Shown one piece after another: positions 1-64,000 of a stretch of 64,000 nt of DNA. Within the stretch, counting starts at the first letter, position 1; the number at the start of each line of letters is the position of its first letter. The notes beneath the pieces were generated by a model that saw nothing but the letters and a program-made list of their open reading frames with translations, did not search any database and was not told the DNA's origin. The DNA is from Aquimarina atlantica (GTDB taxonomy: Bacteria > Bacteroidota > Bacteroidia > Flavobacteriales > Flavobacteriaceae): assembly GCF_000626715.1 (NCBI RefSeq), contig NZ_AQRA01000007.1:310001-374000 (forward strand), given 5' to 3'. Made by a program: the position numbers and the translations under genes.

Positions 1-845
1 GGATGAATCTCGGCAATATCATCTTTTACAACGAGTTGTGCCTCGGGAGAACTACCAAATATTTTAAAATCACCATAATCAAAGTAAAATAGGTAAGGCG
101 AAGGATTAACGCTGCGTAATGCTCTGTAGACATTAAATTCGTCTCCTTTAAATTTTTGTGAAAAACGCTTGGATAGTACTAATTGAAATACATCCCCGCG
201 ATGACAATGTTTTTTGGCAAGGGAAACATGTTCTTTATATTGTTCGTCGTTAAGGTTAGAGGTTGTATCCCCAACTGTCTCAAAATTATAGGAGGCAAAA
301 TTTTTGACTTTAAGTAGCGATTCTATTTCGGCAATATTACTTTCTGATTCATAGCAATGCGCAAAAATATAGGCTTCATTAGTAAAATTACTAATGGCAA
401 TAATATTTTGATATACTGTATATTGTATGTCGGGTATATGTAAACCATTTTCTTTTTTAGTAATAGAAATATCCTCAAAATATCGAACCGCATCATAAGA
501 GATATAACCAAAAAGACCATTGTTAATGAATTTAAACTCGCTTTTTGAGGTTACAAATTTTTTGCCAAATTGCTCAATAACTTCGGCAATATTAGTGTCG
601 TCTGTGATACGTGTTTCTTCGATACTCTTATCAGGAAAGGATTGGTAAATAGTTTCGTTTTCTACCTTGATATTGGCGATTGGATTACAGCAGATATAAG
701 AAAAGCTATTTTCACTACCTCGGTAATCGTTGTTTTCTAGTAATAAACTATTAGGAAAACGATCTCTGATTTTTAGATAAACACTTACCGGAGTAAAGGT
801 GTCTGCCAGAATTTGTTTGAAATGTGTGGTTAATTTATAAGTCAT
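1..845 (-). CDS. trpE: Anthranilate synthase component I, 5' part (runs off left edge)
   Basis: Converts chorismate and ammonia/glutamine nitrogen to anthranilate, the first step of tryptophan synthesis, in the cytoplasm with TrpG. Read on the minus strand from ATG at 845, it starts MTYKLTTHFKQIL and stays open for 281 codons to the window edge, so about 60 percent of a normal TrpE (around 465 residues) is present and the C-terminal catalytic part is missing. The N-terminal domain (about 1-190) is followed by the start of the chorismate-binding domain, with GDVFQLVLSKRF and NPSPYLFYF, typical of TrpE/PabB. The upstream leader with three consecutive Trp codons favours TrpE over PabB or menaquinone/siderophore isochorismate synthases. 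Other trp genes probably follow to the left, outside the window. Confidence 0.93.
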   Translation of the reverse strand, partial: MTYKLTTHFKQILADTFTPVSVYLKIRDRFPNSLLLENNDYRGSENSFSYICCNPIANIKVENETIYQSFPDKSIEETRITDDTNIAEVIEQFGKKFVTSKSEFKFINNGLFGYISYDAVRYFEDISITKKENGLHIPDIQYTVYQNIIAISNFTNEAYIFAHCYESESNIAEIESLLKVKNFASYNFETVGDTTSNLNDEQYKEHVSLAKKHCHRGDVFQLVLSKRFSQKFKGDEFNVYRALRSVNPSPYLFYFDYGDFKIFGSSPEAQLVVKDDIAEIH

Positions 846-887
846 TTTGCGTTTTTAATTTTTAATTACAATCCTTGTTTAGGGAAC

Positions 888-921
888 AAAAAAAAGGCTT
901 GTCGTGATTCGACAAGCCTTT
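888..921 (-). terminator. Trp attenuator terminator hairpin
   Basis: On the minus strand a perfect 12-bp stem (AAAGGCTTGTCG at 921-910 with CGACAAGCCTTT at 904-893) closes a 5-base loop and runs into a stretch of U (A-run at 888-895 on the plus strand). It sits between the Trp leader peptide and trpE, so it is read as the attenuator terminator. The loop plus the start of the 3' arm (TCACGAC, 907-901) is fully complementary to GTCGTGA at 962-956 in the leader, giving a competing antiterminator. Confidence 0.9.
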
Positions 922-950
922 GATATGTTTACTTAACACAATGATAGGAG

Positions 951-1013
951 CTATCTCACGACGTTTTCGTTTTGAGATGACCACCACCAATTATTTGTTA
1001 AGATTGTTTTCAT
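951..1013 (-). CDS. trpL: trp operon leader peptide (20 aa)
   Basis: A 20-codon reading frame on the minus strand starting ATG at 1013 and ending TAG at 951; it begins MKTILTNNWWW, so three Trp codons in a row lie at positions 9-11. It sits downstream of a good Bacteroidota promoter and upstream of a terminator hairpin and trpE, the layout of a translation-coupled Trp attenuator. Its last sense codons (GTC GTG A) form the antiterminator arm, so a ribosome that reads through to the stop covers that arm and allows the terminator to form; a ribosome stalled at the Trp codons leaves it free. The mechanism is inferred from known attenuators; the pairings are visible in the sequence. Confidence 0.9.
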   Translation of the reverse strand: MKTILTNNWWWSSQNENVVR

Positions 1014-1029
1014 TTTTTATTTATTGGGC

Positions 1030-1061
1030 CAAATATATAAATTAATTATAATTAAGAACAA
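1030..1061 (-). promoter_or_regulatory. Promoter of trp operon
   Basis: Minus strand: -33 element TTG (1061-1059) and -7 element TATATTTG (1037-1030), separated by 21 bases, matching the Bacteroidota consensus TTG...TAnnTTTG. Transcription would begin a few bases before the leader ATG at 1013. It lies in the 55-base gap after the yceI-like gene. Confidence 0.7.
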
Positions 1062-1068
1062 TAAAAAA

Positions 1069-1635
1069 TTACATTTTTAAACTAACAGCTAATTCAAATT
1101 CGTCATTGATCGCTTTATCACCTAGGTTATCAAAGAAACTTCCTGATCCGTATTTGATGTCATACTTAGTTCTGTCAACTTTAAGTGTTGTTGATGCAGT
1201 ACCTCCATTCACGGCAAGAATAAATTTGATTGGATTTGTTTTTCCTTTAATGGTAAGATCACCGGCTACTGTATAACCTTTATCTGTTTTTTTGGTTTTT
1301 GTAACCACTAATTTGGCATTTTTATGATTAGCTATTCCAAAGAAATCATCAGAACTTAAGTGCCCTTCTAATTTTTCTTTTCCTTTTCCAGCTTCAAGAT
1401 CAGTAACGGCAAGTGAGGTCATATCTACTACAAATTCGCCACCTGTAATGTTATCGCCATCAAATACTAAAAACCCTTTTGATAGTTTTAGTGTTCCCGT
1501 ATGCGATCCTGTAACTTTTTTACCTGTCCAGTTAATTGTACTTTCTGAAGTTTTGATTTCTTTCTTTTGTGCGAAAGTAGATGTTGTAGCAACTACTGCA
1601 ATTGCTAAGAATAATGATTTAAGTCTAGTTTTCAT
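1069..1635 (-). CDS. YceI family secreted protein
   Basis: 188 residues with a Sec signal peptide (about 1-22, cleavage near STFAQ) and a single YceI lipocalin-like domain (about 25-188). YceI proteins form a beta-barrel that binds isoprenoid-type lipids in the periplasm and are often induced by stress; the ligand here is unknown. Family-like stretches include STINWTGKKVTGSHTG near the start, the GDLTIKGKTNPIKF segment and the VDRTKYDIKYGSGS segment. It follows the MarR gene by only 13 bases on the same strand, so the two are very probably one operon with the regulator first. Confidence 0.88.
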   Translation of the reverse strand: MKTRLKSLFLAIAVVATTSTFAQKKEIKTSESTINWTGKKVTGSHTGTLKLSKGFLVFDGDNITGGEFVVDMTSLAVTDLEAGKGKEKLEGHLSSDDFFGIANHKNAKLVVTKTKKTDKGYTVAGDLTIKGKTNPIKFILAVNGGTASTTLKVDRTKYDIKYGSGSFFDNLGDKAINDEFELAVSLKM

Positions 1636-1648
1636 GATTGTTAAAAAA

Positions 1649-2122
1649 TTAATAGTTATTTATTGAGTTAGAATTTCGAAGTTTGTTTAATAATTCATTT
1701 AATTGAATTAAATCTTCTGTAGAAAAATTTGAAGTAACTCTATTTTCAAATTCATCCATTATGGGACTTACTTTATCCAAAAATTTTTTTCCTTGTTCTG
1801 TAATAGTAATTTCAACTTTTCTTCGATTAGATTCGCAGATTATACGTTTTACATAGCCTTTGTTAATGAGTTTATCTACTAATCGGGTTGTATTACTCAT
1901 TTTGGTAACCATTCTTTCTTGTATGGTAGAGAGGTTGGCCGGCTTATCCTTTTGCCCCTTTAAGATTCGGAGTACATTAAATTGTTGAAGAGAAATATCA
2001 AAAGCTTTTAATTTGATATTGATTTTATCCATTATCCAGTTTTCCGTATATAATAAATTTATTACGACTTTTTTAGGTAGCGGAAGTTCAATTTCTGTTT
2101 TTATAATCTTTTCTATATTCAA
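1649..2122 (-). CDS. MarR family transcriptional regulator
   Basis: 157 residues. A winged helix-turn-helix of MarR type covers about residues 45-120, with LSTIQERMVTKMSNTTRLVD as recognition region and ESNRRKVEITITEQG as wing, followed by a dimerising helix. MarR proteins are cytoplasmic dimers that usually repress their own operon and release DNA on binding a small ligand. Here it leads an operon with the YceI protein, so that gene is the likely target. A candidate -7 box lies upstream (2147-2154). The thioredoxin-like gene at 2360 is divergent and may share control. Confidence 0.88.
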   Translation of the reverse strand: MNIEKIIKTEIELPLPKKVVINLLYTENWIMDKINIKLKAFDISLQQFNVLRILKGQKDKPANLSTIQERMVTKMSNTTRLVDKLINKGYVKRIICESNRRKVEITITEQGKKFLDKVSPIMDEFENRVTSNFSTEDLIQLNELLNKLRNSNSINNY

Positions 2123-2146
2123 TTGTATCTACAATATTTGTCTATA

Positions 2147-2154
2147 CAAATGTA
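2147..2154 (-). promoter_or_regulatory. Candidate -7 box for marR-yceI operon
   Basis: Minus strand TACATTTG matches the Bacteroidota -7 consensus TAnnTTTG and lies 25 bases before the MarR start codon. No good -33 TTG at the ideal distance was found, so this is tentative. Confidence 0.4.
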
Positions 2155-2359
2155 TGTTAATTTTTATTTCAAAAATTGTAAAATGTTATTAATTCTTTGT
2201 TAAATTCAAGTTTTGAGATCAGGTTTAATAGTATTATTGTGATTTAGAAAAGTATCGTTGTTGAGTTAAACAATTGTGAAAAATTCTGAAAATATTTAGA
2301 TAAAATATAGAAACCTTGTTAATTTTCTTTTACGTAATTAATGGTTTTGATACATTAGT

Positions 2360-2887
2360 ATGATGTCGAGATTAATTTTATATACCGTATTTATTGTGCT
2401 TTTTACTAACTGTAAAGGAGAGCAACAGACTGTGGCTCTTGATGCAACAGATGTTTTCGAAAGTAGAGGTGTAGAAATACCTGTGTATGATTTTGAAAGT
2501 TTTAAGCCATTATTATCGATTAATGACGGAAAAGTAAGAGTGATTAATTTCTGGGCTACCTGGTGTAAGCCATGTGTGGCCGAGTTACCTTATTTTGAGT
2601 TGATCAACAGTAGGTATCCCAAGGATAAAGTTGAGGTGATTTTGGTAAGCCTGGATTTGCCCAGTCAAGTAGAAGCTAAGTTAATTCCATTTGTTAAAAA
2701 ACAAAAAATAGGAAGTGAAGTCATATTATTAGATGATCCAGATGCAAATAGCTGGATTCCTGAAGTTAATGCTGAATGGTCGGGTTCTATTCCGGCAACA
2801 ATCATATATAAAGATGGAAATAGTAATTTTTATGAAAGATCTTTTACCTATAATGAATTAGAAAAAGAACTTAAAAAAATGCTGTAA
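2360..2887 (+). CDS. TlpA-like thioredoxin-fold lipoprotein
   Basis: 175 residues. A lipoprotein signal ends at VLFTNC (Cys18), so the protein should be anchored to a membrane facing the periplasm. The thioredoxin fold (about 45-170) carries the redox motif WCKPC at 68-72 within FWATWCKPC, typical of TlpA/ResA reductases that keep periplasmic cysteines or cytochrome c haem sites reduced. Two ATG codons lie in tandem (2360, 2363). It is 40 bases upstream of another thioredoxin-fold gene on the same strand, probably co-transcribed. The specific client is unknown. Confidence 0.88.
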   Translation: MMSRLILYTVFIVLFTNCKGEQQTVALDATDVFESRGVEIPVYDFESFKPLLSINDGKVRVINFWATWCKPCVAELPYFELINSRYPKDKVEVILVSLDLPSQVEAKLIPFVKKQKIGSEVILLDDPDANSWIPEVNAEWSGSIPATIIYKDGNSNFYERSFTYNELEKELKKML

Positions 2888-2927
2888 TCACCTATATGTA
2901 TCAAAGAATAGATTAAAAAATAAACCA

Positions 2928-3554
2928 ATGAAAACTTTAAAGATTCTGGTTGGAGTAGCTTTTGTAATAGCAATAAGTGCATTTGCATTAGATAAAGTAT
3001 CTGGTGCTAAAATTGATAAAGGATATTCGATTGGAGATGTTGCTACAGATTTTAAACTTAAAAATGTAGACGACTCATTAGTGTCCTTAGAAGACTATAA
3101 AGATGCCAAAGGATTTATTGTGGTTTTTACATGTAACCATTGTCCGTACTCAGTGGCATACGAAGATAGAATTATAGCGTTGGATGCTACTTTTAAAACA
3201 AAGGGATATCCTGTTGTGGCTATAAATCCTAATAACCCAAAGGCCTATCCAGATGATAGTTTTGATAATATGAAAATAAGAGCAAATGATAAAGGGTTTA
3301 CTTTCCCGTATTTGTTTGATGATGGACAAAAAATATATCCACAGTATGGAGCTACAAAAACTCCTCATGTCTATGTTCTGGAGAAAACACCTCAAGGTAA
3401 TATCGTTCGATATATAGGGGCTATTGATAATAACTATAAAGATGCATCGGCAGCCGATCAAAAATATGTCGAAGATGCTGTAAATGCTTTATTAAAAGGA
3501 GAAAAAGTTCCTGTAGAAGTCACAAAAGCTATAGGTTGTAGCATTAAGGCATAA
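2928..3554 (+). CDS. Thioredoxin-fold/peroxiredoxin-like exported protein
   Basis: 208 residues with a hydrophobic N-terminal signal (1-20) and an AhpC/TSA-Redoxin-type thioredoxin fold. The active site is TCNHCPYS with cysteines at 69 and 72, a pattern of the CxxC redoxin family often annotated as thioredoxin family protein. A cis-proline stretch TKTPHVYVL lies around residue 147. It probably works in the periplasm in thiol redox exchange with the preceding TlpA-like protein; both could be one operon (40-base gap). A true peroxidase role is not established from sequence. Confidence 0.85.
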   Translation: MKTLKILVGVAFVIAISAFALDKVSGAKIDKGYSIGDVATDFKLKNVDDSLVSLEDYKDAKGFIVVFTCNHCPYSVAYEDRIIALDATFKTKGYPVVAINPNNPKAYPDDSFDNMKIRANDKGFTFPYLFDDGQKIYPQYGATKTPHVYVLEKTPQGNIVRYIGAIDNNYKDASAADQKYVEDAVNALLKGEKVPVEVTKAIGCSIKA

Positions 3555-3673
3555 TATTTTTCTGATTTTTTAATAAATTGAAGGTGTAGTTTTACTACAA
3601 TTAATGAACTACTTTTTATATTTGTAAGGAGTAAAAAAAACAAAAGTCCAATTTTAGTAGAACACATTTTATA

Positions 3674-3991
3674 ATGGCAGAAGATATCACTCAAGAAGAA
3701 TGGCAAGAGCAAATCGCTAATGACAATAATGCAGTAATTTTAGATGTAAGAACAGAAGAAGAAGTAGAAGACGGTTATATACCTAATATGCTTAATGTAG
3801 ATATTCGTCAGGGACAAGGTTTTCTTGATGAAATAGGAAAGCTGGATAAAACTAAAAATTACTATGTATACTGCCGTTCTGGAGCACGTAGTGCCCAGGC
3901 ATGTATGTTAATGAATCAAATGGGATTCGAAACTACATATAATTTGGTAGGTGGTTTTATGAATTGGGAAGGTGAAATCGTAGAAGAGTAG
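3674..3991 (+). CDS. Rhodanese-like domain protein (cytoplasmic)
   Basis: 105 residues, no signal peptide, one rhodanese domain over the full length. The catalytic loop is YCRSGARS with Cys67, which would carry a persulfide; the upstream VILDVRTEEE is the usual CH2A-like start. Rhodaneses move sulfane sulfur to acceptors such as thiols or cyanide. The next gene, 10 bases downstream, encodes an exported rhodanese, so a matched cytoplasmic/periplasmic pair is likely made from one message. The preceding 119 bases separate it from the thioredoxin-fold gene and may hold its own promoter. Confidence 0.9.
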   Translation: MAEDITQEEWQEQIANDNNAVILDVRTEEEVEDGYIPNMLNVDIRQGQGFLDEIGKLDKTKNYYVYCRSGARSAQACMLMNQMGFETTYNLVGGFMNWEGEIVEE

Positions 3992-4001
3992 AATACACTT
4001 T

Positions 4002-4397
4002 ATGAAAATCAAATCATTTTTAATAGTCATTTGTATTGCTTCTGTATTGCTTAATTGTAAACAGGTCGAAGAAGATGCTGTTGTAGAAGTAATTACTGTT
4101 GAAGAAATGGATGAGCTATTAGAAATGGGTAAAGTACAACTTATCGATGTAAGAACACCGAGTGAGTATGCCCAGGGATATATTGAAGGGGCTGTAAATA
4201 TCGATTTTAGAGATGAAAATTTTGAAGATTTAATTTCTAAAATCGATAAAACAAAACCCGTAATTGTATATTGTGCCCGTGGAGGAAGAAGTAATAAATG
4301 CTCTAACTATATGAAAAAAGCAGGATTTACTAAAATCTACGATCTCGATGGTGGTATTACAGAATGGAAGTTTAAAAAGAAAAAGGTGATCAAATAA
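4002..4397 (+). CDS. Rhodanese-like domain lipoprotein
   Basis: 131 residues. A lipobox VLLNC puts the acylated Cys at 19; the rest is one rhodanese domain with LIDVRTPSEYAQGY and catalytic loop YCARGGRS (Cys91). It is expected on the periplasmic side of a membrane. It starts 10 bases after the cytoplasmic rhodanese and shares its fold, so a local duplication plus gain of an export signal is plausible. The substrate is unknown. Confidence 0.88.
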   Translation: MKIKSFLIVICIASVLLNCKQVEEDAVVEVITVEEMDELLEMGKVQLIDVRTPSEYAQGYIEGAVNIDFRDENFEDLISKIDKTKPVIVYCARGGRSNKCSNYMKKAGFTKIYDLDGGITEWKFKKKKVIK

Positions 4398-4430
4398 AAT
4401 TTATTACTTTATACTTATCTACGTTATACA

Positions 4431-5342
4431 CTAAAAGGCAAGTCCCTTATAAAAAGTATCATTAACTAATCTTGCACTCCCTAGTAATATTGCTTTTTCC
4501 TGAAGTTCGCTTTTGTGTATTTTTACATGACAATCCTGAGCATTTATTTTTTTCTCTAACTCATTAGCAAAAAAAGGCCATGCTTTGGCAATATTACCTC
4601 CTATAACTATAGCTTCTGCATTATAAGATTTTAACCAGGGACTTAAAAATTCGGCGAGATTTTCTGAAAACTCATTAAAAACCTGTTGTACTGCAGCATC
4701 ATTTTCTAAAGAAGCTTCTGTAAGTTCTTTAACATTATTAATCGTAATATCTGTAAGCTCTTTATATCTTTTGATAAACCATCGAGTAGAAAAATAATCA
4801 TCTGCAATCCCATCTTTATATGAGATGTGATACAGCTCTCCATCTTTAGGAATTCCATCTCCAGAAAGGATCGGAAGTCCGTGAAACAGAAAAGAAGCCC
4901 CAAAACCTGCACCCAATATTATCCCTAATCCTCTTCGGATTGATTTAAGTTTTCCTTTCCATACCTCACCAATACCAAAACAAGCAGCATCATTGTAAAA
5001 GCGTATCGGAATATCATCGGATAATTGTAACTTTTTTTTCAATATTTCTTTAATATTTGCGCAAAAAAGAGATGCATATTTTTGTTTCATTTTGAAAGCA
5101 AAAATTCCATTATAATAATCAAATGGCCCAGGTATAGCGATACCAATTCCTTCTAGAGAATCATCTGCCAGAGTATCTATAACTTTCTGTATTGCAAACA
5201 ACCATCGTTCTAATATTTCATTAGCTTCAGCGGTATTATCTACAGTAATAGAAACTAGATTAGCTTCTGATAATTTATTTGTTTTGGTGTCTATTCCGGC
5301 TACAGTAATATAATTACCTCCAATATCTACTCCTAATATCAT
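4431..5342 (-). CDS. ROK family protein (sugar kinase-like), copy 1
   Basis: 303 residues. The N-terminal MILGVDIGGNYITVAGIDTK is the actin-like ATPase phosphate-1 loop of ROK kinases; IAIPGPFD and YNDAACFGIGE (with the Asp that acts as base in ROK kinases) follow, and IILGAGFGASF is the phosphate-2 loop. The usual zinc motif CxCGxxGC is absent: the region reads GELYHISYKDGIADDYF. It is the last gene of the mannosidase operon and a close paralogue of the ROK gene at 9379-10287. A role in phosphorylating mannose or a related hexose in the cytoplasm is inferred from context; a regulatory role is unlikely because there is no DNA-binding domain. Confidence 0.82.
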   Translation of the reverse strand: MILGVDIGGNYITVAGIDTKTNKLSEANLVSITVDNTAEANEILERWLFAIQKVIDTLADDSLEGIGIAIPGPFDYYNGIFAFKMKQKYASLFCANIKEILKKKLQLSDDIPIRFYNDAACFGIGEVWKGKLKSIRRGLGIILGAGFGASFLFHGLPILSGDGIPKDGELYHISYKDGIADDYFSTRWFIKRYKELTDITINNVKELTEASLENDAAVQQVFNEFSENLAEFLSPWLKSYNAEAIVIGGNIAKAWPFFANELEKKINAQDCHVKIHKSELQEKAILLGSARLVNDTFYKGLAF

Positions 5343-5465
5343 TTGTTGTATATAGTCTGTTTAAATAACACTAACTAAAAAAGCTAGTCGTTAAAATTAC
5401 AATTTAAAATAGTTTTTGCTTTGATTATTATTAATTATTCTTTCTGTAAATTGAATTGCATAGCA

Positions 5466-5490
5466 AACCCCAAGTCATAGCCTTGGGGTT
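5466..5490. terminator. Intergenic hairpin in the mannosidase operon
   Basis: Nine-base arms AACCCCAAG and CTTGGGGTT around a 7-base loop, in the 220-base gap between the last GH92 gene and the last ROK gene. On the minus strand no strong U-run follows, so it may be a partial terminator or a stabiliser of the upstream message. Confidence 0.5.
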
Positions 5491-5562
5491 CTTATTGTAT
5501 TTTTTTGTTAAGGTATAGTATTCACCTTGTCTTGTTAAGGTATATAGTATATAGATGTAATA

Positions 5563-7905
5563 CTATTCTATACTTTTTGGAGTGCTTTGCATTTCAAAAA
5601 TAATCTCTCCACCATTTATAATATCATTATGAGAAAGAGTAGTAGTATTGAGAACTCTACCATTTACCGTCACCCGGTTTACATAGATATTATCTTTACT
5701 TTGATTTTTTGCTATGATTGTAAGCTCTTTTCCGTTTTCCAGATGTAGTACAGCTTCTTTAACCAGAGGGCTTCCTATTGCATAATTAGGAGATCCTGGG
5801 GTAACCGGGTAAAACCCTAAACTACTAAATATATACCATGCACTCATTTGCCCTGCATCATCATTACCACACAATCCATCTACCGTAGGTCCATACATAG
5901 TATCCATAATCATACGAACACGTTCCTGGGTTTTATGTGGTTTCCCTGTCCAGTTATATAAATAAGGGATATGATGCCCCGGTTCATTGCCATGTACATA
6001 ATTACCTATAATTCCGTCTCGAGTTATGTCTTCATGCTTTTCTATATACTTGTCTTCTAATTTCATGGTAAATAAAGAATCCAGGTGTTGGCTAAATCGT
6101 TCGTTTCCTCCCATCATTTTTACCATTTTTTCTAGTTGATGAGGTACATATAAACCATAATTCCATGCATTTCCTTCAATAAACCCTTGCCCGTGCGTAT
6201 CTAAGGGATCAAACTCTTTTCTAAATTCACCATTAGATAGTTTTGGGCGCATATATCCAATTTTGGGATCATATACGTTGTTATAATACTCTGATCTATT
6301 TAGAAATTGATCTGTGGTTTTCTTATCTCCTGTACTATTTGCAATCTGTGCAATACACCAATCATTGTAAGCTAATTCTAATGTTTTAGAAACCGAAGAG
6401 TGGCTTTTATCATCGGGAACATATTGATATTTGATATAATCTCCTAAACCATCAAAATAGGGTACGTTGGCAGTACTTACTGATGCAGAAAGGGCTTTGT
6501 TTTTATCAAAATCTCCAACATTTTTGGCGATAGCATCTGCTATTACCGAAGTTGCATGATAGCCTATCATACACCAGTTTTCGTTAGCATAATGACTCCA
6601 GATCGGTAACATATGATGTACGCTTTGTTCTTGATGCGCAAGCATTGATTTGATCATGTCGTTATTACGACTGGGTTGTGTAATATTAAACAAAGGATGC
6701 AAGGCTCTATATGTATCCCACAACGAGAAAATCGAGTAGTTTGTAAAATCTTCAGAAGTATGAATATTTTGATCCAATCCAAGATAACTACCATCTACAT
6801 CTTCATAGATAATTGGGCTGAGCATAGTGTGGTATAAAGCACTATAAAAAGTAGTTTTGTCTGCTTCGGTAATCGTTTTTACTTCTATTTTAGATAATTC
6901 GTTATCCCATTTATTCTCGGTTTTCTGTTTTGTTTTGTCAAAATCCCAACCTGGTAGTTCTGACTGCAGATTTTTTAATGCCCCATTGGTACTAACAGAG
7001 GATAATGCAAATTTAATACTGATTTTTTCGTTGGTTTTTGTATCAAAATTAAAATATGCTCGAATGTCTTTTCCTGCCATTTCAGGAAAATTTTCCTGTT
7101 GCTCAAAACGACGATAAAATCCATCGTATTTTACAGTATCGTACTTTTTGTGTCCGTAACTACTAAAAGGCTTAGAGAACTGCATAGCAAAAAATACTTT
7201 TTTGGTTCTAGCCCATCCTTTGGTTTGTCGATATCCGGTTACTAAAGAATCATTTTCTACTCGTAAGAATGTCCACACATTTTTATTATCATGATGGTAA
7301 ACATTGTAAACTAAGTCCAAAATAATATGTGCATCTTTTGTTTCTGGGAACGTATATTGATGAAACCCTACACGTTCTGTTGCAGTAAGCTCTGCGGTAA
7401 TGTTATAATCCTTTAATTCTACTCTGTAGTATCCTGGAGAAGCATACTCTTGATCATGAGAGAACGTAGAATAAAACCCTTTAGAACCATCAGCAGTTTT
7501 TAAGGGATCGAGTACTAAACTCCCTGTTGTTGGCATTACCAAAAAATCTCCCAGATCAGAGTGCCCTGTACCGCTTAAATTGGTGTGAGAAAAACCTAGT
7601 ATGGTAGAATCTCTATGTTGATAACCAGCACAATATTCATAAGTTTCTCTGTTGTAACTACCATCTTCATTAAACATTACTTCAAAATTCGTTTGTGGGC
7701 TTAGCTGTACCATTCCGAATGGTGCTGTTGCTCCCGGATATGTATGTCCCATTTTACTGGTACCGATAAATGGATTGACATATTTTGTAAACCCCGTTTT
7801 TTTAATAATTTTTGGTATAGAATCCTCGGCTACAGGATCTGTAGAGTCTTTCTTGCATGAAGAAAAACAAAGTATCGCTGCTAGTATAATTGATAGATAT
7901 TTCAT
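5563..7905 (-). CDS. GH92 family alpha-mannosidase lipoprotein
   Basis: 780 residues, the usual size for GH92. A lipobox ending FSSC (Cys17) indicates a lipoprotein. The domain starts VNPFIGTSKMGHTYPG and holds WDTYRALHPL, then HGNEPGHH (about residue 640, whose Glu matches the catalytic acid of Bacteroides GH92 enzymes) and GNDDAGQMSAWY (about 680, with the Asp of the catalytic base). GH92 enzymes are calcium-dependent exo-alpha-mannosidases that invert configuration and act on N-glycans or yeast mannan. Linkage preference cannot be read here. It follows the sugar permease gene by 81 bases in the operon. Confidence 0.93.
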   Translation of the reverse strand: MKYLSIILAAILCFSSCKKDSTDPVAEDSIPKIIKKTGFTKYVNPFIGTSKMGHTYPGATAPFGMVQLSPQTNFEVMFNEDGSYNRETYEYCAGYQHRDSTILGFSHTNLSGTGHSDLGDFLVMPTTGSLVLDPLKTADGSKGFYSTFSHDQEYASPGYYRVELKDYNITAELTATERVGFHQYTFPETKDAHIILDLVYNVYHHDNKNVWTFLRVENDSLVTGYRQTKGWARTKKVFFAMQFSKPFSSYGHKKYDTVKYDGFYRRFEQQENFPEMAGKDIRAYFNFDTKTNEKISIKFALSSVSTNGALKNLQSELPGWDFDKTKQKTENKWDNELSKIEVKTITEADKTTFYSALYHTMLSPIIYEDVDGSYLGLDQNIHTSEDFTNYSIFSLWDTYRALHPLFNITQPSRNNDMIKSMLAHQEQSVHHMLPIWSHYANENWCMIGYHATSVIADAIAKNVGDFDKNKALSASVSTANVPYFDGLGDYIKYQYVPDDKSHSSVSKTLELAYNDWCIAQIANSTGDKKTTDQFLNRSEYYNNVYDPKIGYMRPKLSNGEFRKEFDPLDTHGQGFIEGNAWNYGLYVPHQLEKMVKMMGGNERFSQHLDSLFTMKLEDKYIEKHEDITRDGIIGNYVHGNEPGHHIPYLYNWTGKPHKTQERVRMIMDTMYGPTVDGLCGNDDAGQMSAWYIFSSLGFYPVTPGSPNYAIGSPLVKEAVLHLENGKELTIIAKNQSKDNIYVNRVTVNGRVLNTTTLSHNDIINGGEIIFEMQSTPKSIE

Positions 7906-7986
7906 TACGATATGATTTTTATGTTCACTTTTAATAAAAGTTTTAGCTTTTAAAATTTTAGTATATAGAGTGATGAGTGTTTATTT

Positions 7987-9285
7987 TTAAGTATTAGCTT
8001 TTCTTCTGCCATAAAAGACTATATAGATATAGCAGATTAAAACAAGGACCAGTGCGGTCTTAAACCCTGTTTGATCAGAAAGTAACCCAAATAGGGGAGG
8101 GATTATTGCGCCACCAACAATCATAGTACATAAAACACCAGATGCTTGTGGTTTTAAATCATCTAACCCTTCTATAGATAAAGAAAATATAGTTGGGAAC
8201 ATAATAGAATTAAATAATCCTACTGCCAGGATACTCCACATGGCTATAAAACCAGATGTTGACATAGATATTAAAATCAATAGGGTAGCACCAATAGCAA
8301 AGAAACTTAAAACCTTTGCAGGTTTTATAATTTTGGTTAGATGTGCTCCTATAAACCGACCAATCATTGCGCCGCTCCAATAAAAAGTAACAAAAGCACC
8401 TACTATTGCTTTATTGTCTAGTGTGTGACTTTCTGCCCCCAAAATCCCTTCAGAAATACTTTTCATAAATGTACTCTCTTTGATTAGAGATGCCAGGTTC
8501 ATATCCAAAAAATAATTAATTAAATAACTACCTATAGCAACTTCGGCTCCGACATATACAAATATTCCAATAGCTCCCATCACCAAAGATTTACTTTGTA
8601 AAGCTTTTATGTATCCACCTTTTGGGCTACTTTTTATTAGCTTAGGAAGTTTGATAAATATAAAGATAAAGGCCAGGATGGTTACAAATATGGCAATTCC
8701 CACGAAAGGGGATTGAACCGCAGCTGCCTCTGAAATATAATAATTTTCTTTATCTAGAGTATTTAAAGCGGCAATTTCCTGAGGGGTTTTAACTTTGTCA
8801 CTTAAAATAAACATAGCTCCAATAGCCGGAGCGATGGTGGTACCTAGGGAATTAAAAGCCTGAGACAAGTTAAGCCTGCTCGAAGCGCCTTCCTCAGAAC
8901 CTAATACAGCTACATATGGATTAGCAGCAACTTGTAGAATAGTAATCCCGCTTGCTACTACAAAGTATGCTAGCATAAAAATACTAAATTCGCGATACGA
9001 TGCTGCAGGATAAAATAATAAACATCCTGTTGCCAGGGTTAATAAACCCAGTATAATCCCTTTTTTATACCCAATTTTAGATAGAATAAACCCAGAAGGA
9101 ATTGATAATAAAAAATAGGCTCCAAAAAACGCAAATTGAACTAATCCAGCCTGAAAGTAATTTAACGTAAAAACTTCCCGAAGTCTTGGGATTAGAGAAT
9201 CGACGAGTACCGTTATAAATCCCCATAAAAAAAATAGGGAAGTCAAAAATATAAAAGCACTTTTATATGTTGTACTGTTTTTCAA
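7987..9285 (-). CDS. Sugar MFS transporter (FucP/GluP type)
   Basis: 432 residues with 12 predicted transmembrane helices. It resembles the fucose/glucose/galactose:H+ symporter group of the major facilitator superfamily: FFLWGFITVLVDSLIPRLRE near the N-terminus is the characteristic first helix, and NPYVAVLG follows in helix 4. It would import monosaccharides released by the GH92 enzymes across the inner membrane. It sits between the two GH92/ROK gene sets, spacing 81-93 bases on either side, all on one strand. Mannose as substrate is inferred from the operon. Confidence 0.88.
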   Translation of the reverse strand: MKNSTTYKSAFIFLTSLFFLWGFITVLVDSLIPRLREVFTLNYFQAGLVQFAFFGAYFLLSIPSGFILSKIGYKKGIILGLLTLATGCLLFYPAASYREFSIFMLAYFVVASGITILQVAANPYVAVLGSEEGASSRLNLSQAFNSLGTTIAPAIGAMFILSDKVKTPQEIAALNTLDKENYYISEAAAVQSPFVGIAIFVTILAFIFIFIKLPKLIKSSPKGGYIKALQSKSLVMGAIGIFVYVGAEVAIGSYLINYFLDMNLASLIKESTFMKSISEGILGAESHTLDNKAIVGAFVTFYWSGAMIGRFIGAHLTKIIKPAKVLSFFAIGATLLILISMSTSGFIAMWSILAVGLFNSIMFPTIFSLSIEGLDDLKPQASGVLCTMIVGGAIIPPLFGLLSDQTGFKTALVLVLICYIYIVFYGRRKANT

Positions 9286-9378
9286 AATAGTGTTTTTTTA
9301 AGATTATAATTTGTTTTATCTTTTAATATTGTATTGCTATGCTTTACTCTTTTGCCAATATACTTCCTTTATATAATT

Positions 9379-10287
9379 CTAAAAACAGAGGCTCTCATAA
9401 AACATATTGTTAACCAGACGTGCCCCACCTAATAAAATTGCCTTTTCTTTTAATTCGCTTTGGTATATTTTGGTATTACATCCCTGATTTTTTAATTCCA
9501 TATTCAGGTTATCTGCAAAAGAGTTCCATGCTTTAGATATGTTCCCTCCAATTACAACTGCCTCTGCATTATAATCTTGTAACCATGGAGACAGGAAGAT
9601 GGCTAAATTTTTGGAAAATTCATTGAATATTTGATCTGCATACAGGTTAGAGTTCGAATCCGTAATTAAATCTTTTACTCCGCGTATTGTATTTCCTGTT
9701 GCTTCCTTATATTTTTTAATAAACCAACGGGTAGAGAAATACTCATCTGCTATACCATTTTTAAAAGGAATATTGTATAGTTCCCCATTTTTTGGGACAC
9801 CATCTCCAGAAAGTACGGGGAGTCCTTGTAATAAAAAGGTAGCTCCGAAACCGGTACCTAAAGTTATAGCTAGTGCTTTTTCTGTAGACTTAAGTTTTCC
9901 TTTCCAGAATTCTCCTATGCCAAAACAGGCTGCATCATTATAAAATCGTAATGGTGTAGTAGCTGATAATGCTAATCGGTCACTAATTATTTCTCTAATG
10001 CTTATACCAAAAAGAGAAGTGAACTTATTCTTCATTTTATAGGCGAAAATTCCTTGATGGTAGTCAAAAGGCCCTGGCAATGCTATGCATATTCCTTCAA
10101 GAGGTTCATTGCCAAGAGCATCTATACTTTTTTGTAAAGCATAAATCCATTGATCAATAATCTCGCTTGCTTGAGCGGTGCTGTCTACTTTTATTGAAAT
10201 TAAATTAGAATCTGGTATTTCATGGTTTTTGGTATCAATGCGGGCTACAGTAATATGACTACCTCCTATATCTACTCCTAATATCAT
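9379..10287 (-). CDS. ROK family protein (sugar kinase-like), copy 2
   Basis: 302 residues, closely similar along the whole length to the ROK protein at 4431-5342 (MILGVDIGGSHITVARIDTK, YNDAACFGIGEFWKGKL, ITLGTGFGATFL). It also lacks the zinc-binding Cys motif; where copy 1 keeps a His in GELYHI this copy has GELYNI. ATP loop and catalytic Asp (NDAACFG) are kept, so it is probably an active kinase for a hexose from mannosidase action. The two copies may differ in substrate or be simple dosage; I cannot tell which. Confidence 0.82.
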   Translation of the reverse strand: MILGVDIGGSHITVARIDTKNHEIPDSNLISIKVDSTAQASEIIDQWIYALQKSIDALGNEPLEGICIALPGPFDYHQGIFAYKMKNKFTSLFGISIREIISDRLALSATTPLRFYNDAACFGIGEFWKGKLKSTEKALAITLGTGFGATFLLQGLPVLSGDGVPKNGELYNIPFKNGIADEYFSTRWFIKKYKEATGNTIRGVKDLITDSNSNLYADQIFNEFSKNLAIFLSPWLQDYNAEAVVIGGNISKAWNSFADNLNMELKNQGCNTKIYQSELKEKAILLGGARLVNNMFYESLCF

Positions 10288-10366
10288 TTTTTATTCTATG
10301 TTTTTGTGTGTTAGTTGTTACCTATGCTGCCAACGGTTAAGTTTATTTTTGCTGTTTTTTCTAAAG

Positions 10367-13300
10367 TCATGGATTAGATTTCTTTTTATTGTGATCTGCC
10401 ATATGATAAAGATAAGAGGTGTCAATTTCTGTTTTCTCAAAATCAGGACCACTCCATAATGCTTTTAGCCCGATATTATCTGAACATTGAAAATATCGTA
10501 TCGTAAATTTATGCAGTCCTTTAGATAAAATTATATCGTTTTTTTGAATAAAACTAAATGATTTTCTTCCATCACTTTCAAACAATTCTTTACCATCAAT
10601 TAATAATTGAGCACCATCATTTGCGGCAATTTCAAAATTATATACACCATTTTTGGGAATATTGATAAATCCATCAAATTCGAAACCTATCCATTCGTCT
10701 CGCAAACGAGATGCTATATTAATAGTTTGGACTTCTCCTTTTTGTATAGGATCTTCTTGTAGAAAATCGTAAACAGATCGAAAAATACCTTCGTAATATT
10801 TATATGAAAGTCCGCTTTTAAGTTTGGTTTTTAATTTCTTTGGGTCTATACTCTCTAGTTTCTCTAGAGATATTGTTGTTGTATAACTAGATATTAAACT
10901 ATTTTTGAAAGCTTTGATTTTAAGCTCTGTAGATTTTTTTATCTCGAAAGGAGAGCTGTATCGCATACTGTTTTTTGTGGGCTCACTACCATCAAGTGTA
11001 TAGTATATATCTGCATTTTCTGTATCGCAACCTAGAACAATTGTTTTAGTATCTAAAAATGTGGTGTGATCAGATTTTAGATATGGGATGCTTACTGTTC
11101 TTTTGGTATCTGATAATGGTCTGTTTGATGGATCAATACCCCAATCTTTATTGGGAATATCTGTCATTTCAAAAACTAATTCTCCTCCTTTCAGAATATC
11201 TTCGTGTTTTAGATATGTGTTAGGATATTCTTTACCATTAAGTTTTAGTGAAGAAAAATGAATATTTTTTTCACTGGCATTATGAGCCAGTATTGTAAAG
11301 GTCTTTCCGTTATCGAGGTGAATTTCGGCCTTTTCAAAAGATGGACTTCCAATAACGTATTCTGAAGCTCCCGGGGTAACAGAGTAAAATCCTAAACTAC
11401 TCAATACATACCATGCAGACATTTGCCCGCAATCATCATTTCCGCAGAGTCCATCAGGTTCAGAAGTATACATTTTGTTTAATATTTTATGAATAGTTTG
11501 TTGTGATTTCCAGGGTTTACCAGCATAGTTGTATAGGTAAGCGAGATGGTGGCTCGGCTCATTTCCGTGAGAGTATTGACCTAGTAGTCCAGAAACATCA
11601 GAATCTTCACTAATTTCTTCATCAAAATTTTTAGAGAAAAGATTGTCTAACCATTGATTAAAATTAGTGTCACCACCAACCAAATCAATTACACTTGCTA
11701 TATCATGAGGGACAAACAGACTGTATTGGTATGAGTTTCCTTCTGTAAAGTTGAAATTATACGTTTTTTCGACAGATGTGGGGTTAAAATCTTCGTACCA
11801 TTTTCTATTAGAGTATCGAGGTCTCATAAAACCTGTTTGCTGATCATATAGATTAACAAAAAATTGAGCTCTTCTCGAATATTCATTGTAGATATCTGTT
11901 TTATTTAGTGCTTTGGCCATTTGTGCAATACACCAATCATCATATGCATATTCTAGTGTTTTGGAAACAGATTGACTGCTTTTGTTTGAAGGTACAAAAC
12001 CTAGTTCGGTATAATAGTTAATACCTCTTTTTTTTACATTAGAACTTTCTATCATGGCAGTTAATACTTTTTCGGCATTCACATCTGTTATTCCTTTTAG
12101 GTATGCATCTGCCATAACTGAAACCCCGTGATACCCAATCATACATCTTGTATCATTTGCGGCCAATTCCCACATAGGGATTTCTCCGTATTGTTCGTGT
12201 TTTTTTTGTAAGGTAACAACGATATCCCGGGTTACATCTGGCTCAATAATTGTTAATAATGGGTGTAGCCCTCTAAATGTATCCCAAAGAGAGAAAACCG
12301 TATAATTATTAAACCCTTTTGCGGTATGTATATTGTCATCCATTCCTCGGTATTGACCATCAATGTCGTTATATAAATTAGGGGTCAGAAGACTATGATA
12401 TAGAGCGGTATAGAATATTTCTTTTTTATCTTCGTTGCTATCGGATATTGCTATTTTACTTAACGAAGTATTCCAGATTTTTTTAGCTTCTTTTCTAATT
12501 TCACCAAAGTTCCAATGTGGTAATTCTTTTTTTAGATTTTTCCTGGCTCCATCAATACTTACAGCAGATAATGCCACTTTTGCGATAACTTGATCTTCTG
12601 TACTGTCAAAATTAAGAGCAGCTATTATTTTCTTGTTATTAAATTTGGTTCCTGTAGTTACTGTTTTTTCTCCAGTAAGAATTTGATAAGATACGATAGG
12701 TTTAGAAAATTGTGCCACAAAATACTGGCGTTGATTACCAGCCCATGCCTTTGATCTTCGATACCCGGCAATTTCTGTTTCGCTTATGATTTCGAATGTT
12801 GCTTCTATTACCGGATCACGATGTTCTAGATCGATGATGATACTTGTTTTCTCTGCGTTTGGATATGTGTATCGATGTACTCCGACCCGTTTTGTAGTGG
12901 TTAGTTCTGTCTTTATTTTGTAATCATCCAGAGTAACCGAATAATATCCAGGTTCGGCAAATTCATTTTTGTGACTAAATCTGGAACGATATCCAGAATC
13001 TGGGTTTTCTGGAGTTCCAGCCTGAAATTGAACTTCTCCGGTTGTAGGCATGAGTAAAATATCACCTAAATCAGGAACTCCTGTTCCTGATAAATGTGTA
13101 TGGGTAAATCCTATTATAGAAGTATCTGTGTAATCATATCCTGCACAGGCCGGCCAGCTGGTGTGGTCATTTCTGGTATCTGGACTTAATTGTACCATCC
13201 CGAAAGGAAGCATAGGGCCAGGAAATGTATGTCCGGGTGATTTTGTTCCGATAAAAACATCTACATAATCTACCGGCTTTTTTACTTCTTCTTTTTCTTT

Positions 13301-13372
13301 ATTTGTGCAATGGATACCTAATCCTGCAATTATGAGGGTTAGGAGTATTCTTCTAAGCATAAACAATTTCAT
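10367..13372 (-). CDS. GH92 alpha-mannosidase with C-terminal chitobiase-like and PA14 domains
   Basis: 1001 residues. The signal is lipoprotein-like (LGIHC, Cys22). The GH92 core (about 30-745) holds VDVFIGTKSPGHTFPG, WDTFRGLHPL, HGNEPSHH (about 604) and GNDDCGQMSAWY (about 644), carrying the acid and base residues. After it come an immunoglobulin-like chitobiase/hexosaminidase C-terminal domain (about 760-840, YYTLDGSEPT) and a PA14 domain (about 850-995, GVYNFEIAANDGAQLLIDG) that may bind sugars. Extra domains make it about 220 residues longer than the other GH92 in the operon, suggesting a different, larger substrate. It follows susD by 162 bases, with a hairpin between. Confidence 0.92.
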   Translation of the reverse strand: MKLFMLRRILLTLIIAGLGIHCTNKEKEEVKKPVDYVDVFIGTKSPGHTFPGPMLPFGMVQLSPDTRNDHTSWPACAGYDYTDTSIIGFTHTHLSGTGVPDLGDILLMPTTGEVQFQAGTPENPDSGYRSRFSHKNEFAEPGYYSVTLDDYKIKTELTTTKRVGVHRYTYPNAEKTSIIIDLEHRDPVIEATFEIISETEIAGYRRSKAWAGNQRQYFVAQFSKPIVSYQILTGEKTVTTGTKFNNKKIIAALNFDSTEDQVIAKVALSAVSIDGARKNLKKELPHWNFGEIRKEAKKIWNTSLSKIAISDSNEDKKEIFYTALYHSLLTPNLYNDIDGQYRGMDDNIHTAKGFNNYTVFSLWDTFRGLHPLLTIIEPDVTRDIVVTLQKKHEQYGEIPMWELAANDTRCMIGYHGVSVMADAYLKGITDVNAEKVLTAMIESSNVKKRGINYYTELGFVPSNKSSQSVSKTLEYAYDDWCIAQMAKALNKTDIYNEYSRRAQFFVNLYDQQTGFMRPRYSNRKWYEDFNPTSVEKTYNFNFTEGNSYQYSLFVPHDIASVIDLVGGDTNFNQWLDNLFSKNFDEEISEDSDVSGLLGQYSHGNEPSHHLAYLYNYAGKPWKSQQTIHKILNKMYTSEPDGLCGNDDCGQMSAWYVLSSLGFYSVTPGASEYVIGSPSFEKAEIHLDNGKTFTILAHNASEKNIHFSSLKLNGKEYPNTYLKHEDILKGGELVFEMTDIPNKDWGIDPSNRPLSDTKRTVSIPYLKSDHTTFLDTKTIVLGCDTENADIYYTLDGSEPTKNSMRYSSPFEIKKSTELKIKAFKNSLISSYTTTISLEKLESIDPKKLKTKLKSGLSYKYYEGIFRSVYDFLQEDPIQKGEVQTINIASRLRDEWIGFEFDGFINIPKNGVYNFEIAANDGAQLLIDGKELFESDGRKSFSFIQKNDIILSKGLHKFTIRYFQCSDNIGLKALWSGPDFEKTEIDTSYLYHMADHNKKKSNP

Positions 13373-13442
13373 AACTCATTTATTTTGAAATTTATGGTTG
13401 AATTACATTAGATGTTAAAAACGTATGATGAATTAATATGTG

Positions 13443-13475
13443 AAAGACAGAATCTGTATGAATGATTCTGTCTTT
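13443..13475. terminator. Hairpin after susD in the mannosidase operon
   Basis: Perfect 12-bp arms AAAGACAGAATC and GATTCTGTCTTT with a 9-base loop, located between susD and the first GH92 gene. The minus strand has only a short U-stretch after it, so it could give partial termination and so more SusC/SusD than enzyme, as known for sus-type operons; this role is inference. Confidence 0.6.
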
Positions 13476-13534
13476 ACAATCTAAAACAAATAATAACTAA
13501 TGAAACAGATCTATTAGTAGAGCATGGTTAATGA

Positions 13535-15211
13535 TTAATATCCTGAATTTTGTTTTAAAGCTCCTCCTGAAGAGTTTATTGCATCTAGAGGAATAGGGTA
13601 GTATTCGCTTTTTCCCTGAGTAAAACTTGCTCCGTTAAGGTAAACACGTTTTGAAGATTCTTCACTAATGTATTTGTTTAATACTTGTGGAGCTATCCCC
13701 CAACGTACCAGGTCAAAAAATCGATGCCCTTCTGAGGCTAATTCTAATCTTCTTTCAAAACGAACCGCTTTAATGGCATATTCCTGGTCGGGAAATGATG
13801 TGTATTCATTGATTACATAGTTTGCAGCCGGTGTTCCGTCGGGGTTTTTAACAAATCCATCTGGATTTGCAGCTCTGGCTCTTATTCTGTTTACAAGATT
13901 CATGGCATCGGTTAATTGGCCATCTTGGGCATATACTTCTGCTCTCCATAATAATACATCAGAATATCTTATTAGAGGTGTGTTAATCGCATTGTATTGT
14001 GGTAATCCTGCGGCAGACATGGAGCCTTCCTGAGATTTTAATATTTCATGTTTCTTACCAACATACGGTCCACCGTTAGATTGATCACGTGTCCATCTCG
14101 CCCCAGGCATAATCCCCCAACCTAAATATTCTATACCTCTTCTACCTACGGTCCAGTCTAATCTTGGATCTAGATTTCCGGTATATGGTGTAAAAGGTTG
14201 GTCAGATGTGATTCCCTGGTCATTAGTAACATCAGAGTCATTAAAAGAATCTAATAATGGTAATCCATTAGCATCGGTTTTAAATGCATTTACCAAATTT
14301 TGACTAGGTTGAAAAAAACCACAACACCCTCCACCAGGAGCATCAGGAGCATATGGGTGGTTTAATCTATTTCCTCTGTTACCGTTAATAAATCCATCTC
14401 CTCCATCATTTACAGAGTTTTGAACAGCAAATACAGATTCTGAATTATTATCTTTTTCGGCATTAAAATTATCATGATAATTAGGAACCAATTGAAATGG
14501 TCCTTCATTAATGATATTGTCTAAAATAGGTCTGGCTGCCGCATAATCATTTTGGAACATATGTGCTTTTGCCAGGTACGCTTTGGCTATCCATGAATTA
14601 GCTCTTCCGGCATCATCCTGGCTTTCGGGAAGATTGTTTATTGCATATGTTAAATCTTCTTCTATTTGTGGCCAGATATCGGTATCATTAGATGGAGTAG
14701 TGGTTAATCCTTCTTTCATAAAAGGTATATTGTTCCATATTTTTTTTGCATCCATATGATAATGTGCTCTTAAGAAACGTGCTTCTGCACCTAGAATAGT
14801 TAAATCTTTTTCTGGAGTTCCTTTTTCTATGGCTTTAGTAATTGATTCTATCGTTTGATTTGTTCTGGAAATACCTTCGAATAAAGATTCCCATTTTCTG
14901 GATAGATAAATGTTTGTTGTTCCCGAAGAGAAACGCTCAACATCATTCAATTGAGGTTGATCATCTATAGATGAACCTTTATGGAAATCATCAGAAGCTA
15001 CATCTCCAAGCGCCCAGTTAGAAGCAGGTGCCCAGAAATAGCCAGGGTTTCCGTCTAAAATAGCATAGGCACTAATAAGCTGTTGGTCGACCCATTCTTT
15101 ATCAAATTCTATTACCCCTTCTACAAGAGATCCTTGTGGTTCAATGTCTAGTTCTTTCTCGCAGGAAATGACTAGCAACGTAACGAATACAAATAAGATT
15201 ATTTTTTTCAT
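13535..15211 (-). CDS. susD: SusD/RagB family glycan-binding lipoprotein
   Basis: 558 residues when started at ATG 15211, which gives MKKIILFVFVTLLVISC with an acylated Cys at 17; a longer frame back to 15331 would put 40 residues before the signal peptide and overlap susC, so it is rejected. The body has SusD/RagB helices with TPR-like repeats and the usual C-terminal ERRLELASEGHRFFDLVRWG. SusD sits on the cell surface as a lid over its SusC partner and captures oligosaccharides. Gene lies 109 bases after susC in the same operon as GH92 enzymes, so the ligand is likely a mannose-containing glycan. Confidence 0.93.
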   Translation of the reverse strand: MKKIILFVFVTLLVISCEKELDIEPQGSLVEGVIEFDKEWVDQQLISAYAILDGNPGYFWAPASNWALGDVASDDFHKGSSIDDQPQLNDVERFSSGTTNIYLSRKWESLFEGISRTNQTIESITKAIEKGTPEKDLTILGAEARFLRAHYHMDAKKIWNNIPFMKEGLTTTPSNDTDIWPQIEEDLTYAINNLPESQDDAGRANSWIAKAYLAKAHMFQNDYAAARPILDNIINEGPFQLVPNYHDNFNAEKDNNSESVFAVQNSVNDGGDGFINGNRGNRLNHPYAPDAPGGGCCGFFQPSQNLVNAFKTDANGLPLLDSFNDSDVTNDQGITSDQPFTPYTGNLDPRLDWTVGRRGIEYLGWGIMPGARWTRDQSNGGPYVGKKHEILKSQEGSMSAAGLPQYNAINTPLIRYSDVLLWRAEVYAQDGQLTDAMNLVNRIRARAANPDGFVKNPDGTPAANYVINEYTSFPDQEYAIKAVRFERRLELASEGHRFFDLVRWGIAPQVLNKYISEESSKRVYLNGASFTQGKSEYYPIPLDAINSSGGALKQNSGY

Positions 15212-15320
15212 CTGTTTATATTTGATTTTTTTGATTATTGTGTAGCATGAGCAATAAGAGATTATCATTGGTTTCTTCTTCATTTGTTTATCTATGCTCA
15301 ATTTTACCTCGTTTTTTAAT

Positions 15321-18300
15321 TTATAGCGCAAGATTAACGCCTAGTATATAAGTTCTTGCTACGGGATATGCCCCTCTATCAATACCAATATCCAGATTTA
15401 CAGTATCACCACCATATTGTTGTAAGTTGATTTCAGGATCCAGACCAGAGTATTTTGTCCAGGTAAATAAGTTTTTGGCCTGTACAAAAAATCTTAATTT
15501 CGAAATCTTTAGTTTAGATGTTAATCGTCCCGGTAAACTGTATCCTAATTGAACATTTTTAAGTCGTAGGTACGATCCATCTTCTATATAATAACTACTA
15601 GCACTAGAGTAGTGTTCTGCAGGGTTATTAGAGAGTCTAGGTAGAGTAGCACCTGTATTAGATGGACTCCAGGAATTTAGATAATTTCTGCTTTTTGCCC
15701 CAGGAAAACTGTTGTAATCGGTAAAGAATTTAGTGAAGTTATAAATATCATTCCCCTGGCTTCCCTGGAAGAATATTCCCAAGTCAATATTTTTATATTC
15801 TAACCCCATATTAAAACTATACGTAAAGTCAGGGTGAGGACTTCCGATAAAATCTCTATCGTCATCATTAATCACTCCGTCATTATTCACATCTCTATAC
15901 TTAAATGTTCCTATCTCTTTTCCCAGGTAATCACCGGTAGCTGCAAGTTCTGCATCATTCTGTATGATACCATCAATAATAAAACCATGAAATGAAGCAA
16001 TAGGGTGACCAGCTTGTGTTCTGGACGGTCTGGTTTCTCGTGCCAAATTTCCTTCTAAGAAATAGTTAGGATTGTTTCCTAATTCTTTTACTGTGTTTTT
16101 ATAAGTAGAAACATTTATTGAAGCGTGGTATTTTAGGTTTTCATTAATCTGATCGCTATATCCCAGTGAAAAATCAAATCCTTTGTTTTCTACAGATCCT
16201 GCATTTATGTATTTTGCCTGAGCAAGACCTATAAGAGTTACATTCGCTTGATCCTGAACTAATAATTTTTTTGTGAGTGCATTATAGTATTCAAAACTGA
16301 ATGTTAATTTTCGATCAAGTAAAACACCATCAATTCCGATGTTTTTTGTTGTCGTTGTTTCCCACTCCAAATCCGGATTTCCGAATATGAATAAACTATA
16401 TCCAGGTGTGACATTAGAATTGTTTCCTCCTATATCGTAATTACTGTCATCATTATTTACATATTGACTAAATATTCTACCTTGAGGGATACTTTCGTTT
16501 CCTAGTTCTCCGTATCCAGCTTTTATTTTAAGATCATTGATAAACGATAGGTTTTTCATGAAATTTTCGCTAGATATTCTCCATGCAGCACTATATGAAG
16601 GGAAATAATCTGATCTTTTGTTTTGTGCAAATTTTGAAGTAGCATCTCTTCGTAGAGAAAATGATAATAAATACTTATCGTCGTAGCTGTAATCTACTTT
16701 TCCGAAGCTAGAGAAATATCCACTTTTAATTCCGCTACCATTATTATCTCTAGAACCGGTTCCTCTGTCTAAATATCTGTAATCTAATTCATCAGTAAAG
16801 AAATCAGTTCTTGAAGCACTCAGGAATTTTCTTTGTGTTTTATTAGATTCTGTTCCTAGCATGGCGCTAATAGAATGGTTTCCTATGTTTTTAGCATAAC
16901 TAAGGGTGTTGTACCAGGTAGAAGAGATCGTATAGTCGTTACTTTCTATCAATCGATTAACAGAATTTGGTTCTGCAACTTCTGGGTTAAGAAAAACATA
17001 AAAGGAGCTATTGTTATTAGTATAGTCTAGTCCTATGTTTGTTTTAAAAGTGAAATCGTTTAAAAAGTCTAGCTCTGCATATGCATTACCAATTGTTCTA
17101 TAGCTTCTTTGCAGGTTGTTCTTGTTTCGGGTTGCACTGGCTACAGGGTTAATTCCATTACCTAATCCCGGACTTTGAGGGCCTGCATAATTACCTGCAA
17201 TATCGTATACAGGAATGATAGGCTGTGCTCTATATAAGAAAGAAATATCCCCTCCAGTAGATTGATTTCCAACAGAGCCAACCCTATCAGAATAAGAAAG
17301 GTTAAACGATTCTCCTATTCTGAAATTATCGGTTATTTTAAATTCAGAATTTGCTCTTAATACATATCTGTTATAGAAAGTATGCAAGGCTACACCTTCT
17401 TGTTTTAATGCGCCCATTCCTACATGAAATTTTGCGTTTTCAGACCCTCCGGATAATCCCAGGTTATAGTTTTGAACAAAAGCGTCATTAAAATATTCGT
17501 CAAACCAATCTGTACCTTGTTTATTTGCTCTGGTAATCTTATTGGTTTGAGCGTCATATGTGGATAGATCTGCAGAATCTGCTCCGGCAGGGGTTAGATA
17601 GTTTGGTAATACGGGAGTACTACCATTACCATATTGCGGGTGAGAAGGAGCAAAGCCATCGTTGTTAAAACGGGTCCAAATAACATTTGCGGTCTCCTGA
17701 GGAGATAGTAGATCAGGAAAAGCAGATTTTGGAACATTGTCAATTCCTAGGCTTGTATTAAATGTAAATTTGGTTTTGCTATTATATTTACCTCCTTTGG
17801 TGGTAATAAGGATTACTCCATTAGCAGCTCTAAATCCATAAATTGCAGAAGAAGATGCATCTTTTAGTATCTGCATAGATTCAATATCTGCTGGATTTAA
17901 TTGGTTAATTCCGGTAGTTGTTGGTGTACCATCGATTACATAAAGGGGGTCATTATTATTAATGGTTCCAAACCCTCGTATTCTTACCATTGCAGATCCT
18001 CCGGGGCCTCCCTCAGAACCTACAGTAACTCCCGAGGCTAACCCTTGCAAAGATTGCTCGATATCGACAGGAGTAGTGGCAGCTAGGTCTTCTGCTTTGA
18101 TTACAGTAACAGATCCTGTTATATTTCTTACCGATTGTTTTGAATATCCTGTAACTACGATTTCTTCTAGTTGATTAGAACTCTCTTGCATAGAGATATT
18201 GTATACTCCCGAATCTGATACTGTAATACTTTGAGTTTCCATTCCCAGATAACTAAATAACAGTATATCTCCTGATGAAGCTGTTAATGAATAGTTCCCG

Positions 18301-18476
18301 TCAAAATCGGTTTGTGTTCCTGTAGAAGAGTCTTTTATAATAATGTTTACTCCTGGTAATAACATTCCTGTATTATCGGTTACGTTCCCGGTAATTGTAA
18401 TTTCCTGGGCAGTAACCATATTGGCAAATGACATGAAGGTAAGCACAAAAAATAGATATCCTAATTTATTCTTCAT
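15321..18476 (-). CDS. susC: SusC/RagA family TonB-dependent outer-membrane transporter
   Basis: 1051 residues. Signal peptide 1-23 (ANMVTAQ), then a carboxypeptidase-regulatory-like beta-sandwich (about 27-105; ITGNVTDNTGMLLPGVNI), the TonB plug (about 115-225 with AMVRIRGFGTINNNDPLYVI and ANGVILITTKGG), and a 22-strand barrel ending LGVNLAL. It is the first gene of the minus-strand alpha-mannan operon and takes oligosaccharides through the outer membrane with energy from TonB. A -7-like TAAATTTG lies at 18596-18589 and an inverted repeat just upstream. No hybrid two-component or anti-sigma regulator is next to it. Confidence 0.95.
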   Translation of the reverse strand: MKNKLGYLFFVLTFMSFANMVTAQEITITGNVTDNTGMLLPGVNIIIKDSSTGTQTDFDGNYSLTASSGDILLFSYLGMETQSITVSDSGVYNISMQESSNQLEEIVVTGYSKQSVRNITGSVTVIKAEDLAATTPVDIEQSLQGLASGVTVGSEGGPGGSAMVRIRGFGTINNNDPLYVIDGTPTTTGINQLNPADIESMQILKDASSSAIYGFRAANGVILITTKGGKYNSKTKFTFNTSLGIDNVPKSAFPDLLSPQETANVIWTRFNNDGFAPSHPQYGNGSTPVLPNYLTPAGADSADLSTYDAQTNKITRANKQGTDWFDEYFNDAFVQNYNLGLSGGSENAKFHVGMGALKQEGVALHTFYNRYVLRANSEFKITDNFRIGESFNLSYSDRVGSVGNQSTGGDISFLYRAQPIIPVYDIAGNYAGPQSPGLGNGINPVASATRNKNNLQRSYRTIGNAYAELDFLNDFTFKTNIGLDYTNNNSSFYVFLNPEVAEPNSVNRLIESNDYTISSTWYNTLSYAKNIGNHSISAMLGTESNKTQRKFLSASRTDFFTDELDYRYLDRGTGSRDNNGSGIKSGYFSSFGKVDYSYDDKYLLSFSLRRDATSKFAQNKRSDYFPSYSAAWRISSENFMKNLSFINDLKIKAGYGELGNESIPQGRIFSQYVNNDDSNYDIGGNNSNVTPGYSLFIFGNPDLEWETTTTKNIGIDGVLLDRKLTFSFEYYNALTKKLLVQDQANVTLIGLAQAKYINAGSVENKGFDFSLGYSDQINENLKYHASINVSTYKNTVKELGNNPNYFLEGNLARETRPSRTQAGHPIASFHGFIIDGIIQNDAELAATGDYLGKEIGTFKYRDVNNDGVINDDDRDFIGSPHPDFTYSFNMGLEYKNIDLGIFFQGSQGNDIYNFTKFFTDYNSFPGAKSRNYLNSWSPSNTGATLPRLSNNPAEHYSSASSYYIEDGSYLRLKNVQLGYSLPGRLTSKLKISKLRFFVQAKNLFTWTKYSGLDPEINLQQYGGDTVNLDIGIDRGAYPVARTYILGVNLAL

Positions 18477-18950
18477 ATTAAAATTGGTTTAGTTAATAAT
18501 TTGACTGCTGATTTCTCTAATAAACTCTTGATCAATTTGTGTTTCTAAAAGATTAACAATGTATTATGATTAAGAGAATTATTGTTTTCAAATTTATAAT
18601 ATGAAGACTAATATTTGTATTTTGATATAAATATTAGTGATTTTTATGGTTAAAACTAATTTATAAAGTTTTTTTATCTTTTTTAAATATATAATATTGT
18701 GTTATTAAGTTTTTTTTCGTGTTAAAATTCTACTCTTTTTTTAATGAAAATGGATATATATGTGTATTTATACAGATTTAGTGTACTTAAAATGTTAATT
18801 TAATATGAAATTTACTTGGTATTAGGTTTTATGATTTATTTCTTAAATATGGTTATATTTGGTTAAATAGATTGAATAAATGTATAATTGTGGTGAAAAA
18901 AACTTTATTATTGTAAAATAAAAGTATTTTTATCTGTATAGTATAATAGT
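18477..18950. other. 474-base intergenic region between susC and the Lrp gene
   Basis: Very AT-rich divergent control region. On the minus strand TAAATTTG at 18596-18589 could be the susC -7 box, though no TTG at the proper distance is seen. A 10-bp perfect inverted repeat lies just upstream (18607-18638). No reading frame of note was seen. Confidence 0.5.
18607..18638. promoter_or_regulatory. Inverted repeat upstream of mannosidase operon, candidate operator
   Basis: Perfect 10-base arms ACTAATATTT and AAATATTAGT spaced by 12 bases (22-base centre-to-centre), 11 bases upstream of the candidate susC -7 box. Position and symmetry suit a dimeric regulator, perhaps the neighbouring Lrp protein; AT-rich sequence makes chance symmetry possible. 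Confidence 0.4.
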
Positions 18951-19421
18951 ATGAATAATATGGAAATGTTAGATAACACAGACAAAACTATTTTGCGTAT
19001 CCTTCAAAGAGATTCAAAAAAAACTGCGAAGGAAATAGCGAACCTTTTGAACTTAACTGTTTCTCCTATATATGAAAGGATAAAACGCTTAGAAAGTAAA
19101 GGGTATATAGAAAAATACGTTGCAATTGTAAATAAGAATATGGTTGGTCTGCCTATTACAGCGTTTTGCCAGGTATCTTTACAATCTCATGGAGAATCAT
19201 TTATTGATAAGTTTGAAAATCAAATAAAAAATTTGAAAGAAGTTCAAGAGTGCTTTCATATGGCAGGCCAGGTAGACTTTTTACTAAAAATCAATATGCC
19301 AAGCTTAGAAGAATATCATGAGTTTATGCGTTCTAAATTATCAAAAATCGATAATATTGGAGTCCTAAACACTACTTTTTCATTAAAGGTGATTAAACAC
19401 ACTTCAGAATATTATTTATAA
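18951..19421 (+). CDS. Lrp/AsnC family transcriptional regulator
   Basis: 156 residues. N-terminal helix-turn-helix (about 8-60; DKTILRILQRDSKKTAKEIA and TVSPIYERIKRLESKGYIEK) followed by the RAM/AsnC ligand-binding domain (about 70-150; VQECFHMAGQVDFLLKI). Such proteins form octamers or dimers and often sense amino acids. A second ATG at 18960 could be the start, as the core begins at LDNTDK. It is divergent from the mannosidase operon and convergent with the protease gene, followed by a strong hairpin. It may control peptide or amino-acid genes nearby; target unknown. Confidence 0.9.
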   Translation: MNNMEMLDNTDKTILRILQRDSKKTAKEIANLLNLTVSPIYERIKRLESKGYIEKYVAIVNKNMVGLPITAFCQVSLQSHGESFIDKFENQIKNLKEVQECFHMAGQVDFLLKINMPSLEEYHEFMRSKLSKIDNIGVLNTTFSLKVIKHTSEYYL

Positions 19422-19453
19422 AAAACACCTGTACATAACGTAGCAGGTGTTTT
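19422..19453. terminator. Terminator between Lrp gene and BSP protease gene
   Basis: Arms AAAACACCTG and CAGGTGTTTT with a 12-base loop, ending in U on either strand; it lies between two convergent genes and can serve both. Confidence 0.8.
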
Positions 19454-19491
19454 TACAATTCTAATTAACTATGGTATAGTATAAACCGATG

Positions 19492-22400
19492 TTATCGCTT
19501 TATAAATCTATTTCTATATATGGTTTTTCCATTTTGTTTTACAATTATAAAATACATTTTACTTTCTAAATGATCTAGATTTAGTTCGCTTCCCGAAGTA
19601 TGTTCTGTAAAAACTAGAGAACCTTGAGTGTCATAAATTTCAAAAAGTAAAGAGGTGCTTTTTAAATTTTGTGATTTTACAAAATGCAATTTATCCTTTA
19701 TTGGGTTAGGATATGACTTTAGATTAAAAGCATCTTCTGGATTTTGATTTTCTACTGTTTGGACATTGTTTCGATTGTTGCCACCACAATCCAGGCTCCA
19801 TGGATAATCCCCGTCATAATCGAGAGTATTGCCAGTATTGATATAGTTTTTGTATTCATTCCATACTGTTTCTACACCTTTTCCAAGAATGTTTTTAAAA
19901 GCATTGTCAAAAGACCACGAGTTCCCTAAGTCTTTTGCAGCTTTATTAAATTTATAGATAAAATTCTTGTCATATTTTTGAGTAACATACTGTAAGAAAA
20001 ACCCAGTTGTGGTATATCCACCCAGCCATTTTCTGGAATCATTTACATCTGGAGTTCTGGTTTGATGAAATCCTGCGTATATTCTTACACCATCTGCTAT
20101 ACCTTCTGTATATGCCCAAAAAGGAGAAGATCCGTCATATGTTCCTCCTGTAGTTGGGGAGTAATTATAACCATGGGTTACTTCATGAAATAGAATCCCA
20201 TCAATTTCATCTTTTATAACTTGTGAATTGTTGCCCGAATCTCTATAGATTTTTGCCAGGTGTTGTGTACTCACTTCTATGGTCATTTGATCACCCTCTC
20301 CAAATTTATGAGCTACAAAATCTTCGTTTTTTAAGTTGAATTTTAATAACCTAAATTTAGGTGCATCTGCAGAATTACGATATAAGATCTTAGCTACATC
20401 TAAGCAGCGTTGCTTCATATAATTTTCTGCATTAGGGATCACCTGATTAAATATTTGTGATCCAATGGTTGATCCATCAAAATCTCTAAATTCTACTCTA
20501 GGAGTAAGAAAATCGCTACCCCATGAGCATGAACCTCCTCCAGTAGTATTTCCTTTTCCAAACAATTCGAGTTCAGATACTTGAAGAATAGTTCCGCTAT
20601 TGTTTCTCATTGATAATCGATAATAGTTGTAAGAAGAAGAAGTACTTACCTGAAAAGTTCTTTTTTGATTTCTATTTTGAAAATCCTGATTAGATCTTTG
20701 GTCAATAGTCTCCCAGGAACTTCCGTTTGTAGATCCTTGCAAAGTCCAACTTTTAGGATCTCTTTCTGGAGCATCGTTTCCAGAGGTTATTGTATATGAG
20801 GATAACGTATAATTTTTAGTCGCTTTATATTGTACCCATGCAGAAGCATTAAAAGTTAAAAACTTAGAATTAGGATTATTATCAATCAATTTAGATATAT
20901 CCTCATAAGATGGTGAATCATTATGTTGATCAGAAATAGTTCCCCCGTCATTAGTGATGTCAATAATTTCTCCACCATCATTTTTTGAAGACACAGTGAT
21001 GAAATCAGATTTAATTTTGGTATCCGAACCATCTCCATTTATTGCTTTTAGAGTTACCGAATAGGTTCCTGCTCTGTCATATTTCACTACAGGGTTAGGT
21101 TGTGTACTGCTAGATGGGCTACCACCATCGAATGTCCAATTATATGAGGTAGCATCGGTAGAAGAATTGGTGTAGGATATACTTTCTCCTTCTTTTATAT
21201 TGGTTGTATTAGCCCTAAAATCGGCTATAGGAAGTTGTTGTGCGGTTTTTTCTTTTCCAAATAATTCAACTTCTGCAATCTGTAAAATGGTTCCACTATT
21301 ATTGGTCATCGATAATCGATAATATTTGTAGGCAGTAGAAGTGTTAACTGTAAAACTTCTTTTTTGATGTCTGTTCGGAAAATCTTGATTAGACCTTTGA
21401 TCGATATTTTGCCACGAGTTTCCATTTGTTGACCCTTGTAAAGTCCAGTTTTTTGGATCTCTCTCTGGAGCATCATTTGCAGAGGATAAAGTATAAGAAG
21501 ATAAAACATAAGATGTACTGGCTTTATACTGTACCCATGCAGATGCATTAAAGGTTAGATACTTCGAATTGACTGCGTTGTCGATTAGTTTTGATATCCC
21601 TTCATTAGATGGAGAATCATTATATTGACTAGAGATTGTTCCGCCATCATTAGTAATATCGATTAAGTTTCCATTGTTGCCGCCACAATCCAGGCTCCAT
21701 GGATAATCCCCGTCATAATCAAGAGTATTACCAGTATTGATATAGTTTTTGTATTCATTCCATACCGTTTCTACACCTTTTCCAAGAATATCTTTAAAAG
21801 CATTATCAAAAGACCAAGAGTTCCCTAAGTCTTTTGCAGCTTTATTAAATTTATAGATAAAATTCTTGTCATATTTTTGAGTAACATACTGTAAGAAAAA
21901 CCCTGTTGTGGTATATCCACCCAGCCATTTTCTAGAATCATTTACATTTGGAGTTCTGGTTTGATGAAATCCTGCGTATATTCTTACACCATCTGCTATA
22001 CCTTCTGTATATGCCCAAAAAGGAGAAGATCCGTCATATGTTCCTCCTGTAGTTGGGGAGTAATTATAACCATGGGTTACTTCATGAAATAGAATCCCAT
22101 CAATTTCATCTTTTATAACTTGTGAATTGTTGCCCGAATCTCTATAGATTTTTGCCAGGTGTTGTGTACTCACTTCTATGGTCATTTGATCACCCTCTCC
22201 AAATTTATGAGCTACAAAATCTTCGTTTTTTAAGTTGAATTTTAATAACCTAAATTTAGGTGCATCGGCAGAGTTACGATATAAGATCTTAGCTACATCT
22301 AAGCAGCGTTGTTTCATATAACTTTCTGCATCAGGGATCACCTGTTTAAATATTTGTGATCCAATAGTTGATCCATCAAAATCTCTAAATTCTACTCTCG

Positions 22401-22566
22401 GAGTAAGAAAATCATTCCCCCAAATACAGGCTTGCTTACTTTGAGAAGAAAAGGTATTATTTTCATGATTTGCAGTTTGATGTAAAGGTTGTGCACTCAT
22501 TTTGAATACAAATACCATCGTTGATAACATGCTTATCCAAAGCATGTGTTTTTTGTAATTTTTCAT
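19492..22566 (-). CDS. Secreted two-headed BSP-family metalloprotease with F5/8C and PKD domains, T9SS sorted
   Basis: 1024 residues. Signal peptide 1-25; basic-secretory-protein (BSP, clan MA) peptidase module 1 about 48-298; F5/8-type-C-like domain about 302-438; PKD domain about 445-528; second F5/8C domain about 535-672; BSP module 2 about 681-931; C-terminal T9SS type A sorting tail (SYPNPIKDKLHF and a YFIIVKQNGK strand pair) about 950-1024. Each BSP module carries HEVTHGYNY (HExxH zinc site) and the EGIADGVR motif. The two modules are near-identical in DNA, the F5/8C domains more divergent. It should be secreted and cell-attached and cut extracellular protein; substrate unknown. Most BSP proteins have one module. 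Confidence 0.88.
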   Translation of the reverse strand: MKNYKKHMLWISMLSTMVFVFKMSAQPLHQTANHENNTFSSQSKQACIWGNDFLTPRVEFRDFDGSTIGSQIFKQVIPDAESYMKQRCLDVAKILYRNSADAPKFRLLKFNLKNEDFVAHKFGEGDQMTIEVSTQHLAKIYRDSGNNSQVIKDEIDGILFHEVTHGYNYSPTTGGTYDGSSPFWAYTEGIADGVRIYAGFHQTRTPNVNDSRKWLGGYTTTGFFLQYVTQKYDKNFIYKFNKAAKDLGNSWSFDNAFKDILGKGVETVWNEYKNYINTGNTLDYDGDYPWSLDCGGNNGNLIDITNDGGTISSQYNDSPSNEGISKLIDNAVNSKYLTFNASAWVQYKASTSYVLSSYTLSSANDAPERDPKNWTLQGSTNGNSWQNIDQRSNQDFPNRHQKRSFTVNTSTAYKYYRLSMTNNSGTILQIAEVELFGKEKTAQQLPIADFRANTTNIKEGESISYTNSSTDATSYNWTFDGGSPSSSTQPNPVVKYDRAGTYSVTLKAINGDGSDTKIKSDFITVSSKNDGGEIIDITNDGGTISDQHNDSPSYEDISKLIDNNPNSKFLTFNASAWVQYKATKNYTLSSYTITSGNDAPERDPKSWTLQGSTNGSSWETIDQRSNQDFQNRNQKRTFQVSTSSSYNYYRLSMRNNSGTILQVSELELFGKGNTTGGGSCSWGSDFLTPRVEFRDFDGSTIGSQIFNQVIPNAENYMKQRCLDVAKILYRNSADAPKFRLLKFNLKNEDFVAHKFGEGDQMTIEVSTQHLAKIYRDSGNNSQVIKDEIDGILFHEVTHGYNYSPTTGGTYDGSSPFWAYTEGIADGVRIYAGFHQTRTPDVNDSRKWLGGYTTTGFFLQYVTQKYDKNFIYKFNKAAKDLGNSWSFDNAFKNILGKGVETVWNEYKNYINTGNTLDYDGDYPWSLDCGGNNRNNVQTVENQNPEDAFNLKSYPNPIKDKLHFVKSQNLKSTSLLFEIYDTQGSLVFTEHTSGSELNLDHLESKMYFIIVKQNGKTIYRNRFIKR
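19774..20523 (-). repeat. BSP module repeat, copy in C-terminal half
   Basis: About 750 bases that match 21673-22422 without any gap at an offset of 1899 bases, with about 20 substitutions by eye (roughly 97 percent identity). Bases 20050-20367 are identical to their counterpart over 318 bases, including the HExxH codons. Confidence 0.93.
21673..22422 (-). repeat. BSP module repeat, copy in N-terminal half
   Basis: Partner of 19774-20523 within the same gene; encodes BSP module 1. Differences cluster near the two ends of the module, the middle being identical, as expected after duplication with later gene conversion. Confidence 0.93.
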
Positions 22567-23493
22567 TGTGAAGTTTGTGTTTTTTTATTAATCTTTTTTA
22601 TAAAAAACTAATAAGTGTTAGTTGCAATAAAATTACAGTATCGAGGTATGTTTTCATTTTTTACGCTTAATTTCAGTGATTTTTATTCTTTTTTAGTTTT
22701 TTTTAGTCTTTTTTCTTTTTAAAAGAAGATATGTTCATTTTATAAAGTGTTTTTTATGTCAAAAAAATAACATCTCTATAGGATAAGTATAGAATAAAAA
22801 GGTGTTTTCTAAGAATTATGAATACATAGGGCTTTTAAATAGGTACTTTTTAAACCATTTAAGTCAATCTAAAATTGCTTATCATATATAGGAATACGCT
22901 TGATTATACTGTGTGTAGATATGTTATGATATAGTACCTCTTATCTTTTAAATATTGTAGAATATTCTTCAGAAACATATTAATATATTTCATTTAGAAC
23001 AGTATTTTCTTCTTTTACTATTCATAAAAATCTACATCTAATTTTAGTGTTTTTGGTAATTGTATAATCTTTATTGATTTGTTAAAATCAAAGAAAAATA
23101 TGTAAAGATTAGTACTAAAATATCCATATATAATACTTTATTAATCCAAATGGTGGTAATACCATAACTCTAAGATATATTTCGCTTCTAAATAATCAAT
23201 CTTAAAATAATATGGAAAAAAAAGTAGACACAAATCAGTTCTCAAAGCTTTTTTCGATAGAAGCATGGAAACTAAACTTTACAAAAATCGTAAACAAAAC
23301 TAAAATCCCATATCCTTCTTTCTAAGATATTATAAAGTAGGTTACTAAGAAAAGGTAGATAGAAATAACATTGTAAAAGCTAATTATAGCTGTGTTTCTA
23401 GGCCTTAAATCTTTCTACAAAATTATGGATCAGGTACTTGGGAAAACACCAGAAGATCCGTCAAGTAATTTTAAAATTTAATAAAACAAACTA
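22567..23493. other. 927-base region without a clear gene
   Basis: AT-rich spacer between the BSP protease (divergent) and the second susC. It should hold promoters for both, but I found no clear TAnnTTTG plus TTG pair. A weak 37-codon frame (23212-23325, MEKKVDTNQFSKLFS) and an 18-codon frame near 23425 are present; neither has recognisable homology or coding support. Part of it may be decayed sequence. Confidence 0.6.
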
Positions 23494-26400
23494 ATGAACA
23501 CAAAAATTAATCTTTCGGTTATACTCATGCTGATTTTTTGTACAATAAGTTTTGCACAAGTAAAAACAGTGTCGGGTAAAATAACAGAGGATTCTGGGAT
23601 TCCTCTTCCTGGAGTGAATATTCTAATCAAAGAAACGTCATCTGGTACACAATCTGATTTTGATGGTAATTACTCTTTGCAGGTAGAAGCAGGTCAAACA
23701 CTTGTTTTTTCTTATCTGGGTTTTAAAACAGAAGAAAAACTAGTAGGTGATGAGACTACATTCGATATGATAATGTATCAAGATGCTACTTCACTAGATG
23801 AAATTGTAGTAACAGCTCTTGGGATAAGTAGATCTAAAAAATCTTTGGGGTATGCTACTCAACAAATAGAATCAGAAGATATTAGCAAAGCTAAAGGCGT
23901 AAACTTTGTGAATTCATTATCTGGTAAACTTGCTGGAGTTACTGTTTCTAGAAATAATAACTTCGGGGGTTCAACAAATGTAATTATCAGGGGATATTCT
24001 TCTTTAACCGGTAACAACCAACCCTTATTTGTAATTGATGGCACTCCGATTAGTAACCGAATTAACAATTCAAGAAACTCAACAGCAGGTAGAGGAGGGT
24101 ATGATTATGGTAATGCTGCGTCAGATATTAATCCAGATGACATAGAAACTATAAACGTTCTAAAAGGAGCTGCTGCTTCTGCTTTATACGGATCTAGAGC
24201 AGGAAATGGAGTAATTATAATCACGACAAAAAAAGGAGCTAAAAATAAAGGGTTAGGGATAACAATTAACTCAAATACTACATTTAGCAAATTTGACCCT
24301 AAAACATTTGCGAGATACCAAAAAGAATACGGAGGAGGTTATGGAGCTTCTTTTGTACAGGAAGATGTAGATGGAGATGGTATTTTAGATAATGTTGTAG
24401 ATACAGGGGGTGATGCTTCTTGGGGACCGAGATTTGACCCTAATCTTTCAGTATATCAGTGGGGAGCTTTTTTTCCAGAAAACCCTAATTATCGTACTCC
24501 TACACCATGGGTAGCCGCAAAAAATGACCCTACTTCTATTTTTCAGACAGGTTTATTGCAATCAACAGGGGTTAGTGTTGATGGTGCTTCAGACAAAGGA
24601 GATTTTAGGTTAGGATTTACCAATGTAGAACAAACAGGTATTTTACCCAATAGTTTAATTAAAAGGCAAACGGTAGATTTTGGCGGAAGTTATAAGTTAA
24701 CCGATAAAGTCATAGCGAGAGCAAAGGTTACATATACCAAAAATAGTGGGCGAGGTAGATTCGCAACAGGGTATGACGAAAATAGTGTTTTGCCCGGATT
24801 GAGACAATGGTATCAAACAAATGTTGACTTAAGAGAGCAGAGAGATGCATATTTTAGATTAAGAAGAAATGCTACCTGGAATATAAGATCATCAGCACGT
24901 ACAGGTGACGATCCTTATGCACCAAGACCACAATATTGGGATAATCCATATTGGACATTATATGAAAATTATCAAACCGATGGCAGAGACCGTGTCTTTG
25001 GAAACGTAGCGCTAACGTATAAAGTAAATGATTGGTTTGATGTTTTGGCCAGAGTGACTATGGATAGGTTTGATGAAATAAGAGAAGAAAGAGTAAACGT
25101 TTCTAGTTTCAACCCATCTAATTACAATAGATTTAATGGGTTTTTTAGAGAAATGAACTATGATATGATAGGAAACTTTAATTTTGATATTACTGAAAAG
25201 CTTAATTTTAAAGGACTTCTGGGGATGAACCTTACCAGAACAAATAGAAGTTCTATTTTTGCACAAACCAATGGAGGACTTAATACTTTTGGATTTTACT
25301 CTTTATCCAATTCGGTAAATCCAATAGCCCCACCTATAGAAAGAAAGTCTAGTATGGGGGTTAATGGGTATTATGCCAGTGCATCATTTGGTTATGATGA
25401 TATATTATTCTTAGATGCAACCTATAGAATAGACAGATCATCAACATTACCAGATGGTAAAAGACAATTTAATTACCCATCTATTTCTACTAGTTTTCTT
25501 TTTTCTAACCTCTTTACAAGCGATTGGTTAAATTTCGGAAAACTGAGATTGAACTACGCCGAAGTGGGTAATAGTGCCGGAGTACTTCTTGTAGACGATG
25601 TATATACTTTTGTTAATGGTTTTGCAGGACAATCTCTGTTCTCATTACCAAATAATAAAAACAACCCTACACTTAAGCATGAAACCGTTATAAGTTATGA
25701 GGTAGGATTAGAAATGAAACTTTTTAAGAATAGATTTGGGTTTGATATAACTGCATATCAAACCAATAGTAAAGATCAAATTCTTCCATTAGATATATCT
25801 ACTTCTACAGGATTTAATTCAAAAATTGTAAATGCTGGTGAAATTGAAAATAAAGGATATGAAGTTAGTCTTTTTGGAACCCCAATCAAAACAGAAAACT
25901 TCGAATGGAATATCAATGTAAACTGGAGTACTTATAAAAGTGAAGTAGTTTCGCTATTAGATGGAATTGATAATTTAAGTTTATCAGGAACACTACAAGA
26001 AGATGTTTCTATTAATGCCACTGTAGGAGAACCTTACGGAACGATTAGAGGATCTAGTTTTAAATATCTTAATGGCCAGAGAGTTGTTGATGAAAACGGA
26101 TATTACGTAACTAACGAAGAAAATGGAGTGATTGGTAACATAATTCCAGATTGGAATGGAGGAATCAACAATACATTCAGGTATAAAAATGCTTCGCTTA
26201 GTTTTTTAATCGACATGCAAAAAGGAGGAGATATCTACTCTCTTGATCATACCTATGGATATGCTACAGGAATATTTCCTGAAACCGCAGGACTTAATGA
26301 TTTGGGTAATCCTATAAGAGATGCTGTTGCCGATGGAGGAGGGATAATAGCCCCAGGTGTTAGAGAAGATGGGACCCCTAATACAGTAAGAACTCCGGTA

Positions 26401-26703
26401 AATAGCTTTGATAGTCCATTTATTTATTACAGATCAACAGATGAACAGAATGTTTATGATGCTTCTTTTATAAAATTAAGAGAAGTGATATTCTCATATT
26501 CATTACCAACAAAATTATTAGATAACCTACCTGTTAATGATGTAGTGGTTTCTCTAATTGGTAGGAACTTATGGATTATTGACAAAAACATCCCATATTC
26601 TGATCCAGAAGCAGGATTAAGTGCAGGTAACTTACAAGGGTTTCAGTCTTCTGCATATCCCACATCTAAAGAATATGGTTTTAACCTAAAAGTAAAATTC
26701 TAA
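23494..26703 (+). CDS. SusC/RagA family TonB-dependent transporter (second pair)
   Basis: 1069 residues. Signal peptide about 1-21 (TISFAQ), carboxypeptidase-regulatory-like domain about 25-100 (VSGKITEDSGIPLPGVNI), plug about 108-245 (NVIIRGYSSLTGNNQPLFVI, GNGVIIITTKKG) and barrel ending GFNLKVKF. It is followed after 4 bases by a SusD-like gene, making a transporter/lid pair for the outer membrane. No carbohydrate enzyme is near; peptidase and hydroxyproline genes follow, so imported substrate may be peptides, as in RagAB of Porphyromonas. That substrate is inference from gene order. Confidence 0.95.
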   Translation: MNTKINLSVILMLIFCTISFAQVKTVSGKITEDSGIPLPGVNILIKETSSGTQSDFDGNYSLQVEAGQTLVFSYLGFKTEEKLVGDETTFDMIMYQDATSLDEIVVTALGISRSKKSLGYATQQIESEDISKAKGVNFVNSLSGKLAGVTVSRNNNFGGSTNVIIRGYSSLTGNNQPLFVIDGTPISNRINNSRNSTAGRGGYDYGNAASDINPDDIETINVLKGAAASALYGSRAGNGVIIITTKKGAKNKGLGITINSNTTFSKFDPKTFARYQKEYGGGYGASFVQEDVDGDGILDNVVDTGGDASWGPRFDPNLSVYQWGAFFPENPNYRTPTPWVAAKNDPTSIFQTGLLQSTGVSVDGASDKGDFRLGFTNVEQTGILPNSLIKRQTVDFGGSYKLTDKVIARAKVTYTKNSGRGRFATGYDENSVLPGLRQWYQTNVDLREQRDAYFRLRRNATWNIRSSARTGDDPYAPRPQYWDNPYWTLYENYQTDGRDRVFGNVALTYKVNDWFDVLARVTMDRFDEIREERVNVSSFNPSNYNRFNGFFREMNYDMIGNFNFDITEKLNFKGLLGMNLTRTNRSSIFAQTNGGLNTFGFYSLSNSVNPIAPPIERKSSMGVNGYYASASFGYDDILFLDATYRIDRSSTLPDGKRQFNYPSISTSFLFSNLFTSDWLNFGKLRLNYAEVGNSAGVLLVDDVYTFVNGFAGQSLFSLPNNKNNPTLKHETVISYEVGLEMKLFKNRFGFDITAYQTNSKDQILPLDISTSTGFNSKIVNAGEIENKGYEVSLFGTPIKTENFEWNINVNWSTYKSEVVSLLDGIDNLSLSGTLQEDVSINATVGEPYGTIRGSSFKYLNGQRVVDENGYYVTNEENGVIGNIIPDWNGGINNTFRYKNASLSFLIDMQKGGDIYSLDHTYGYATGIFPETAGLNDLGNPIRDAVADGGGIIAPGVREDGTPNTVRTPVNSFDSPFIYYRSTDEQNVYDASFIKLREVIFSYSLPTKLLDNLPVNDVVVSLIGRNLWIIDKNIPYSDPEAGLSAGNLQGFQSSAYPTSKEYGFNLKVKF

Positions 26704-26707
26704 AAAA

Positions 26708-28144
26708 ATGAAAAATAGTAAAATTTTAACCATACTATTCTGCTTGTTTATGATCTTTTCCTGTAAGGTAGATGATCTTAATGTGAGCGATAAACAGATT
26801 TCTGACGTTCCTTCGTCAACATTATTTACTAATGGACAACGAAATTTGGTTGACCAAATGGTGACTCAAAGTGTTTTTGATAATCATTTGAAATTTTATG
26901 CGCAATATTGGGCAGGTACAGGTTTTATAGGTCCAGAAACTAATTTTCAAGATCTTAAGAGTTTTCCGCAAAATTATTGGAATACACTTTATAGAGATGT
27001 TCTAAGTGATCTTAACGAAGCGGCTCGATTAATTCCCGAAGAAGAAATATTCGGTCTTACTGAAATAGATAAGCAAAATAGATTAGCGATTATCGAAGTT
27101 TTGAAAGTATATACTTTTCATGTCCTGGTAGATCTTTTTGGAGATGTTCCGTACTCAGAAGCCCTGTCTTTGGACAAAGATATCTTAAACCCGGTATATG
27201 ATAATGATCAGAATATTTATACCAATATTATAAACCAGCTAAATACTGCTATTGGTAACCTTAATACTTCTGGGCAATCATTTGGTGATTCAGATTTGAT
27301 GTATCAGGGAGATGTTTCTAAATGGGCAAAATTTGCAAATTCCTTAAAGTTACGATTAGCACTTAGGATTGCTGATGTAGATTCTAATCAGGCAGGGACA
27401 CTAGCAACAGAGGCAGTTAACTCTGGGGTATTTACATCTAATAATGATAATGCTTCCTTAAGCTACGAATCGACAACACCTAATACAAATCCAATATGGG
27501 AAACTCTTGTAAATAGTGGTAGAGAAGATTATGTTGTAGCAGAAGCTGTAGTAGATATTATGCAACCTATAAATGATCCAAGACAATCTGTTTATTTTGA
27601 TAATAATCTAACTCCTTATGTAGGTGGAGTATTAGGTAACCTAAATATATTTGATGATTTTACACATATTGGGACTGCTTTTCATCAACCAGATTTAGAA
27701 GGACTGTTGCTTGATTATGCAGAAGTAGAATTTTTATTGGCAGAAGCTGCAGAACGTTCTTTGGTTGGATCTCCGGCAGACGCAGAAAATCATTATAATA
27801 ATGCTATTACAGCATCTATTACGTACTGGGGAGGCTCATCTGGTGATGCAACAACCTATCTGGCACAAGCAAGTGTAGCTTACACTACTGCAACCGGAAA
27901 CTATAGACAAAAGATAGGAACTCAACAGTGGATCGCTTTTTATAACAGAGGTTTCGATGGATGGTCAAGCTATAGAAGATTAGGTTTTCCTAATTTAAGT
28001 AATAGTTCAGAAGGTAATCCTGTACCGAGAAGAATAAAATATCCTATTAGAGAATATAACACTAATGGTACAAATGTAACCAACGCTGCTTCAAATATTG
28101 GAGGAGATGAATTGACAACTAAAGTATTTTGGGATGTAAATTAA
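26708..28144 (+). CDS. SusD/RagB-like surface lipoprotein (SusD-like_2 type)
   Basis: 478 residues, lipobox IFSC (Cys19) after a hydrophobic signal. The shape (long helical TPR-like body with LKVYTFHVLVDLFGDVPYSE and WAKFANSLKLRLALRIADVD) fits the SusD-like_2 group rather than classic SusD_RagB with its ERRLELASEG tail. It begins 4 bases after the susC stop and so is translated from the same message. A good terminator follows. It probably binds the substrate, likely peptide, at the cell surface for its SusC partner. Confidence 0.9.
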   Translation: MKNSKILTILFCLFMIFSCKVDDLNVSDKQISDVPSSTLFTNGQRNLVDQMVTQSVFDNHLKFYAQYWAGTGFIGPETNFQDLKSFPQNYWNTLYRDVLSDLNEAARLIPEEEIFGLTEIDKQNRLAIIEVLKVYTFHVLVDLFGDVPYSEALSLDKDILNPVYDNDQNIYTNIINQLNTAIGNLNTSGQSFGDSDLMYQGDVSKWAKFANSLKLRLALRIADVDSNQAGTLATEAVNSGVFTSNNDNASLSYESTTPNTNPIWETLVNSGREDYVVAEAVVDIMQPINDPRQSVYFDNNLTPYVGGVLGNLNIFDDFTHIGTAFHQPDLEGLLLDYAEVEFLLAEAAERSLVGSPADAENHYNNAITASITYWGGSSGDATTYLAQASVAYTTATGNYRQKIGTQQWIAFYNRGFDGWSSYRRLGFPNLSNSSEGNPVPRRIKYPIREYNTNGTNVTNAASNIGGDELTTKVFWDVN

Positions 28145-28180
28145 GAGATATAGAACTCATTTTTAATTTGTGATAGTCCT

Positions 28181-28230
28181 TTCCCTCTTAATAGACAAGT
28201 TAGCCTGTCAATTGAGAGGGAATTTTATTT
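28181..28230 (+). terminator. Terminator after second susCD pair
   Basis: Arms of 17 bases (28181-28197, starting TTCCCTCTTAAT, and 28206-28222) pair with two mismatches, followed by TTTTATTT. It isolates susCD from the catabolic genes downstream. Confidence 0.85.
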
Positions 28231-28372
28231 ATAAAATCAATATTTAAAACACCATTTCCTTTTCTATTACCTGAATGAATATTAATCAAAAAAATCAATA
28301 TTTAACACTGTATAAGTTAATTTAGTATTATACATGGATAATTTCTAGGTACTTTACACCTTAAATTCATGG

Positions 28373-28380
28373 TATATTTG
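28373..28380 (+). promoter_or_regulatory. Candidate -7 box for the hydroxyproline catabolic genes
   Basis: TATATTTG, a match to TAnnTTTG, 23 bases upstream of the start codon at 28404. The -33 region is weak (ctttac), so tentative. Confidence 0.5.
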
Positions 28381-28403
28381 ACCCGAAATATTAAACCACA
28401 ATT

Positions 28404-29333
28404 ATGGCTATAAATTGGAAAGGCGTAATGCCAGCAGTAACAACTAAATTCACTAATGAGGATACTTTAGACCTTGATATGTTTGAAGTTAATATCAATG
28501 CACAACTAGAAGCCGGAGTTCATGGAATTATTCTGGGAGGAACTCTGGGAGAGGCTAGTACATTAAGTGATACAGAAAAAAGAATTTTGGTAAAAAAGAC
28601 AGTAGACATTGTTAATGGCAGAGTTCCTGTAATTATGAACATCGCAGAACAAACAACCAAAAATGCAATTGATGCAGCTGCAAAAGCAAAAGAAGATGGA
28701 GCTCAGGGATTAATGATGCTACCTCCAATGCGTTACAAAGCAGGAGATCGCGAAACAGTAGTGTATTTTAAAGAAGTAGCTAAAAGTACAGAGCTACCAA
28801 TTATGGTATATAATAATCCTGTAGATTATAAAATTGAAGTAACTCTAGATATGTTTGAAGAGTTATTAGAAATGGATAATATACAAGCAGTAAAAGAATC
28901 TACAAGAGATATATCTAATATTACAAGAATTAAAAATAGATTTGGTAATCGCCTAAAAATCCTTTCAGGTGTTGATACTTTAGCCTTAGAGAGTCTTTTG
29001 ATGGGAGCAGACGGTTGGGTTGCCGGGCTTGTAGATGCTTTTCCTGCAGAAACCGTTGCAATTTACGAATTACAAAAGGCAGGACGAATTAAAGAAGCAC
29101 TCGAGATATATAGATGGTTTTTGCCTTTGTTAGAGTTAGATATCAATGCAAAACTAGTACAAAATATTAAACTCGCAGAAGTAGCTACCGGAATCGGTAC
29201 CGAAAATGTACGTGCACCAAGATTACCACTTGTTGGCGAAGAACGTAAAAATGTCCTTAGCATTATTGAAAATGGATTAAAAACAAGGCCTACTTTACCA
29301 GAGTATAAAGAACTAAATGCTGTAGTGAGTTAG
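28404..29333 (+). CDS. DapA-family lyase, probable 1-pyrroline-4-hydroxy-2-carboxylate deaminase
   Basis: 309 residues, cytoplasmic, single TIM barrel of the dihydrodipicolinate synthase/N-acetylneuraminate lyase family. The Schiff-base Lys is K164 in AVKESTRD and the family Tyr is in MVYNNPVDYK. The family includes HypD, which removes ammonia from pyrroline-hydroxycarboxylate and yields 2-oxoglutarate semialdehyde in 4-hydroxyproline breakdown. It is followed 84 bases later by a dehydrogenase of the kind that oxidises that semialdehyde, and downstream by hydroxyproline racemase-family and pyrroline reductase genes, which support this call. Sugar-acid dehydratases of the same family are the main alternative. 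Confidence 0.72.
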   Translation: MAINWKGVMPAVTTKFTNEDTLDLDMFEVNINAQLEAGVHGIILGGTLGEASTLSDTEKRILVKKTVDIVNGRVPVIMNIAEQTTKNAIDAAAKAKEDGAQGLMMLPPMRYKAGDRETVVYFKEVAKSTELPIMVYNNPVDYKIEVTLDMFEELLEMDNIQAVKESTRDISNITRIKNRFGNRLKILSGVDTLALESLLMGADGWVAGLVDAFPAETVAIYELQKAGRIKEALEIYRWFLPLLELDINAKLVQNIKLAEVATGIGTENVRAPRLPLVGEERKNVLSIIENGLKTRPTLPEYKELNAVVS

Positions 29334-29417
29334 ATTTTTTTGCCCCAAATATCTTGTTTTTACTTTAATCAATTTTATCATTAATTCATTTTACACTAAA
29401 ACCATTAACCAATATAT

Positions 29418-31001
29418 ATGATAACCGGAAAAAATTATATAGGAAACAGATTATCGGCAACAGGATCAGTTTCTCGTAAAACATTCAACCCAAAATTAAA
29501 TATTGAGAACGAATATGAATTTTATGAGGCTACTTTAGAAGAAGTGAATGAGGCTACAGAGCTAGCACATCAGGCTTTTAAAGAATATAGAAATGTTACA
29601 GGAGCTAAAAGAGCAGAATTCTTACATGCTATTGCAGATGAGATTTTGGCTTTAGACGATGAATTGATTCAAGCATATACCTCAGAAACTGGGTTGCCAG
29701 AAGGAAGAGCAATAGGAGAAAGAGGTCGAACAGTTTTTCAATTACGTTCTTTTGCAGAACTAATCTCTAATGAAGAGTGGAGAGAAAATACAATCGATTC
29801 GGCAGATACTAACCGTACTCCTGCACCTAAACCAGATATTAGAAAAACTAATATTCCTTTGGGGCCAGTAGTGGTATTTGCAGCCAGTAATTTCCCTTTA
29901 GCATTTTCTACTGCAGGAGGAGATACTGCCAGTGCATTAGCTTCGGGATGCCCGGTAATTGTTAAGTCTCATGCCATGCATTCAGGAACAGGAGAATTGG
30001 TATCATCTGCTATCATCAAAGCAGCCGAAAAAACAGGAATGCCAAATGGCGTTTTTTCAAATATTACAGGAAGCGGAAGAGTAGTAGGAGCTGCCCTGGT
30101 AAAGCATTCAAAAGTAAAAGCCGTTGGTTTTACAGGAAGTATCTCGGGAGGAAGGGCTTTATTTAATCTGGCGGCAAACAGAGAAGAGCCAATTCCTGTT
30201 TTTGCAGAAATGGGAAGTATTAATCCTGTAATTATTACACCCGAAGCAATTGCCAAAAGAGCAGACGAAATAGCAACTACGTATGCTAATTCTATTACAG
30301 TTGGTACAGGTCAGTTCTGTACAAATCCTGGATTGATCTTAACAATAGATGGTGATAACACTAGAAGCTTTATCAAAGACCTTGCAGAAAAAAGTACTGC
30401 AATAGCTCCCCAGTGTATGTTGCATCCTAATATAAAAAGAGACTTTGTAGAAAATAGAGCTACTATATCTTCTCAATCAGGAGTAGAAGTCGTAGCCTCT
30501 TTAACCGAAGAAGTAGAACCTAATTTTGCTCCTACTCAAATTTCTGCTGTTTCTGGAGCCGATTTTTTAACCAATCCAAAAATGCACCAGGAAGTTTTTG
30601 GCCCTTTTTCATTAGTGGTTAGATGCAAAGACGAAGCAGAACTTGTTGAGATTATTAATAACCTCGAAGGGCAATTAACAGGAACTATCCTGGCAGAAAA
30701 ATCAGAATATCAAAACTTAGGGAACATCGTTGATGCACTTCAGGATAGAGTTGGACGTATTATTTTTAATGGAGTCCCAACCGGAGTAGAAGTTTGCCCA
30801 TCTATGACCCATGGAGGACCATATCCAGCATCGTCAGATTCTAGGTTTTCTGCCGTAGGAACCAATGCTATTAAGCGATGGGTAAGGCCATTTAGCTACC
30901 AGGATTGGCCAAACGAATTGCTCCCAAATGCACTTAAAAATGAAAACCCTGATGAGATCATCAGAACTGTAGATGGAACTTATTCTAATGCAAAAGTATA
31001 A
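29418..31001 (+). CDS. Aldehyde dehydrogenase, probable 2-oxoglutarate semialdehyde dehydrogenase
   Basis: 527 residues, cytoplasmic, ALDH superfamily, with long N-terminal part typical of type-III KGSA dehydrogenases. Catalytic Cys301 is in GTGQFCTNPG and Glu264 in FAEMGSINP; NFPLAFSTAGGDTASALASG is the cofactor-binding start. It would convert 2-oxoglutarate semialdehyde to 2-oxoglutarate with NADP, feeding the TCA cycle. The immediate upstream DapA-family gene makes a two-gene operon closed by a terminator. Substrate call is from family and context. Confidence 0.8.
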   Translation: MITGKNYIGNRLSATGSVSRKTFNPKLNIENEYEFYEATLEEVNEATELAHQAFKEYRNVTGAKRAEFLHAIADEILALDDELIQAYTSETGLPEGRAIGERGRTVFQLRSFAELISNEEWRENTIDSADTNRTPAPKPDIRKTNIPLGPVVVFAASNFPLAFSTAGGDTASALASGCPVIVKSHAMHSGTGELVSSAIIKAAEKTGMPNGVFSNITGSGRVVGAALVKHSKVKAVGFTGSISGGRALFNLAANREEPIPVFAEMGSINPVIITPEAIAKRADEIATTYANSITVGTGQFCTNPGLILTIDGDNTRSFIKDLAEKSTAIAPQCMLHPNIKRDFVENRATISSQSGVEVVASLTEEVEPNFAPTQISAVSGADFLTNPKMHQEVFGPFSLVVRCKDEAELVEIINNLEGQLTGTILAEKSEYQNLGNIVDALQDRVGRIIFNGVPTGVEVCPSMTHGGPYPASSDSRFSAVGTNAIKRWVRPFSYQDWPNELLPNALKNENPDEIIRTVDGTYSNAKV

Positions 31002-31069
31002 GTTTTGATTCTAGAACAATACTCTAAAAATAATCTGTTTAAATGTTGGTTGGTATTGTTAAATTTATA

Positions 31070-31108
31070 ACCAAAAGGGTGTGATTTTTGTCACTCCCTT
31101 TTGGTTTT
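31070..31108 (+). terminator. Terminator after the semialdehyde dehydrogenase
   Basis: Fifteen-base arms (31070-31084, starting ACCAAAAGGG; 31091-31105, ending TTTTGGT) with one mismatch and a 6-base loop, then TTTT. Confidence 0.85.
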
Positions 31109-31280
31109 ACCTATAAAAGAATAAGGCGTAGAAATGAATTTTGTGTATAAAAAAAACAGAAAAAAGAATGAAATGAATAAAACAACTTATAAATTGACGG
31201 CTGTACCTTTAATAACGAAACAAGAAAAGGTGCAACAGGAAAACAACTATTAATCATTTTATTCGGATAGAATTTCTAAT

Positions 31281-32573
31281 ATGCGTTACGAAAACTTACC
31301 AAATACCGTTTTTAAACAGAACCGAAATAATTTTGCTTCCAAAACCCTCGAGAATACGATTACTATTCTAACATCTAACGATATTATGCATACCAATGCA
31401 GATGATGTTATGGGGTTTGCCCAAAACAATGATTTATTTTATTTGTCAGGAATAGATCAGGAAGAAACAATACTAGTGTTGTATCCAGATGCTTATAAAC
31501 CCGAAAACAGGGAGATTTTGTTTATAAAAGAAACGAATGAGCATATCAAAATCTGGGACGGTGAAAAATTAACCAAAGAAGAAGCTGGTCAGATTTCAGG
31601 AGTCCAACGAATAGAATGGATACATGATTTTGAAAAAATACTTCAATTAATGGCCTTCGAAGCAGATGGTTTTTATTTAGGACATAATGAACATATAAAG
31701 CGAATTACACATAACAAACAAACACAACAGGATCGAATGATTAACTGGTGTAAAGAAAAATATCCTTTGCACCAGTATCATCGAGCCGCCAAAATTACAA
31801 GAGCTTTACGTCCTGTTAAATCAAGCGAAGAAATAGCACAAATACAAAAAGCAGCAGATATTAGTATCGAAGGTTTTTATAGGGTACTCAAAGCAGTAAA
31901 ACCTAACTGTAAGGAATATGAATTAGAAGCAGAATTAACGTATGCACTCCTTAAAAATGGAGGGACAAGACATGCTTTTAAACCTATTGTTGCTTCAGGA
32001 AAAAATGCTTGTGCATTACATTATAATACTAATGATAATACCTGTCGGGATGGTGATATGATACTTCTGGACTTTGGGGTTTGCTATGGTAATTATAATA
32101 GTGATACCACACGCTGTATTCCTGTAAATGGTACGTTTTCTGATCGACAAAAAGAAGTATATGCTGCGGTTCTTTATTGTTTAAAAGAAGGAAGCAAGCT
32201 ACTTAAGCCCGGAGTTATCCCGGCGGATTATGAAAAACAAATGGCTGGTTTAGTCGAAGACCAACTGATCAAAATTGGAGTTCTCGACGCTTCTGAAGTT
32301 GCCGCTCAAAACCCGGATAAACCTTTGTATAAAAAGTATTTTATGCATGGTACGGCACATCATCTTGGGTTAGATGTTCACGATGTCGGTTTGTACTCCA
32401 GGCCTTTAGAAACGGGAATGGTACTTACTTGTGAGCCTGGTATTTATATCCCCGAAGAAGGAATAGGTTGTCGCCTAGAGAATGATTATCTCATTACAGA
32501 AACAGGAAATATAAATCTCACACAAGCGATGCCTATAGAGATTGAAGAAATTGAAAAGTTGATGACTGCATAG
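31281..32573 (+). CDS. Aminopeptidase P family protein (M24, Xaa-Pro)
   Basis: 430 residues, no signal peptide. An aminopeptidase P N-terminal domain (about 1-160; MRYENLPNTVFKQNRNNFAS) precedes the pita-bread M24 domain. Metal ligands are visible: Asp in LLDFGVCYGNYNSDTTR, His in HGTAHHLGLDVHD, Glu in CEPGIYI and Glu in CRLENDYLI. It should remove N-terminal residues before proline in the cytoplasm. The next gene, 27 bases further, is a second M24 peptidase, so a cytoplasmic pair for Pro/Hyp-containing peptides is likely. Its start at 31281 fits the family N-terminus. Confidence 0.9.
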   Translation: MRYENLPNTVFKQNRNNFASKTLENTITILTSNDIMHTNADDVMGFAQNNDLFYLSGIDQEETILVLYPDAYKPENREILFIKETNEHIKIWDGEKLTKEEAGQISGVQRIEWIHDFEKILQLMAFEADGFYLGHNEHIKRITHNKQTQQDRMINWCKEKYPLHQYHRAAKITRALRPVKSSEEIAQIQKAADISIEGFYRVLKAVKPNCKEYELEAELTYALLKNGGTRHAFKPIVASGKNACALHYNTNDNTCRDGDMILLDFGVCYGNYNSDTTRCIPVNGTFSDRQKEVYAAVLYCLKEGSKLLKPGVIPADYEKQMAGLVEDQLIKIGVLDASEVAAQNPDKPLYKKYFMHGTAHHLGLDVHDVGLYSRPLETGMVLTCEPGIYIPEEGIGCRLENDYLITETGNINLTQAMPIEIEEIEKLMTA

Positions 32574-32600
32574 CAGTATATCTCATAAAAATATATAGTT

Positions 32601-33821
32601 ATGAATGCATTAGGAATAGGTGGTTCTACCATCGAAAAAGAATTAAATGCAATACAGCCAAAAGCTCATCTTGCAAAACCCATTCAAAAAGAAGAATTTC
32701 AAGCCAGAATAGATAAAGCTTGCGATCTTATGAAAGAGCAAGAGATTCCTGCAGTATATCTGCATGCAGGAACAAATTTATTTTACTTTACAGGAATGCG
32801 ATGGAACCCAAGTGAGCGAATGGTAGGAGTATTACTATTTCCAGATGGAGAAGTGCATTATATAGGTCCTCGGTTTGAAGAAGGAACTATTTTAGATTTC
32901 ATGGTAATAAAAGGCCCTGTTCATTGCTGGGAAGAACATGAAAGCCCATATGCCTTATTTGTGAATATTCTCGACAAGAAAAATATCAATGGTAAGGATG
33001 TAGCTATGGATGAAGCAACTCCCTTTTTTATTATTGATGGAATTCTAAAAGAACAATCCAATTACAATCTAATTAATGCCAAACCGATTACTGCCGGGTG
33101 TCGAATGATAAAATCTGAAGCAGAAATTGCCATCATGCAAACTGCAATGGATATTACGATGGAAGTACAAAAGGCTGCAGCAAGAATATTGAAACCGGGA
33201 ATCAGTGCCAAAGAAGTTACCAGTTTTATTAATGAAGCTCATAAACGATACGGTATTCCTTCGGGGTCATATTTTTGTATTGTGTTATTCGGAGTAGATT
33301 CCTCTTTTCCGCATGGGGTAAAAGCACCAAAAAACTTAGAAGAAAACGAAATAGTATTAATTGATACAGGATGTGTCCTGCATGATTATATTTCAGATAT
33401 TACCAGAACATATGTATATGGTGAAATTAGTGAGTTACAACGTGAAATATGGAATCTCGAGAAAGAAACTCAACTTTCTGCATTTGAAGCTGCTCAATTA
33501 GGAAAACCATGTTCTGTAATAGATAATGCCTCAAGAAAAACATTAGAGGCCAAAGGCCTGGGACCTGATTATAAATTACCAGGGCTACCACACCGTACCG
33601 GCCACGGCATAGGGTTAGATATCCACGAATGGCCGTATATAGCAAGACATGAAGATGCGATCCTTGCATCAGGAATGTGTTTTAGTAATGAACCTATGAT
33701 ATGTGTACCTGATGAGTTTGGAATTAGATTAGAAGATCATATCTATATGACCGAAGAAGGGCCAAAATGGTTTACACAACCTGCACATTCTATTGATGAT
33801 CCTTTTGGATTATCTCTATAA
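32601..33821 (+). CDS. M24 family Xaa-Pro peptidase (prolidase/aminopeptidase P type)
   Basis: 406 residues, cytoplasmic. A creatinase-like N-terminal domain (about 25-165) precedes an M24 catalytic domain with ligands in LIDTGCVLHDYISDITRTY (two Asp), PHRTGHGIGLDIHEW (His), SNEPMICVP (Glu) and IRLEDHIYM (Glu). Such enzymes act as Xaa-Pro dipeptidase or aminopeptidase; which one cannot be said. It follows the other M24 gene by 27 bases in the same orientation and is closed by a long palindromic terminator. Confidence 0.88.
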   Translation: MNALGIGGSTIEKELNAIQPKAHLAKPIQKEEFQARIDKACDLMKEQEIPAVYLHAGTNLFYFTGMRWNPSERMVGVLLFPDGEVHYIGPRFEEGTILDFMVIKGPVHCWEEHESPYALFVNILDKKNINGKDVAMDEATPFFIIDGILKEQSNYNLINAKPITAGCRMIKSEAEIAIMQTAMDITMEVQKAAARILKPGISAKEVTSFINEAHKRYGIPSGSYFCIVLFGVDSSFPHGVKAPKNLEENEIVLIDTGCVLHDYISDITRTYVYGEISELQREIWNLEKETQLSAFEAAQLGKPCSVIDNASRKTLEAKGLGPDYKLPGLPHRTGHGIGLDIHEWPYIARHEDAILASGMCFSNEPMICVPDEFGIRLEDHIYMTEEGPKWFTQPAHSIDDPFGLSL

Positions 33822-33866
33822 TAGAGATAGAACTCTAAGTAAACAATCTGAATACTAAGTAATTGA

Positions 33867-33910
33867 AAGATTATTCTAAAGCATTATTAATAATGCTTTA
33901 GAATAATCTT
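33867..33910. terminator. Perfect 44-base palindromic terminator between convergent genes
   Basis: A perfect inverted repeat (22-base arms, outer bases AAGATTATTC and GAATAATCTT, inner GCATTATTAATAATGC) with no loop, U-rich on either strand, in the 94-base gap between the M24 gene and the racemase-family gene. Stops transcription from both sides. Confidence 0.9.
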
Positions 33911-33915
33911 GTTTG

Positions 33916-34980
33916 TTATCTAAAAATAAACCCATTTTTCATTGGATCATCAGGATCGATGATAAAAGTGTTCATTCCTGTAATATGCGCCGTTCCTTCA
34001 ACTTGCGGTATTACTGCTTTATAAGGGCCAAATTCTTCTTCAGAAATAACAGAACCTTTAAATACAGAATCTGTTATACTTTCTATAGTCATTGTATCCC
34101 CATATTGTATTTCATTTCTCATTTTATGTATTGCCATTCTACCAGAAACTCCAGATCCGGTGGGGCACCTGTCTACTTCTCCTTCAGCAAAAATACATAC
34201 GTTTCTACTATCAATATTTTCTTTAGAAGAATTTCCAATAAAAATGGTACCGTATAAAAAACTAAGATCTTCTTCATAAGGATGTAGAATATTAGAATCC
34301 TGCTCTATTACAGCATGTTTTATATCCATTCCCTTGGTAATTAATTTTCTATATGAATTTGAAGTTAAATCAAAATCAAAATTATTTTTAGCCATATCTA
34401 CATATGCATAAAAAGCACCTCCGTAGGCCAAATCATAGATAATGTCTCCTATACCCTCTACCTTTACCTTTCTATCCAATCCAACTACAAAACTAGGAAC
34501 ACAATGAAAACGAACACCGGTTACTTTTCCGTTTTTTACATGTGCATAAGAAATGATTCGACCACAGGGAGCATCAATTTTTATGATATTATCTCCTTCC
34601 TGATAATCGATCCAATTCATTTCGACAGCCAATGTAGAAATTGCAATAATAGCATGGCCGCACATGGTGCTGTATCCTTCGTTGTGTATAAACAAAATCC
34701 CAAAATCCCCATCATTATCATTAGGAGGGAGTAAGATACATCCATACATATCGGCATGGCCACGAGGTTCAAACATAAGAGAGGTACGTAAGTGGTCATA
34801 ATGCTCCTTACAATATCTCCTGTATTCTAATATCGAATTTCCTTTCAGTTCGGGAAACCCATCGACAATTACCCGAAGCGGTTCTCCTCCTGTATGCATA
34901 TCGATGGTTTTGATTTGTAACCAATCTTTTTTGGGGTTGAAATTGGTATTTTTTAGAATGTTTTGATATGTTTTACTCAT
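33916..34980 (-). CDS. trans-3-hydroxy-L-proline dehydratase (proline racemase superfamily)
   Basis: 354 residues, cytoplasmic. Superfamily members differ at two catalytic positions: racemases and 4-hydroxyproline epimerases have a Cys (or Ser) and a Cys; 3-hydroxyproline dehydratases keep the first Cys but have Thr at the second. Here the first is Cys107 in STMCGHA and the second motif is VDRCPTGSGVSGR, where Thr274 takes the place of Cys in the racemase DRSPCGTG. That makes it a dehydratase that forms 1-pyrroline-2-carboxylate from trans-3-hydroxy-L-proline, a collagen residue. Its start overlaps the end of the reductase gene by 8 bases, and that enzyme consumes its product. Confidence 0.85.
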   Translation of the reverse strand: MSKTYQNILKNTNFNPKKDWLQIKTIDMHTGGEPLRVIVDGFPELKGNSILEYRRYCKEHYDHLRTSLMFEPRGHADMYGCILLPPNDNDGDFGILFIHNEGYSTMCGHAIIAISTLAVEMNWIDYQEGDNIIKIDAPCGRIISYAHVKNGKVTGVRFHCVPSFVVGLDRKVKVEGIGDIIYDLAYGGAFYAYVDMAKNNFDFDLTSNSYRKLITKGMDIKHAVIEQDSNILHPYEEDLSFLYGTIFIGNSSKENIDSRNVCIFAEGEVDRCPTGSGVSGRMAIHKMRNEIQYGDTMTIESITDSVFKGSVISEEEFGPYKAVIPQVEGTAHITGMNTFIIDPDDPMKNGFIFR

Positions 34981-35932
34981 GCGTATATTGATTATAATAA
35001 TAAGTAGCTGCTGCTAAATCTTCGAGAGCATGCCCTACAGATTTAAAAATAGTTATTTCATGATCACTGGTTCTTCCTTGCTTAGTTTCAGAGCAGAGCT
35101 CAAATAAATCAGCTTTGATATCTTCTTCTTTTAGAACACCTTCTTTGAGAGGAATAACAATGTCTCCACTTTCTTTAAGTCCCCCCTGATAAGTGTCTAC
35201 AAAAACAGTGGCTTTTTTTATGCTTTCATTATCAGCTTCACGCATATCCTTTTTGTAGGCTCCAACTAAATCTATATGCTGTCCGGCTTTTAAATAATTA
35301 CCCAACACCAAAGGAGTTTTGGATAATGTTGCACAGGATATAATATCTACTTCAGAAATTTTTTCTTCGATTGTAGGTATAGCATGGATATGAAAACTTT
35401 CTCCTTCTAATTCAGCTGAGATTTTTTTCGCTTTTTCATAATTCCTTCCCCAGATATAGACAGTTTTAATAGGTCTTACACTGGCATGCGCTTTAATTAG
35501 ATTAGTAGAGAGTGCACCTGTACCGATCATTAATAAGGAAGAAGCATCAGGTTTAGATAAATACGATGATGCCAGGGCAGAGGCCGAAGCAGTTCGTTTT
35601 ACGGTCAAACTTTTTGCCTCCATTATTGCTTTGATAGTACCTTTAATGGCGTCCATATATAAATATGTACCTTGAATCGAAGGTAAATCAAACTGTCCAT
35701 TTTTGGGACTTACTGTTACGATTTTTACCCCTGCTTCTTTACCAGGATTCCAGGCAGGCATCAACAATAGCGTAGAATCTTCCTGAACCACAGGGTTTGG
35801 AAAATCATGATGATGACGCATAGGCACCAGTATAGAATCTGATGCAAATTTGTTTTTTAATTCAGCAATTAGCTCATTAAAATTAGTGTTACTTTCAATA
35901 AAATCGGTATTGATCTGAACAATTGTATCCAT
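34973..35932 (-). CDS. Ornithine cyclodeaminase-family protein, probable 1-pyrroline-2-carboxylate reductase
   Basis: 319 residues, cytoplasmic, OCD/mu-crystallin family. N-terminal MRHHHDFPNPVVQEDSTLLLMPAW is split by a central Rossmann domain (LLMIGTGALSTNLIKAH, about 135-260). In this family many bacterial members reduce 1-pyrroline-2-carboxylate to L-proline with NADPH. It overlaps the next gene, a trans-3-hydroxyproline dehydratase, by 8 bases, which is strong evidence for this pathway assignment. Other functions such as ornithine cyclodeaminase are less likely. The transcript order is reductase first, dehydratase second. Confidence 0.85.
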   Translation of the reverse strand: MDTIVQINTDFIESNTNFNELIAELKNKFASDSILVPMRHHHDFPNPVVQEDSTLLLMPAWNPGKEAGVKIVTVSPKNGQFDLPSIQGTYLYMDAIKGTIKAIMEAKSLTVKRTASASALASSYLSKPDASSLLMIGTGALSTNLIKAHASVRPIKTVYIWGRNYEKAKKISAELEGESFHIHAIPTIEEKISEVDIISCATLSKTPLVLGNYLKAGQHIDLVGAYKKDMREADNESIKKATVFVDTYQGGLKESGDIVIPLKEGVLKEEDIKADLFELCSETKQGRTSDHEITIFKSVGHALEDLAAATYYYNQYTHE

Positions 35933-36022
35933 AGGTTATAAATGTAAACAAATCCCAATTCGTAATGGCATACTAACTTAAATCTTATTAAAATGATACC
36001 ATTCTTGGGTAATATAGTATCA

Positions 36023-36052
36023 TTGAGTCAATAGCCTTTTAGGTTATCTTTA
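36023..36052 (+). promoter_or_regulatory. Candidate promoter for S37 peptidase gene
   Basis: TTG (36023-36025) and TATCTTTA (36045-36052), with a 19-base spacer, close to the Bacteroidota pattern but with one mismatch at the last base. It sits 23 bases before the start codon. Confidence 0.4.
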
Positions 36053-36075
36053 AAATATTAAAAACTATTTATTTT

Positions 36076-37362
36076 ATGAATCGAATTAAGTATATAGTAG
36101 TACTACTTCTTGTTAACCTTTCTTTTTTTTCTTGTAAAAGTTCGTTACCACCTACTGCTGAAATATCCTTTGAGCAAAAACTAAGAAATTTGTTCCCTAC
36201 AGCAGATATAAGCGCAATACAGGTAAATGATCATTTTACAGAATCGTACCGATTGATATTAAAACAACCATTGGACCACAACAATCCAGATGCAGGAACT
36301 TTTGATCATTATGTATATCTCTCTCATTCTGATTATTCGCAGCCCACAGTATTAGTTACCGAAGGGTATTCTGCAAAACATAGAACATATGAGTTAAGTA
36401 CTCTGTTAAAGGCAAATCAGGTTATGGTAGAATATCGATTTTATGGAAAATCAAGACCAAATCCGATTCCGTGGAAGTACCTGACCAATGATCAGGCTAT
36501 TCAGGATTATCATCTTCTGGTTACTAAACTTAAAAAAATATATACCAACAAATGGATATCTACAGGAATAAGTAAAGGAGGGGAGACTGTATTGATTTAT
36601 AAATCAAAGTACCCAAAAGATATGGATGCTGCAGTTTCTTATGTTGCTCCTTTGATTAATACCCGAGAAGACCCAAGAACGCAAGAACATATCGATACTG
36701 TTGGAACCGATGAGTGCAGAACTAAGATTACTAATTTTCAACGGTTATTGTTAACTCGAAGAGAGGCTCTTTTAAAGGAAATTGATCAACATTCGAGAAA
36801 AAAGAAAATGAGTTTTACAAAAGTATCCCCAGAAGAGGCTCTAGAATACGCAGTACTAGAATTCCCTTTTTCTTTTTGGCAATGGGGAGGCAAGTGTGAT
36901 GAAATTCCTAATGGGAATGCCGATCCTACTACCTTATTTACTTACCTTAATAAAGTAGTAGGCATTGGCTTTTATAATGATAAAACATATCACAACCTAT
37001 TACCTTCTTATTATCAACATATGGTAGAGCTTGGGTATTACGGATTTGATAGTACTCCTGTGCAGGATTTAATTAAAGTGGTAAAACAGCCTACTAATAT
37101 GAGATTCGCACCCAAAAATGTTACTATGGTGTATGATCAGGATTATATTAAAAAGGTTAGGGATTATGTAGAGAACAAAGGAGATCATATCATTTATATT
37201 TATGGAGAATATGATCCCTGGGGAGCATGTTCACCTACCCCAAAACCTCATGTAAATGCCTTAAAAATGGTATTACCCAAAGGAAGTCATAGTACCAGGA
37301 TTAAAAATTTCTCAAAAGAAGATCAGAGAAAAATCTATGATAAATTACAAGCATGGTTGTAA
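36076..37362 (+). CDS. S37 family peptidase (prolyl tripeptidyl/aminopeptidase type)
   Basis: 428 residues, lipoprotein signal with lipobox FFSC (Cys20). Peptidase family S37 fold (alpha/beta hydrolase). The nucleophile is Ser166 in STGISKGGET; Asp in YIYGEYDPWGAC and His in PKGSHSTRI complete the triad. Family members remove N-terminal peptides, often prolyl tripeptides. As an exported enzyme in a locus rich in Xaa-Pro peptidases it probably shortens Pro-rich peptides in the periplasm or at the surface. It is divergent from the 3-hydroxyproline gene pair (143-base gap). Confidence 0.88.
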   Translation: MNRIKYIVVLLLVNLSFFSCKSSLPPTAEISFEQKLRNLFPTADISAIQVNDHFTESYRLILKQPLDHNNPDAGTFDHYVYLSHSDYSQPTVLVTEGYSAKHRTYELSTLLKANQVMVEYRFYGKSRPNPIPWKYLTNDQAIQDYHLLVTKLKKIYTNKWISTGISKGGETVLIYKSKYPKDMDAAVSYVAPLINTREDPRTQEHIDTVGTDECRTKITNFQRLLLTRREALLKEIDQHSRKKKMSFTKVSPEEALEYAVLEFPFSFWQWGGKCDEIPNGNADPTTLFTYLNKVVGIGFYNDKTYHNLLPSYYQHMVELGYYGFDSTPVQDLIKVVKQPTNMRFAPKNVTMVYDQDYIKKVRDYVENKGDHIIYIYGEYDPWGACSPTPKPHVNALKMVLPKGSHSTRIKNFSKEDQRKIYDKLQAWL

Positions 37363-37390
37363 AAGATGATTACGCTTATTTACAATAAAT

Positions 37391-37422
37391 TTTAAGCCTG
37401 TAGCATCTGCTACAGGCTTAAA
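37391..37422. terminator. Bidirectional terminator
   Basis: Perfect 15-base arms (TTTAAGCCTGTAGCA and TGCTACAGGCTTAAA) with a 2-base loop in the spacer between the S37 gene and the convergent NTF2-like gene. Confidence 0.9.
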
Positions 37423-37441
37423 AATAATAACAGATGATGGA

Positions 37442-38335
37442 TTAATACATTTTTAAAACTTGAAATTCGTCATAGCTTAACATCCAGGTACCATCTTTTT
37501 TTACCCATTTTTCCTGGTAAATTTTTCCTTCCCCAATATTCATAGACCAATCTGAAGAGATTTTAACTCCATTTGGAGAAACTACTCTAAATGTGGGATT
37601 GTGATAGGTTAGGTTTTTTGCGCCAGAGGTAATTAATTTTTGCCAAAACTGGGTAATCTTAGGTTTACCGTGTACTAATTTAGCCATAGGAATGGCATTC
37701 ATTGTAGCATTCTCGAGATATCCATTGGTAAATGTTTCTGTATTTTGTGTGTTAAACCCCTTAGTTATGTGTATAGATGCCTTAATAACAGCTTCTAGCA
37801 TTTGATGACTTGCAATAGGATTTGTTTTATTTTCTTTAGAAGTTTTAAATTGTTCTACTACTTCAAAATCATCATATGTGAGTACCCACTTCCCCTTTTT
37901 TTTCTCCCACTTTTCTTGAAAAATAACTCCTCTTCCTACATTCATGCTCCAATTTGCAGATAATAAAGCAGTTGATGTATTTACGACTTCTATACTTAGA
38001 TCGGTATAGATTAAGTTTGTGGCTCCCGATTGTATAAAAGGTTGCCAAAAATCGGTAATTTCCCGAACGCCTCTTTTTATACCAAAGGGTTGGGCGCTCA
38101 TCATAGCTTTTGGGTCATAGCCTTCAATACAGGTATTACTTTTTCCTTTATTAAATGCTAATATCCATTCTTTACTGGCATTAAGTACTTCTAATGCTAT
38201 TTCATGATGTGCAGTAGGAGAATGTTCTGCATAAGATTGCTTTACAGTTTCTTTTTTCTCTTCTGGTTTATCTTGGATCCAGGCAATAGAAACTATCAGG
38301 ATCAAACATAATATTACTGTGTTTACTACTTTCAT
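37442..38335 (-). CDS. Secreted protein with two NTF2-like (SnoaL/DUF4440-type) domains
   Basis: 297 residues. N-terminal signal peptide (VILCLILIVSIAWI). Two tandem NTF2-like repeats follow (about 50-165 and about 175-297), each with a WSMN segment (LLSANWSMNVG and KISSDWSMNIG), then FQEKWEKKKGKWVLTYDDFE or YQEKWVKKDGTWMLSYDEFQ, so it is an internal duplication. The family includes enzymes and binding proteins for small molecules and limits no specific function. It is 71 bases downstream of a Crp/Fnr regulator gene on the same strand and probably in its operon. Confidence 0.8.
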   Translation of the reverse strand: MKVVNTVILCLILIVSIAWIQDKPEEKKETVKQSYAEHSPTAHHEIALEVLNASKEWILAFNKGKSNTCIEGYDPKAMMSAQPFGIKRGVREITDFWQPFIQSGATNLIYTDLSIEVVNTSTALLSANWSMNVGRGVIFQEKWEKKKGKWVLTYDDFEVVEQFKTSKENKTNPIASHQMLEAVIKASIHITKGFNTQNTETFTNGYLENATMNAIPMAKLVHGKPKITQFWQKLITSGAKNLTYHNPTFRVVSPNGVKISSDWSMNIGEGKIYQEKWVKKDGTWMLSYDEFQVLKMY

Positions 38336-38406
38336 TTGTTTATTTTTTGAATTATAAGTGCAAAGAAAGCAGTAGAAAAGGTGTCATACTTGTGACTTTT
38401 ATCACA

Positions 38407-39030
38407 CTAGGTATCTTTTTTTAGAATTCTAATTTCTTGTTTTCCTAATGCAACGATTCCTTCTGTTTCTAATTTTTTTAGAAGTCTTGAAATTACTTCT
38501 CTTGTAGTGGCTAACTCCCTGGCTAATTGTTGATGTGACCTTTGTAAAACAGCATTATTAGATTCTATCATTAGATATTCGAGTAAACGTTCTCTAAGAG
38601 GTTTAAAAGCAAGTTTTGAGTAGTTATTAATTAGTACATTGTAGCTATCTCTAAATGTATTTATAGTAAATCGATTCCAGGATTTATATGTAAAACACCA
38701 ATCTTTTACGAATCTTACAGGGATATTTAATACTATTGATTCTTCTTCGACAATAGCATTAACGGTACTTTTGCAATCTTCAAAACAGGCAGATAAAGAA
38801 AGGGTACAGGTTTCCATATCTCCTAAATAATAAATAAGGATTTCACGTTCTTCATTTTCCTGATATACTCTAACTTTTCCGCTGATTACAATTTTCAGAA
38901 CTTTAATATATTTATTTTCTTTTATTAGAAACTCACCTTTTTGATGTTTAGAAATAGAAGTTTTTTCCCGAAGCTCTTTTTTGAGTTCTTCTTCTGATAT
39001 GTGTAGTTTTTGAAATACTTGATCTAACAT
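38407..39030 (-). CDS. Crp/Fnr family transcriptional regulator 1
   Basis: 207 residues. A cyclic-nucleotide-binding-like domain (about 15-125; KHQKGEFLIKENKYIKVLKI and SGKVRVYQENEEREILIYYL) is followed by a helix-turn-helix (about 145-200; HQQLARELATTREVISRLLK). No Fnr-type iron-sulfur Cys set; instead ETCTLSLSACFEDCKS carries three Cys, a pattern shared with the paralogue at 40176-40805. It would bind DNA as a dimer. It lies just upstream of the NTF2-like secreted protein gene, a likely target. The effector is unknown. Confidence 0.88.
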   Translation of the reverse strand: MLDQVFQKLHISEEELKKELREKTSISKHQKGEFLIKENKYIKVLKIVISGKVRVYQENEEREILIYYLGDMETCTLSLSACFEDCKSTVNAIVEEESIVLNIPVRFVKDWCFTYKSWNRFTINTFRDSYNVLINNYSKLAFKPLRERLLEYLMIESNNAVLQRSHQQLARELATTREVISRLLKKLETEGIVALGKQEIRILKKDT

Positions 39031-39188
39031 AATCTAGGGGTGTTTTCGTTTCACAGAACTACTTTTTCAGAGTTTATGGTATTGATAATTCTATTTTAGA
39101 CTATACTTTAAAGTTAAGTATGAATGATGATAAAAATAATCATTTTAAATTCTTATCAAATTATATGACTTATGCTGTAATCTACAAG

Positions 39189-39215
39189 AAGCGCAAACCG
39201 TTATGATTTGCGCTT
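39189..39215 (-). terminator. Hairpin after alpha/beta hydrolase gene
   Basis: Arms AAGCGCAAA and TTTGCGCTT with a 9-base loop, 21 bases after the minus-strand hydrolase stop. The following U-run is short. Confidence 0.6.
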
Positions 39216-39235
39216 TCTACTCTTGTTAAAAGCTT

Positions 39236-40069
39236 TTATTCTTCGTCTTTAATTTTTAAAAGAATATTGGCTAGTTGTTCTGGTTGAGAGAAATTTGGAG
39301 TATGGCTAGAATGTAAAGTGAATACTTTTTTTACCTTTCCTTTATACATCGCTCTTTGTACTTCGATGGGTATAGCCCTATCTTCTGTACATTCTATATA
39401 GTACTTTGGGATTCGCCCAAAATTACTTTCTGTAACTTCTAACTCATACATGAGTGGGGCAGATGGCTCTGGAACAATATAGGGTTTGGCACCTTCAAAA
39501 ACTTCTTTAGGGATATCATGAGCAAAAGCATTTTGGATTTCATTTTCATTTACCAGGGCGTAAGTTTTATCTTCAGACAGGTAGAAATTATCTACCGCTA
39601 CTGAACCTTCTACTCCTTGAGCTGCACTAAAAAAAGAGCCTCCATTAGGTAATAAAAATGCGGTAAGATAGACGATACTTTTTACTTTATCGGGTCGTAT
39701 TTCTGCCGCCCTGCTAACGGTGATGCCATTAAAACTGTGTCCGACCAATATCACAGGTTGTTCTTGTTTATCGAGAATATCTGTAATTGCTTTTACATAA
39801 TCTGTCATTGTAATGGTGGCAGGAGGTGTTTTGTCGTTTCCATGCCCGGGAAGGTCTGGAGTAATTATAGTATGCCCTTCGTCTCTTAATTTTGAAGCTA
39901 CATTTTCCCATTGCCAGGCACCTAACCAGGCAGAGTGTACTAATACATACGTTTCTTTTTTTGTTTCCATAATGTTACTTTTTTTTGTGTTTACATTGTT
40001 GTTTGCACCATTGCTAAATGTTACTATTCCGATCAGGAAAACAGCAACTAATTTTAATTTTCGTTTCAT
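39236..40069 (-). CDS. Alpha/beta hydrolase, exported
   Basis: 277 residues with an N-terminal signal (KLVAVFLIGIVTFSNG). The fold starts TYVLVHSAWLGAWQWENVAS, followed by TPDLPGHGNDK and nucleophile GHSFNG (Ser of GxSxG), a late Asp in ECTEDRAIP and His in LHSSHTPNFSQP. This is the esterase/hydroxynitrile-lyase-like group of small alpha/beta hydrolases (EstC/MhlA-like). The substrate is unknown. It follows the second Crp/Fnr gene by 106 bases on the same strand, as its likely target. Confidence 0.85.
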   Translation of the reverse strand: MKRKLKLVAVFLIGIVTFSNGANNNVNTKKSNIMETKKETYVLVHSAWLGAWQWENVASKLRDEGHTIITPDLPGHGNDKTPPATITMTDYVKAITDILDKQEQPVILVGHSFNGITVSRAAEIRPDKVKSIVYLTAFLLPNGGSFFSAAQGVEGSVAVDNFYLSEDKTYALVNENEIQNAFAHDIPKEVFEGAKPYIVPEPSAPLMYELEVTESNFGRIPKYYIECTEDRAIPIEVQRAMYKGKVKKVFTLHSSHTPNFSQPEQLANILLKIKDEE

Positions 40070-40175
40070 AAATTTTTAGCGTATTACTTATGGCACAAAT
40101 GTATATGCGGAAACAGCCTTAAACTTGTACCTTTTGACACAAGTGGCTAATATTTTTTTATTTTTTCTGAAGAGA

Positions 40176-40805
40176 CTATGAAAGAAGTTCTATTTTCTTG
40201 AACTGTAGTTTTACAATACGATCCGATTCATATTGCTTTAAGATTTTTGAAACTACTTCTCGGGTGGTACCTACTTCTTTGGCTAATTGTTGATGTGAGA
40301 TATGTATGATTGAAGAATTATTTCTATTCGCTTCGGATCTTAGGTAATCTATTACTCTTTCATTGATTTTTTTAAAGGCTAGATCTTTGTAAGAAAGTAG
40401 TAAATCTTCATAACTTATAATGAAGGAATTAGTGGTAAAGGTATTCCAGGATTTAAATGTAAAACTCCATTCGGATACAAATCGCACCGGAATTTTAATA
40501 ATTGTGGTTTCTATTTCTGTTTTGGCATGTACCAGGCTTTTACAATCTCTAAATGTTGCAGATAATGATAATACACAAGTCTGGATTGGATTTACATAAT
40601 ACAGTAAAATTTGGCGATCCTCATTTTCTTGCCAAACCCTTACTTTTCCCGAAATTACAATAGCTAACCACTTGATATATTTATCTTGCTCTACAATAAA
40701 GGTGTCCTTTGGTACCGTTTGTAATATTCCTTCTTTAAGAATATGTTCTTTCAGTTTTTCTTCTACAATATTCAAGCCTTTAAATAACTGTTCGAACTCG
40801 GTCAT
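40176..40805 (-). CDS. Crp/Fnr family transcriptional regulator 2
   Basis: 209 residues using ATG at 40805 (MTEFEQLFKGLN); a frame extending to 40880 would add 25 hydrophobic residues not seen in the paralogue. Domain order as in regulator 1: effector domain (SGKVRVWQENEDRQILLYYV) with IQTCVLSLSATFRDCKS, then HTH (about 150-205; HISHQQLAKEVGTTREVVSK). The two regulators share layout and much sequence, so they arose by duplication. It is probably co-transcribed with the downstream hydrolase; effector unknown. Confidence 0.88.
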   Translation of the reverse strand: MTEFEQLFKGLNIVEEKLKEHILKEGILQTVPKDTFIVEQDKYIKWLAIVISGKVRVWQENEDRQILLYYVNPIQTCVLSLSATFRDCKSLVHAKTEIETTIIKIPVRFVSEWSFTFKSWNTFTTNSFIISYEDLLLSYKDLAFKKINERVIDYLRSEANRNNSSIIHISHQQLAKEVGTTREVVSKILKQYESDRIVKLQFKKIELLS

Positions 40806-40943
40806 TTTTATGAATGAAAAAATAATTAGTACTATCTTAATTACTACAAATATATGTAAGTGATTATACTTACAGCGCACCTATTTTGAAACACTCATTA
40901 TGCATTGTTAGTATCGGTATAATAAGTTTTAGTATGTTCGCTT

Positions 40944-43196
40944 TTATTTTCCTCCGCCTGGTAAATTTGTTTTAAGGTAATGGGTTAATGTTTCACGTAA
41001 GTGTCTAGAGGTGTTTTCTCCTTCATAGATACCATGAGATCGGTTAGGATATGATACCATAGAGAATATTTTATTATGACGAATAAGCGCATTAGCCAGT
41101 ACTTCTATACTTTGATAATGAACATTATCATCTCCTGTTCCGTGAATCAGTAATAAATCTCCTTTAAGGTTTTTGGCAAAATTAACAGGAGAGCCTTTTT
41201 CATAACTTTCGGGCATAAGTTGTGGTATTCCCGAATATCGTTCCTGGTAAATGTTATCATATAATCTTTGATCAGATACTGGGGCTACTGCCATTCCCAT
41301 TTTATAGATTTCTGGATATCTGAATAAAGCATTAAGCGTCATAGAACCACCACCGCTCCATCCCCAGATGCCAATACGATCCGGATCTACAAAATCAAAC
41401 ATTTCAATAATCTTTTGTGTCCCTTGTGCCTGGTCTGAAGAAGAAAGAACACCAATTTGCCCATACACACATTTTCGCCATTCTCTTCCTTTCGGCCCGG
41501 GAGTCCCGCGATTATCGATACTCATTATAATATACCCTTGCTGGGATAGCATGGTATGCCATAAATAGTTACTTCCACCCCAGGAATCTAATACGGTTTG
41601 GGACCAGGGTTCACCATATACATGAAATAACACAGGGTACTTTTTTGATGGGTCAAATGCCAGAGGTTTGATCATGTATGCATCCAGTGATGTACCATCG
41701 TCTAAAGAAATTTTAAAAAACTCTTGAGGATTGTGATCTATAGCTGCTATTTGCTTTTTTAGTTTTTGGTTAGAGACCAAAGTTTTAATCACTTTGTGAT
41801 CGGGTAAAGAAATAATATCGGTAGTAGGAGGAAGGCCAGATTTAGAATAGGTATGTTGGGCAAATTTTCCATTCGGAGCTATGCGATATCGATGTGTTCC
41901 CGGTTGATCTTTTGGGGATAATCTTTCTGCTTTTCCTTTTTTATTAAGCTTGATTCTATACAAGTACCTTTGTGTGGCATTTTCTGGACTTGCCATATAA
42001 TACAGCCATCCATTTTTTTCATCGATTAATTCAATATTAATCATATCTGAATCGGTAGGAGATACCTGAGTTTCATTACCATCTTTAACAAGGTAAAGCG
42101 CTTTCCAGCCACTTTTTTCACTCACCCAGGTAAATGTACTGGCATCCTCAAGGTATTTAAAATCATCTACAGCTTCTAACCAGGCAGTTTCTTTATCTTC
42201 ATAAACCACCCGAGTACTCCCATCCAGAGTATTACAAAGCGTTACTTTATTATGATTTTGTGCCCTGTTGAGGTGTTGCAGAAGTAATGATTTAGAGTTC
42301 GGTTTCCAAATCATCCTAGGAATATATTGATTACTGGCATCGCCCGGGAGTTTCATCCAGGTTGTAACTCCTCCCGATGCATTAACGACTCCAACTTTTG
42401 CTTCAGACGGTTTTTCTCCTGCTTTAGGATACTGTACTGGTATTGTATACGAATAGATAGAATCTGTAGTATTGATCATCAGGAAATTTTTAATCTTACT
42501 GGCATCAATTCTCCAGTATGCAATCTTACTGCCATCGGGACTCCATCTAAAACCATCTCTACATGAGAATTCCTCTTCGTATGCCCAATCAAAGGTTCCG
42601 TTAATGATTTTATCTGTTCCGTCTGTTGTTAATGCTTTGATATTTCCATCGGTAAGTGATTCGATATAAATATTATGCTCTCTTACATACCCTATCTTAT
42701 TTCCGTCAGGAGAGAACTTAGCAAACATAAGCGAAGAAGGTTTTGATTTTATACCTCCCAGTTTGATAAGTTTTTTTGTTTTTAAGTCTAGTACCCAATA
42801 ATCTCCTTTGGTGTTATACCTCCATACTCGAGCAGAGTTGGTGAAAAATAAGACTTTACTTTTATCTGTAGACCAGGTGTAATTTTCTATACGAAGCGGA
42901 GTATCTGTTCCTTTAGGAATCATCCACTTTGCAGGAATTAAGATACTTTGTTCTCCTGTTTTAGTATCTGTTTTAATAATATCATAATACCCGTTGTTTT
43001 CTGAAGAAGCCACCAATGTGGTATATGAATCTCCGCCTTCGAACCATTTTAAAGCTTTTGATCGCTCTGAAGAAAAGTCTCTGCTACTAAAGATTTGTTC
43101 TAGTGAAAGTTTTGATTGTTGTGCAGATAAGATGCTTACACTTAGTATAACAAAGAATATGCAGCAGACCTTTTTGATCGTATTACAATGTATCAT
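40944..43196 (-). CDS. Dipeptidyl peptidase IV (S9B prolyl peptidase), exported
   Basis: 750 residues. Signal peptide (FFVILSVSILSAQ). N-terminal eight-bladed beta-propeller (about 45-470) with DWAYEEEF, the substrate amino-terminus-binding motif of DPP-IV, then the alpha/beta hydrolase catalytic domain with nucleophile GWSGGGSM (Ser), HGTGDDNVH (Asp) and RSHGIY (His). It cuts X-Pro dipeptides from peptide N-termini in the periplasm. That activity fits the Pro/Hyp-peptide genes at 28-37 kb, though it is a separate transcript. A minus-strand TATCTTTG at 43250-43243 could be its -7 box. Confidence 0.92.
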   Translation of the reverse strand: MIHCNTIKKVCCIFFVILSVSILSAQQSKLSLEQIFSSRDFSSERSKALKWFEGGDSYTTLVASSENNGYYDIIKTDTKTGEQSILIPAKWMIPKGTDTPLRIENYTWSTDKSKVLFFTNSARVWRYNTKGDYWVLDLKTKKLIKLGGIKSKPSSLMFAKFSPDGNKIGYVREHNIYIESLTDGNIKALTTDGTDKIINGTFDWAYEEEFSCRDGFRWSPDGSKIAYWRIDASKIKNFLMINTTDSIYSYTIPVQYPKAGEKPSEAKVGVVNASGGVTTWMKLPGDASNQYIPRMIWKPNSKSLLLQHLNRAQNHNKVTLCNTLDGSTRVVYEDKETAWLEAVDDFKYLEDASTFTWVSEKSGWKALYLVKDGNETQVSPTDSDMINIELIDEKNGWLYYMASPENATQRYLYRIKLNKKGKAERLSPKDQPGTHRYRIAPNGKFAQHTYSKSGLPPTTDIISLPDHKVIKTLVSNQKLKKQIAAIDHNPQEFFKISLDDGTSLDAYMIKPLAFDPSKKYPVLFHVYGEPWSQTVLDSWGGSNYLWHTMLSQQGYIIMSIDNRGTPGPKGREWRKCVYGQIGVLSSSDQAQGTQKIIEMFDFVDPDRIGIWGWSGGGSMTLNALFRYPEIYKMGMAVAPVSDQRLYDNIYQERYSGIPQLMPESYEKGSPVNFAKNLKGDLLLIHGTGDDNVHYQSIEVLANALIRHNKIFSMVSYPNRSHGIYEGENTSRHLRETLTHYLKTNLPGGGK

Positions 43197-43494
43197 TAAT
43201 CAGAAGTTTAATTTTAAAGAAATGTTCAATTTGGTGATTTCTCAAAGATATAGTGATATCGTATGGATTCTGCACTATAAGTTAACTAAACATGATACTA
43301 TATTATCTTTTTTAGAGTTGTTTTGTTAAAAAACCAGAGAAAATAATACTTTATCTCGTAGTTCAATTTTGCTTCAGCATATAAAAATCCTTTTTGGAGA
43401 TTCAGTTCAATTTAACTTAGAAGGATCATTATAGAGTGTTATTTTACTTTTTTAGAAGTTTGGTGTTATTAACGATTCGATATCTTGCAATAGA
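43197..43494. other. 298-base spacer between the DPP-IV and glycosyltransferase genes
   Basis: Lies between two minus-strand genes; holds the DPP-IV upstream region including TATCTTTG at 43250-43243 (minus). No frame or repeat of note. Confidence 0.5.
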
Positions 43495-44937
43495 TTAAGA
43501 TGATACAGCAACCATCTGTTGTTTCTTTAATTCCTCTTCGTTTAAGTCTCGGGTTAACCAACCACTTCTACCCGCAGTAGCTATTGCATAAGGAGTAATC
43601 CAAAATAATGTAAAGGCATAAAAAACACTATATGGATAAGCCCAGAACGATTCTGATATAGTATGCTTTTTGGCATAAAATAAAGCTTGTATACTCGAAA
43701 AAACCAGTATACTCACCAATGTAGAACTAAGGAATAATAGTGGATATGTGCATATGAAAAATAACATTAATAGCGCAGCTGGATAGGCAGCTATCATTTT
43801 TAACCATTGGTTTAAGAGTAGTACCCTGGTACCAATTTTGGGTCCTTTTCTAAAATTTGTAAAGGCAAATTTACTCATAGCAATATTCTCACGAATGTTA
43901 CTTCTTTCCCAGCGAATAAACATTTTGGATAAGTTTTTGTAGCGCTCTGGAGTGTTGGTATAAACGTATGCTTCACGCTGAAAAAATACTTTATAACCTT
44001 GTTTTAAAATCATATTGGTCATAGCACGATCTTCGCCAATTTTAGAAACTTGCCCCATGAATGTTTGACTAATCCAGCCTTGAAGACAATTGAAGACTGC
44101 TTCTCTACGATAAGCAGATAAAGCACCTGGGGTGCATAATACAGAACCTAATCTACTTTGTGCAGAGCGTATAAATTCGAAACTAAAGGCAAAACTCACA
44201 TTTAACATGCGAGGAATTACAGCTTTTTCTTTGTTTAATACACGTACATTTCCTGCCACAGCACCGCATTCTTTATTTATAACAAAAGGGCTGGCCATAA
44301 GGCGCAACGTATCTTTTTTAACTATAGAATCACTATCAACAGTTATAAAAACTTCTCCTGTGGCTAAATTAAACCCACGGTATAGCGCGTGTCTTTTTCC
44401 TTTGTTTTTAGGTTGTTGGTAAATCGAAACCCGATCACCCAGAACTTCTTTAGCTTTTTGCATCCATTGCCATGTATTATCCTGGCTTCCGTCATCAATA
44501 GAAATTAACTGTAGTTTTTCTTTCGGGTAATCACTTTCGGCAAGACTAAGCAAAGTTTTATAAACCAATTCTCCTTCATTATAAGCAGGTACGATGACTG
44601 TGCAAGAAGGTAATTTGTCATACGGTACTGGTTTAATAACTTTATAACGTAGGTATAGAAACAGTATATAAATTAAAAAGCTAATTTTAAGAGTAAGTAG
44701 CACGATACCAGTGATCATTAAGGGGGTGCTCCAAGAGGTATTCATTCTTTCTAAATACACTTTTTCGAAATACGGTTGTAAGAAATAAAATAAAGATGCA
44801 CCACCAAATATTAATAGAAATGTTGCTATTAGTATGAGAGGTGATGATACTTTTGAAATAAATTTATTTAGAATAGTAAAGGTGGTGTTTATAGGTGTTA
44901 TTGTCTCCAAAGATTCGCAAGATGTTGATTGCTTCAT
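43495..44937 (-). CDS. Membrane glycosyltransferase family 2 (hyaluronan/cellulose synthase-like)
   Basis: 480 residues. Two transmembrane helices at about 30-105, then a GT2 domain (about 115-335) with VPAYNEGEL, IDDGSQD, TVDSDSIV and GEDRAMT, and a FIRWERS segment in place of the usual QxxRW of processive synthases; two to four transmembrane helices close the protein. This layout is that of processive inner-membrane polysaccharide synthases, which use UDP-sugars and extrude the polymer. The product is unknown. The gene is alone on its strand; a 449-base divergent region lies upstream. Confidence 0.87.
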   Translation of the reverse strand: MKQSTSCESLETITPINTTFTILNKFISKVSSPLILIATFLLIFGGASLFYFLQPYFEKVYLERMNTSWSTPLMITGIVLLTLKISFLIYILFLYLRYKVIKPVPYDKLPSCTVIVPAYNEGELVYKTLLSLAESDYPKEKLQLISIDDGSQDNTWQWMQKAKEVLGDRVSIYQQPKNKGKRHALYRGFNLATGEVFITVDSDSIVKKDTLRLMASPFVINKECGAVAGNVRVLNKEKAVIPRMLNVSFAFSFEFIRSAQSRLGSVLCTPGALSAYRREAVFNCLQGWISQTFMGQVSKIGEDRAMTNMILKQGYKVFFQREAYVYTNTPERYKNLSKMFIRWERSNIRENIAMSKFAFTNFRKGPKIGTRVLLLNQWLKMIAAYPAALLMLFFICTYPLLFLSSTLVSILVFSSIQALFYAKKHTISESFWAYPYSVFYAFTLFWITPYAIATAGRSGWLTRDLNEEELKKQQMVAVSS

Positions 44938-45386
44938 GAATGTTTTCTTAAATTCCTCGTGAGAAAAAACAATATTGATGCCATTTTAGATAAGAATTGA
45001 ATAACAAGTGTTTAGAGAATTACTCTAATTTTACAAGTGTAGAAATCTTACACACTTGTGTGTATTTATACGCCATCACTGCATGAAATTAGATGAGATG
45101 AGTATACTTTTATTTACAAAAAGACTCGACCTTAATTTATATAAGTACCCTAATCCTTGAACCTGAGATTAGGTTTTGATATGTCTTATGACCTTTTATG
45201 TTTGACTATATTTTGTCATAAGTTTATACATCATTATTTCTTTTACTATTATATATTTGTTTATCAAATTCTAAGTATAGTGTTGATTTTGATTGTTTTA
45301 TGTGTTGTAAAATGATTAAATCGATTTATTACTGTGTTAAATAAAGTTATTTTGACTTTATTCTGTGAAATTAAATTAAAAACATA
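44938..45386. other. 449-base divergent region with repeated half-sites
   Basis: AT-rich region between the glycosyltransferase (minus) and the DsbA-like gene (plus). ACAAGTGT occurs at 45004-45011 and 45033-45040, and its complement ACACTTGT at 45052-45059, so 45033-45059 forms a hairpin or inverted repeat. No coding frame of note. Confidence 0.55.
45033..45059. promoter_or_regulatory. Inverted repeat ACAAGTGT/ACACTTGT, candidate operator
   Basis: Eight-base perfect arms 11 bases apart about 95 bases upstream of the glycosyltransferase start, with a third direct copy of the half-site 29 bases away (45004). Such spacing resembles multiple sites for a dimeric regulator. Confidence 0.4.
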
Positions 45387-46088
45387 ATGAAAATTAGTAT
45401 TTGGTCGGATATTAGATGTCCTTTTTGTTATATCGGAAAAAAGAAATTCGAAACAGCATTAGAACGTTTTGCTCATAAGGATAATGTAATAGTAGAATGG
45501 AAAAGCTTTGAGTTAGATCCAGATTTAAAAACACAACCTCATATAGGTACTATAGCGTATTACGCAGATGTAAAAGGAATGGGGAGACAAAGTGCAGAGC
45601 AATTATTTGGCAATGCAACGCAAATGGCAAAAGAAGTAGGATTAGATTTTCATATAGAAAATGCGGTAACTGCAAATTCTCTTAATGCGCATAGATTAAT
45701 TCACTTTGCAAAAACCAAAGGTTATGAAGAAGTTATGGGCGAGGCTTTGTTGAGTGCATATTTGATAGAAGGTAAAAATATAGACGATATAACATATCTG
45801 GCAGATTTGGCAGGTGCTATAGGAATGGATAAAGAAGAAACAACAAAAATGTTGGTTTCTGACGAATATACATACCATGTAAGACAAGACCAGATGGAGG
45901 CTAAGAATATTGGTGTAAACGGAGTGCCATTTTTTGTATTGAATAATAAATATGGAATTTCGGGAGCCCAATCTCCTGAAGCATTTTTACAAGTAATAGA
46001 AAAAGCGTGGAATGAGTATGAAAAAGAAAATCCAACTTTAGAAATCACAAAAGGAGATTCTTGTGATTTGGATGGTAATTGTAATTAA
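45387..46088 (+). CDS. DsbA family oxidoreductase (FrnE-like)
   Basis: 233 residues, no signal peptide, so probably cytoplasmic. Thioredoxin fold with an inserted helical domain; redox motif CPFC at 11-14 in WSDIRCPFCYIGKK, cis-proline in GVNGVPFFVLNN. The size and sequence fit the FrnE group (2-hydroxychromene isomerase-like DsbA), which in other bacteria acts in disulfide isomerisation and oxidative-stress tolerance. A short Cys-containing tail (GDSCDLDGNCN) ends it. It appears to be a single-gene transcript with a large upstream region. Confidence 0.9.
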   Translation: MKISIWSDIRCPFCYIGKKKFETALERFAHKDNVIVEWKSFELDPDLKTQPHIGTIAYYADVKGMGRQSAEQLFGNATQMAKEVGLDFHIENAVTANSLNAHRLIHFAKTKGYEEVMGEALLSAYLIEGKNIDDITYLADLAGAIGMDKEETTKMLVSDEYTYHVRQDQMEAKNIGVNGVPFFVLNNKYGISGAQSPEAFLQVIEKAWNEYEKENPTLEITKGDSCDLDGNCN

Positions 46089-46329
46089 TATTACGTATTC
46101 TTCAAAGAGTCACAGATAAAATTAGTCTCTTAAAAAACAAAATCGAAAAAATAAAAAACCATAAAAATAATTCGAGATTCTGATAAAAATACATAGGTAT
46201 TACAAAAAATAAAGAAGGGATTGAATAAAACTATAGTAAATGAATGGGGAATTATAGGATTTTTTATATTTTCATGACTTAAGTAAAAAAGTATAGAAAA
46301 AAATTAAAAAACTAAAGTTTAATAAACAA

Positions 46330-46650
46330 ATGAGAAACCTAATTAAAGTATTAATTCTTCTAATATCCTTATGTGGCTATAGTCAAGAGCAAAAGACACA
46401 AGTAAATGTATCTAAATTTTACAGAGAAGGTGACTTGTCGTTCTTACATATAGAGAAAGAAAAATACATTATAATGCAGATGACTCATTTTGAAAATGAA
46501 GAAAGCAATAAAAAAGAAATGATACTAAATGGGGTAGAGTATCGATTAAAGAAAGTATTTAAAATTAAAAACCTCAATTCAACTTCAGCTATTCATTCAT
46601 TAGAATACTGGTCTAGTATAAATAATGACATTATATTAATGGATAAGTAG
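46330..46650 (+). CDS. Small secreted protein, unknown function
   Basis: 106 residues with a clear Sec signal peptide (LIKVLILLISLCGYSQ). The mature part is about 88 residues, rich in beta-type stretches (KYIIMQMTHFEN, EYRLKKVFKIKN), without a recognised domain or Cys. It stands alone between the DsbA-like gene and a terminator at 46726, which it may use. It is probably real, given the signal peptide and length, but the function is not recognised. Confidence 0.55.
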   Translation: MRNLIKVLILLISLCGYSQEQKTQVNVSKFYREGDLSFLHIEKEKYIIMQMTHFENEESNKKEMILNGVEYRLKKVFKIKNLNSTSAIHSLEYWSSINNDIILMDK

Positions 46651-46725
46651 AAGGTATTTAGTCCTGATAACAAACGTTAATTAGATATACTATTTTAGTC
46701 ACCGATTTTGTCACCTAAAATTAAG

Positions 46726-46759
46726 AAGCCTTGTATAATAATAAATACAAGGCTTTTTT
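46726..46759 (+). terminator. Strong terminator beside tmRNA region
   Basis: Arms AAGCCTTGTAT and ATACAAGGCTT with an 8-base loop, then TTTTTT; faces plus-strand transcription from 46330. It ends next to the direct repeat at 46760. Confidence 0.85.
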
Positions 46760-46894
46760 GTGGAGTCGGAGAGGGCTGTAGCGATCAGTAAAATGTCCTG
46801 GGACATTTGCAGCGAAAGAGCCAGCTGGCGCATTGGCCGAATCCCCTGGGTACACAAAACCCTGCCATTTGGCAGGGTTGTAGTGGAGTCGGAG
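46760..46894. repeat. Direct repeat of tmRNA 3' end flanking a GC-richer segment
   Basis: GTGGAGTCGGAG occurs at 46760-46771 and at 46883-46894; the second is the tmRNA 3' end. The 111 bases between are richer in G+C than the surroundings and hold a palindrome AAATGTCCTGGGACATTT and the tmRNA terminator. It may be a remnant of an integration event or a fragment of a mobile repeat. Confidence 0.55.
46852..46882 (-). terminator. tmRNA terminator hairpin
   Basis: On the minus strand arms AACCCTGCCA and TGGCAGGGTT with a 2-base loop and following TTTT, just after the tmRNA 3' end. Confidence 0.8.
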
Positions 46895-47280
46895 GGATTC
46901 GAACCCTCGTCCAAACAAGTAATACAATAGCTTTCTACACGTTTAGTTTTTGTTTAATTTTCGTCGATAAGAAAGACCAAAAACCGCCAACTTATCGCTT
47001 ATTCTCAATTAAGTTTCGAAATTATATCAAGATCCTATAATTTCTAGGTTTACTTTTACGATACCTCATGATCAATCGCCGCAAACCAAGGCTCTTGAGA
47101 GGTATCCTGCTTGTTCACCTTGTGAACCGAGGCACTATCCTACTATAAATTCAGATTATGCAGCTAGGGCGTAGTTATTCTCGCCGTTTAAAAAAGTGAA
47201 ATATGATATTTACGAGCTATATCCCAGCGCTCGACGTGCTTACCACTCCATTAATCTCGCTGTCAAAACCAGTCGACCCC
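46884..47280 (-). ncRNA. ssrA: Transfer-messenger RNA (tmRNA)
   Basis: 397 bases on the minus strand. The 5' end GGGGTCGACTGG and 3' end CGACTCCA pair as the acceptor stem; a T-loop GGGTTCGAATCCC lies near the 3' end. The tag reading frame is at 47185-47156, coding GENNYALAA followed by TAA, the tag type of flavobacteria, with Gly as resume codon. The 3' CCA is not encoded (CTA follows), so it would be added. It rescues stalled ribosomes with SmpB by tagging proteins for proteolysis. Frames read through this region (e.g. 46711-46927 minus) are artefacts. Confidence 0.95.
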
Positions 47281-47429
47281 AATGGTATTTTCCGAAATTT
47301 GATCATTATATTTCTTTAGAAAACAAAATATGCTCTCAATTTGACCAAAAATACTTTCGGGCAGCAAATATAATCATAATTATCATATCTTTACCCTCGT
47401 TTTTTAGTACAAAATTTATACCAATTCAT

Positions 47430-48638
47430 ATGACTAAGTTCGGTGTCATTAAAGAGCGAAAAAACCCGCCAGATCGTCGTGTCGTTTTTTCGCCAGATGG
47501 CCTAAAATCAGTAGTGACCAAATTTCCTCAAGCTTCTTTTATTGTCGAACCTTCTCATGTTAGAGTTTTTGATGACTCTGAGTATGAAAAAGCAGGTTTT
47601 ACCGTTTCTGATGATCTATCAGATTGTGATGTACTACTTGGTGTAAAAGAAGTGCCTATTGCTGCTTTATTGCCCAACAAAAAGTACTTTTTCTTTTCGC
47701 ATACGATCAAAAAACAAACGTATAACAGGGATTTACTAAAGGCAATTCTCGAAAAGAACATAGAACTATATGATCACGAAGTCATTGTGGGGCAGCATGG
47801 TTTTAGATTAATAGGATTTGGAAAATATGCTGGGATCGTTGGTACGTATAATGGATTTAGAGCCTGGGGACTTAAGTTTAATTCTTTTACCCTGCCAAAG
47901 GCCGAAACACTTAACGATCAAAAAGCATTAGAGTCTGAACTATCGAAAATTAAGCTACCTAATATAAAAATTGTCCTTACCGGAAACGGAAAAGTAGGAG
48001 GAGGAGCCAAAGAGATTCTCGATGCTATGAATATCAGACAAGTTGCTGTAGACGAATATCTTAATGCTACGTTTGATGAGCCGGTTTATGTTCAAATCGA
48101 TGTGTTGGATTATAACAAGCGCAAAGATGGACGTACCATAGACAAGAGCGATTTTTATACAAACCCACAAGAATATGAAGGAGATTTTATGCGATTTGCA
48201 GAAGTGAGTGATATGTATATTGCAGGCCACTTTTTTGGAGACGGAGCACCTTATATTTTTACCAGGGAAGATGCAAAATCCGAAGATTTTAATATTAAGT
48301 TAGTAGCAGATATTTCATGTGATATCGATGGGCCGGTTGCCACTACAATTAGGTCTTCTACGATTGCAGATCCTATATATGGCTATAACCCGCAAACCGA
48401 AACCGAAACCGATGTTACAGATCCAAATGCAATCGGGGTCATGGCTGTTGATAATTTGCCATGTGAATTACCCAAAGATGCCAGTACAGGATTTGGAGAT
48501 ATGTTTTTAGAACATGTAATCCCTGCATTTTTTAATGATGACAAAGATGGTATTCTCGAAAGAGCAAGAATGACCAAAGACGGAAAGTTAACTGAGCGAT
48601 ATAGCTATCTTCAGGATTATGTAGAAGGTAAAGAATAA
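47430..48638 (+). CDS. Alanine dehydrogenase/saccharopine dehydrogenase-like NAD(P) oxidoreductase
   Basis: 402 residues from ATG at 47430 (MTKFGVIKERKNPPDRRVVF). A longer frame from 47196 would overlap tmRNA and add 78 unlikely residues, so this start is chosen. An AlaDh/PNT N-terminal domain (about 1-135) is followed by an AlaDh/PNT-type Rossmann domain (LTGNGKVGGGAKEILDAMN, about 195-300). The size and first domain fit lysine-forming saccharopine dehydrogenase (LYS1-like) of Bacteroidota, with alanine dehydrogenase as the second option. Cytoplasmic. It is followed by pyrF after 28 bases. Confidence 0.78.
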   Translation: MTKFGVIKERKNPPDRRVVFSPDGLKSVVTKFPQASFIVEPSHVRVFDDSEYEKAGFTVSDDLSDCDVLLGVKEVPIAALLPNKKYFFFSHTIKKQTYNRDLLKAILEKNIELYDHEVIVGQHGFRLIGFGKYAGIVGTYNGFRAWGLKFNSFTLPKAETLNDQKALESELSKIKLPNIKIVLTGNGKVGGGAKEILDAMNIRQVAVDEYLNATFDEPVYVQIDVLDYNKRKDGRTIDKSDFYTNPQEYEGDFMRFAEVSDMYIAGHFFGDGAPYIFTREDAKSEDFNIKLVADISCDIDGPVATTIRSSTIADPIYGYNPQTETETDVTDPNAIGVMAVDNLPCELPKDASTGFGDMFLEHVIPAFFNDDKDGILERARMTKDGKLTERYSYLQDYVEGKE

Positions 48639-48666
48639 TATGAATCAATAGATCAATACAATTAAT

Positions 48667-49482
48667 ATGACAACTCAGGAACTGGTTGCTCAAATACATG
48701 AAAAACAATCGTTTTTATGTATAGGATTAGATGTGGATTTAAATAAAATCCCTAAACATTTATTAGATAAAGAAGATCCTATTTTTGAGTTTAATAAAGC
48801 CATTATAGATGCTACGCATCACCTTGCGGTAGCCTATAAACCTAATACTGCTTTTTATGAAGCATACGGCATTAAAGGGTGGAAATCTCTCGAAAAAACA
48901 ATTACCTATCTAAATGCAAATTATCCCGAGGTTTTTACAATTGCAGATGCCAAACGAGGAGATATTGGTAATACAAGTACAATGTATGCCAAAGCTTTTT
49001 TTGAAGACCTGGAGTTTGATTCTGTAACTGTTGCTCCTTATATGGGTAAAGATTCTGTAGAACCTTTTTTAGCTTTCGAAAATAAACACACAATTTTACT
49101 GGCATTGACATCTAATCAGGGCGCTTTTGATTTTCAGACAAAAAATGTAGAGGGAAAAGAATTGTACAAACAGGTATTAGAAGTTTCTAAATCTTATAAA
49201 AATTCTAAAAATTTAATGTACGTGGTTGGTGCAACCAAAGCCGAGTTTATCGGAGAAATTAGAAAAATAATACCAGATAGTTTTCTTTTGGTTCCTGGTG
49301 TAGGCGCACAAGGCGGAAATTTACAAGAAGTCTGCAGATACGGATTGAATGATCAGGTAGGACTGTTAATCAACTCTTCTAGAGGCATTATATATGCTTC
49401 AGATGGAGCAGATTATGCTAAAGCCGCAGCAGAAAAAGCGCTTGAACTTCAAAAACAAATGGAAAATATCCTGAAATCATAA
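48667..49482 (+). CDS. pyrF: Orotidine 5'-phosphate decarboxylase
   Basis: 271 residues; decarboxylates OMP to UMP, the last step of pyrimidine synthesis. It belongs to the longer type-2 group (270-280 residues). Catalytic tetrad region [13 protein letters not shown] carries the Lys and Asp residues; [12 protein letters not shown] is the substrate-binding start and VPGVGAQGG the phosphate loop. Cytoplasmic TIM barrel dimer. It sits 28 bases after the dehydrogenase gene, so is probably co-transcribed, and ends at a terminator. Confidence 0.95.
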
Positions 49483-49489
49483 AAATAAA

Positions 49490-49524
49490 AAAGGAACAAG
49501 AATAGTGCATACCCTTGTTCCTTT
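49490..49524. terminator. Bidirectional terminator after pyrF
   Basis: Perfect 11-base arms AAAGGAACAAG and CTTGTTCCTTT with a 13-base loop; lies between pyrF and the convergent small membrane protein gene. Confidence 0.85.
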
Positions 49525-49538
49525 CCAAAAGGATAGAA

Positions 49539-49655
49539 TTAACGTCTATTGGCGTTAAAAACATGTTTTGCATAACCATAAAGCCCGTATGCAATAAAAA
49601 TAACGAAAAATGCCATTATACCATAAATGATAACATTTAGTAATATTGAACTCAT
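49539..49655 (-). CDS. Small membrane protein, 38 residues, unknown function
   Basis: Minus-strand frame from ATG 49655 to TAA 49539, translating MSSILLNVIIYGIMAFFVIF then a charged C-end (HVFNANRR). It is one transmembrane helix with a short cytoplasmic tail. Upstream a G-rich GGGGCT lies directly before the ATG. It has its own terminator opposite pyrF and a 139-base gap to the next gene. Real small membrane proteins of this form occur in flavobacteria; homologues would settle it. It is not a fragment of a neighbour. Confidence 0.55.
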   Translation of the reverse strand: MSSILLNVIIYGIMAFFVIFIAYGLYGYAKHVFNANRR

Positions 49656-49794
49656 AGCCCCAAAATTTTAATATTAATATCTTCTAAGATAAGAAGATAA
49701 TTTCTAAAATCCTATTTTTAAGTATCTAATTATTAAGTATTTATGATTTTTTTATAATTTTTAAGAATTCATAAAACGTAACACGACCAACGAT

Positions 49795-50580
49795 ATGATA
49801 CATACAGATCAATTGGGTAGGAGAATTGAATTTCCAAGACCTCCAAAGCGTATTGTTTCTTTGGTGCCTTCGCAAACCGAGTTATTAGTTTCGTTAGGAG
49901 TATCAGATGATATTGTTGGGGTTACCAAATTTTGCGTTCACCCAAAAACGATAAGAAGTCAAAAAGCTATTGTAGGAGGGACTAAGAAAGTCAATTATGA
50001 AAAAATTAAAAAGCTAAATCCTGATATTATTCTTTGTAATAAGGAAGAAAACACAAAAGAAATAGTAGAATATCTTGAAAAAGAATATCCTGTACATGTT
50101 TCAGATATTTTTTCTATATCAGAAGCTCTGGAAATGATTAAGCAATATGGAGATATTTTTGACAAAAAAGTAGAAGCAACTACACTGATATCTAAAATAA
50201 GATTAGAAAAAGACTCTTTTGACAATTTTGTGTCTGGGGTACCTCAAAAACGAGTTGCCTATTTTATCTGGAAAGATCCCTGGATGGTAACCGGTAAAAA
50301 CACATTTGTAGATCATCTGCTAAAAGTAAATGGTTTTGTAAATGTCTTTGGCGATAAAGATCGTTATCCCGAAGTATCAAAAGAGGAACTTAGCACAATA
50401 CAAGATTTAGACTTGATCATGTTATCCTCAGAACCATATCCATTTTCAGAAAAGCATATCGATGAATTGAAAAATACAACCACTGCAAAGATTATTTTGG
50501 TTGATGGAGAATATTTCTCATGGTATGGATCTCGACTTGCAGAAGCTTTTTCGTATTTTAGAACACTTCATGAAGTATAG
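49795..50580 (+). CDS. Helical backbone metal receptor / BtuF-like protein
   Basis: 261 residues of the periplasmic-binding-protein type used by ABC importers for cobalamin and iron chelates (TroA superfamily): RIVSLVPSQTELLVSLGVSDD starts the first domain, a long helix joins it to the second. No signal peptide or lipobox is visible; it starts MIHTDQLGRRIEF, so it may be cytoplasmic. No permease or ATPase gene is adjacent. The ligand could be cobalamin since an AdoCbl-dependent mutase lies downstream, but this is speculative. Confidence 0.85.
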   Translation: MIHTDQLGRRIEFPRPPKRIVSLVPSQTELLVSLGVSDDIVGVTKFCVHPKTIRSQKAIVGGTKKVNYEKIKKLNPDIILCNKEENTKEIVEYLEKEYPVHVSDIFSISEALEMIKQYGDIFDKKVEATTLISKIRLEKDSFDNFVSGVPQKRVAYFIWKDPWMVTGKNTFVDHLLKVNGFVNVFGDKDRYPEVSKEELSTIQDLDLIMLSSEPYPFSEKHIDELKNTTTAKIILVDGEYFSWYGSRLAEAFSYFRTLHEV

Positions 50581-50698
50581 AAAATTCTGTACATGACAAT
50601 TATTTCTATACCATGCATGAAGTGTATTGGTATGAAATTAGCCCATACTTTATTTTTAAAAAACAGTACTAAACGGTTTTAGGAGTGTCAAATATTCA

Positions 50699-50875
50699 TC
50701 AGGAAGATTGCCCTTCAATTTCTTTTATTTGAATTAAAATTTTATCAGCTTTTTGATGAAGTTGATCACTTTTTTCTTGATCAGTAAGTGCTAATTTGTA
50801 TGCACTCTTCATTAATTTACAGTAGGTGTGCTGTAGTTTTTGCAATTCAGTTTTGTTCTTTAACCAGGCAAACAT
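50699..50875 (-). CDS. Lacal_2735 family small protein (58 aa)
   Basis: 58 residues from ATG 50875: MFAWLKNKTELQKLQHTYCK, then a Lys-rich helical tail ending in QIKEIEGQSS. It matches the shape of the flavobacterial Lacal_2735 family (short, starting MF-hydrophobic-K-K, two helices, coiled-coil-like). Function of the family is unknown. The gene is isolated, between the BtuF-like gene (convergent) and the DUF4197 gene (same strand). Confidence 0.7.
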   Translation of the reverse strand: MFAWLKNKTELQKLQHTYCKLMKSAYKLALTDQEKSDQLHQKADKILIQIKEIEGQSS

Positions 50876-51017
50876 TTTTATTCTCTTACATTAATAGTGC
50901 AAAGATACTGGATAATAAAAAGGAGGTTTCTTAAGAATCAGTTAAGGTAGTCTAAAATTGTGATAAATAATATAAGACAAGTCTCTTAATCAATAATTAA
51001 GAGACTTGCTTAAGGTT

Positions 51018-51731
51018 TTATCGATCCTGCAATGCAAATACTCGTCGTAATAAGTCTGTTGTTCTGGAGCTAAGCTTAGTTCGGATTTCTTGCTCTTCTA
51101 CAGCAATCATTGCATACACTCCTTTAAGAGCTTCACCCGTTACGTAATCAGTGAGATCCGGGTTAACATTATTTGTAAGGGGTATTGCATTATATTTTGT
51201 AATGATATTAGACCAAATTTTGTCTGCACCAACTTTAGAAAATGATTTATTGATTACAGGATTAAACTTTTGATATAGTTGACTACGAGTTTTACTCTCA
51301 AGGTATTGAGTAGCTGCCTTGTTGTTTCCCAGCAGTATTTGTTTAGCGTCATTAAACGTTATTTGTTTTACCGCACCTATGAATATAGGTGTTGCTTCTT
51401 TTACAGCATCTTCTGCAGCACGATTAATTGCTTTTAACCCTTCGTCTGCAAGTTTGCCTAATCCAATATCTCTTAATGTTTTATCTACTTTTTGTAATTC
51501 TTGCGGAAGAAGAATCTTAACAAGTTGATTCCTGTAAAAACCATCTTTTTGAGTAAGTTTTGTAACCTGCTTATCAATACCATTATCTAATGCCTCTCTA
51601 AGCCCGTTAGCAATATCAATATTAGTGATTCCAAATCCTCCCGTAGTTTGCGGTAGGTTATTTACAACTTGCTGTAACTCTGCACAGCTTGATAATAATA
51701 AGATGGCGAGTATACTAAAAATTTGTTTCAT
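51018..51731 (-). CDS. DUF4197 domain lipoprotein
   Basis: 237 residues, lipobox LLLSSC (Cys16). The rest is a single helical DUF4197 domain (about 35-237) with the typical NGLREALDNGI start and a long IWSNIITKYNAIPLTNNVNP segment. Function unknown; family proteins are exported and widespread in Bacteroidota and Proteobacteria. It is divergent from the PqqB-like gene, 128 bases apart. Confidence 0.85.
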   Translation of the reverse strand: MKQIFSILAILLLSSCAELQQVVNNLPQTTGGFGITNIDIANGLREALDNGIDKQVTKLTQKDGFYRNQLVKILLPQELQKVDKTLRDIGLGKLADEGLKAINRAAEDAVKEATPIFIGAVKQITFNDAKQILLGNNKAATQYLESKTRSQLYQKFNPVINKSFSKVGADKIWSNIITKYNAIPLTNNVNPDLTDYVTGEALKGVYAMIAVEEQEIRTKLSSRTTDLLRRVFALQDR

Positions 51732-51859
51732 GATTTCTTATTAGATTTGAGATTGTGATTATAACTATTTTAAATACGCTGGTAAGATAATTTGAAATTT
51801 AATCATAATTACTTATTGCGAATTTTACCCGACCTTTAAAAATTAATAAATGTAGCCAG

Positions 51860-52816
51860 ATGAAACCAAATTTAATTTTTTTAATACTATCTACTCTAAT
51901 TATTTCATGTAAAAATGAAAAAGTATCGATAAAAAGCCAATCTGTTCTACAAAACGAATTTGATCAATACATAACTGTATTAGGAATTGCGCAGGATGGG
52001 GGATTTCCTCATATTAATAATACAGACGAATATATAGCGGTTCAAAAAGGTCTGGCAGATAAAGAATTGGTTACTGCATTGGGAGTTATTGATAAGAAAA
52101 CCCATAAAAAATTTATGTTCGAGGCAACGCCAGATATGCCAGAACAATTGGCGCTCTTAGATAATGAACATCTAAAAAATGATGCTATTATCGATGGAGT
52201 ATTTTTAACACATGCTCATATAGGGCACTATACAGGATTGATGCATTTTGGAAGAGAAGCTATGGGAGCAAATAAAATACCTGTGTATGCAATGCCAAGA
52301 ATGCAATCTTTTTTAGAAACTAACGGCCCATGGTCGCAATTAGTCTCTTTGCAGAATATAGCTATTAAACCTATACAAGCAGATTCTACACTAACCTTAA
52401 CAAAAGCGATACAAGTCATTCCTTTTTTGGTGCCTCATAGAGATGAATATTCTGAAACAGTAGGATATAAAATTATAGGAAATACTAAAAAAGCATTATT
52501 CATCCCGGATATTAATAAGTGGTCTCTATGGGAGAGAAATATTGTTGATCAGGTTAAACAAGTGGATTATGCATTTATTGACGCCACTTTTTTTAAAAAC
52601 GGAGAAATCCCAAGACCAATGTCCGAAGTACCACATCCTTTTATCGAAGAAACCATTGTTTTATTTGAAAATGAACCTAAAGAAGTGAAATCGAAAATAA
52701 TATTTATTCATTTTAACCATTCGAATCCCGTACTTCAAAAAAAGTATGAAGGAAGAACTGCTCTCGAAAAACAAGGGTATCATTTTGCAAATACCGGGGA
52801 TGTTTTTCCTTTATAA
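51860..52816 (+). CDS. Metallo-beta-lactamase-fold lipoprotein (PqqB-like)
   Basis: 318 residues. Lipobox IISC (Cys17), so exported. The MBL fold is of the PqqB-like type (long N-terminal stretch VLGIAQDGGFPHINNTDEYI). The metal motif reads THAHIGHYTG, where the canonical HxHxDH has Ile-Gly at the fourth and fifth positions, so the Asp ligand is missing; later ligands lie in VPHRDEYSETVGYK and FIHFNHSNP. PQQ itself is not implied as there are no other pqq genes. It may be a hydrolase of unknown substrate. Confidence 0.8.
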   Translation: MKPNLIFLILSTLIISCKNEKVSIKSQSVLQNEFDQYITVLGIAQDGGFPHINNTDEYIAVQKGLADKELVTALGVIDKKTHKKFMFEATPDMPEQLALLDNEHLKNDAIIDGVFLTHAHIGHYTGLMHFGREAMGANKIPVYAMPRMQSFLETNGPWSQLVSLQNIAIKPIQADSTLTLTKAIQVIPFLVPHRDEYSETVGYKIIGNTKKALFIPDINKWSLWERNIVDQVKQVDYAFIDATFFKNGEIPRPMSEVPHPFIEETIVLFENEPKEVKSKIIFIHFNHSNPVLQKKYEGRTALEKQGYHFANTGDVFPL

Positions 52817-53039
52817 AACATGACTTCATTGTTATAATAAAGAATTACTTTTTTTGTATTATTAAAGCGTTATTACCTGAGATGTTATTTCTTTCTAAAT
52901 ATTAGAAGGCCATAAGTACTAAGGTTAAAAGTTGAAATATAAAATCACTGAAAACAGGGGATAATACTTTTATGTATTGACTTACCTTTATAACTAATTC
53001 AAAATAAGTAAAAAGCTACAGATGCTTTAGGAAAACGAC

Positions 53040-53654
53040 ATGAAATTACCTAATACCCCCAGTGATACAAAAAAGCAAGAAACAATATCTTTGATAGAGG
53101 CTTGTAATCAAGAAGATATTCTGTTAGTAAAGCACTTACTTCAAATAGGGGCCGATGTAAATACGACTTCCGAATTAGGTTTTTCTGCGTTAAATATGGC
53201 AGTTATTAAGAATAATATTAAACTAATACATGTACTTCTTGATGCCGGGGCAGATATCAATTTTCAGAACACAGTTGTATTTGGTTTAGGTGAGACACCT
53301 CTTATATCTTCGATAAGAGAAAATAATGCAACTATTGTAGAATTTTTATTAAATCATGGGGCAGATCCTAATATCCCAAATCACTTTTATAAAACACCTT
53401 TGATGATAGCGGCAGAAGAAAATGCTCTGGAAGCTGCAAAAATATTATTAGCATATAAGGTGTCTATTGAGCATGGAATTCACACCGGGTCATATACAAA
53501 AACACCACTATGCATCGCTGTATTACATAATCATACAGAGATGGTTACTCTTCTTATACAGAACAGTGCAAAGATCAAACCGCTTAGAAAATTACCAAGG
53601 CATAAAATCAATCCCAAAATGGTAAAATGGTTAAAGCTGCGTAAATATTTATAA
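53040..53654 (+). CDS. Ankyrin repeat protein
   Basis: 204 residues, no signal. Four to five ankyrin repeats (about 30-175): LLQIGADVNTTSELGFSALN, LLDAGADINFQNTVVFGLGE, LLNHGADPNIPNHFYKTPLM, and ALEAAKILLAYKVSIE. These stack into a protein-binding surface. It has no catalytic domain. Cytoplasmic, probably an adaptor; the partner is unknown. It stands alone after a 223-base gap and is convergent with purU. Confidence 0.88.
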   Translation: MKLPNTPSDTKKQETISLIEACNQEDILLVKHLLQIGADVNTTSELGFSALNMAVIKNNIKLIHVLLDAGADINFQNTVVFGLGETPLISSIRENNATIVEFLLNHGADPNIPNHFYKTPLMIAAEENALEAAKILLAYKVSIEHGIHTGSYTKTPLCIAVLHNHTEMVTLLIQNSAKIKPLRKLPRHKINPKMVKWLKLRKYL

Positions 53655-53722
53655 AAACCAGTATTCTGATTATAATGTTCTGTACTTTTAAAACAGAAGC
53701 ATATTTTTATAACGCTTCCATT

Positions 53723-54577
53723 TTAAGAAAAAACTACAGTTTTATTATTATACACTAGTAATTTTCTTTCGAGATGATGTTTAATGGCTCGCGATAATAC
53801 AATTTTTTCGAGATCTCGGCCTTTAAGCATAAAATCATCTGCATTATGAATGTGAGATACGCGTGCAATCTCTTGCTCGATAATAGGCCCGCCTTCTGGA
53901 TCAGAAGTTACATAATGACTTGTTGCACCAATGATTTTTACACCTCTTTCGTAAGCAGAATGATATGGTTTTGTTCCAGGAAAAGCAGGTAAAAAAGAAC
54001 GGTGTATGTTTATGATTTTATAAGGGAATTGATCTATAAAATCAGAAGAAATGATTTGCATATATCTCGCCAGAACTATAAAATCAATTTTATATTCTTT
54101 AAGAAGTTCAATTTGTTGTGTTTCAGCCTGTCTTTTGGTATCTGTTGTTACTGGGATGTATTTAAACGGGATATCAAAAGCATCAGCAATAGGCTTAAGA
54201 TCTTCATGGTTACTTATAATAATGGGGATATGTACTTTTAATTCTCCAGAGGCATATCTTCCCAAAATATCATAAAGGCAATGATTATATTTAGAAACAA
54301 AAAGAGCCATTCGAGGCTTTTTTTCGGCATTGTACATTTCCCAATGCATATTATAATTTTCTGCAACATGTGTAGTAAAGGATTCTTTAAATAGTGCTAG
54401 TTTTTCTTCATCTTCATCAAATTCACATTCTAATCTCATAAAGAATTCCTTTAGTTCACGATCTACATGTTGTTCTATATAAATAGTATTCCCTTTTTTG
54501 GCCAGAATGAAATTGGTGACGGTTGCAATAATTCCTTTTCTGTCGGGGCAATTGATTAATAGGGTTGTTTTTTTCAT
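53723..54577 (-). CDS. purU: Formyltetrahydrofolate deformylase
   Basis: 284 residues, the usual length. N-terminal ACT domain (about 1-80; LLINCPDRKGIIATVTNFIL) senses Met/Gly balance in E. coli. The formyltransferase-like domain follows with NHEDLKPIADAFDIPFKYIP, LARYMQIIS, INIHRSFLPAFPG and a catalytic Asp near the end (ITRD-like IVLSRAIKHH). It hydrolyses 10-formyl-THF to formate and THF, to supply formate for purine synthesis or balance one-carbon pools. Cytoplasmic. Monocistronic; upstream 283 bases lie before icmF. Confidence 0.95.
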   Translation of the reverse strand: MKKTTLLINCPDRKGIIATVTNFILAKKGNTIYIEQHVDRELKEFFMRLECEFDEDEEKLALFKESFTTHVAENYNMHWEMYNAEKKPRMALFVSKYNHCLYDILGRYASGELKVHIPIIISNHEDLKPIADAFDIPFKYIPVTTDTKRQAETQQIELLKEYKIDFIVLARYMQIISSDFIDQFPYKIINIHRSFLPAFPGTKPYHSAYERGVKIIGATSHYVTSDPEGGPIIEQEIARVSHIHNADDFMLKGRDLEKIVLSRAIKHHLERKLLVYNNKTVVFS

Positions 54578-54860
54578 TATGACTTGTGTTTTCTCAAGAC
54601 ATAAACTTACTATTATTGAACTGATTTTAGAAATTGTTTTTTCTTAAGTTTTATGAATTACCCTTATTTCCTTATGGATTTAAACTGTATTGCCATGATC
54701 AATGTGTGATTTTTAGAAAACTAACATAATTAATATTAAATTTGAACTATAAATAATGAAAGCATTAGATAGGTTAAATAAATTATATAATTCTAAAAAA
54801 ATAATCCTTTTTGGTGCATATTTCGTAAATTGGCAGCAATAAAACCACTTTTTATTATCA

Positions 54861-57800
54861 ATGGAACAAAAAACACCCTATACACCCAAGAATAAAGTAA
54901 GAATAGTTACCGCAGCTTCATTATTTGATGGGCATGATGCCGCTATTAATATTATGCGACGTATTATCCAGTCTACAGGAGTAGAAGTCATTCACTTAGG
55001 TCACGATCGCAGTGTAGAAGAGGTTGTGAATTGTGCCATACAAGAAGATGCAAATGCTATCGCGATGACTTCTTATCAAGGAGGGCATAACGAATATTTT
55101 AAATACATGTATGATTTGCTAAAAGAAAAAGGAGCAACTCATATTAAAATATTTGGTGGCGGTGGTGGAGTAATTCTTCCCGAAGAGATCAAAGAACTGA
55201 TGGATTATGGGATTACTCGTATATATTCTCCTGATGATGGAAGAGAATTAGGGTTGCAAGGGATGATCAATGACCTGGTAGAGAGATCAGATTTTCCTAT
55301 AGGAGATCGCCTTAATGGAGAAGTAGAGCATCTGGCAGAAAAAGAAATTGGTTCTATTGCCCGAGTTATTTCTGCTGCAGAAAATTTTCCTGAAGTAGCT
55401 AAGGATACTTTAGAGCAAATTCATATAAAAAATAAAACATCTAAAACACCTGTTCTTGGGATTACTGGTACAGGTGGTGCCGGTAAATCATCATTAGTAG
55501 ATGAGTTAGTTCGTCGATTTTTGATTGATTTCCCTAAAAAAACGATCGGATTAATTTCTGTAGATCCTTCTAAACGTAAAACAGGAGGAGCGCTGTTAGG
55601 AGATAGAATTAGAATGAATGCTATTAATTCTCCAAGAGTATACATGCGTTCTCTGGCTACACGACAATCTAATTTGGCATTGTCTAAGTATGTAGCAGAA
55701 GCTATAGAAGTGCTTAAGGCTGCAGAGTTTGATCTTATCATTCTCGAAACCTCGGGAATCGGTCAGTCTGATACCGAAATCTTAGAACATAGTGATACCT
55801 CACTATATGTAATGACACCAGAGTTTGGTGCTGCAACGCAATTAGAGAAAATAGATATGCTGGATTTTGCAGACTTGGTGGCTATCAATAAGTTTGATAA
55901 AAGAGGTTCTTTGGATGCATTGCGGGATGTAAAAAAACAATATATGCGTAATCATCAATTGTGGGATATTCCACAGGATGAATTACCGGTATTCGGTACT
56001 ATTGCGTCGCAGTTTAATGACCCGGGAATGAATACGCTCTACAAAGCAATTATGGATAAAATTGTAGAGAAAACAGAAGCAGAATTGAAATCTGATTTTC
56101 ATATTTCTAAAGAAATGTCAGAAAAGATATTTGTTATTCCACCAAGCCGAACCCGATATCTATCAGAAATTTCTGAAAATAACAGAGCGTATGATAAAAC
56201 TGCAAATACCCAAGTAGAAGTTGCGCAAAAATTATACGGGATTTATAAAACAATTTGTAGCGTTACTAATAGTAACGCTCTTACGTTATCTAAGAATGGT
56301 ATTGATGAAGAAAGCCTTCAGGATGTGAAAAATGAAGATAATGCCTCATTTCTGAAATTACTTTTGGCAGAATTTGATAGAGTAAAACTTAATCTTGATC
56401 CTTATAATTGGGAAATTATTACAGGATGGGCTGCTAAAGTCAAAAAATATAAGGACCCTATTTATTCTTTTAAGGTAAGAGATAAAGAAATTAAAATAGA
56501 AACCCATACAGAATCTTTATCGCATAGTCAGATTCCTAAAGTGGCTCTACCAAAATATGAAGCCTGGGGAGATATCTTAAAGTGGTGCTTGCAAGAAAAT
56601 GTACCAGGTGAGTTTCCTTATGCTTCGGGATTATATCCTTTTAAGCGTACCGGAGAAGATCCGACCCGTATGTTTGCCGGAGAAGGAGGTCCAGAACGTA
56701 CCAATCGACGTTTTCACTATGTAAGTTTAGGAATGCCTGCCAAACGACTTTCTACGGCCTTTGATTCGGTAACACTATATGGAAACGATCCAGATCAGAG
56801 ACCCGATATCTATGGTAAAATTGGTAATGCAGGAGTGTCGATTTGCTGTCTTGACGATGCAAAGAAACTATACTCTGGATTTGATTTAACACATGCCATG
56901 ACTTCGGTGAGTATGACCATTAATGGTCCTGCTCCAATGCTGTTAGGTTTCTTTATGAATGCAGCAATCGATCAGAACTGTGAGAAATATATTAAAGAAA
57001 ATAATCTTGAGAACGAAGTAGCATCAAAAATCAAAAAGATATATGCAAAAAAAGGCGTAGAACGCCCAGAATATCAAGGTGAACTTCCCGAAGGTAACGA
57101 TGGATTAGGGTTAATGCTTCTTGGTGTTACAGGAGATCAGGTCCTACCCGCAGATGTATATAATGAAATTAAAGCTACGACTCTAAACACTGTTCGTGGT
57201 ACGGTACAAGCAGATATACTTAAAGAAGACCAGGCACAAAATACCTGTATTTTCTCTACAGAATTTGCATTGCGTTTAATGGGAGATGTGCAAGAATATT
57301 TTATTGATCAACAAGTACGTAACTTCTATTCGGTATCCATTTCTGGATATCATATAGCAGAAGCAGGAGCAAACCCGATTACACAATTAGCATTAACATT
57401 GGCAAATGGTTTTACTTATGTAGAGTATTACTTAAGTCGTGGAATGGATATTAATAAATTTGGCCCTAACTTATCCTTCTTTTTCTCTAATGGTATTGAT
57501 CCAGAATACGCAGTTATTGGCCGTGTAGCACGTAAAATATGGGCAAAAGCTTTAAAAAATAAGTACGGAGCAAATTCTAGAGCCCAGATGTTGAAATATC
57601 ATATTCAGACCTCGGGTAGATCATTACATGCTCAGGAAATTGATTTTAATGATATTCGTACAACACTTCAGGCGTTATATGCGATCTATGACAATTGTAA
57701 TTCATTGCATACCAATGCTTATGATGAAGCAATTACTACACCAACAGAAGAATCTGTACGTAGGGCAATGGCAATACAATTGATTATTAATAAAGAACTG

Positions 57801-58295
57801 GGGCTTGCTAAAAACGAGAACCCGATTCAAGGATCTTTTATTATAGAAGAACTAACAGATCTTGTTGAAGAAGCAGTACTGGTAGAGTTTGATAGGATTA
57901 CAGAACGAGGAGGAGTGCTTGGGGCAATGGAAACGATGTACCAACGTAGTAAAATACAAGAAGAAAGTTTGTATTATGAAACATTGAAACATAATGGAAA
58001 GTTTCCGATTATTGGCGTGAATACATTTTTAAGTTCTAAAGGATCACCAACGGTAACACCAGGAGAAGTAATTCGTGCAACAGAAGAGGAGAAGCAATAT
58101 CAAATCAAAATGTTAAACGAATTGCATAAAGGAAATGCTGATTCTACGACAGAACTACTAAAAAATCTACAACAAAAAGCCATCAATAACCAGAATATTT
58201 TTGAAGCTTTGATGGAGGTGTGTAAAAAATGCTCTTTAGGCCAGATTACATCAGCATTATTTGAAGTAGGAGGGCAGTATAGACGAAATATGTAA
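54861..58295 (+). CDS. icmF: Fused isobutyryl-CoA mutase (IcmF)
   Basis: 1144 residues. Domain order: B12-binding domain (about 15-150; [13 protein letters not shown] with the cobalt-ligating His), G-protein chaperone of the MeaB/ArgK type (about 195-410; P-loop GTGGAGKSS, then [18 protein letters not shown]), and the acyl-CoA mutase TIM barrel (about 560-1100; [19 protein letters not shown]). It interconverts isobutyryl-CoA and butyryl-CoA (and pivalyl/isovaleryl forms) with adenosylcobalamin, and the G domain loads and protects the cofactor. Flavobacteria often carry this fused form. It lies alone, with a terminator after it. Confidence 0.94.
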
Positions 58296-58340
58296 AACTT
58301 TGCCTTTATAAGCAAAACATAATATAAAATACATGTAACA

Positions 58341-58373
58341 AAACCTCACAAACCTTCAAGACTTGTGAGGTTT
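58341..58373 (+). terminator. Terminator after icmF
   Basis: Eleven-base arms AAACCTCACAA and TTGTGAGGTTT with an 11-base loop, followed by a U-rich stretch. The CCTCACA...TGTGAGG form also recurs as a dispersed repeat in flavobacteria. Confidence 0.8.
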
Positions 58374-58492
58374 GCTTCTTTATAGTATCAAGTTAAATCA
58401 ATTTAAAACTTCATATTGTTTTGGGTTTATTTATAAAAGATTAATAATGATCAAAATTTCAATATCTTTAAGCACAAGTAAATATCTAATCT

Positions 58493-59611
58493 GTGTTTAG
58501 TACCATAGAATATACAGTAACTGCAATTGTGTGCCTTATTTCGGCAATAGTGATTCAGCGTATTTTTAGCAAAGAAAAACTTCGTGGAGCCGATAAAAAA
58601 GCTATTCATGGGATTAAATGGTTTGGATTGGCAATATTTGTTTGGGGTTTGGGAGCCTTGGTTAACTTAATCATGGTCGAAGGATTACGATGGTCTTCGA
58701 CTAATAAAATCCTAATTTATTTTGGTGTATTGGTTTCTTTGGCAAACTCGTTGTTTATTTTATTATCCCTTCCATCAATAGAACACCCTCAAAAACCAGG
58801 TATTGTAGTGCGATTGGTACAACGTTTTAGTGTTCGAGAATTTATCGGACTCTTTTGCGGTGTTTTAGGAATGATCACCTTTGTTTTTATCGCATCTTCC
58901 TATGGCAATCCCGAGATTAGTAATAATTTTATTTGGTTAATCGATATCCCTATTTCCATTTTAGTAGCTATTTCGTTGCTATATGAACTTAATAAAGCTT
59001 TTGTAGGCAGGCAGATGAGGTTTATGTATTTACCTACTTTTGCACTATTTGTACTCATTGTAATTGCTGTTTCTCATCGTATGATACCGCAGGATAGAGT
59101 ATTGCAATTTATCGACCAGCAATTTTGGGGAGTATTGGGTAGTATTACTGCTATTTCGTTCAAATTTCTTTTTATCCTTTTGTTTTCTATTCTTTTATAT
59201 AGCTGGAAATTTCTTTCAGAAAAAGAACAGCAACAAAGCCTGGCTCAAAAACTGGAAATTCAAAAAGCAAAACTCGAAAAAGAAAACGAACAATTACAAA
59301 TAGCAAATGAAAGCCATTTAGATACGATCAAGACATTAAAAACTAACCTAAAAACGATAAAGGCAACTTCGAAAATAGAACTTTCTGATAGACAAAAAGA
59401 AGTTTTAGGGTACCTGGCATATTATGGAAACTATAAATCATATACCGAAATTGCGCAGGAAATGCACATTAGCACAGATGGATTTCAGACCCATATTCAT
59501 CAAATAAAAAAGATGCTTAACATAAGTGGGGCGGGAGGTAAAGAGCAATTAATCGCTTTTGCAAAAGCTAATAGTTTTCTTCAGTATACTTCGCTAAAAG
59601 ATGATACGTAA
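58493..59611 (+). CDS. Membrane-bound LuxR-type transcriptional regulator
   Basis: 372 residues from GTG 58493; an in-frame stop two codons upstream leaves no earlier start. Seven predicted transmembrane helices (about 1-240), a coiled coil (about 245-295; EKEQQQSLAQKLEIQKAKLE) and a C-terminal LuxR helix-turn-helix (about 300-360; LSDRQKEVLGYLAYYGNYKS). This is a 7TM sensor joined to a DNA-binding domain, so it would act from the inner membrane. The signal and targets are unknown; the alanine symporter gene follows 51 bases on. Confidence 0.82.
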   Translation: MFSTIEYTVTAIVCLISAIVIQRIFSKEKLRGADKKAIHGIKWFGLAIFVWGLGALVNLIMVEGLRWSSTNKILIYFGVLVSLANSLFILLSLPSIEHPQKPGIVVRLVQRFSVREFIGLFCGVLGMITFVFIASSYGNPEISNNFIWLIDIPISILVAISLLYELNKAFVGRQMRFMYLPTFALFVLIVIAVSHRMIPQDRVLQFIDQQFWGVLGSITAISFKFLFILLFSILLYSWKFLSEKEQQQSLAQKLEIQKAKLEKENEQLQIANESHLDTIKTLKTNLKTIKATSKIELSDRQKEVLGYLAYYGNYKSYTEIAQEMHISTDGFQTHIHQIKKMLNISGAGGKEQLIAFAKANSFLQYTSLKDDT

Positions 59612-59662
59612 CCGTATGCTTAACCATTCTGGTCGTAAATTTTGAATACTACTTAACCTTTT

Positions 59663-61252
59663 ATGGTTTCAGTTTTTAGAGCAATTTGCTTTAAAAATTT
59701 AAGTATGTTATTTCCTTGTATTATTTCTGAACAAAATTTAGATGAAAATATCAATCGTGTTTTTGGTGACGCTACCAGTTGGTTTGTCGATGCAATTCTA
59801 GCCGAAATTCCTATAACAGAAACCGTAGGAATTCCCTGGGTAGTTGTAGTATTGCTATTAGGTGCTGGATATTTTACGTTATATTTTAAATTCATTAATG
59901 TAAGAAGTTTTTATACCGCAATACAAGTAGTTCGAGGAAAGTATGATGTTCTAGAGAGTTTAGATCAGGAAGAGGCAGATGAATTCTCTTCTGAAAACAT
60001 TTCGGTAAAAGAAAGAAATAAGGATACTAATGTAAACGGAGAAGTTAGTCATTTTCAGGCATTAACTACAGCTGTTTCGGCTACAGTAGGGCTGGGTAAT
60101 ATTGCAGGTGTCGCAATTGCCTTGTCTATTGGTGGTGCAGGAGCAACACTCTGGATGATTATTATTGGGGTGTTAGGGATGTCTTCAAAATTTGTAGAAT
60201 GCACATTGGGAGTTAAATACAGGGAGGTAGATAGTGACGGGAAAATTTTTGGAGGCCCTATGTATTATTTAACCAAAGGATTAGGAGAAAAAGGCTATAC
60301 CAAGTTTGGTAAGGTGTTATCTGTAATTTTTGCTATTATGTGTATAGGAGGATCATTTGGTGGTGGTAATATGTTTCAGGTAAATCAGGCATTTAAATTG
60401 TTTGATCATGTGATAATTTCGGATAATTCAATGTTACATGGACAAGGTTGGGTGTTTGGAGTTATCATGGCAATATTAGTGGGTGTTGTCATTATTGGTG
60501 GAATCAAAAAAATAGCTAGTGTAACCGATAAGATCGTACCCTTTATGGTGTTGATTTACATTACAGCAGTCTTAACAGTTTTGGTACTATATAGTTCTGC
60601 TATTCCTGCCGCATTTAATGCAATTTGGGAAGGTGCTTTTCATCCTGAAGGAGTGATGGGAGGTTTTGTAGGAGTATTAGTTCAGGGGTTTAGACGAGGA
60701 GCTTTTAGTAATGAAGCAGGAGTTGGTAGTGCTTCAATAGCGCATAGTGCGGTAAAAACACGTTTCCCTGCAAGCGAAGGACTAGTGGCATTGCTCGAAC
60801 CTTTTATCGATACCGTAGTTGTGTGTACAATGACTGCCTTGGTCCTGATCATAACGGGGCAGGTAGATACAAGTACCGAAATTGATTTTGAACAAGGAGT
60901 CCTTCTTACGGCCTCTGCATTAGAAAGTGGCGTTTCATGGTTTCCGTACCTTCTTACAATTGCAGTATTACTTTTTGCTTTCTCTTCTATGATTTCATGG
61001 TCATATTATGGATACCAGGCCTGGAGTTATCTTTTTGGAAGAAGCAAACGTACAGAATACCTGTATAAATCTATTTTTTGTTGCTTTACAGTAATAGGCG
61101 CTGCAGCTACACTAAATGCAGTTACAGATTTTAGTGATGCCATGATTTTTGCGATGATGGTACCTAATATGATAGGTTTATTTTTATTAAGCCCTAAAGT
61201 GAAAGATGAATTAAAACGTTACAAAGATAGTATTGCCAGAAGAGTTAGGTAA
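59663..61252 (+). CDS. Alanine/sodium symporter (AGCS family)
   Basis: 529 residues. About 11 transmembrane helices. AGCS signature: ALTTAVSATVGLGNIAGVAI (N-terminal) and FRRGAFSNEAGVGSASIAHS in the middle. Imports alanine or glycine with Na+ or H+ across the inner membrane. Possible starts are ATG 59663 or 59705 (MLFPCIISEQNLDE); the core begins later, so either is possible. Located just after the LuxR-type membrane regulator, perhaps its target. Confidence 0.93.
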   Translation: MVSVFRAICFKNLSMLFPCIISEQNLDENINRVFGDATSWFVDAILAEIPITETVGIPWVVVVLLLGAGYFTLYFKFINVRSFYTAIQVVRGKYDVLESLDQEEADEFSSENISVKERNKDTNVNGEVSHFQALTTAVSATVGLGNIAGVAIALSIGGAGATLWMIIIGVLGMSSKFVECTLGVKYREVDSDGKIFGGPMYYLTKGLGEKGYTKFGKVLSVIFAIMCIGGSFGGGNMFQVNQAFKLFDHVIISDNSMLHGQGWVFGVIMAILVGVVIIGGIKKIASVTDKIVPFMVLIYITAVLTVLVLYSSAIPAAFNAIWEGAFHPEGVMGGFVGVLVQGFRRGAFSNEAGVGSASIAHSAVKTRFPASEGLVALLEPFIDTVVVCTMTALVLIITGQVDTSTEIDFEQGVLLTASALESGVSWFPYLLTIAVLLFAFSSMISWSYYGYQAWSYLFGRSKRTEYLYKSIFCCFTVIGAAATLNAVTDFSDAMIFAMMVPNMIGLFLLSPKVKDELKRYKDSIARRVR

Positions 61253-61294
61253 TATTATACAATGAAAAAAGGCAAAATCGATAAAGAGAAAACT

Positions 61295-61678
61295 TTATAA
61301 ACTCATCATCCAGGAACGTTGCAGATGTTTAAATTTTCTAAGCTCTTTACGTAATAGAATTAAGAATTCTTTTCCATTACTTTCGGATTGTTCAAGACGT
61401 TCACAGTTTTTATAAAGCCTATTGGTAATATGTATCAGAGAATTAGCATGTCTTATACGCTCATCCTGAAAGATTTGATTTTCGGCTTTAATTATTTTGG
61501 GAGCCAGTGCATCTGATTGTCTTATGATGTCACCTGTAAAATAAATATGAGGATGCTCACTCCCATTATTTTGTAATGGAGCTAAATCATGAACAAGATA
61601 ATTTGAAATACTTCTAGAGAGTGTAAATATCTCGAGAGCCTTCTTGTATAACCTTTTATTTCGGGGCTGTAATCTCAT
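61295..61678 (-). CDS. Hypothetical helical protein, 127 residues
   Basis: 127 residues, all-helical pattern with many basic and acidic residues (MRLQPRNKRLYKKALEIFTL, LLRKELRKFKHLQRSWMM), no signal, no Cys motif. It is not a recognised family. The frame is intact and in a 650-base gap that it fills without clash, so it is likely real. It is convergent with the symporter gene. Confidence 0.6.
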   Translation of the reverse strand: MRLQPRNKRLYKKALEIFTLSRSISNYLVHDLAPLQNNGSEHPHIYFTGDIIRQSDALAPKIIKAENQIFQDERIRHANSLIHITNRLYKNCERLEQSESNGKEFLILLRKELRKFKHLQRSWMMSL

Positions 61679-61914
61679 ATCAATTTGTTACATCAAAAAT
61701 AATGTTATTTTTAAAATTTTTTCTTTATTATTTAAAGTTAAATGGTTAATTTACATTAGTAATTAAGGACTTTTATTGCTTTTTGCTTAAAAGTGAAATT
61801 CTTGTACCCGAAATAATAATTAGAAGATGTAGATATATGTGATGTATAGTATAAAAGCTTAGATATGGATAGAAAAAGAGGGCTTGTGTATATACTATAT
61901 AATCACTAAAAAAA

Positions 61915-62394
61915 TTGAAAAATACTGTAATGAAAATAGATGCTATAAACTGGGATATTTTAAAGTGCTTACAACAAAATGCAAGACTGTCTAATACAGA
62001 AATAGGACGAAAAGTTGGTTTGAGTTCTCCTGCAGTTGCCGAAAGGATCAAAAAGATGGAAGATTATGGGATTTTAAAAGGGTATATTGCCGATGTTTCA
62101 TATACCAAAACAGGATATCAATTAAAAGCAATAATTACACTACGAGCATTTATGGGTAGATTAAAGCCGTTTTTGATAAAGGTATCAGAATTTAAGGAAG
62201 TTATGAATTGTTATCGAATCACAGGTAACGAAAATATAATTATGGAAGTAGTGTTAAGAGATCAAATACATTTGCAAGAATTTATAGATAGGTTGATCAC
62301 TTATGGAGAAGTCAAAACACATATTATATTATCTAATCTTATAGAGAATAATCCAATTACGGGACATATCGAATTTGGAGAACTAGATGTCTAA
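61915..62394 (+). CDS. Lrp/AsnC family transcriptional regulator
   Basis: 159 residues; the core starts at MKIDAINWDILKCLQQNARL (ATG 61930), so the extra five codons from 61915 may not be used. HTH about 10-65 (LSNTEIGRKVGLSSPAVAER), RAM ligand domain about 75-155 (FKEVMNCYRITGNENIIMEV). It differs from the Lrp at 18951 in sequence but has the same layout. Amino acids are probable effectors; the target is unknown. It ends in a perfect terminator palindrome. Confidence 0.9.
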   Translation: MKNTVMKIDAINWDILKCLQQNARLSNTEIGRKVGLSSPAVAERIKKMEDYGILKGYIADVSYTKTGYQLKAIITLRAFMGRLKPFLIKVSEFKEVMNCYRITGNENIIMEVVLRDQIHLQEFIDRLITYGEVKTHIILSNLIENNPITGHIEFGELDV

Positions 62395-62493
62395 TTTATG
62401 GCATGAGATTTGATTATATGTATATAAAGAACAATCTTTATCTTGTGTGAGGACATTAGTTTGGGGAACTAAAGAGAGTACAGGGAAAAGATG

Positions 62494-62526
62494 AAAAACG
62501 TCTGAATGCATTCAGACGTTTTTTTA
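62494..62526 (+). terminator. Terminator after Lrp gene
   Basis: Perfect 30-base palindrome (15-base arms, AAAAACGTCTGAATG and its complement) followed by a T-run. Confidence 0.88.
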
Positions 62527-62627
62527 TGATGCTAAACCAGATTTTATTAAATTTATGAAGCAATTATGCATCTTTTTGTATCTGTTCCAGTCCTATAGGT
62601 ATATAATCATAATTAAAACATAACGTT

Positions 62628-62729
62628 ATGAAAAATAAAGAATGTATCTGTACATGTTCTAGTTGCATAGAAGGACAATGTTCTAATTGCTCCAGCATAG
62701 GATGCGAATGTAGTGAATGTAGCTGTTAA
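62628..62729 (+). CDS. Cys-rich 33-residue protein, metallothionein-like
   Basis: 33 residues, 10 of them Cys: starts MKNKECICTCSSCIEGQC and ends GCECSECSC, with CxC, CxxC and CxCxxCxC spacing like metallothioneins. No signal peptide, so a cytoplasmic metal-binding role (Cu, Zn, Cd) is probable. No homologue can be named. It lies 59 bases before sigZ on the same strand; a hairpin separates them. The sigma factor has its own Cys cluster, so a metal-linked relation is possible but unproved. Confidence 0.6.
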   Translation: MKNKECICTCSSCIEGQCSNCSSIGCECSECSC

Positions 62730-62738
62730 CAATAACTT

Positions 62739-62769
62739 CCCTATTTCTATTTTTTTAGTAGAAATAGGG
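62739..62769 (+). terminator. Hairpin between Cys-rich gene and sigZ
   Basis: Arms CCCTATTTCTA and TAGAAATAGGG with a 9-base loop; U-run after it is weak, so partial termination or mRNA processing is possible. Confidence 0.5.
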
Positions 62770-62787
62770 GTATTTCTGTTTTGATTT

Positions 62788-63321
62788 ATGGAAACTTCGA
62801 ATCTTTGGAAAATCTATCATGAAGACATTAGATTGTTTATAAAAAGTAAAGTAACAAATGATCAAACTGTAGATGATTTAATACAAGAGACTTTTATAAA
62901 AGTGCACAGTAATAAAAATAAACTTAGAGATCATTCTAAAATCAAATCCTGGTTGTTCACCATTGCAAGAAATACAGTATATGATTATTTAAAAGAAAAT
63001 AAACAGACTATAGGTTTTGTAAAAGAACAAATATATGAAGAGACTACTGATCATTCTGAAAAAGATTGTCTCCCCGGGTTAATAAACAGATTACCAGAAA
63101 AATACCGAAAACCATTACTTCTTTCTGATGTAAAAGGGGTTAAACAAAAACAAATTGCCGAGCAATTAGGAATCCCGTTATCGACTGTTAAATCACAAAT
63201 ACAACGTGCTCGAAAAATGATCATACAAGGGTATATGGATTGTTGTAACTATAAACTTGATGATAAAGGAAAATTAGTTGGAGAGACTAAAGAGAAAGAA
63301 AATTGCAAAATATGTAGATAA
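62788..63321 (+). CDS. sigZ: RNA polymerase sigma factor SigZ (ECF-type)
   Basis: 177 residues. Sigma-70 region 2 (about 8-75; DDLIQETFIKVHSNKNKLRD, SWLFTIARNTVYDYL) and region 4 (about 100-150; KQKQIAEQLGIPLSTVKSQI) of an ECF sigma, with a C-terminal tail carrying Cys (DCCNYK and ENCKICR), the SigZ pattern. SigZ directs RNA polymerase to special promoters; its regulon is unknown. No anti-sigma factor follows; the Cys tail may sense metal or redox. It lies 59 bases behind the Cys-rich small protein and ahead of a hydrolase-like gene. Confidence 0.9.
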   Translation: METSNLWKIYHEDIRLFIKSKVTNDQTVDDLIQETFIKVHSNKNKLRDHSKIKSWLFTIARNTVYDYLKENKQTIGFVKEQIYEETTDHSEKDCLPGLINRLPEKYRKPLLLSDVKGVKQKQIAEQLGIPLSTVKSQIQRARKMIIQGYMDCCNYKLDDKGKLVGETKEKENCKICR

Positions 63322-63376
63322 AAACACTATTAAGTGGTATATTTTTTGTGTTATTTAGTTATAAATTCATTGCGTT

Positions 63377-64000
63377 GTGTCAATATTGTTTCTCAAAAAG
63401 CACCTCTTTTTTATTATACTTAGCCTAGGCTTAATAAGTTATGGGCAAAATACACTTACACTCAGAAAAGGTGCTGTTATAGATTCTTTGATTATTCCTT
63501 CAACAGGTAATCATTTTAGTATTTATTTACCCAAATCTTTTGATTTAAATAAAAGTTGGCCCTTATTGCTAGGGTTTGATAGTTCGGGAAACACAGGGAA
63601 AACCACACACTTGTATAGAGAAGCAGCCGAAGAACAAGGGTATATTGTTGCGGTTAGTAGTTTTCTAGAAAAGCAAGAAGCACAAAAAAAGGTAGAATAT
63701 GTATCCGATTTTATGAACCATATTTTTTCTCTTTTTCCGATTCAAAAAGGAAGAGTCTATATTGCAGGAGTGCAAGAAGATGCAAAACTAGCATGTTTGT
63801 TAGCTACTTTATATCCTACTGAAGTGTTTGGCGTAATCGCAATAGAGGATACATATTTCTACGATTCGAGGATAAGGATCAAAAAAAGCTTTTCTTATCG
63901 AGGTATTGTAAGTATTGGTAATCATAAGTACCAGGATTTTTTCAATATTAAAAAGTACTTAAAAAGCAGAGCGGTTCCTGCCGATGTCTATGTATATGAA
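63377..64000 (+). CDS. Secreted alpha/beta-hydrolase-like protein, 5' part (runs off right edge)
   Basis: 208 codons from GTG 63377 to the window end; an in-frame stop lies just upstream, so this is the only start other than rare ones. Signal peptide (LFFIILSLGLISYGQ). The fold resembles the esterase/PHB-depolymerase type: IYLPKSFDLNKSWPLLLGFD and a GRVYIAGVQEDAKLACLLAT stretch where a GxSxG nucleophile should lie, but the Ser is replaced by Gln. This may be a non-catalytic member. The C-terminal part is missing. It follows sigZ by 55 bases. Confidence 0.65.
   Translation, partial: MSILFLKKHLFFIILSLGLISYGQNTLTLRKGAVIDSLIIPSTGNHFSIYLPKSFDLNKSWPLLLGFDSSGNTGKTTHLYREAAEEQGYIVAVSSFLEKQEAQKKVEYVSDFMNHIFSLFPIQKGRVYIAGVQEDAKLACLLATLYPTEVFGVIAIEDTYFYDSRIRIKKSFSYRGIVSIGNHKYQDFFNIKKYLKSRAVPADVYVYE

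What the first reader, a model, noticed from the sequence alone, without database searches (positions are those of the whole stretch)
23494..37362. Candidate collagen/hydroxyproline peptide utilisation locus with its own SusC/SusD
SusC/SusD, two cytoplasmic M24 Xaa-Pro peptidases, an exported S37 peptidase, a DapA-family deaminase plus KGSA dehydrogenase, and the 3-hydroxyproline pair form a set that would import and fully break down Pro/Hyp peptides. SusC/SusD loci dedicated to peptides are much less described than glycan ones. The 4-hydroxyproline epimerase and D-hydroxyproline oxidase were not found here.
Basis: inference. Interest (0 to 1): 0.8.

Follow-up and report, generated by a model that had tools for sequence, protein, structure and literature searches.

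The report
Collagen-peptide uptake and breakdown locus
A marine bacterium (Aquimarina) carries a gene set that very probably imports collagen-derived peptides and breaks down their unusual amino acids; pieces missing here, and a set that fits collagen's sugar-bearing hydroxylysine, lie elsewhere in the same genome and often sit side by side in its relatives.

Summary
Among solved structures the SusC is closest to the peptide-loaded BT_2264 (388 bits; next 157), while two other SusCs of this genome show the reverse order. The proline-racemase-family gene has the Cys/Thr pair of trans-3-hydroxyproline dehydratases. The 'missing' 4-hydroxyproline epimerase and a D-amino-acid-dehydrogenase-like enzyme are on contig C17, beside second copies of the DapA-like and aldehyde dehydrogenase genes. 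In Aquimarina sediminis both sets form one cluster. Two findings point to collagen. The genome has a secreted M9 collagenase. It also has an island (C2) with a YgjK-like glucosidase, a beta-galactosidase, galactose genes and a kinase-M23-phospholyase fusion that fits hydroxylysine breakdown. In relatives the fusion lies within 25 kb of the 3-hydroxyproline gene in 7 of 15 genomes with both, and of the epimerase in 15 of 29. I accept the collagen/hydroxyproline reading and extend it to a split collagen-utilisation system. Nothing is biochemically shown. The pathways, peptide SusCDs and a Colwellia collagen cluster are known; I found no paper on the SusCD link or the hydroxylysine-glycan arm in my searches, which covered open-licence papers only.

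The parts
19492..22566 (-). Secreted BSP-type (PF04450) peptidase with F5/8C and PKD domains and a T9SS tail, divergent from SusC; probable partner
   Evidence: Pfam; 927 bp gap to SusC; kept beside SusC or DapA in L093, L095, L096 and L114
23494..26703 (+). SusC-type TonB-dependent transporter, BT_2264-like (peptide)
   Evidence: TIGR04056; PDB ranking against controls
26708..28144 (+). SusD-like lipoprotein (PF12771)
   Evidence: lipoprotein signal read by eye
28404..29333 (+). [quoted passage not shown]
   Evidence: PF00701; 87% identical to the C17 copy beside 4HypE; TIGR00674 dapA cut-off not reached
29418..31001 (+). Aldehyde dehydrogenase, probable 2-oxoglutarate semialdehyde dehydrogenase
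   Evidence: PF00171; 65% identical to the C17 copy; tree; NCBIfam cut-offs not reached
31281..32573 (+). M24 peptidase with AMP_N domain (aminopeptidase P type), no signal peptide seen by eye
   Evidence: beside DAO/4HypE genes in relatives
32601..33821 (+). M24 peptidase with Creatinase_N domain (prolidase type), no signal peptide seen by eye
33867..33910 (.). Terminator-like stem-loop of 20 pairs between convergent M24b and T3HypD genes
   Evidence: 11 such sites found, 8.3 expected from shuffles; this one is the longest stem
33916..34980 (-). [quoted passage not shown]
   Evidence: PF05544; NF045511 364.9 bits, below cut-off 540; both residues invariant in 16 homologues
34973..35932 (-). 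Delta1-pyrroline-2-carboxylate reductase
   Evidence: NF004793, over cut-off; overlaps the T3HypD gene by 8 bp
36076..37362 (+). Exported S37 peptidase (lipoprotein signal read by eye)
   Evidence: PF05576; in 25 of 80 named T3HypD loci at 40% identity or more
40944..43196 (-). DPP4-type S9 peptidase, probable partner
   Evidence: Pfam; near S37 in L113, L115, L116; a 43% identical protein lies between SusC and M24a in L165

Best explanation
The locus is the peptide-import and 3-hydroxyproline arm of a collagen-utilisation system that this Aquimarina keeps in several places. Inferred route: the secreted M9 collagenase (contig C4) and the BSP peptidase cut collagen outside the cell; SusC/SusD import Pro/Hyp-rich peptides; S37 and DPP4 trim them; a transporter encoded elsewhere, perhaps PTR2, brings short peptides into the cytoplasm; the two M24 peptidases release Pro and Hyp. 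trans-3-Hyp is dehydrated and reduced to proline by the T3HypD/P2CR pair. trans-4-Hyp is epimerised and oxidised by C17 enzymes, then deaminated and oxidised to 2-oxoglutarate by the DapA-like and aldehyde dehydrogenase enzymes, which are present both here and on C17. The C2 island is the matching arm for Glc-Gal-hydroxylysine. Shown: gene content, active-site residue types, gene order, linkage in relatives. Inferred: substrates, cell compartments, flow, regulation.
For: SusC ranking with two controls and the same ranking in a Flavobacterium T3HypD locus. Cys/Thr in 86 of 86 T3HypD and Cys/Cys in 28 of 28 4HypE proteins. P2CR over its cut-off and adjacent in 19 of 19 genera. C17 4HypE over its cut-off (584, 376), with DapA and KGSADH copies. 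A. sediminis has one merged cluster and its KGSADH is sister to the window type (100/99). M9 collagenase in the own genome and in 0 of 14 control genomes. T3HypD, 4HypE and the fusion co-occur and lie close together in relatives. Flavobacterium muglaense joins SusCD, S37, DPP4, both M24s, T3HypD and P2CR.
Against: SusCD is separable: L114 lacks it, L096 has it without KGSADH, T3HypD, P2CR or S37, and 15 of 15 fetched loci of about 50% identical SusCDs (some cut short) have no hydroxyproline genes. T3HypD is in 8 of 52 genomes of the genus. M9 is in only 2 of 149 family genomes, so it is no general partner. No peptide transporter of the inner membrane is in the locus (PTR2 elsewhere). NCBIfam cut-offs are not reached for T3HypD, DapA-like and KGSADH nor for the C17 oxidase (282 bits, 383). 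[quoted passage not shown] SusD does not favour BT_2263 (76 bits; best 157).
Confidence: 0.77

Rival explanations
1. A general scavenger of Pro/Hyp-rich peptides (plant or algal hydroxyproline-rich glycoproteins, cell debris, peptide antibiotics), not specialised for collagen.
For: 4HypE is widespread (82 of 149 genomes). M9 collagenase is rare (2 of 149) and lies on another contig in this genome. The SusCD family occurs without hydroxyproline genes (15 of 15 fetched loci).
Against: The 3-Hyp dehydratase/reductase pair: trans-3-Hyp is a procollagen residue (PMC4364671 passages), though hydroxyprolines also occur in some peptide antibiotics. T3HypD co-occurs with the fusion in 15 genomes (Fisher p 9.6e-8) and lies within 25 kb of it in 7 of 15. 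Glycosylated hydroxylysine is collagen chemistry (established knowledge).
Confidence: 0.17
2. The DapA-like and aldehyde dehydrogenase enzymes act on sugar acids and sit next to the peptide genes by chance.
For: Both families also serve sugar-acid pathways; NCBIfam places neither over a cut-off. L096 keeps SusCD, DapA and both M24 genes without KGSADH.
Against: The DapA-like protein is 87% and the dehydrogenase 65% identical to copies beside 4HypE on C17. In A. sediminis the same genes are in one run with 4HypE and DAO. In Roseivirga loci DapA, KGSADH, 4HypE, DAO, P2CR and T3HypD stand together (L186, L191, L192).
Confidence: 0.03
3. For the C2 island only: the kinase-phospholyase fusion acts on ethanolamine or another amino alcohol, not on hydroxylysine, and the island is a plain galactoside locus.
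For: Its PLP domain is closest in the PDB to human ethanolamine-phosphate phospho-lyase (456 bits) and a bacterial phospholyase (307 bits), then racemases and transaminases at 178 bits or less; no solved hydroxylysine enzyme appeared for comparison. NCBIfam calls the family 'hypothetical protein'. 9 of 33 fusion neighbourhoods show neither hydroxyproline nor glycan genes. The C2 SusC ranks with the non-BT_2264 SusCs.
Against: 24 of 33 fusion neighbourhoods hold a hydroxyproline-specific gene or a gene of the glucosidase/galactose set; 15 of 29 genomes with both have it within 25 kb of 4HypE. An ethanolamine role does not explain that.
Confidence: 0.25

Closest known systems
Collagen-utilisation gene cluster of Colwellia MAG BB5 (Borchert et al. 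2021, PMC7883544; section 'Collagen degradation' read, passages)
   Same: Joins 4-hydroxyproline epimerase, D-hydroxyproline dehydrogenase, deaminase, ketoglutarate semialdehyde dehydrogenase, an ornithine-cyclodeaminase-type reductase, proline peptidases and a TonB-dependent receptor; marine
   Different: Gammaproteobacterial, with an M9 collagenase and an MFS transporter in the cluster; its text, as searched, has no SusC and no hydroxylysine (0 hits each). Here M9 and the epimerase/oxidase are on other contigs and uptake is by a SusC/SusD pair
BT_2263/BT_2264 peptide SusCD of Bacteroides thetaiotaomicron, and RagAB of Porphyromonas gingivalis (PMC7782687 and PMC11817032, passages only)
   Same: SusC/SusD architecture; SusC nearest to BT_2264 among solved structures
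   Different: Here the pair is joined to hydroxyproline-catabolism genes; ligand unknown; the SusD does not favour BT_2263
Bacterial trans-3-Hyp pathway (T3LHypD plus Pyr2C reductase) and trans-4-Hyp pathway (PMC4364671, passages only)
   Same: Same enzyme families and active-site types
   Different: Joined to peptide import and spread over two contigs with duplicated late steps
Mammalian hydroxylysine kinase and phosphohydroxylysine phospholyase (Veiga-da-Cunha et al. 2012; title seen in a reference list; paper not held)
   Same: APH-type kinase plus class III PLP phospholyase-type enzyme
   Different: Here one fused protein with an M23-like middle domain; substrate untested. Named as the nearest kind by recall, not by a sequence comparison

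Membership tests
Peptide-importing SusCD (BT_2263/64 kind) | SusC/RagA barrel followed by a SusD lid gene | tested here: met
   TIGR04056 over cut-off and PF12771; 4 nt between the genes
Peptide-importing SusCD (BT_2263/64 kind) | SusC nearer to a peptide-binding SusC than to glycan SusCs | tested here: met
   BT_2264 388 bits against 157 or less; controls reversed. RagA, also a peptide SusC, scores only 143 bits, so this is likeness to BT_2264, not to peptide SusCs in general
Peptide-importing SusCD (BT_2263/64 kind) | SusD nearer to BT_2263 than to other SusDs | tested here: not met
   5j5u 157 bits, BT_2263 76 bits
Peptide-importing SusCD (BT_2263/64 kind) | Peptide ligand | not testable with these tools
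   needs ligand identification
trans-3-hydroxyproline pathway | Cys/Thr active-site pair in the racemase-fold enzyme | tested here: met
   definition from PMC4364671
trans-3-hydroxyproline pathway | Curated model score of the dehydratase | tested here: not met
   NF045511 364.9 bits, cut-off 540; still the best of 6 models
trans-3-hydroxyproline pathway | Linked Delta1-pyrroline-2-carboxylate reductase | tested here: met
   NF004793 390 bits, cut-off 322
trans-4-hydroxyproline pathway (whole genome) | Epimerase, oxidase, deaminase, semialdehyde dehydrogenase | tested here: inconclusive
   Epimerase over cut-off; oxidase, deaminase and dehydrogenase by family and context only
Collagen-utilisation cluster (Colwellia kind) | M9 collagenase in the same cluster | tested here: not met
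   M9 is on contig C4, the locus on C7
Hydroxylysine kinase/phospholyase (C2 fusion) | APH kinase domain and phospholyase-type PLP domain | tested here: met
   Pfam on the 67% identical homologue; PDB ranking of the own protein. Strict motif patterns matched the kinase motif in 34 of 45 and the PLP lysine in 39 of 45 fusions
Hydroxylysine kinase/phospholyase (C2 fusion) | Substrate 5-hydroxylysine | not testable with these tools
   needs an assay

The most novel reading that the evidence does not exclude
Flavobacteriaceae have a modular collagen-utilisation system that uses each of collagen's special modifications: SusCD-imported peptides, trans-3-Hyp, trans-4-Hyp, and Glc-Gal-hydroxylysine. 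For the last it has a YgjK-like alpha-glucosidase, a beta-galactosidase, galactose (Leloir) genes and a fused bacterial hydroxylysine kinase/phospholyase, now filed as 'hypothetical protein' (PRK06148). The window is one arm of it.
Probability: 0.6. Interest if true: 0.75.

Novelty: new variant of a known kind. Interest (0 to 1): 0.62.

Why it matters
How Bacteroidota take up and use the modified residues of collagen is little described in the papers I could search. If right, this gives a SusCD with a predictable peptide ligand, a testable function for a large enzyme family that is named 'hypothetical protein', and marker genes for collagen use in marine, bone-associated and fish-associated bacteria.

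Tried and rejected
Sugar-acid reading of the DapA/ALDH pair: rejected on 87% and 65% identity to the copies beside the epimerase and on relatives' gene order. Reading 33916-34980 as the 'missing' epimerase: rejected, Cys/Thr and not Cys/Cys. SusCD as hydroxyproline-specific by family: rejected, 15 of 15 fetched loci of about 50% identical SusCDs lack hydroxyproline genes. M9 as a general partner: rejected, 2 of 149 genomes. AlphaFold model of SusD from 5 sequences: mean pLDDT 49, not used, no fold search run. Promoter scan: 51 sites against 66.8 in shuffles, and not the promoter type of Bacteroidota (recalled), so not used. Paper searches found nothing; searches listed nothing on bacterial hydroxylysine use beyond those cited. 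I recall, from no call, that a YgjK glycosynthase product is Glc-alpha-1,2-Gal and that S37 enzymes release X-Y-Pro tripeptides; neither was confirmed (one search gave YgjK passages without it).
Full report
Observation. SusD follows SusC by 4 nt, M24b follows M24a by 27 nt, and the T3HypD and P2CR genes overlap by 8 bp. A 20-pair stem-loop at 33867-33910 lies where the M24b and T3HypD genes converge, and another at 37390-37423 lies after S37. The window belongs to a 5.69-Mb genome, G000:C7. Closest named loci are Aquimarina megaterium XH134 (T3HypD 97%), a Bacteroidia MAG (95%), Aquimarina sp. Aq78 and A. macrocephali (94% each).

Transport. Among solved structures the window SusC scores 388 bits with BT_2264 and at most 157 with any other. 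A Flavobacterium SusC from a T3HypD locus does the same (373 against 141). Two other SusCs of this genome were controls: the C2-island SusC (589 bits to 8aa4, 129 to BT_2264) and the SusC of the neighbouring locus at 15321-18476 (617 to 5t3r, 99 to BT_2264). BT_2263/64 and RagAB have oligopeptide ligands (PMC7782687, passages). The SusD is less telling: best match 5j5u at 157 bits, BT_2263 at 76; a predicted model was too poor to use.

Enzymes. The proline-racemase-family protein has the Cys/Thr pair that marks trans-3-hydroxyproline dehydratase (PMC4364671, passages). The pair is Cys/Thr in 86 of 86 T3HypD proteins (the window, 80 named loci and 5 from fusion loci, some genomes counted twice) and Cys/Cys in 28 of 28 4-hydroxyproline epimerases from the same 113 loci and C17. 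The closest solved protein by sequence is titled proline racemase (6r76), but the printed alignment shows the same Cys/Thr pair in it. P2CR passes its cut-off; T3HypD, the DapA-like enzyme and the aldehyde dehydrogenase do not pass any.

The missing steps. On contig C17 there are 4-hydroxyproline epimerase (584 bits, cut-off 376), a D-amino-acid-dehydrogenase-like FAD enzyme (282 bits, below its cut-off of 383), a DUF885 protein, second copies of the aldehyde dehydrogenase (65% identical) and the DapA-like enzyme (87%), and a divergent AraC-type gene. In A. sediminis (L131) P2CR, T3HypD, M24b, M24a, DAO, 4HypE, DUF885, KGSADH and DapA stand in one run; SusCD and S37 are not in that 21-kb stretch. 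Its KGSADH is 85% identical to the window copy and 68% to the C17 copy, and a tree of 27 rows puts the window type with it (100/99) and the C17 copy elsewhere. Its epimerase and DUF885 protein are 90% and 85% identical to those of C17; its DapA is equally close to both copies (88%) and its DAO is only 58% identical to that of C17. So the window looks like one half of a split cluster; that history is inference.

Collagen beyond proline. In the family sample (149 genomes, one per genus, own included) T3HypD is in 20, 4HypE in 82, and a fusion of APH kinase, M23-like and class III PLP domains (about 1010 residues) in 34 (domains). T3HypD and fusion co-occur in 15 (Fisher p 9.6e-8), T3HypD and 4HypE in 17 (p 0.003), fusion and 4HypE in 29 (p 3.2e-5). 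Genomes were treated as independent and some are incomplete, so the p-values are optimistic. Within 25 kb of each other: 7 of 15, 7 of 17 and 15 of 29; in the own genome all three are on different contigs. I read 33 fusion neighbourhoods (all but the own one; one only 3.4 kb): 15 hold T3HypD, P2CR, 4HypE or DAO; 14 hold a gene of the C2 glucosidase/galactose set (glucosidase, GH2, mutarotase, galactokinase, GalT, symporter or GntR); 5 hold both; 9 hold neither. In the 19 T3HypD loci of other genera, within the fetched stretches, P2CR is present in 19, the fusion in 4 (L025, L028, L031, L038) and the glucosidase in 6 (L025, L028, L029, L031, L033, L036).

The own C2 island reads: FG-GAP/UnbV_ASPIC protein, a SusD-like gene (named by eye), SusC, GntR-type regulator, mutarotase-like, YgjK-like glucosidase, fusion, GH2 beta-galactosidase, sodium/solute symporter, galactokinase, a small SnoaL-like ORF (named by eye), GalT. 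GH2, symporter, galactokinase and GalT pass NCBIfam cut-offs; the mutarotase, regulator and glucosidase do not (glucosidase 357 bits to the YgjK model, cut-off 625). The closest solved relative of the glucosidase is YgjK, 250 bits. The set matches what Glc-alpha-1,2-Gal-beta-hydroxylysine of collagen would require (established chemistry). The fusion's PLP domain is closest to phospho-lyases (456 and 307 bits, then 178 or less), and NCBIfam names the whole family 'hypothetical protein' (NF004799, 1145 bits, cut-off 1128). The genome also has a 1694-residue M9 collagenase with a T9SS tail; none of 14 control genomes has M9, but only 2 of 149 family genomes do.

Named relatives. In those 80 loci (several cut short), at 40% identity and 60% of the length: P2CR 66, S37 25, M24a 22, DAO 20, KGSADH 19, 4HypE 18, M24b 17, DapA 15, fusion 12, glucosidase 11, SusC 7, SusD 3. 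Tenacibaculum dicentrarchi (L144) and T. finnmarkense (L147) have S37, P2CR, T3HypD, fusion, M24b, M24a, DAO and 4HypE together. Flavobacterium muglaense (L165) has S37, P2CR, T3HypD, M24b, SusD, SusC, DPP4 and M24a. Four more Flavobacterium loci (L166, L167, L169, L172) have SusC and SusD (SusD at 37-39%) and a fifth (L170) shows SusD only; all five have a protein of about 1300 residues, an M43 peptidase in the one tested, L166.

Against. SusCD is a movable part of the set: L114 (a MAG) lacks it; L096 keeps it without KGSADH, T3HypD, P2CR or S37; and 15 of 15 fetched loci of about 50% identical SusCDs have no hydroxyproline genes. Those 15 are the higher-scoring part of the 85 of 397 family genomes with such a SusD, plus one from the genus. 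T3HypD is in 8 of 52 genomes of the genus. No inner-membrane peptide transporter is in the locus; PTR2 matches are at C7:222599 and on C16. Nothing is biochemically shown.

Literature. A Colwellia collagen cluster is in print (PMC7883544, section read), so the concept is not new. Searches listed no paper that I recognised as describing a Bacteroidota SusCD hydroxyproline locus or bacterial use of Glc-Gal-hydroxylysine; only listings were seen for most, and the library holds open-licence papers only.

Verdict. The thing is a new variant of a known kind, and the hydroxylysine-glycan arm is its most novel part.

Noticed in passing
window 19492-22566: Secreted peptidase gene with a duplicated layout (BSP, F5/8C, PKD, F5/8C, BSP, T9SS tail), the two BSP halves nearly alike; probably belongs to the locus.
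   Followed up: partly
G000:C2 (L087 1826-16949, L196 912-4097, L088 203-4396): Island with a second SusCD, YgjK-like glucosidase, kinase-M23-phospholyase fusion, beta-galactosidase and galactose genes; candidate collagen-glycan/hydroxylysine arm.
   Followed up: yes
L129, L210, L211 and others: Small DUF4440 proteins recur beside the fusion or T3HypD genes in relatives; role unknown.
   Followed up: no
window 4431-18476: Adjacent locus with two long alpha-mannosidase-like ORFs, two ROK-kinase-like ORFs, a sugar transporter-like ORF and its own SusC/SusD (named by eye, apart from the SusC); looks like an ordinary mannan-type locus.
   Followed up: no
window 38407-40880: Two Crp-type regulator-like genes (Pfam on the first only) flank an alpha/beta hydrolase gene between S37 and DPP4; absent from that gap in A. 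macrocephali L116.
   Followed up: no
L003 17303-18535: PhyH-family gene, best NCBIfam match a chlorinating enzyme (124.5 bits, cut-off 226), next to the C17 AraC-type gene.
   Followed up: no
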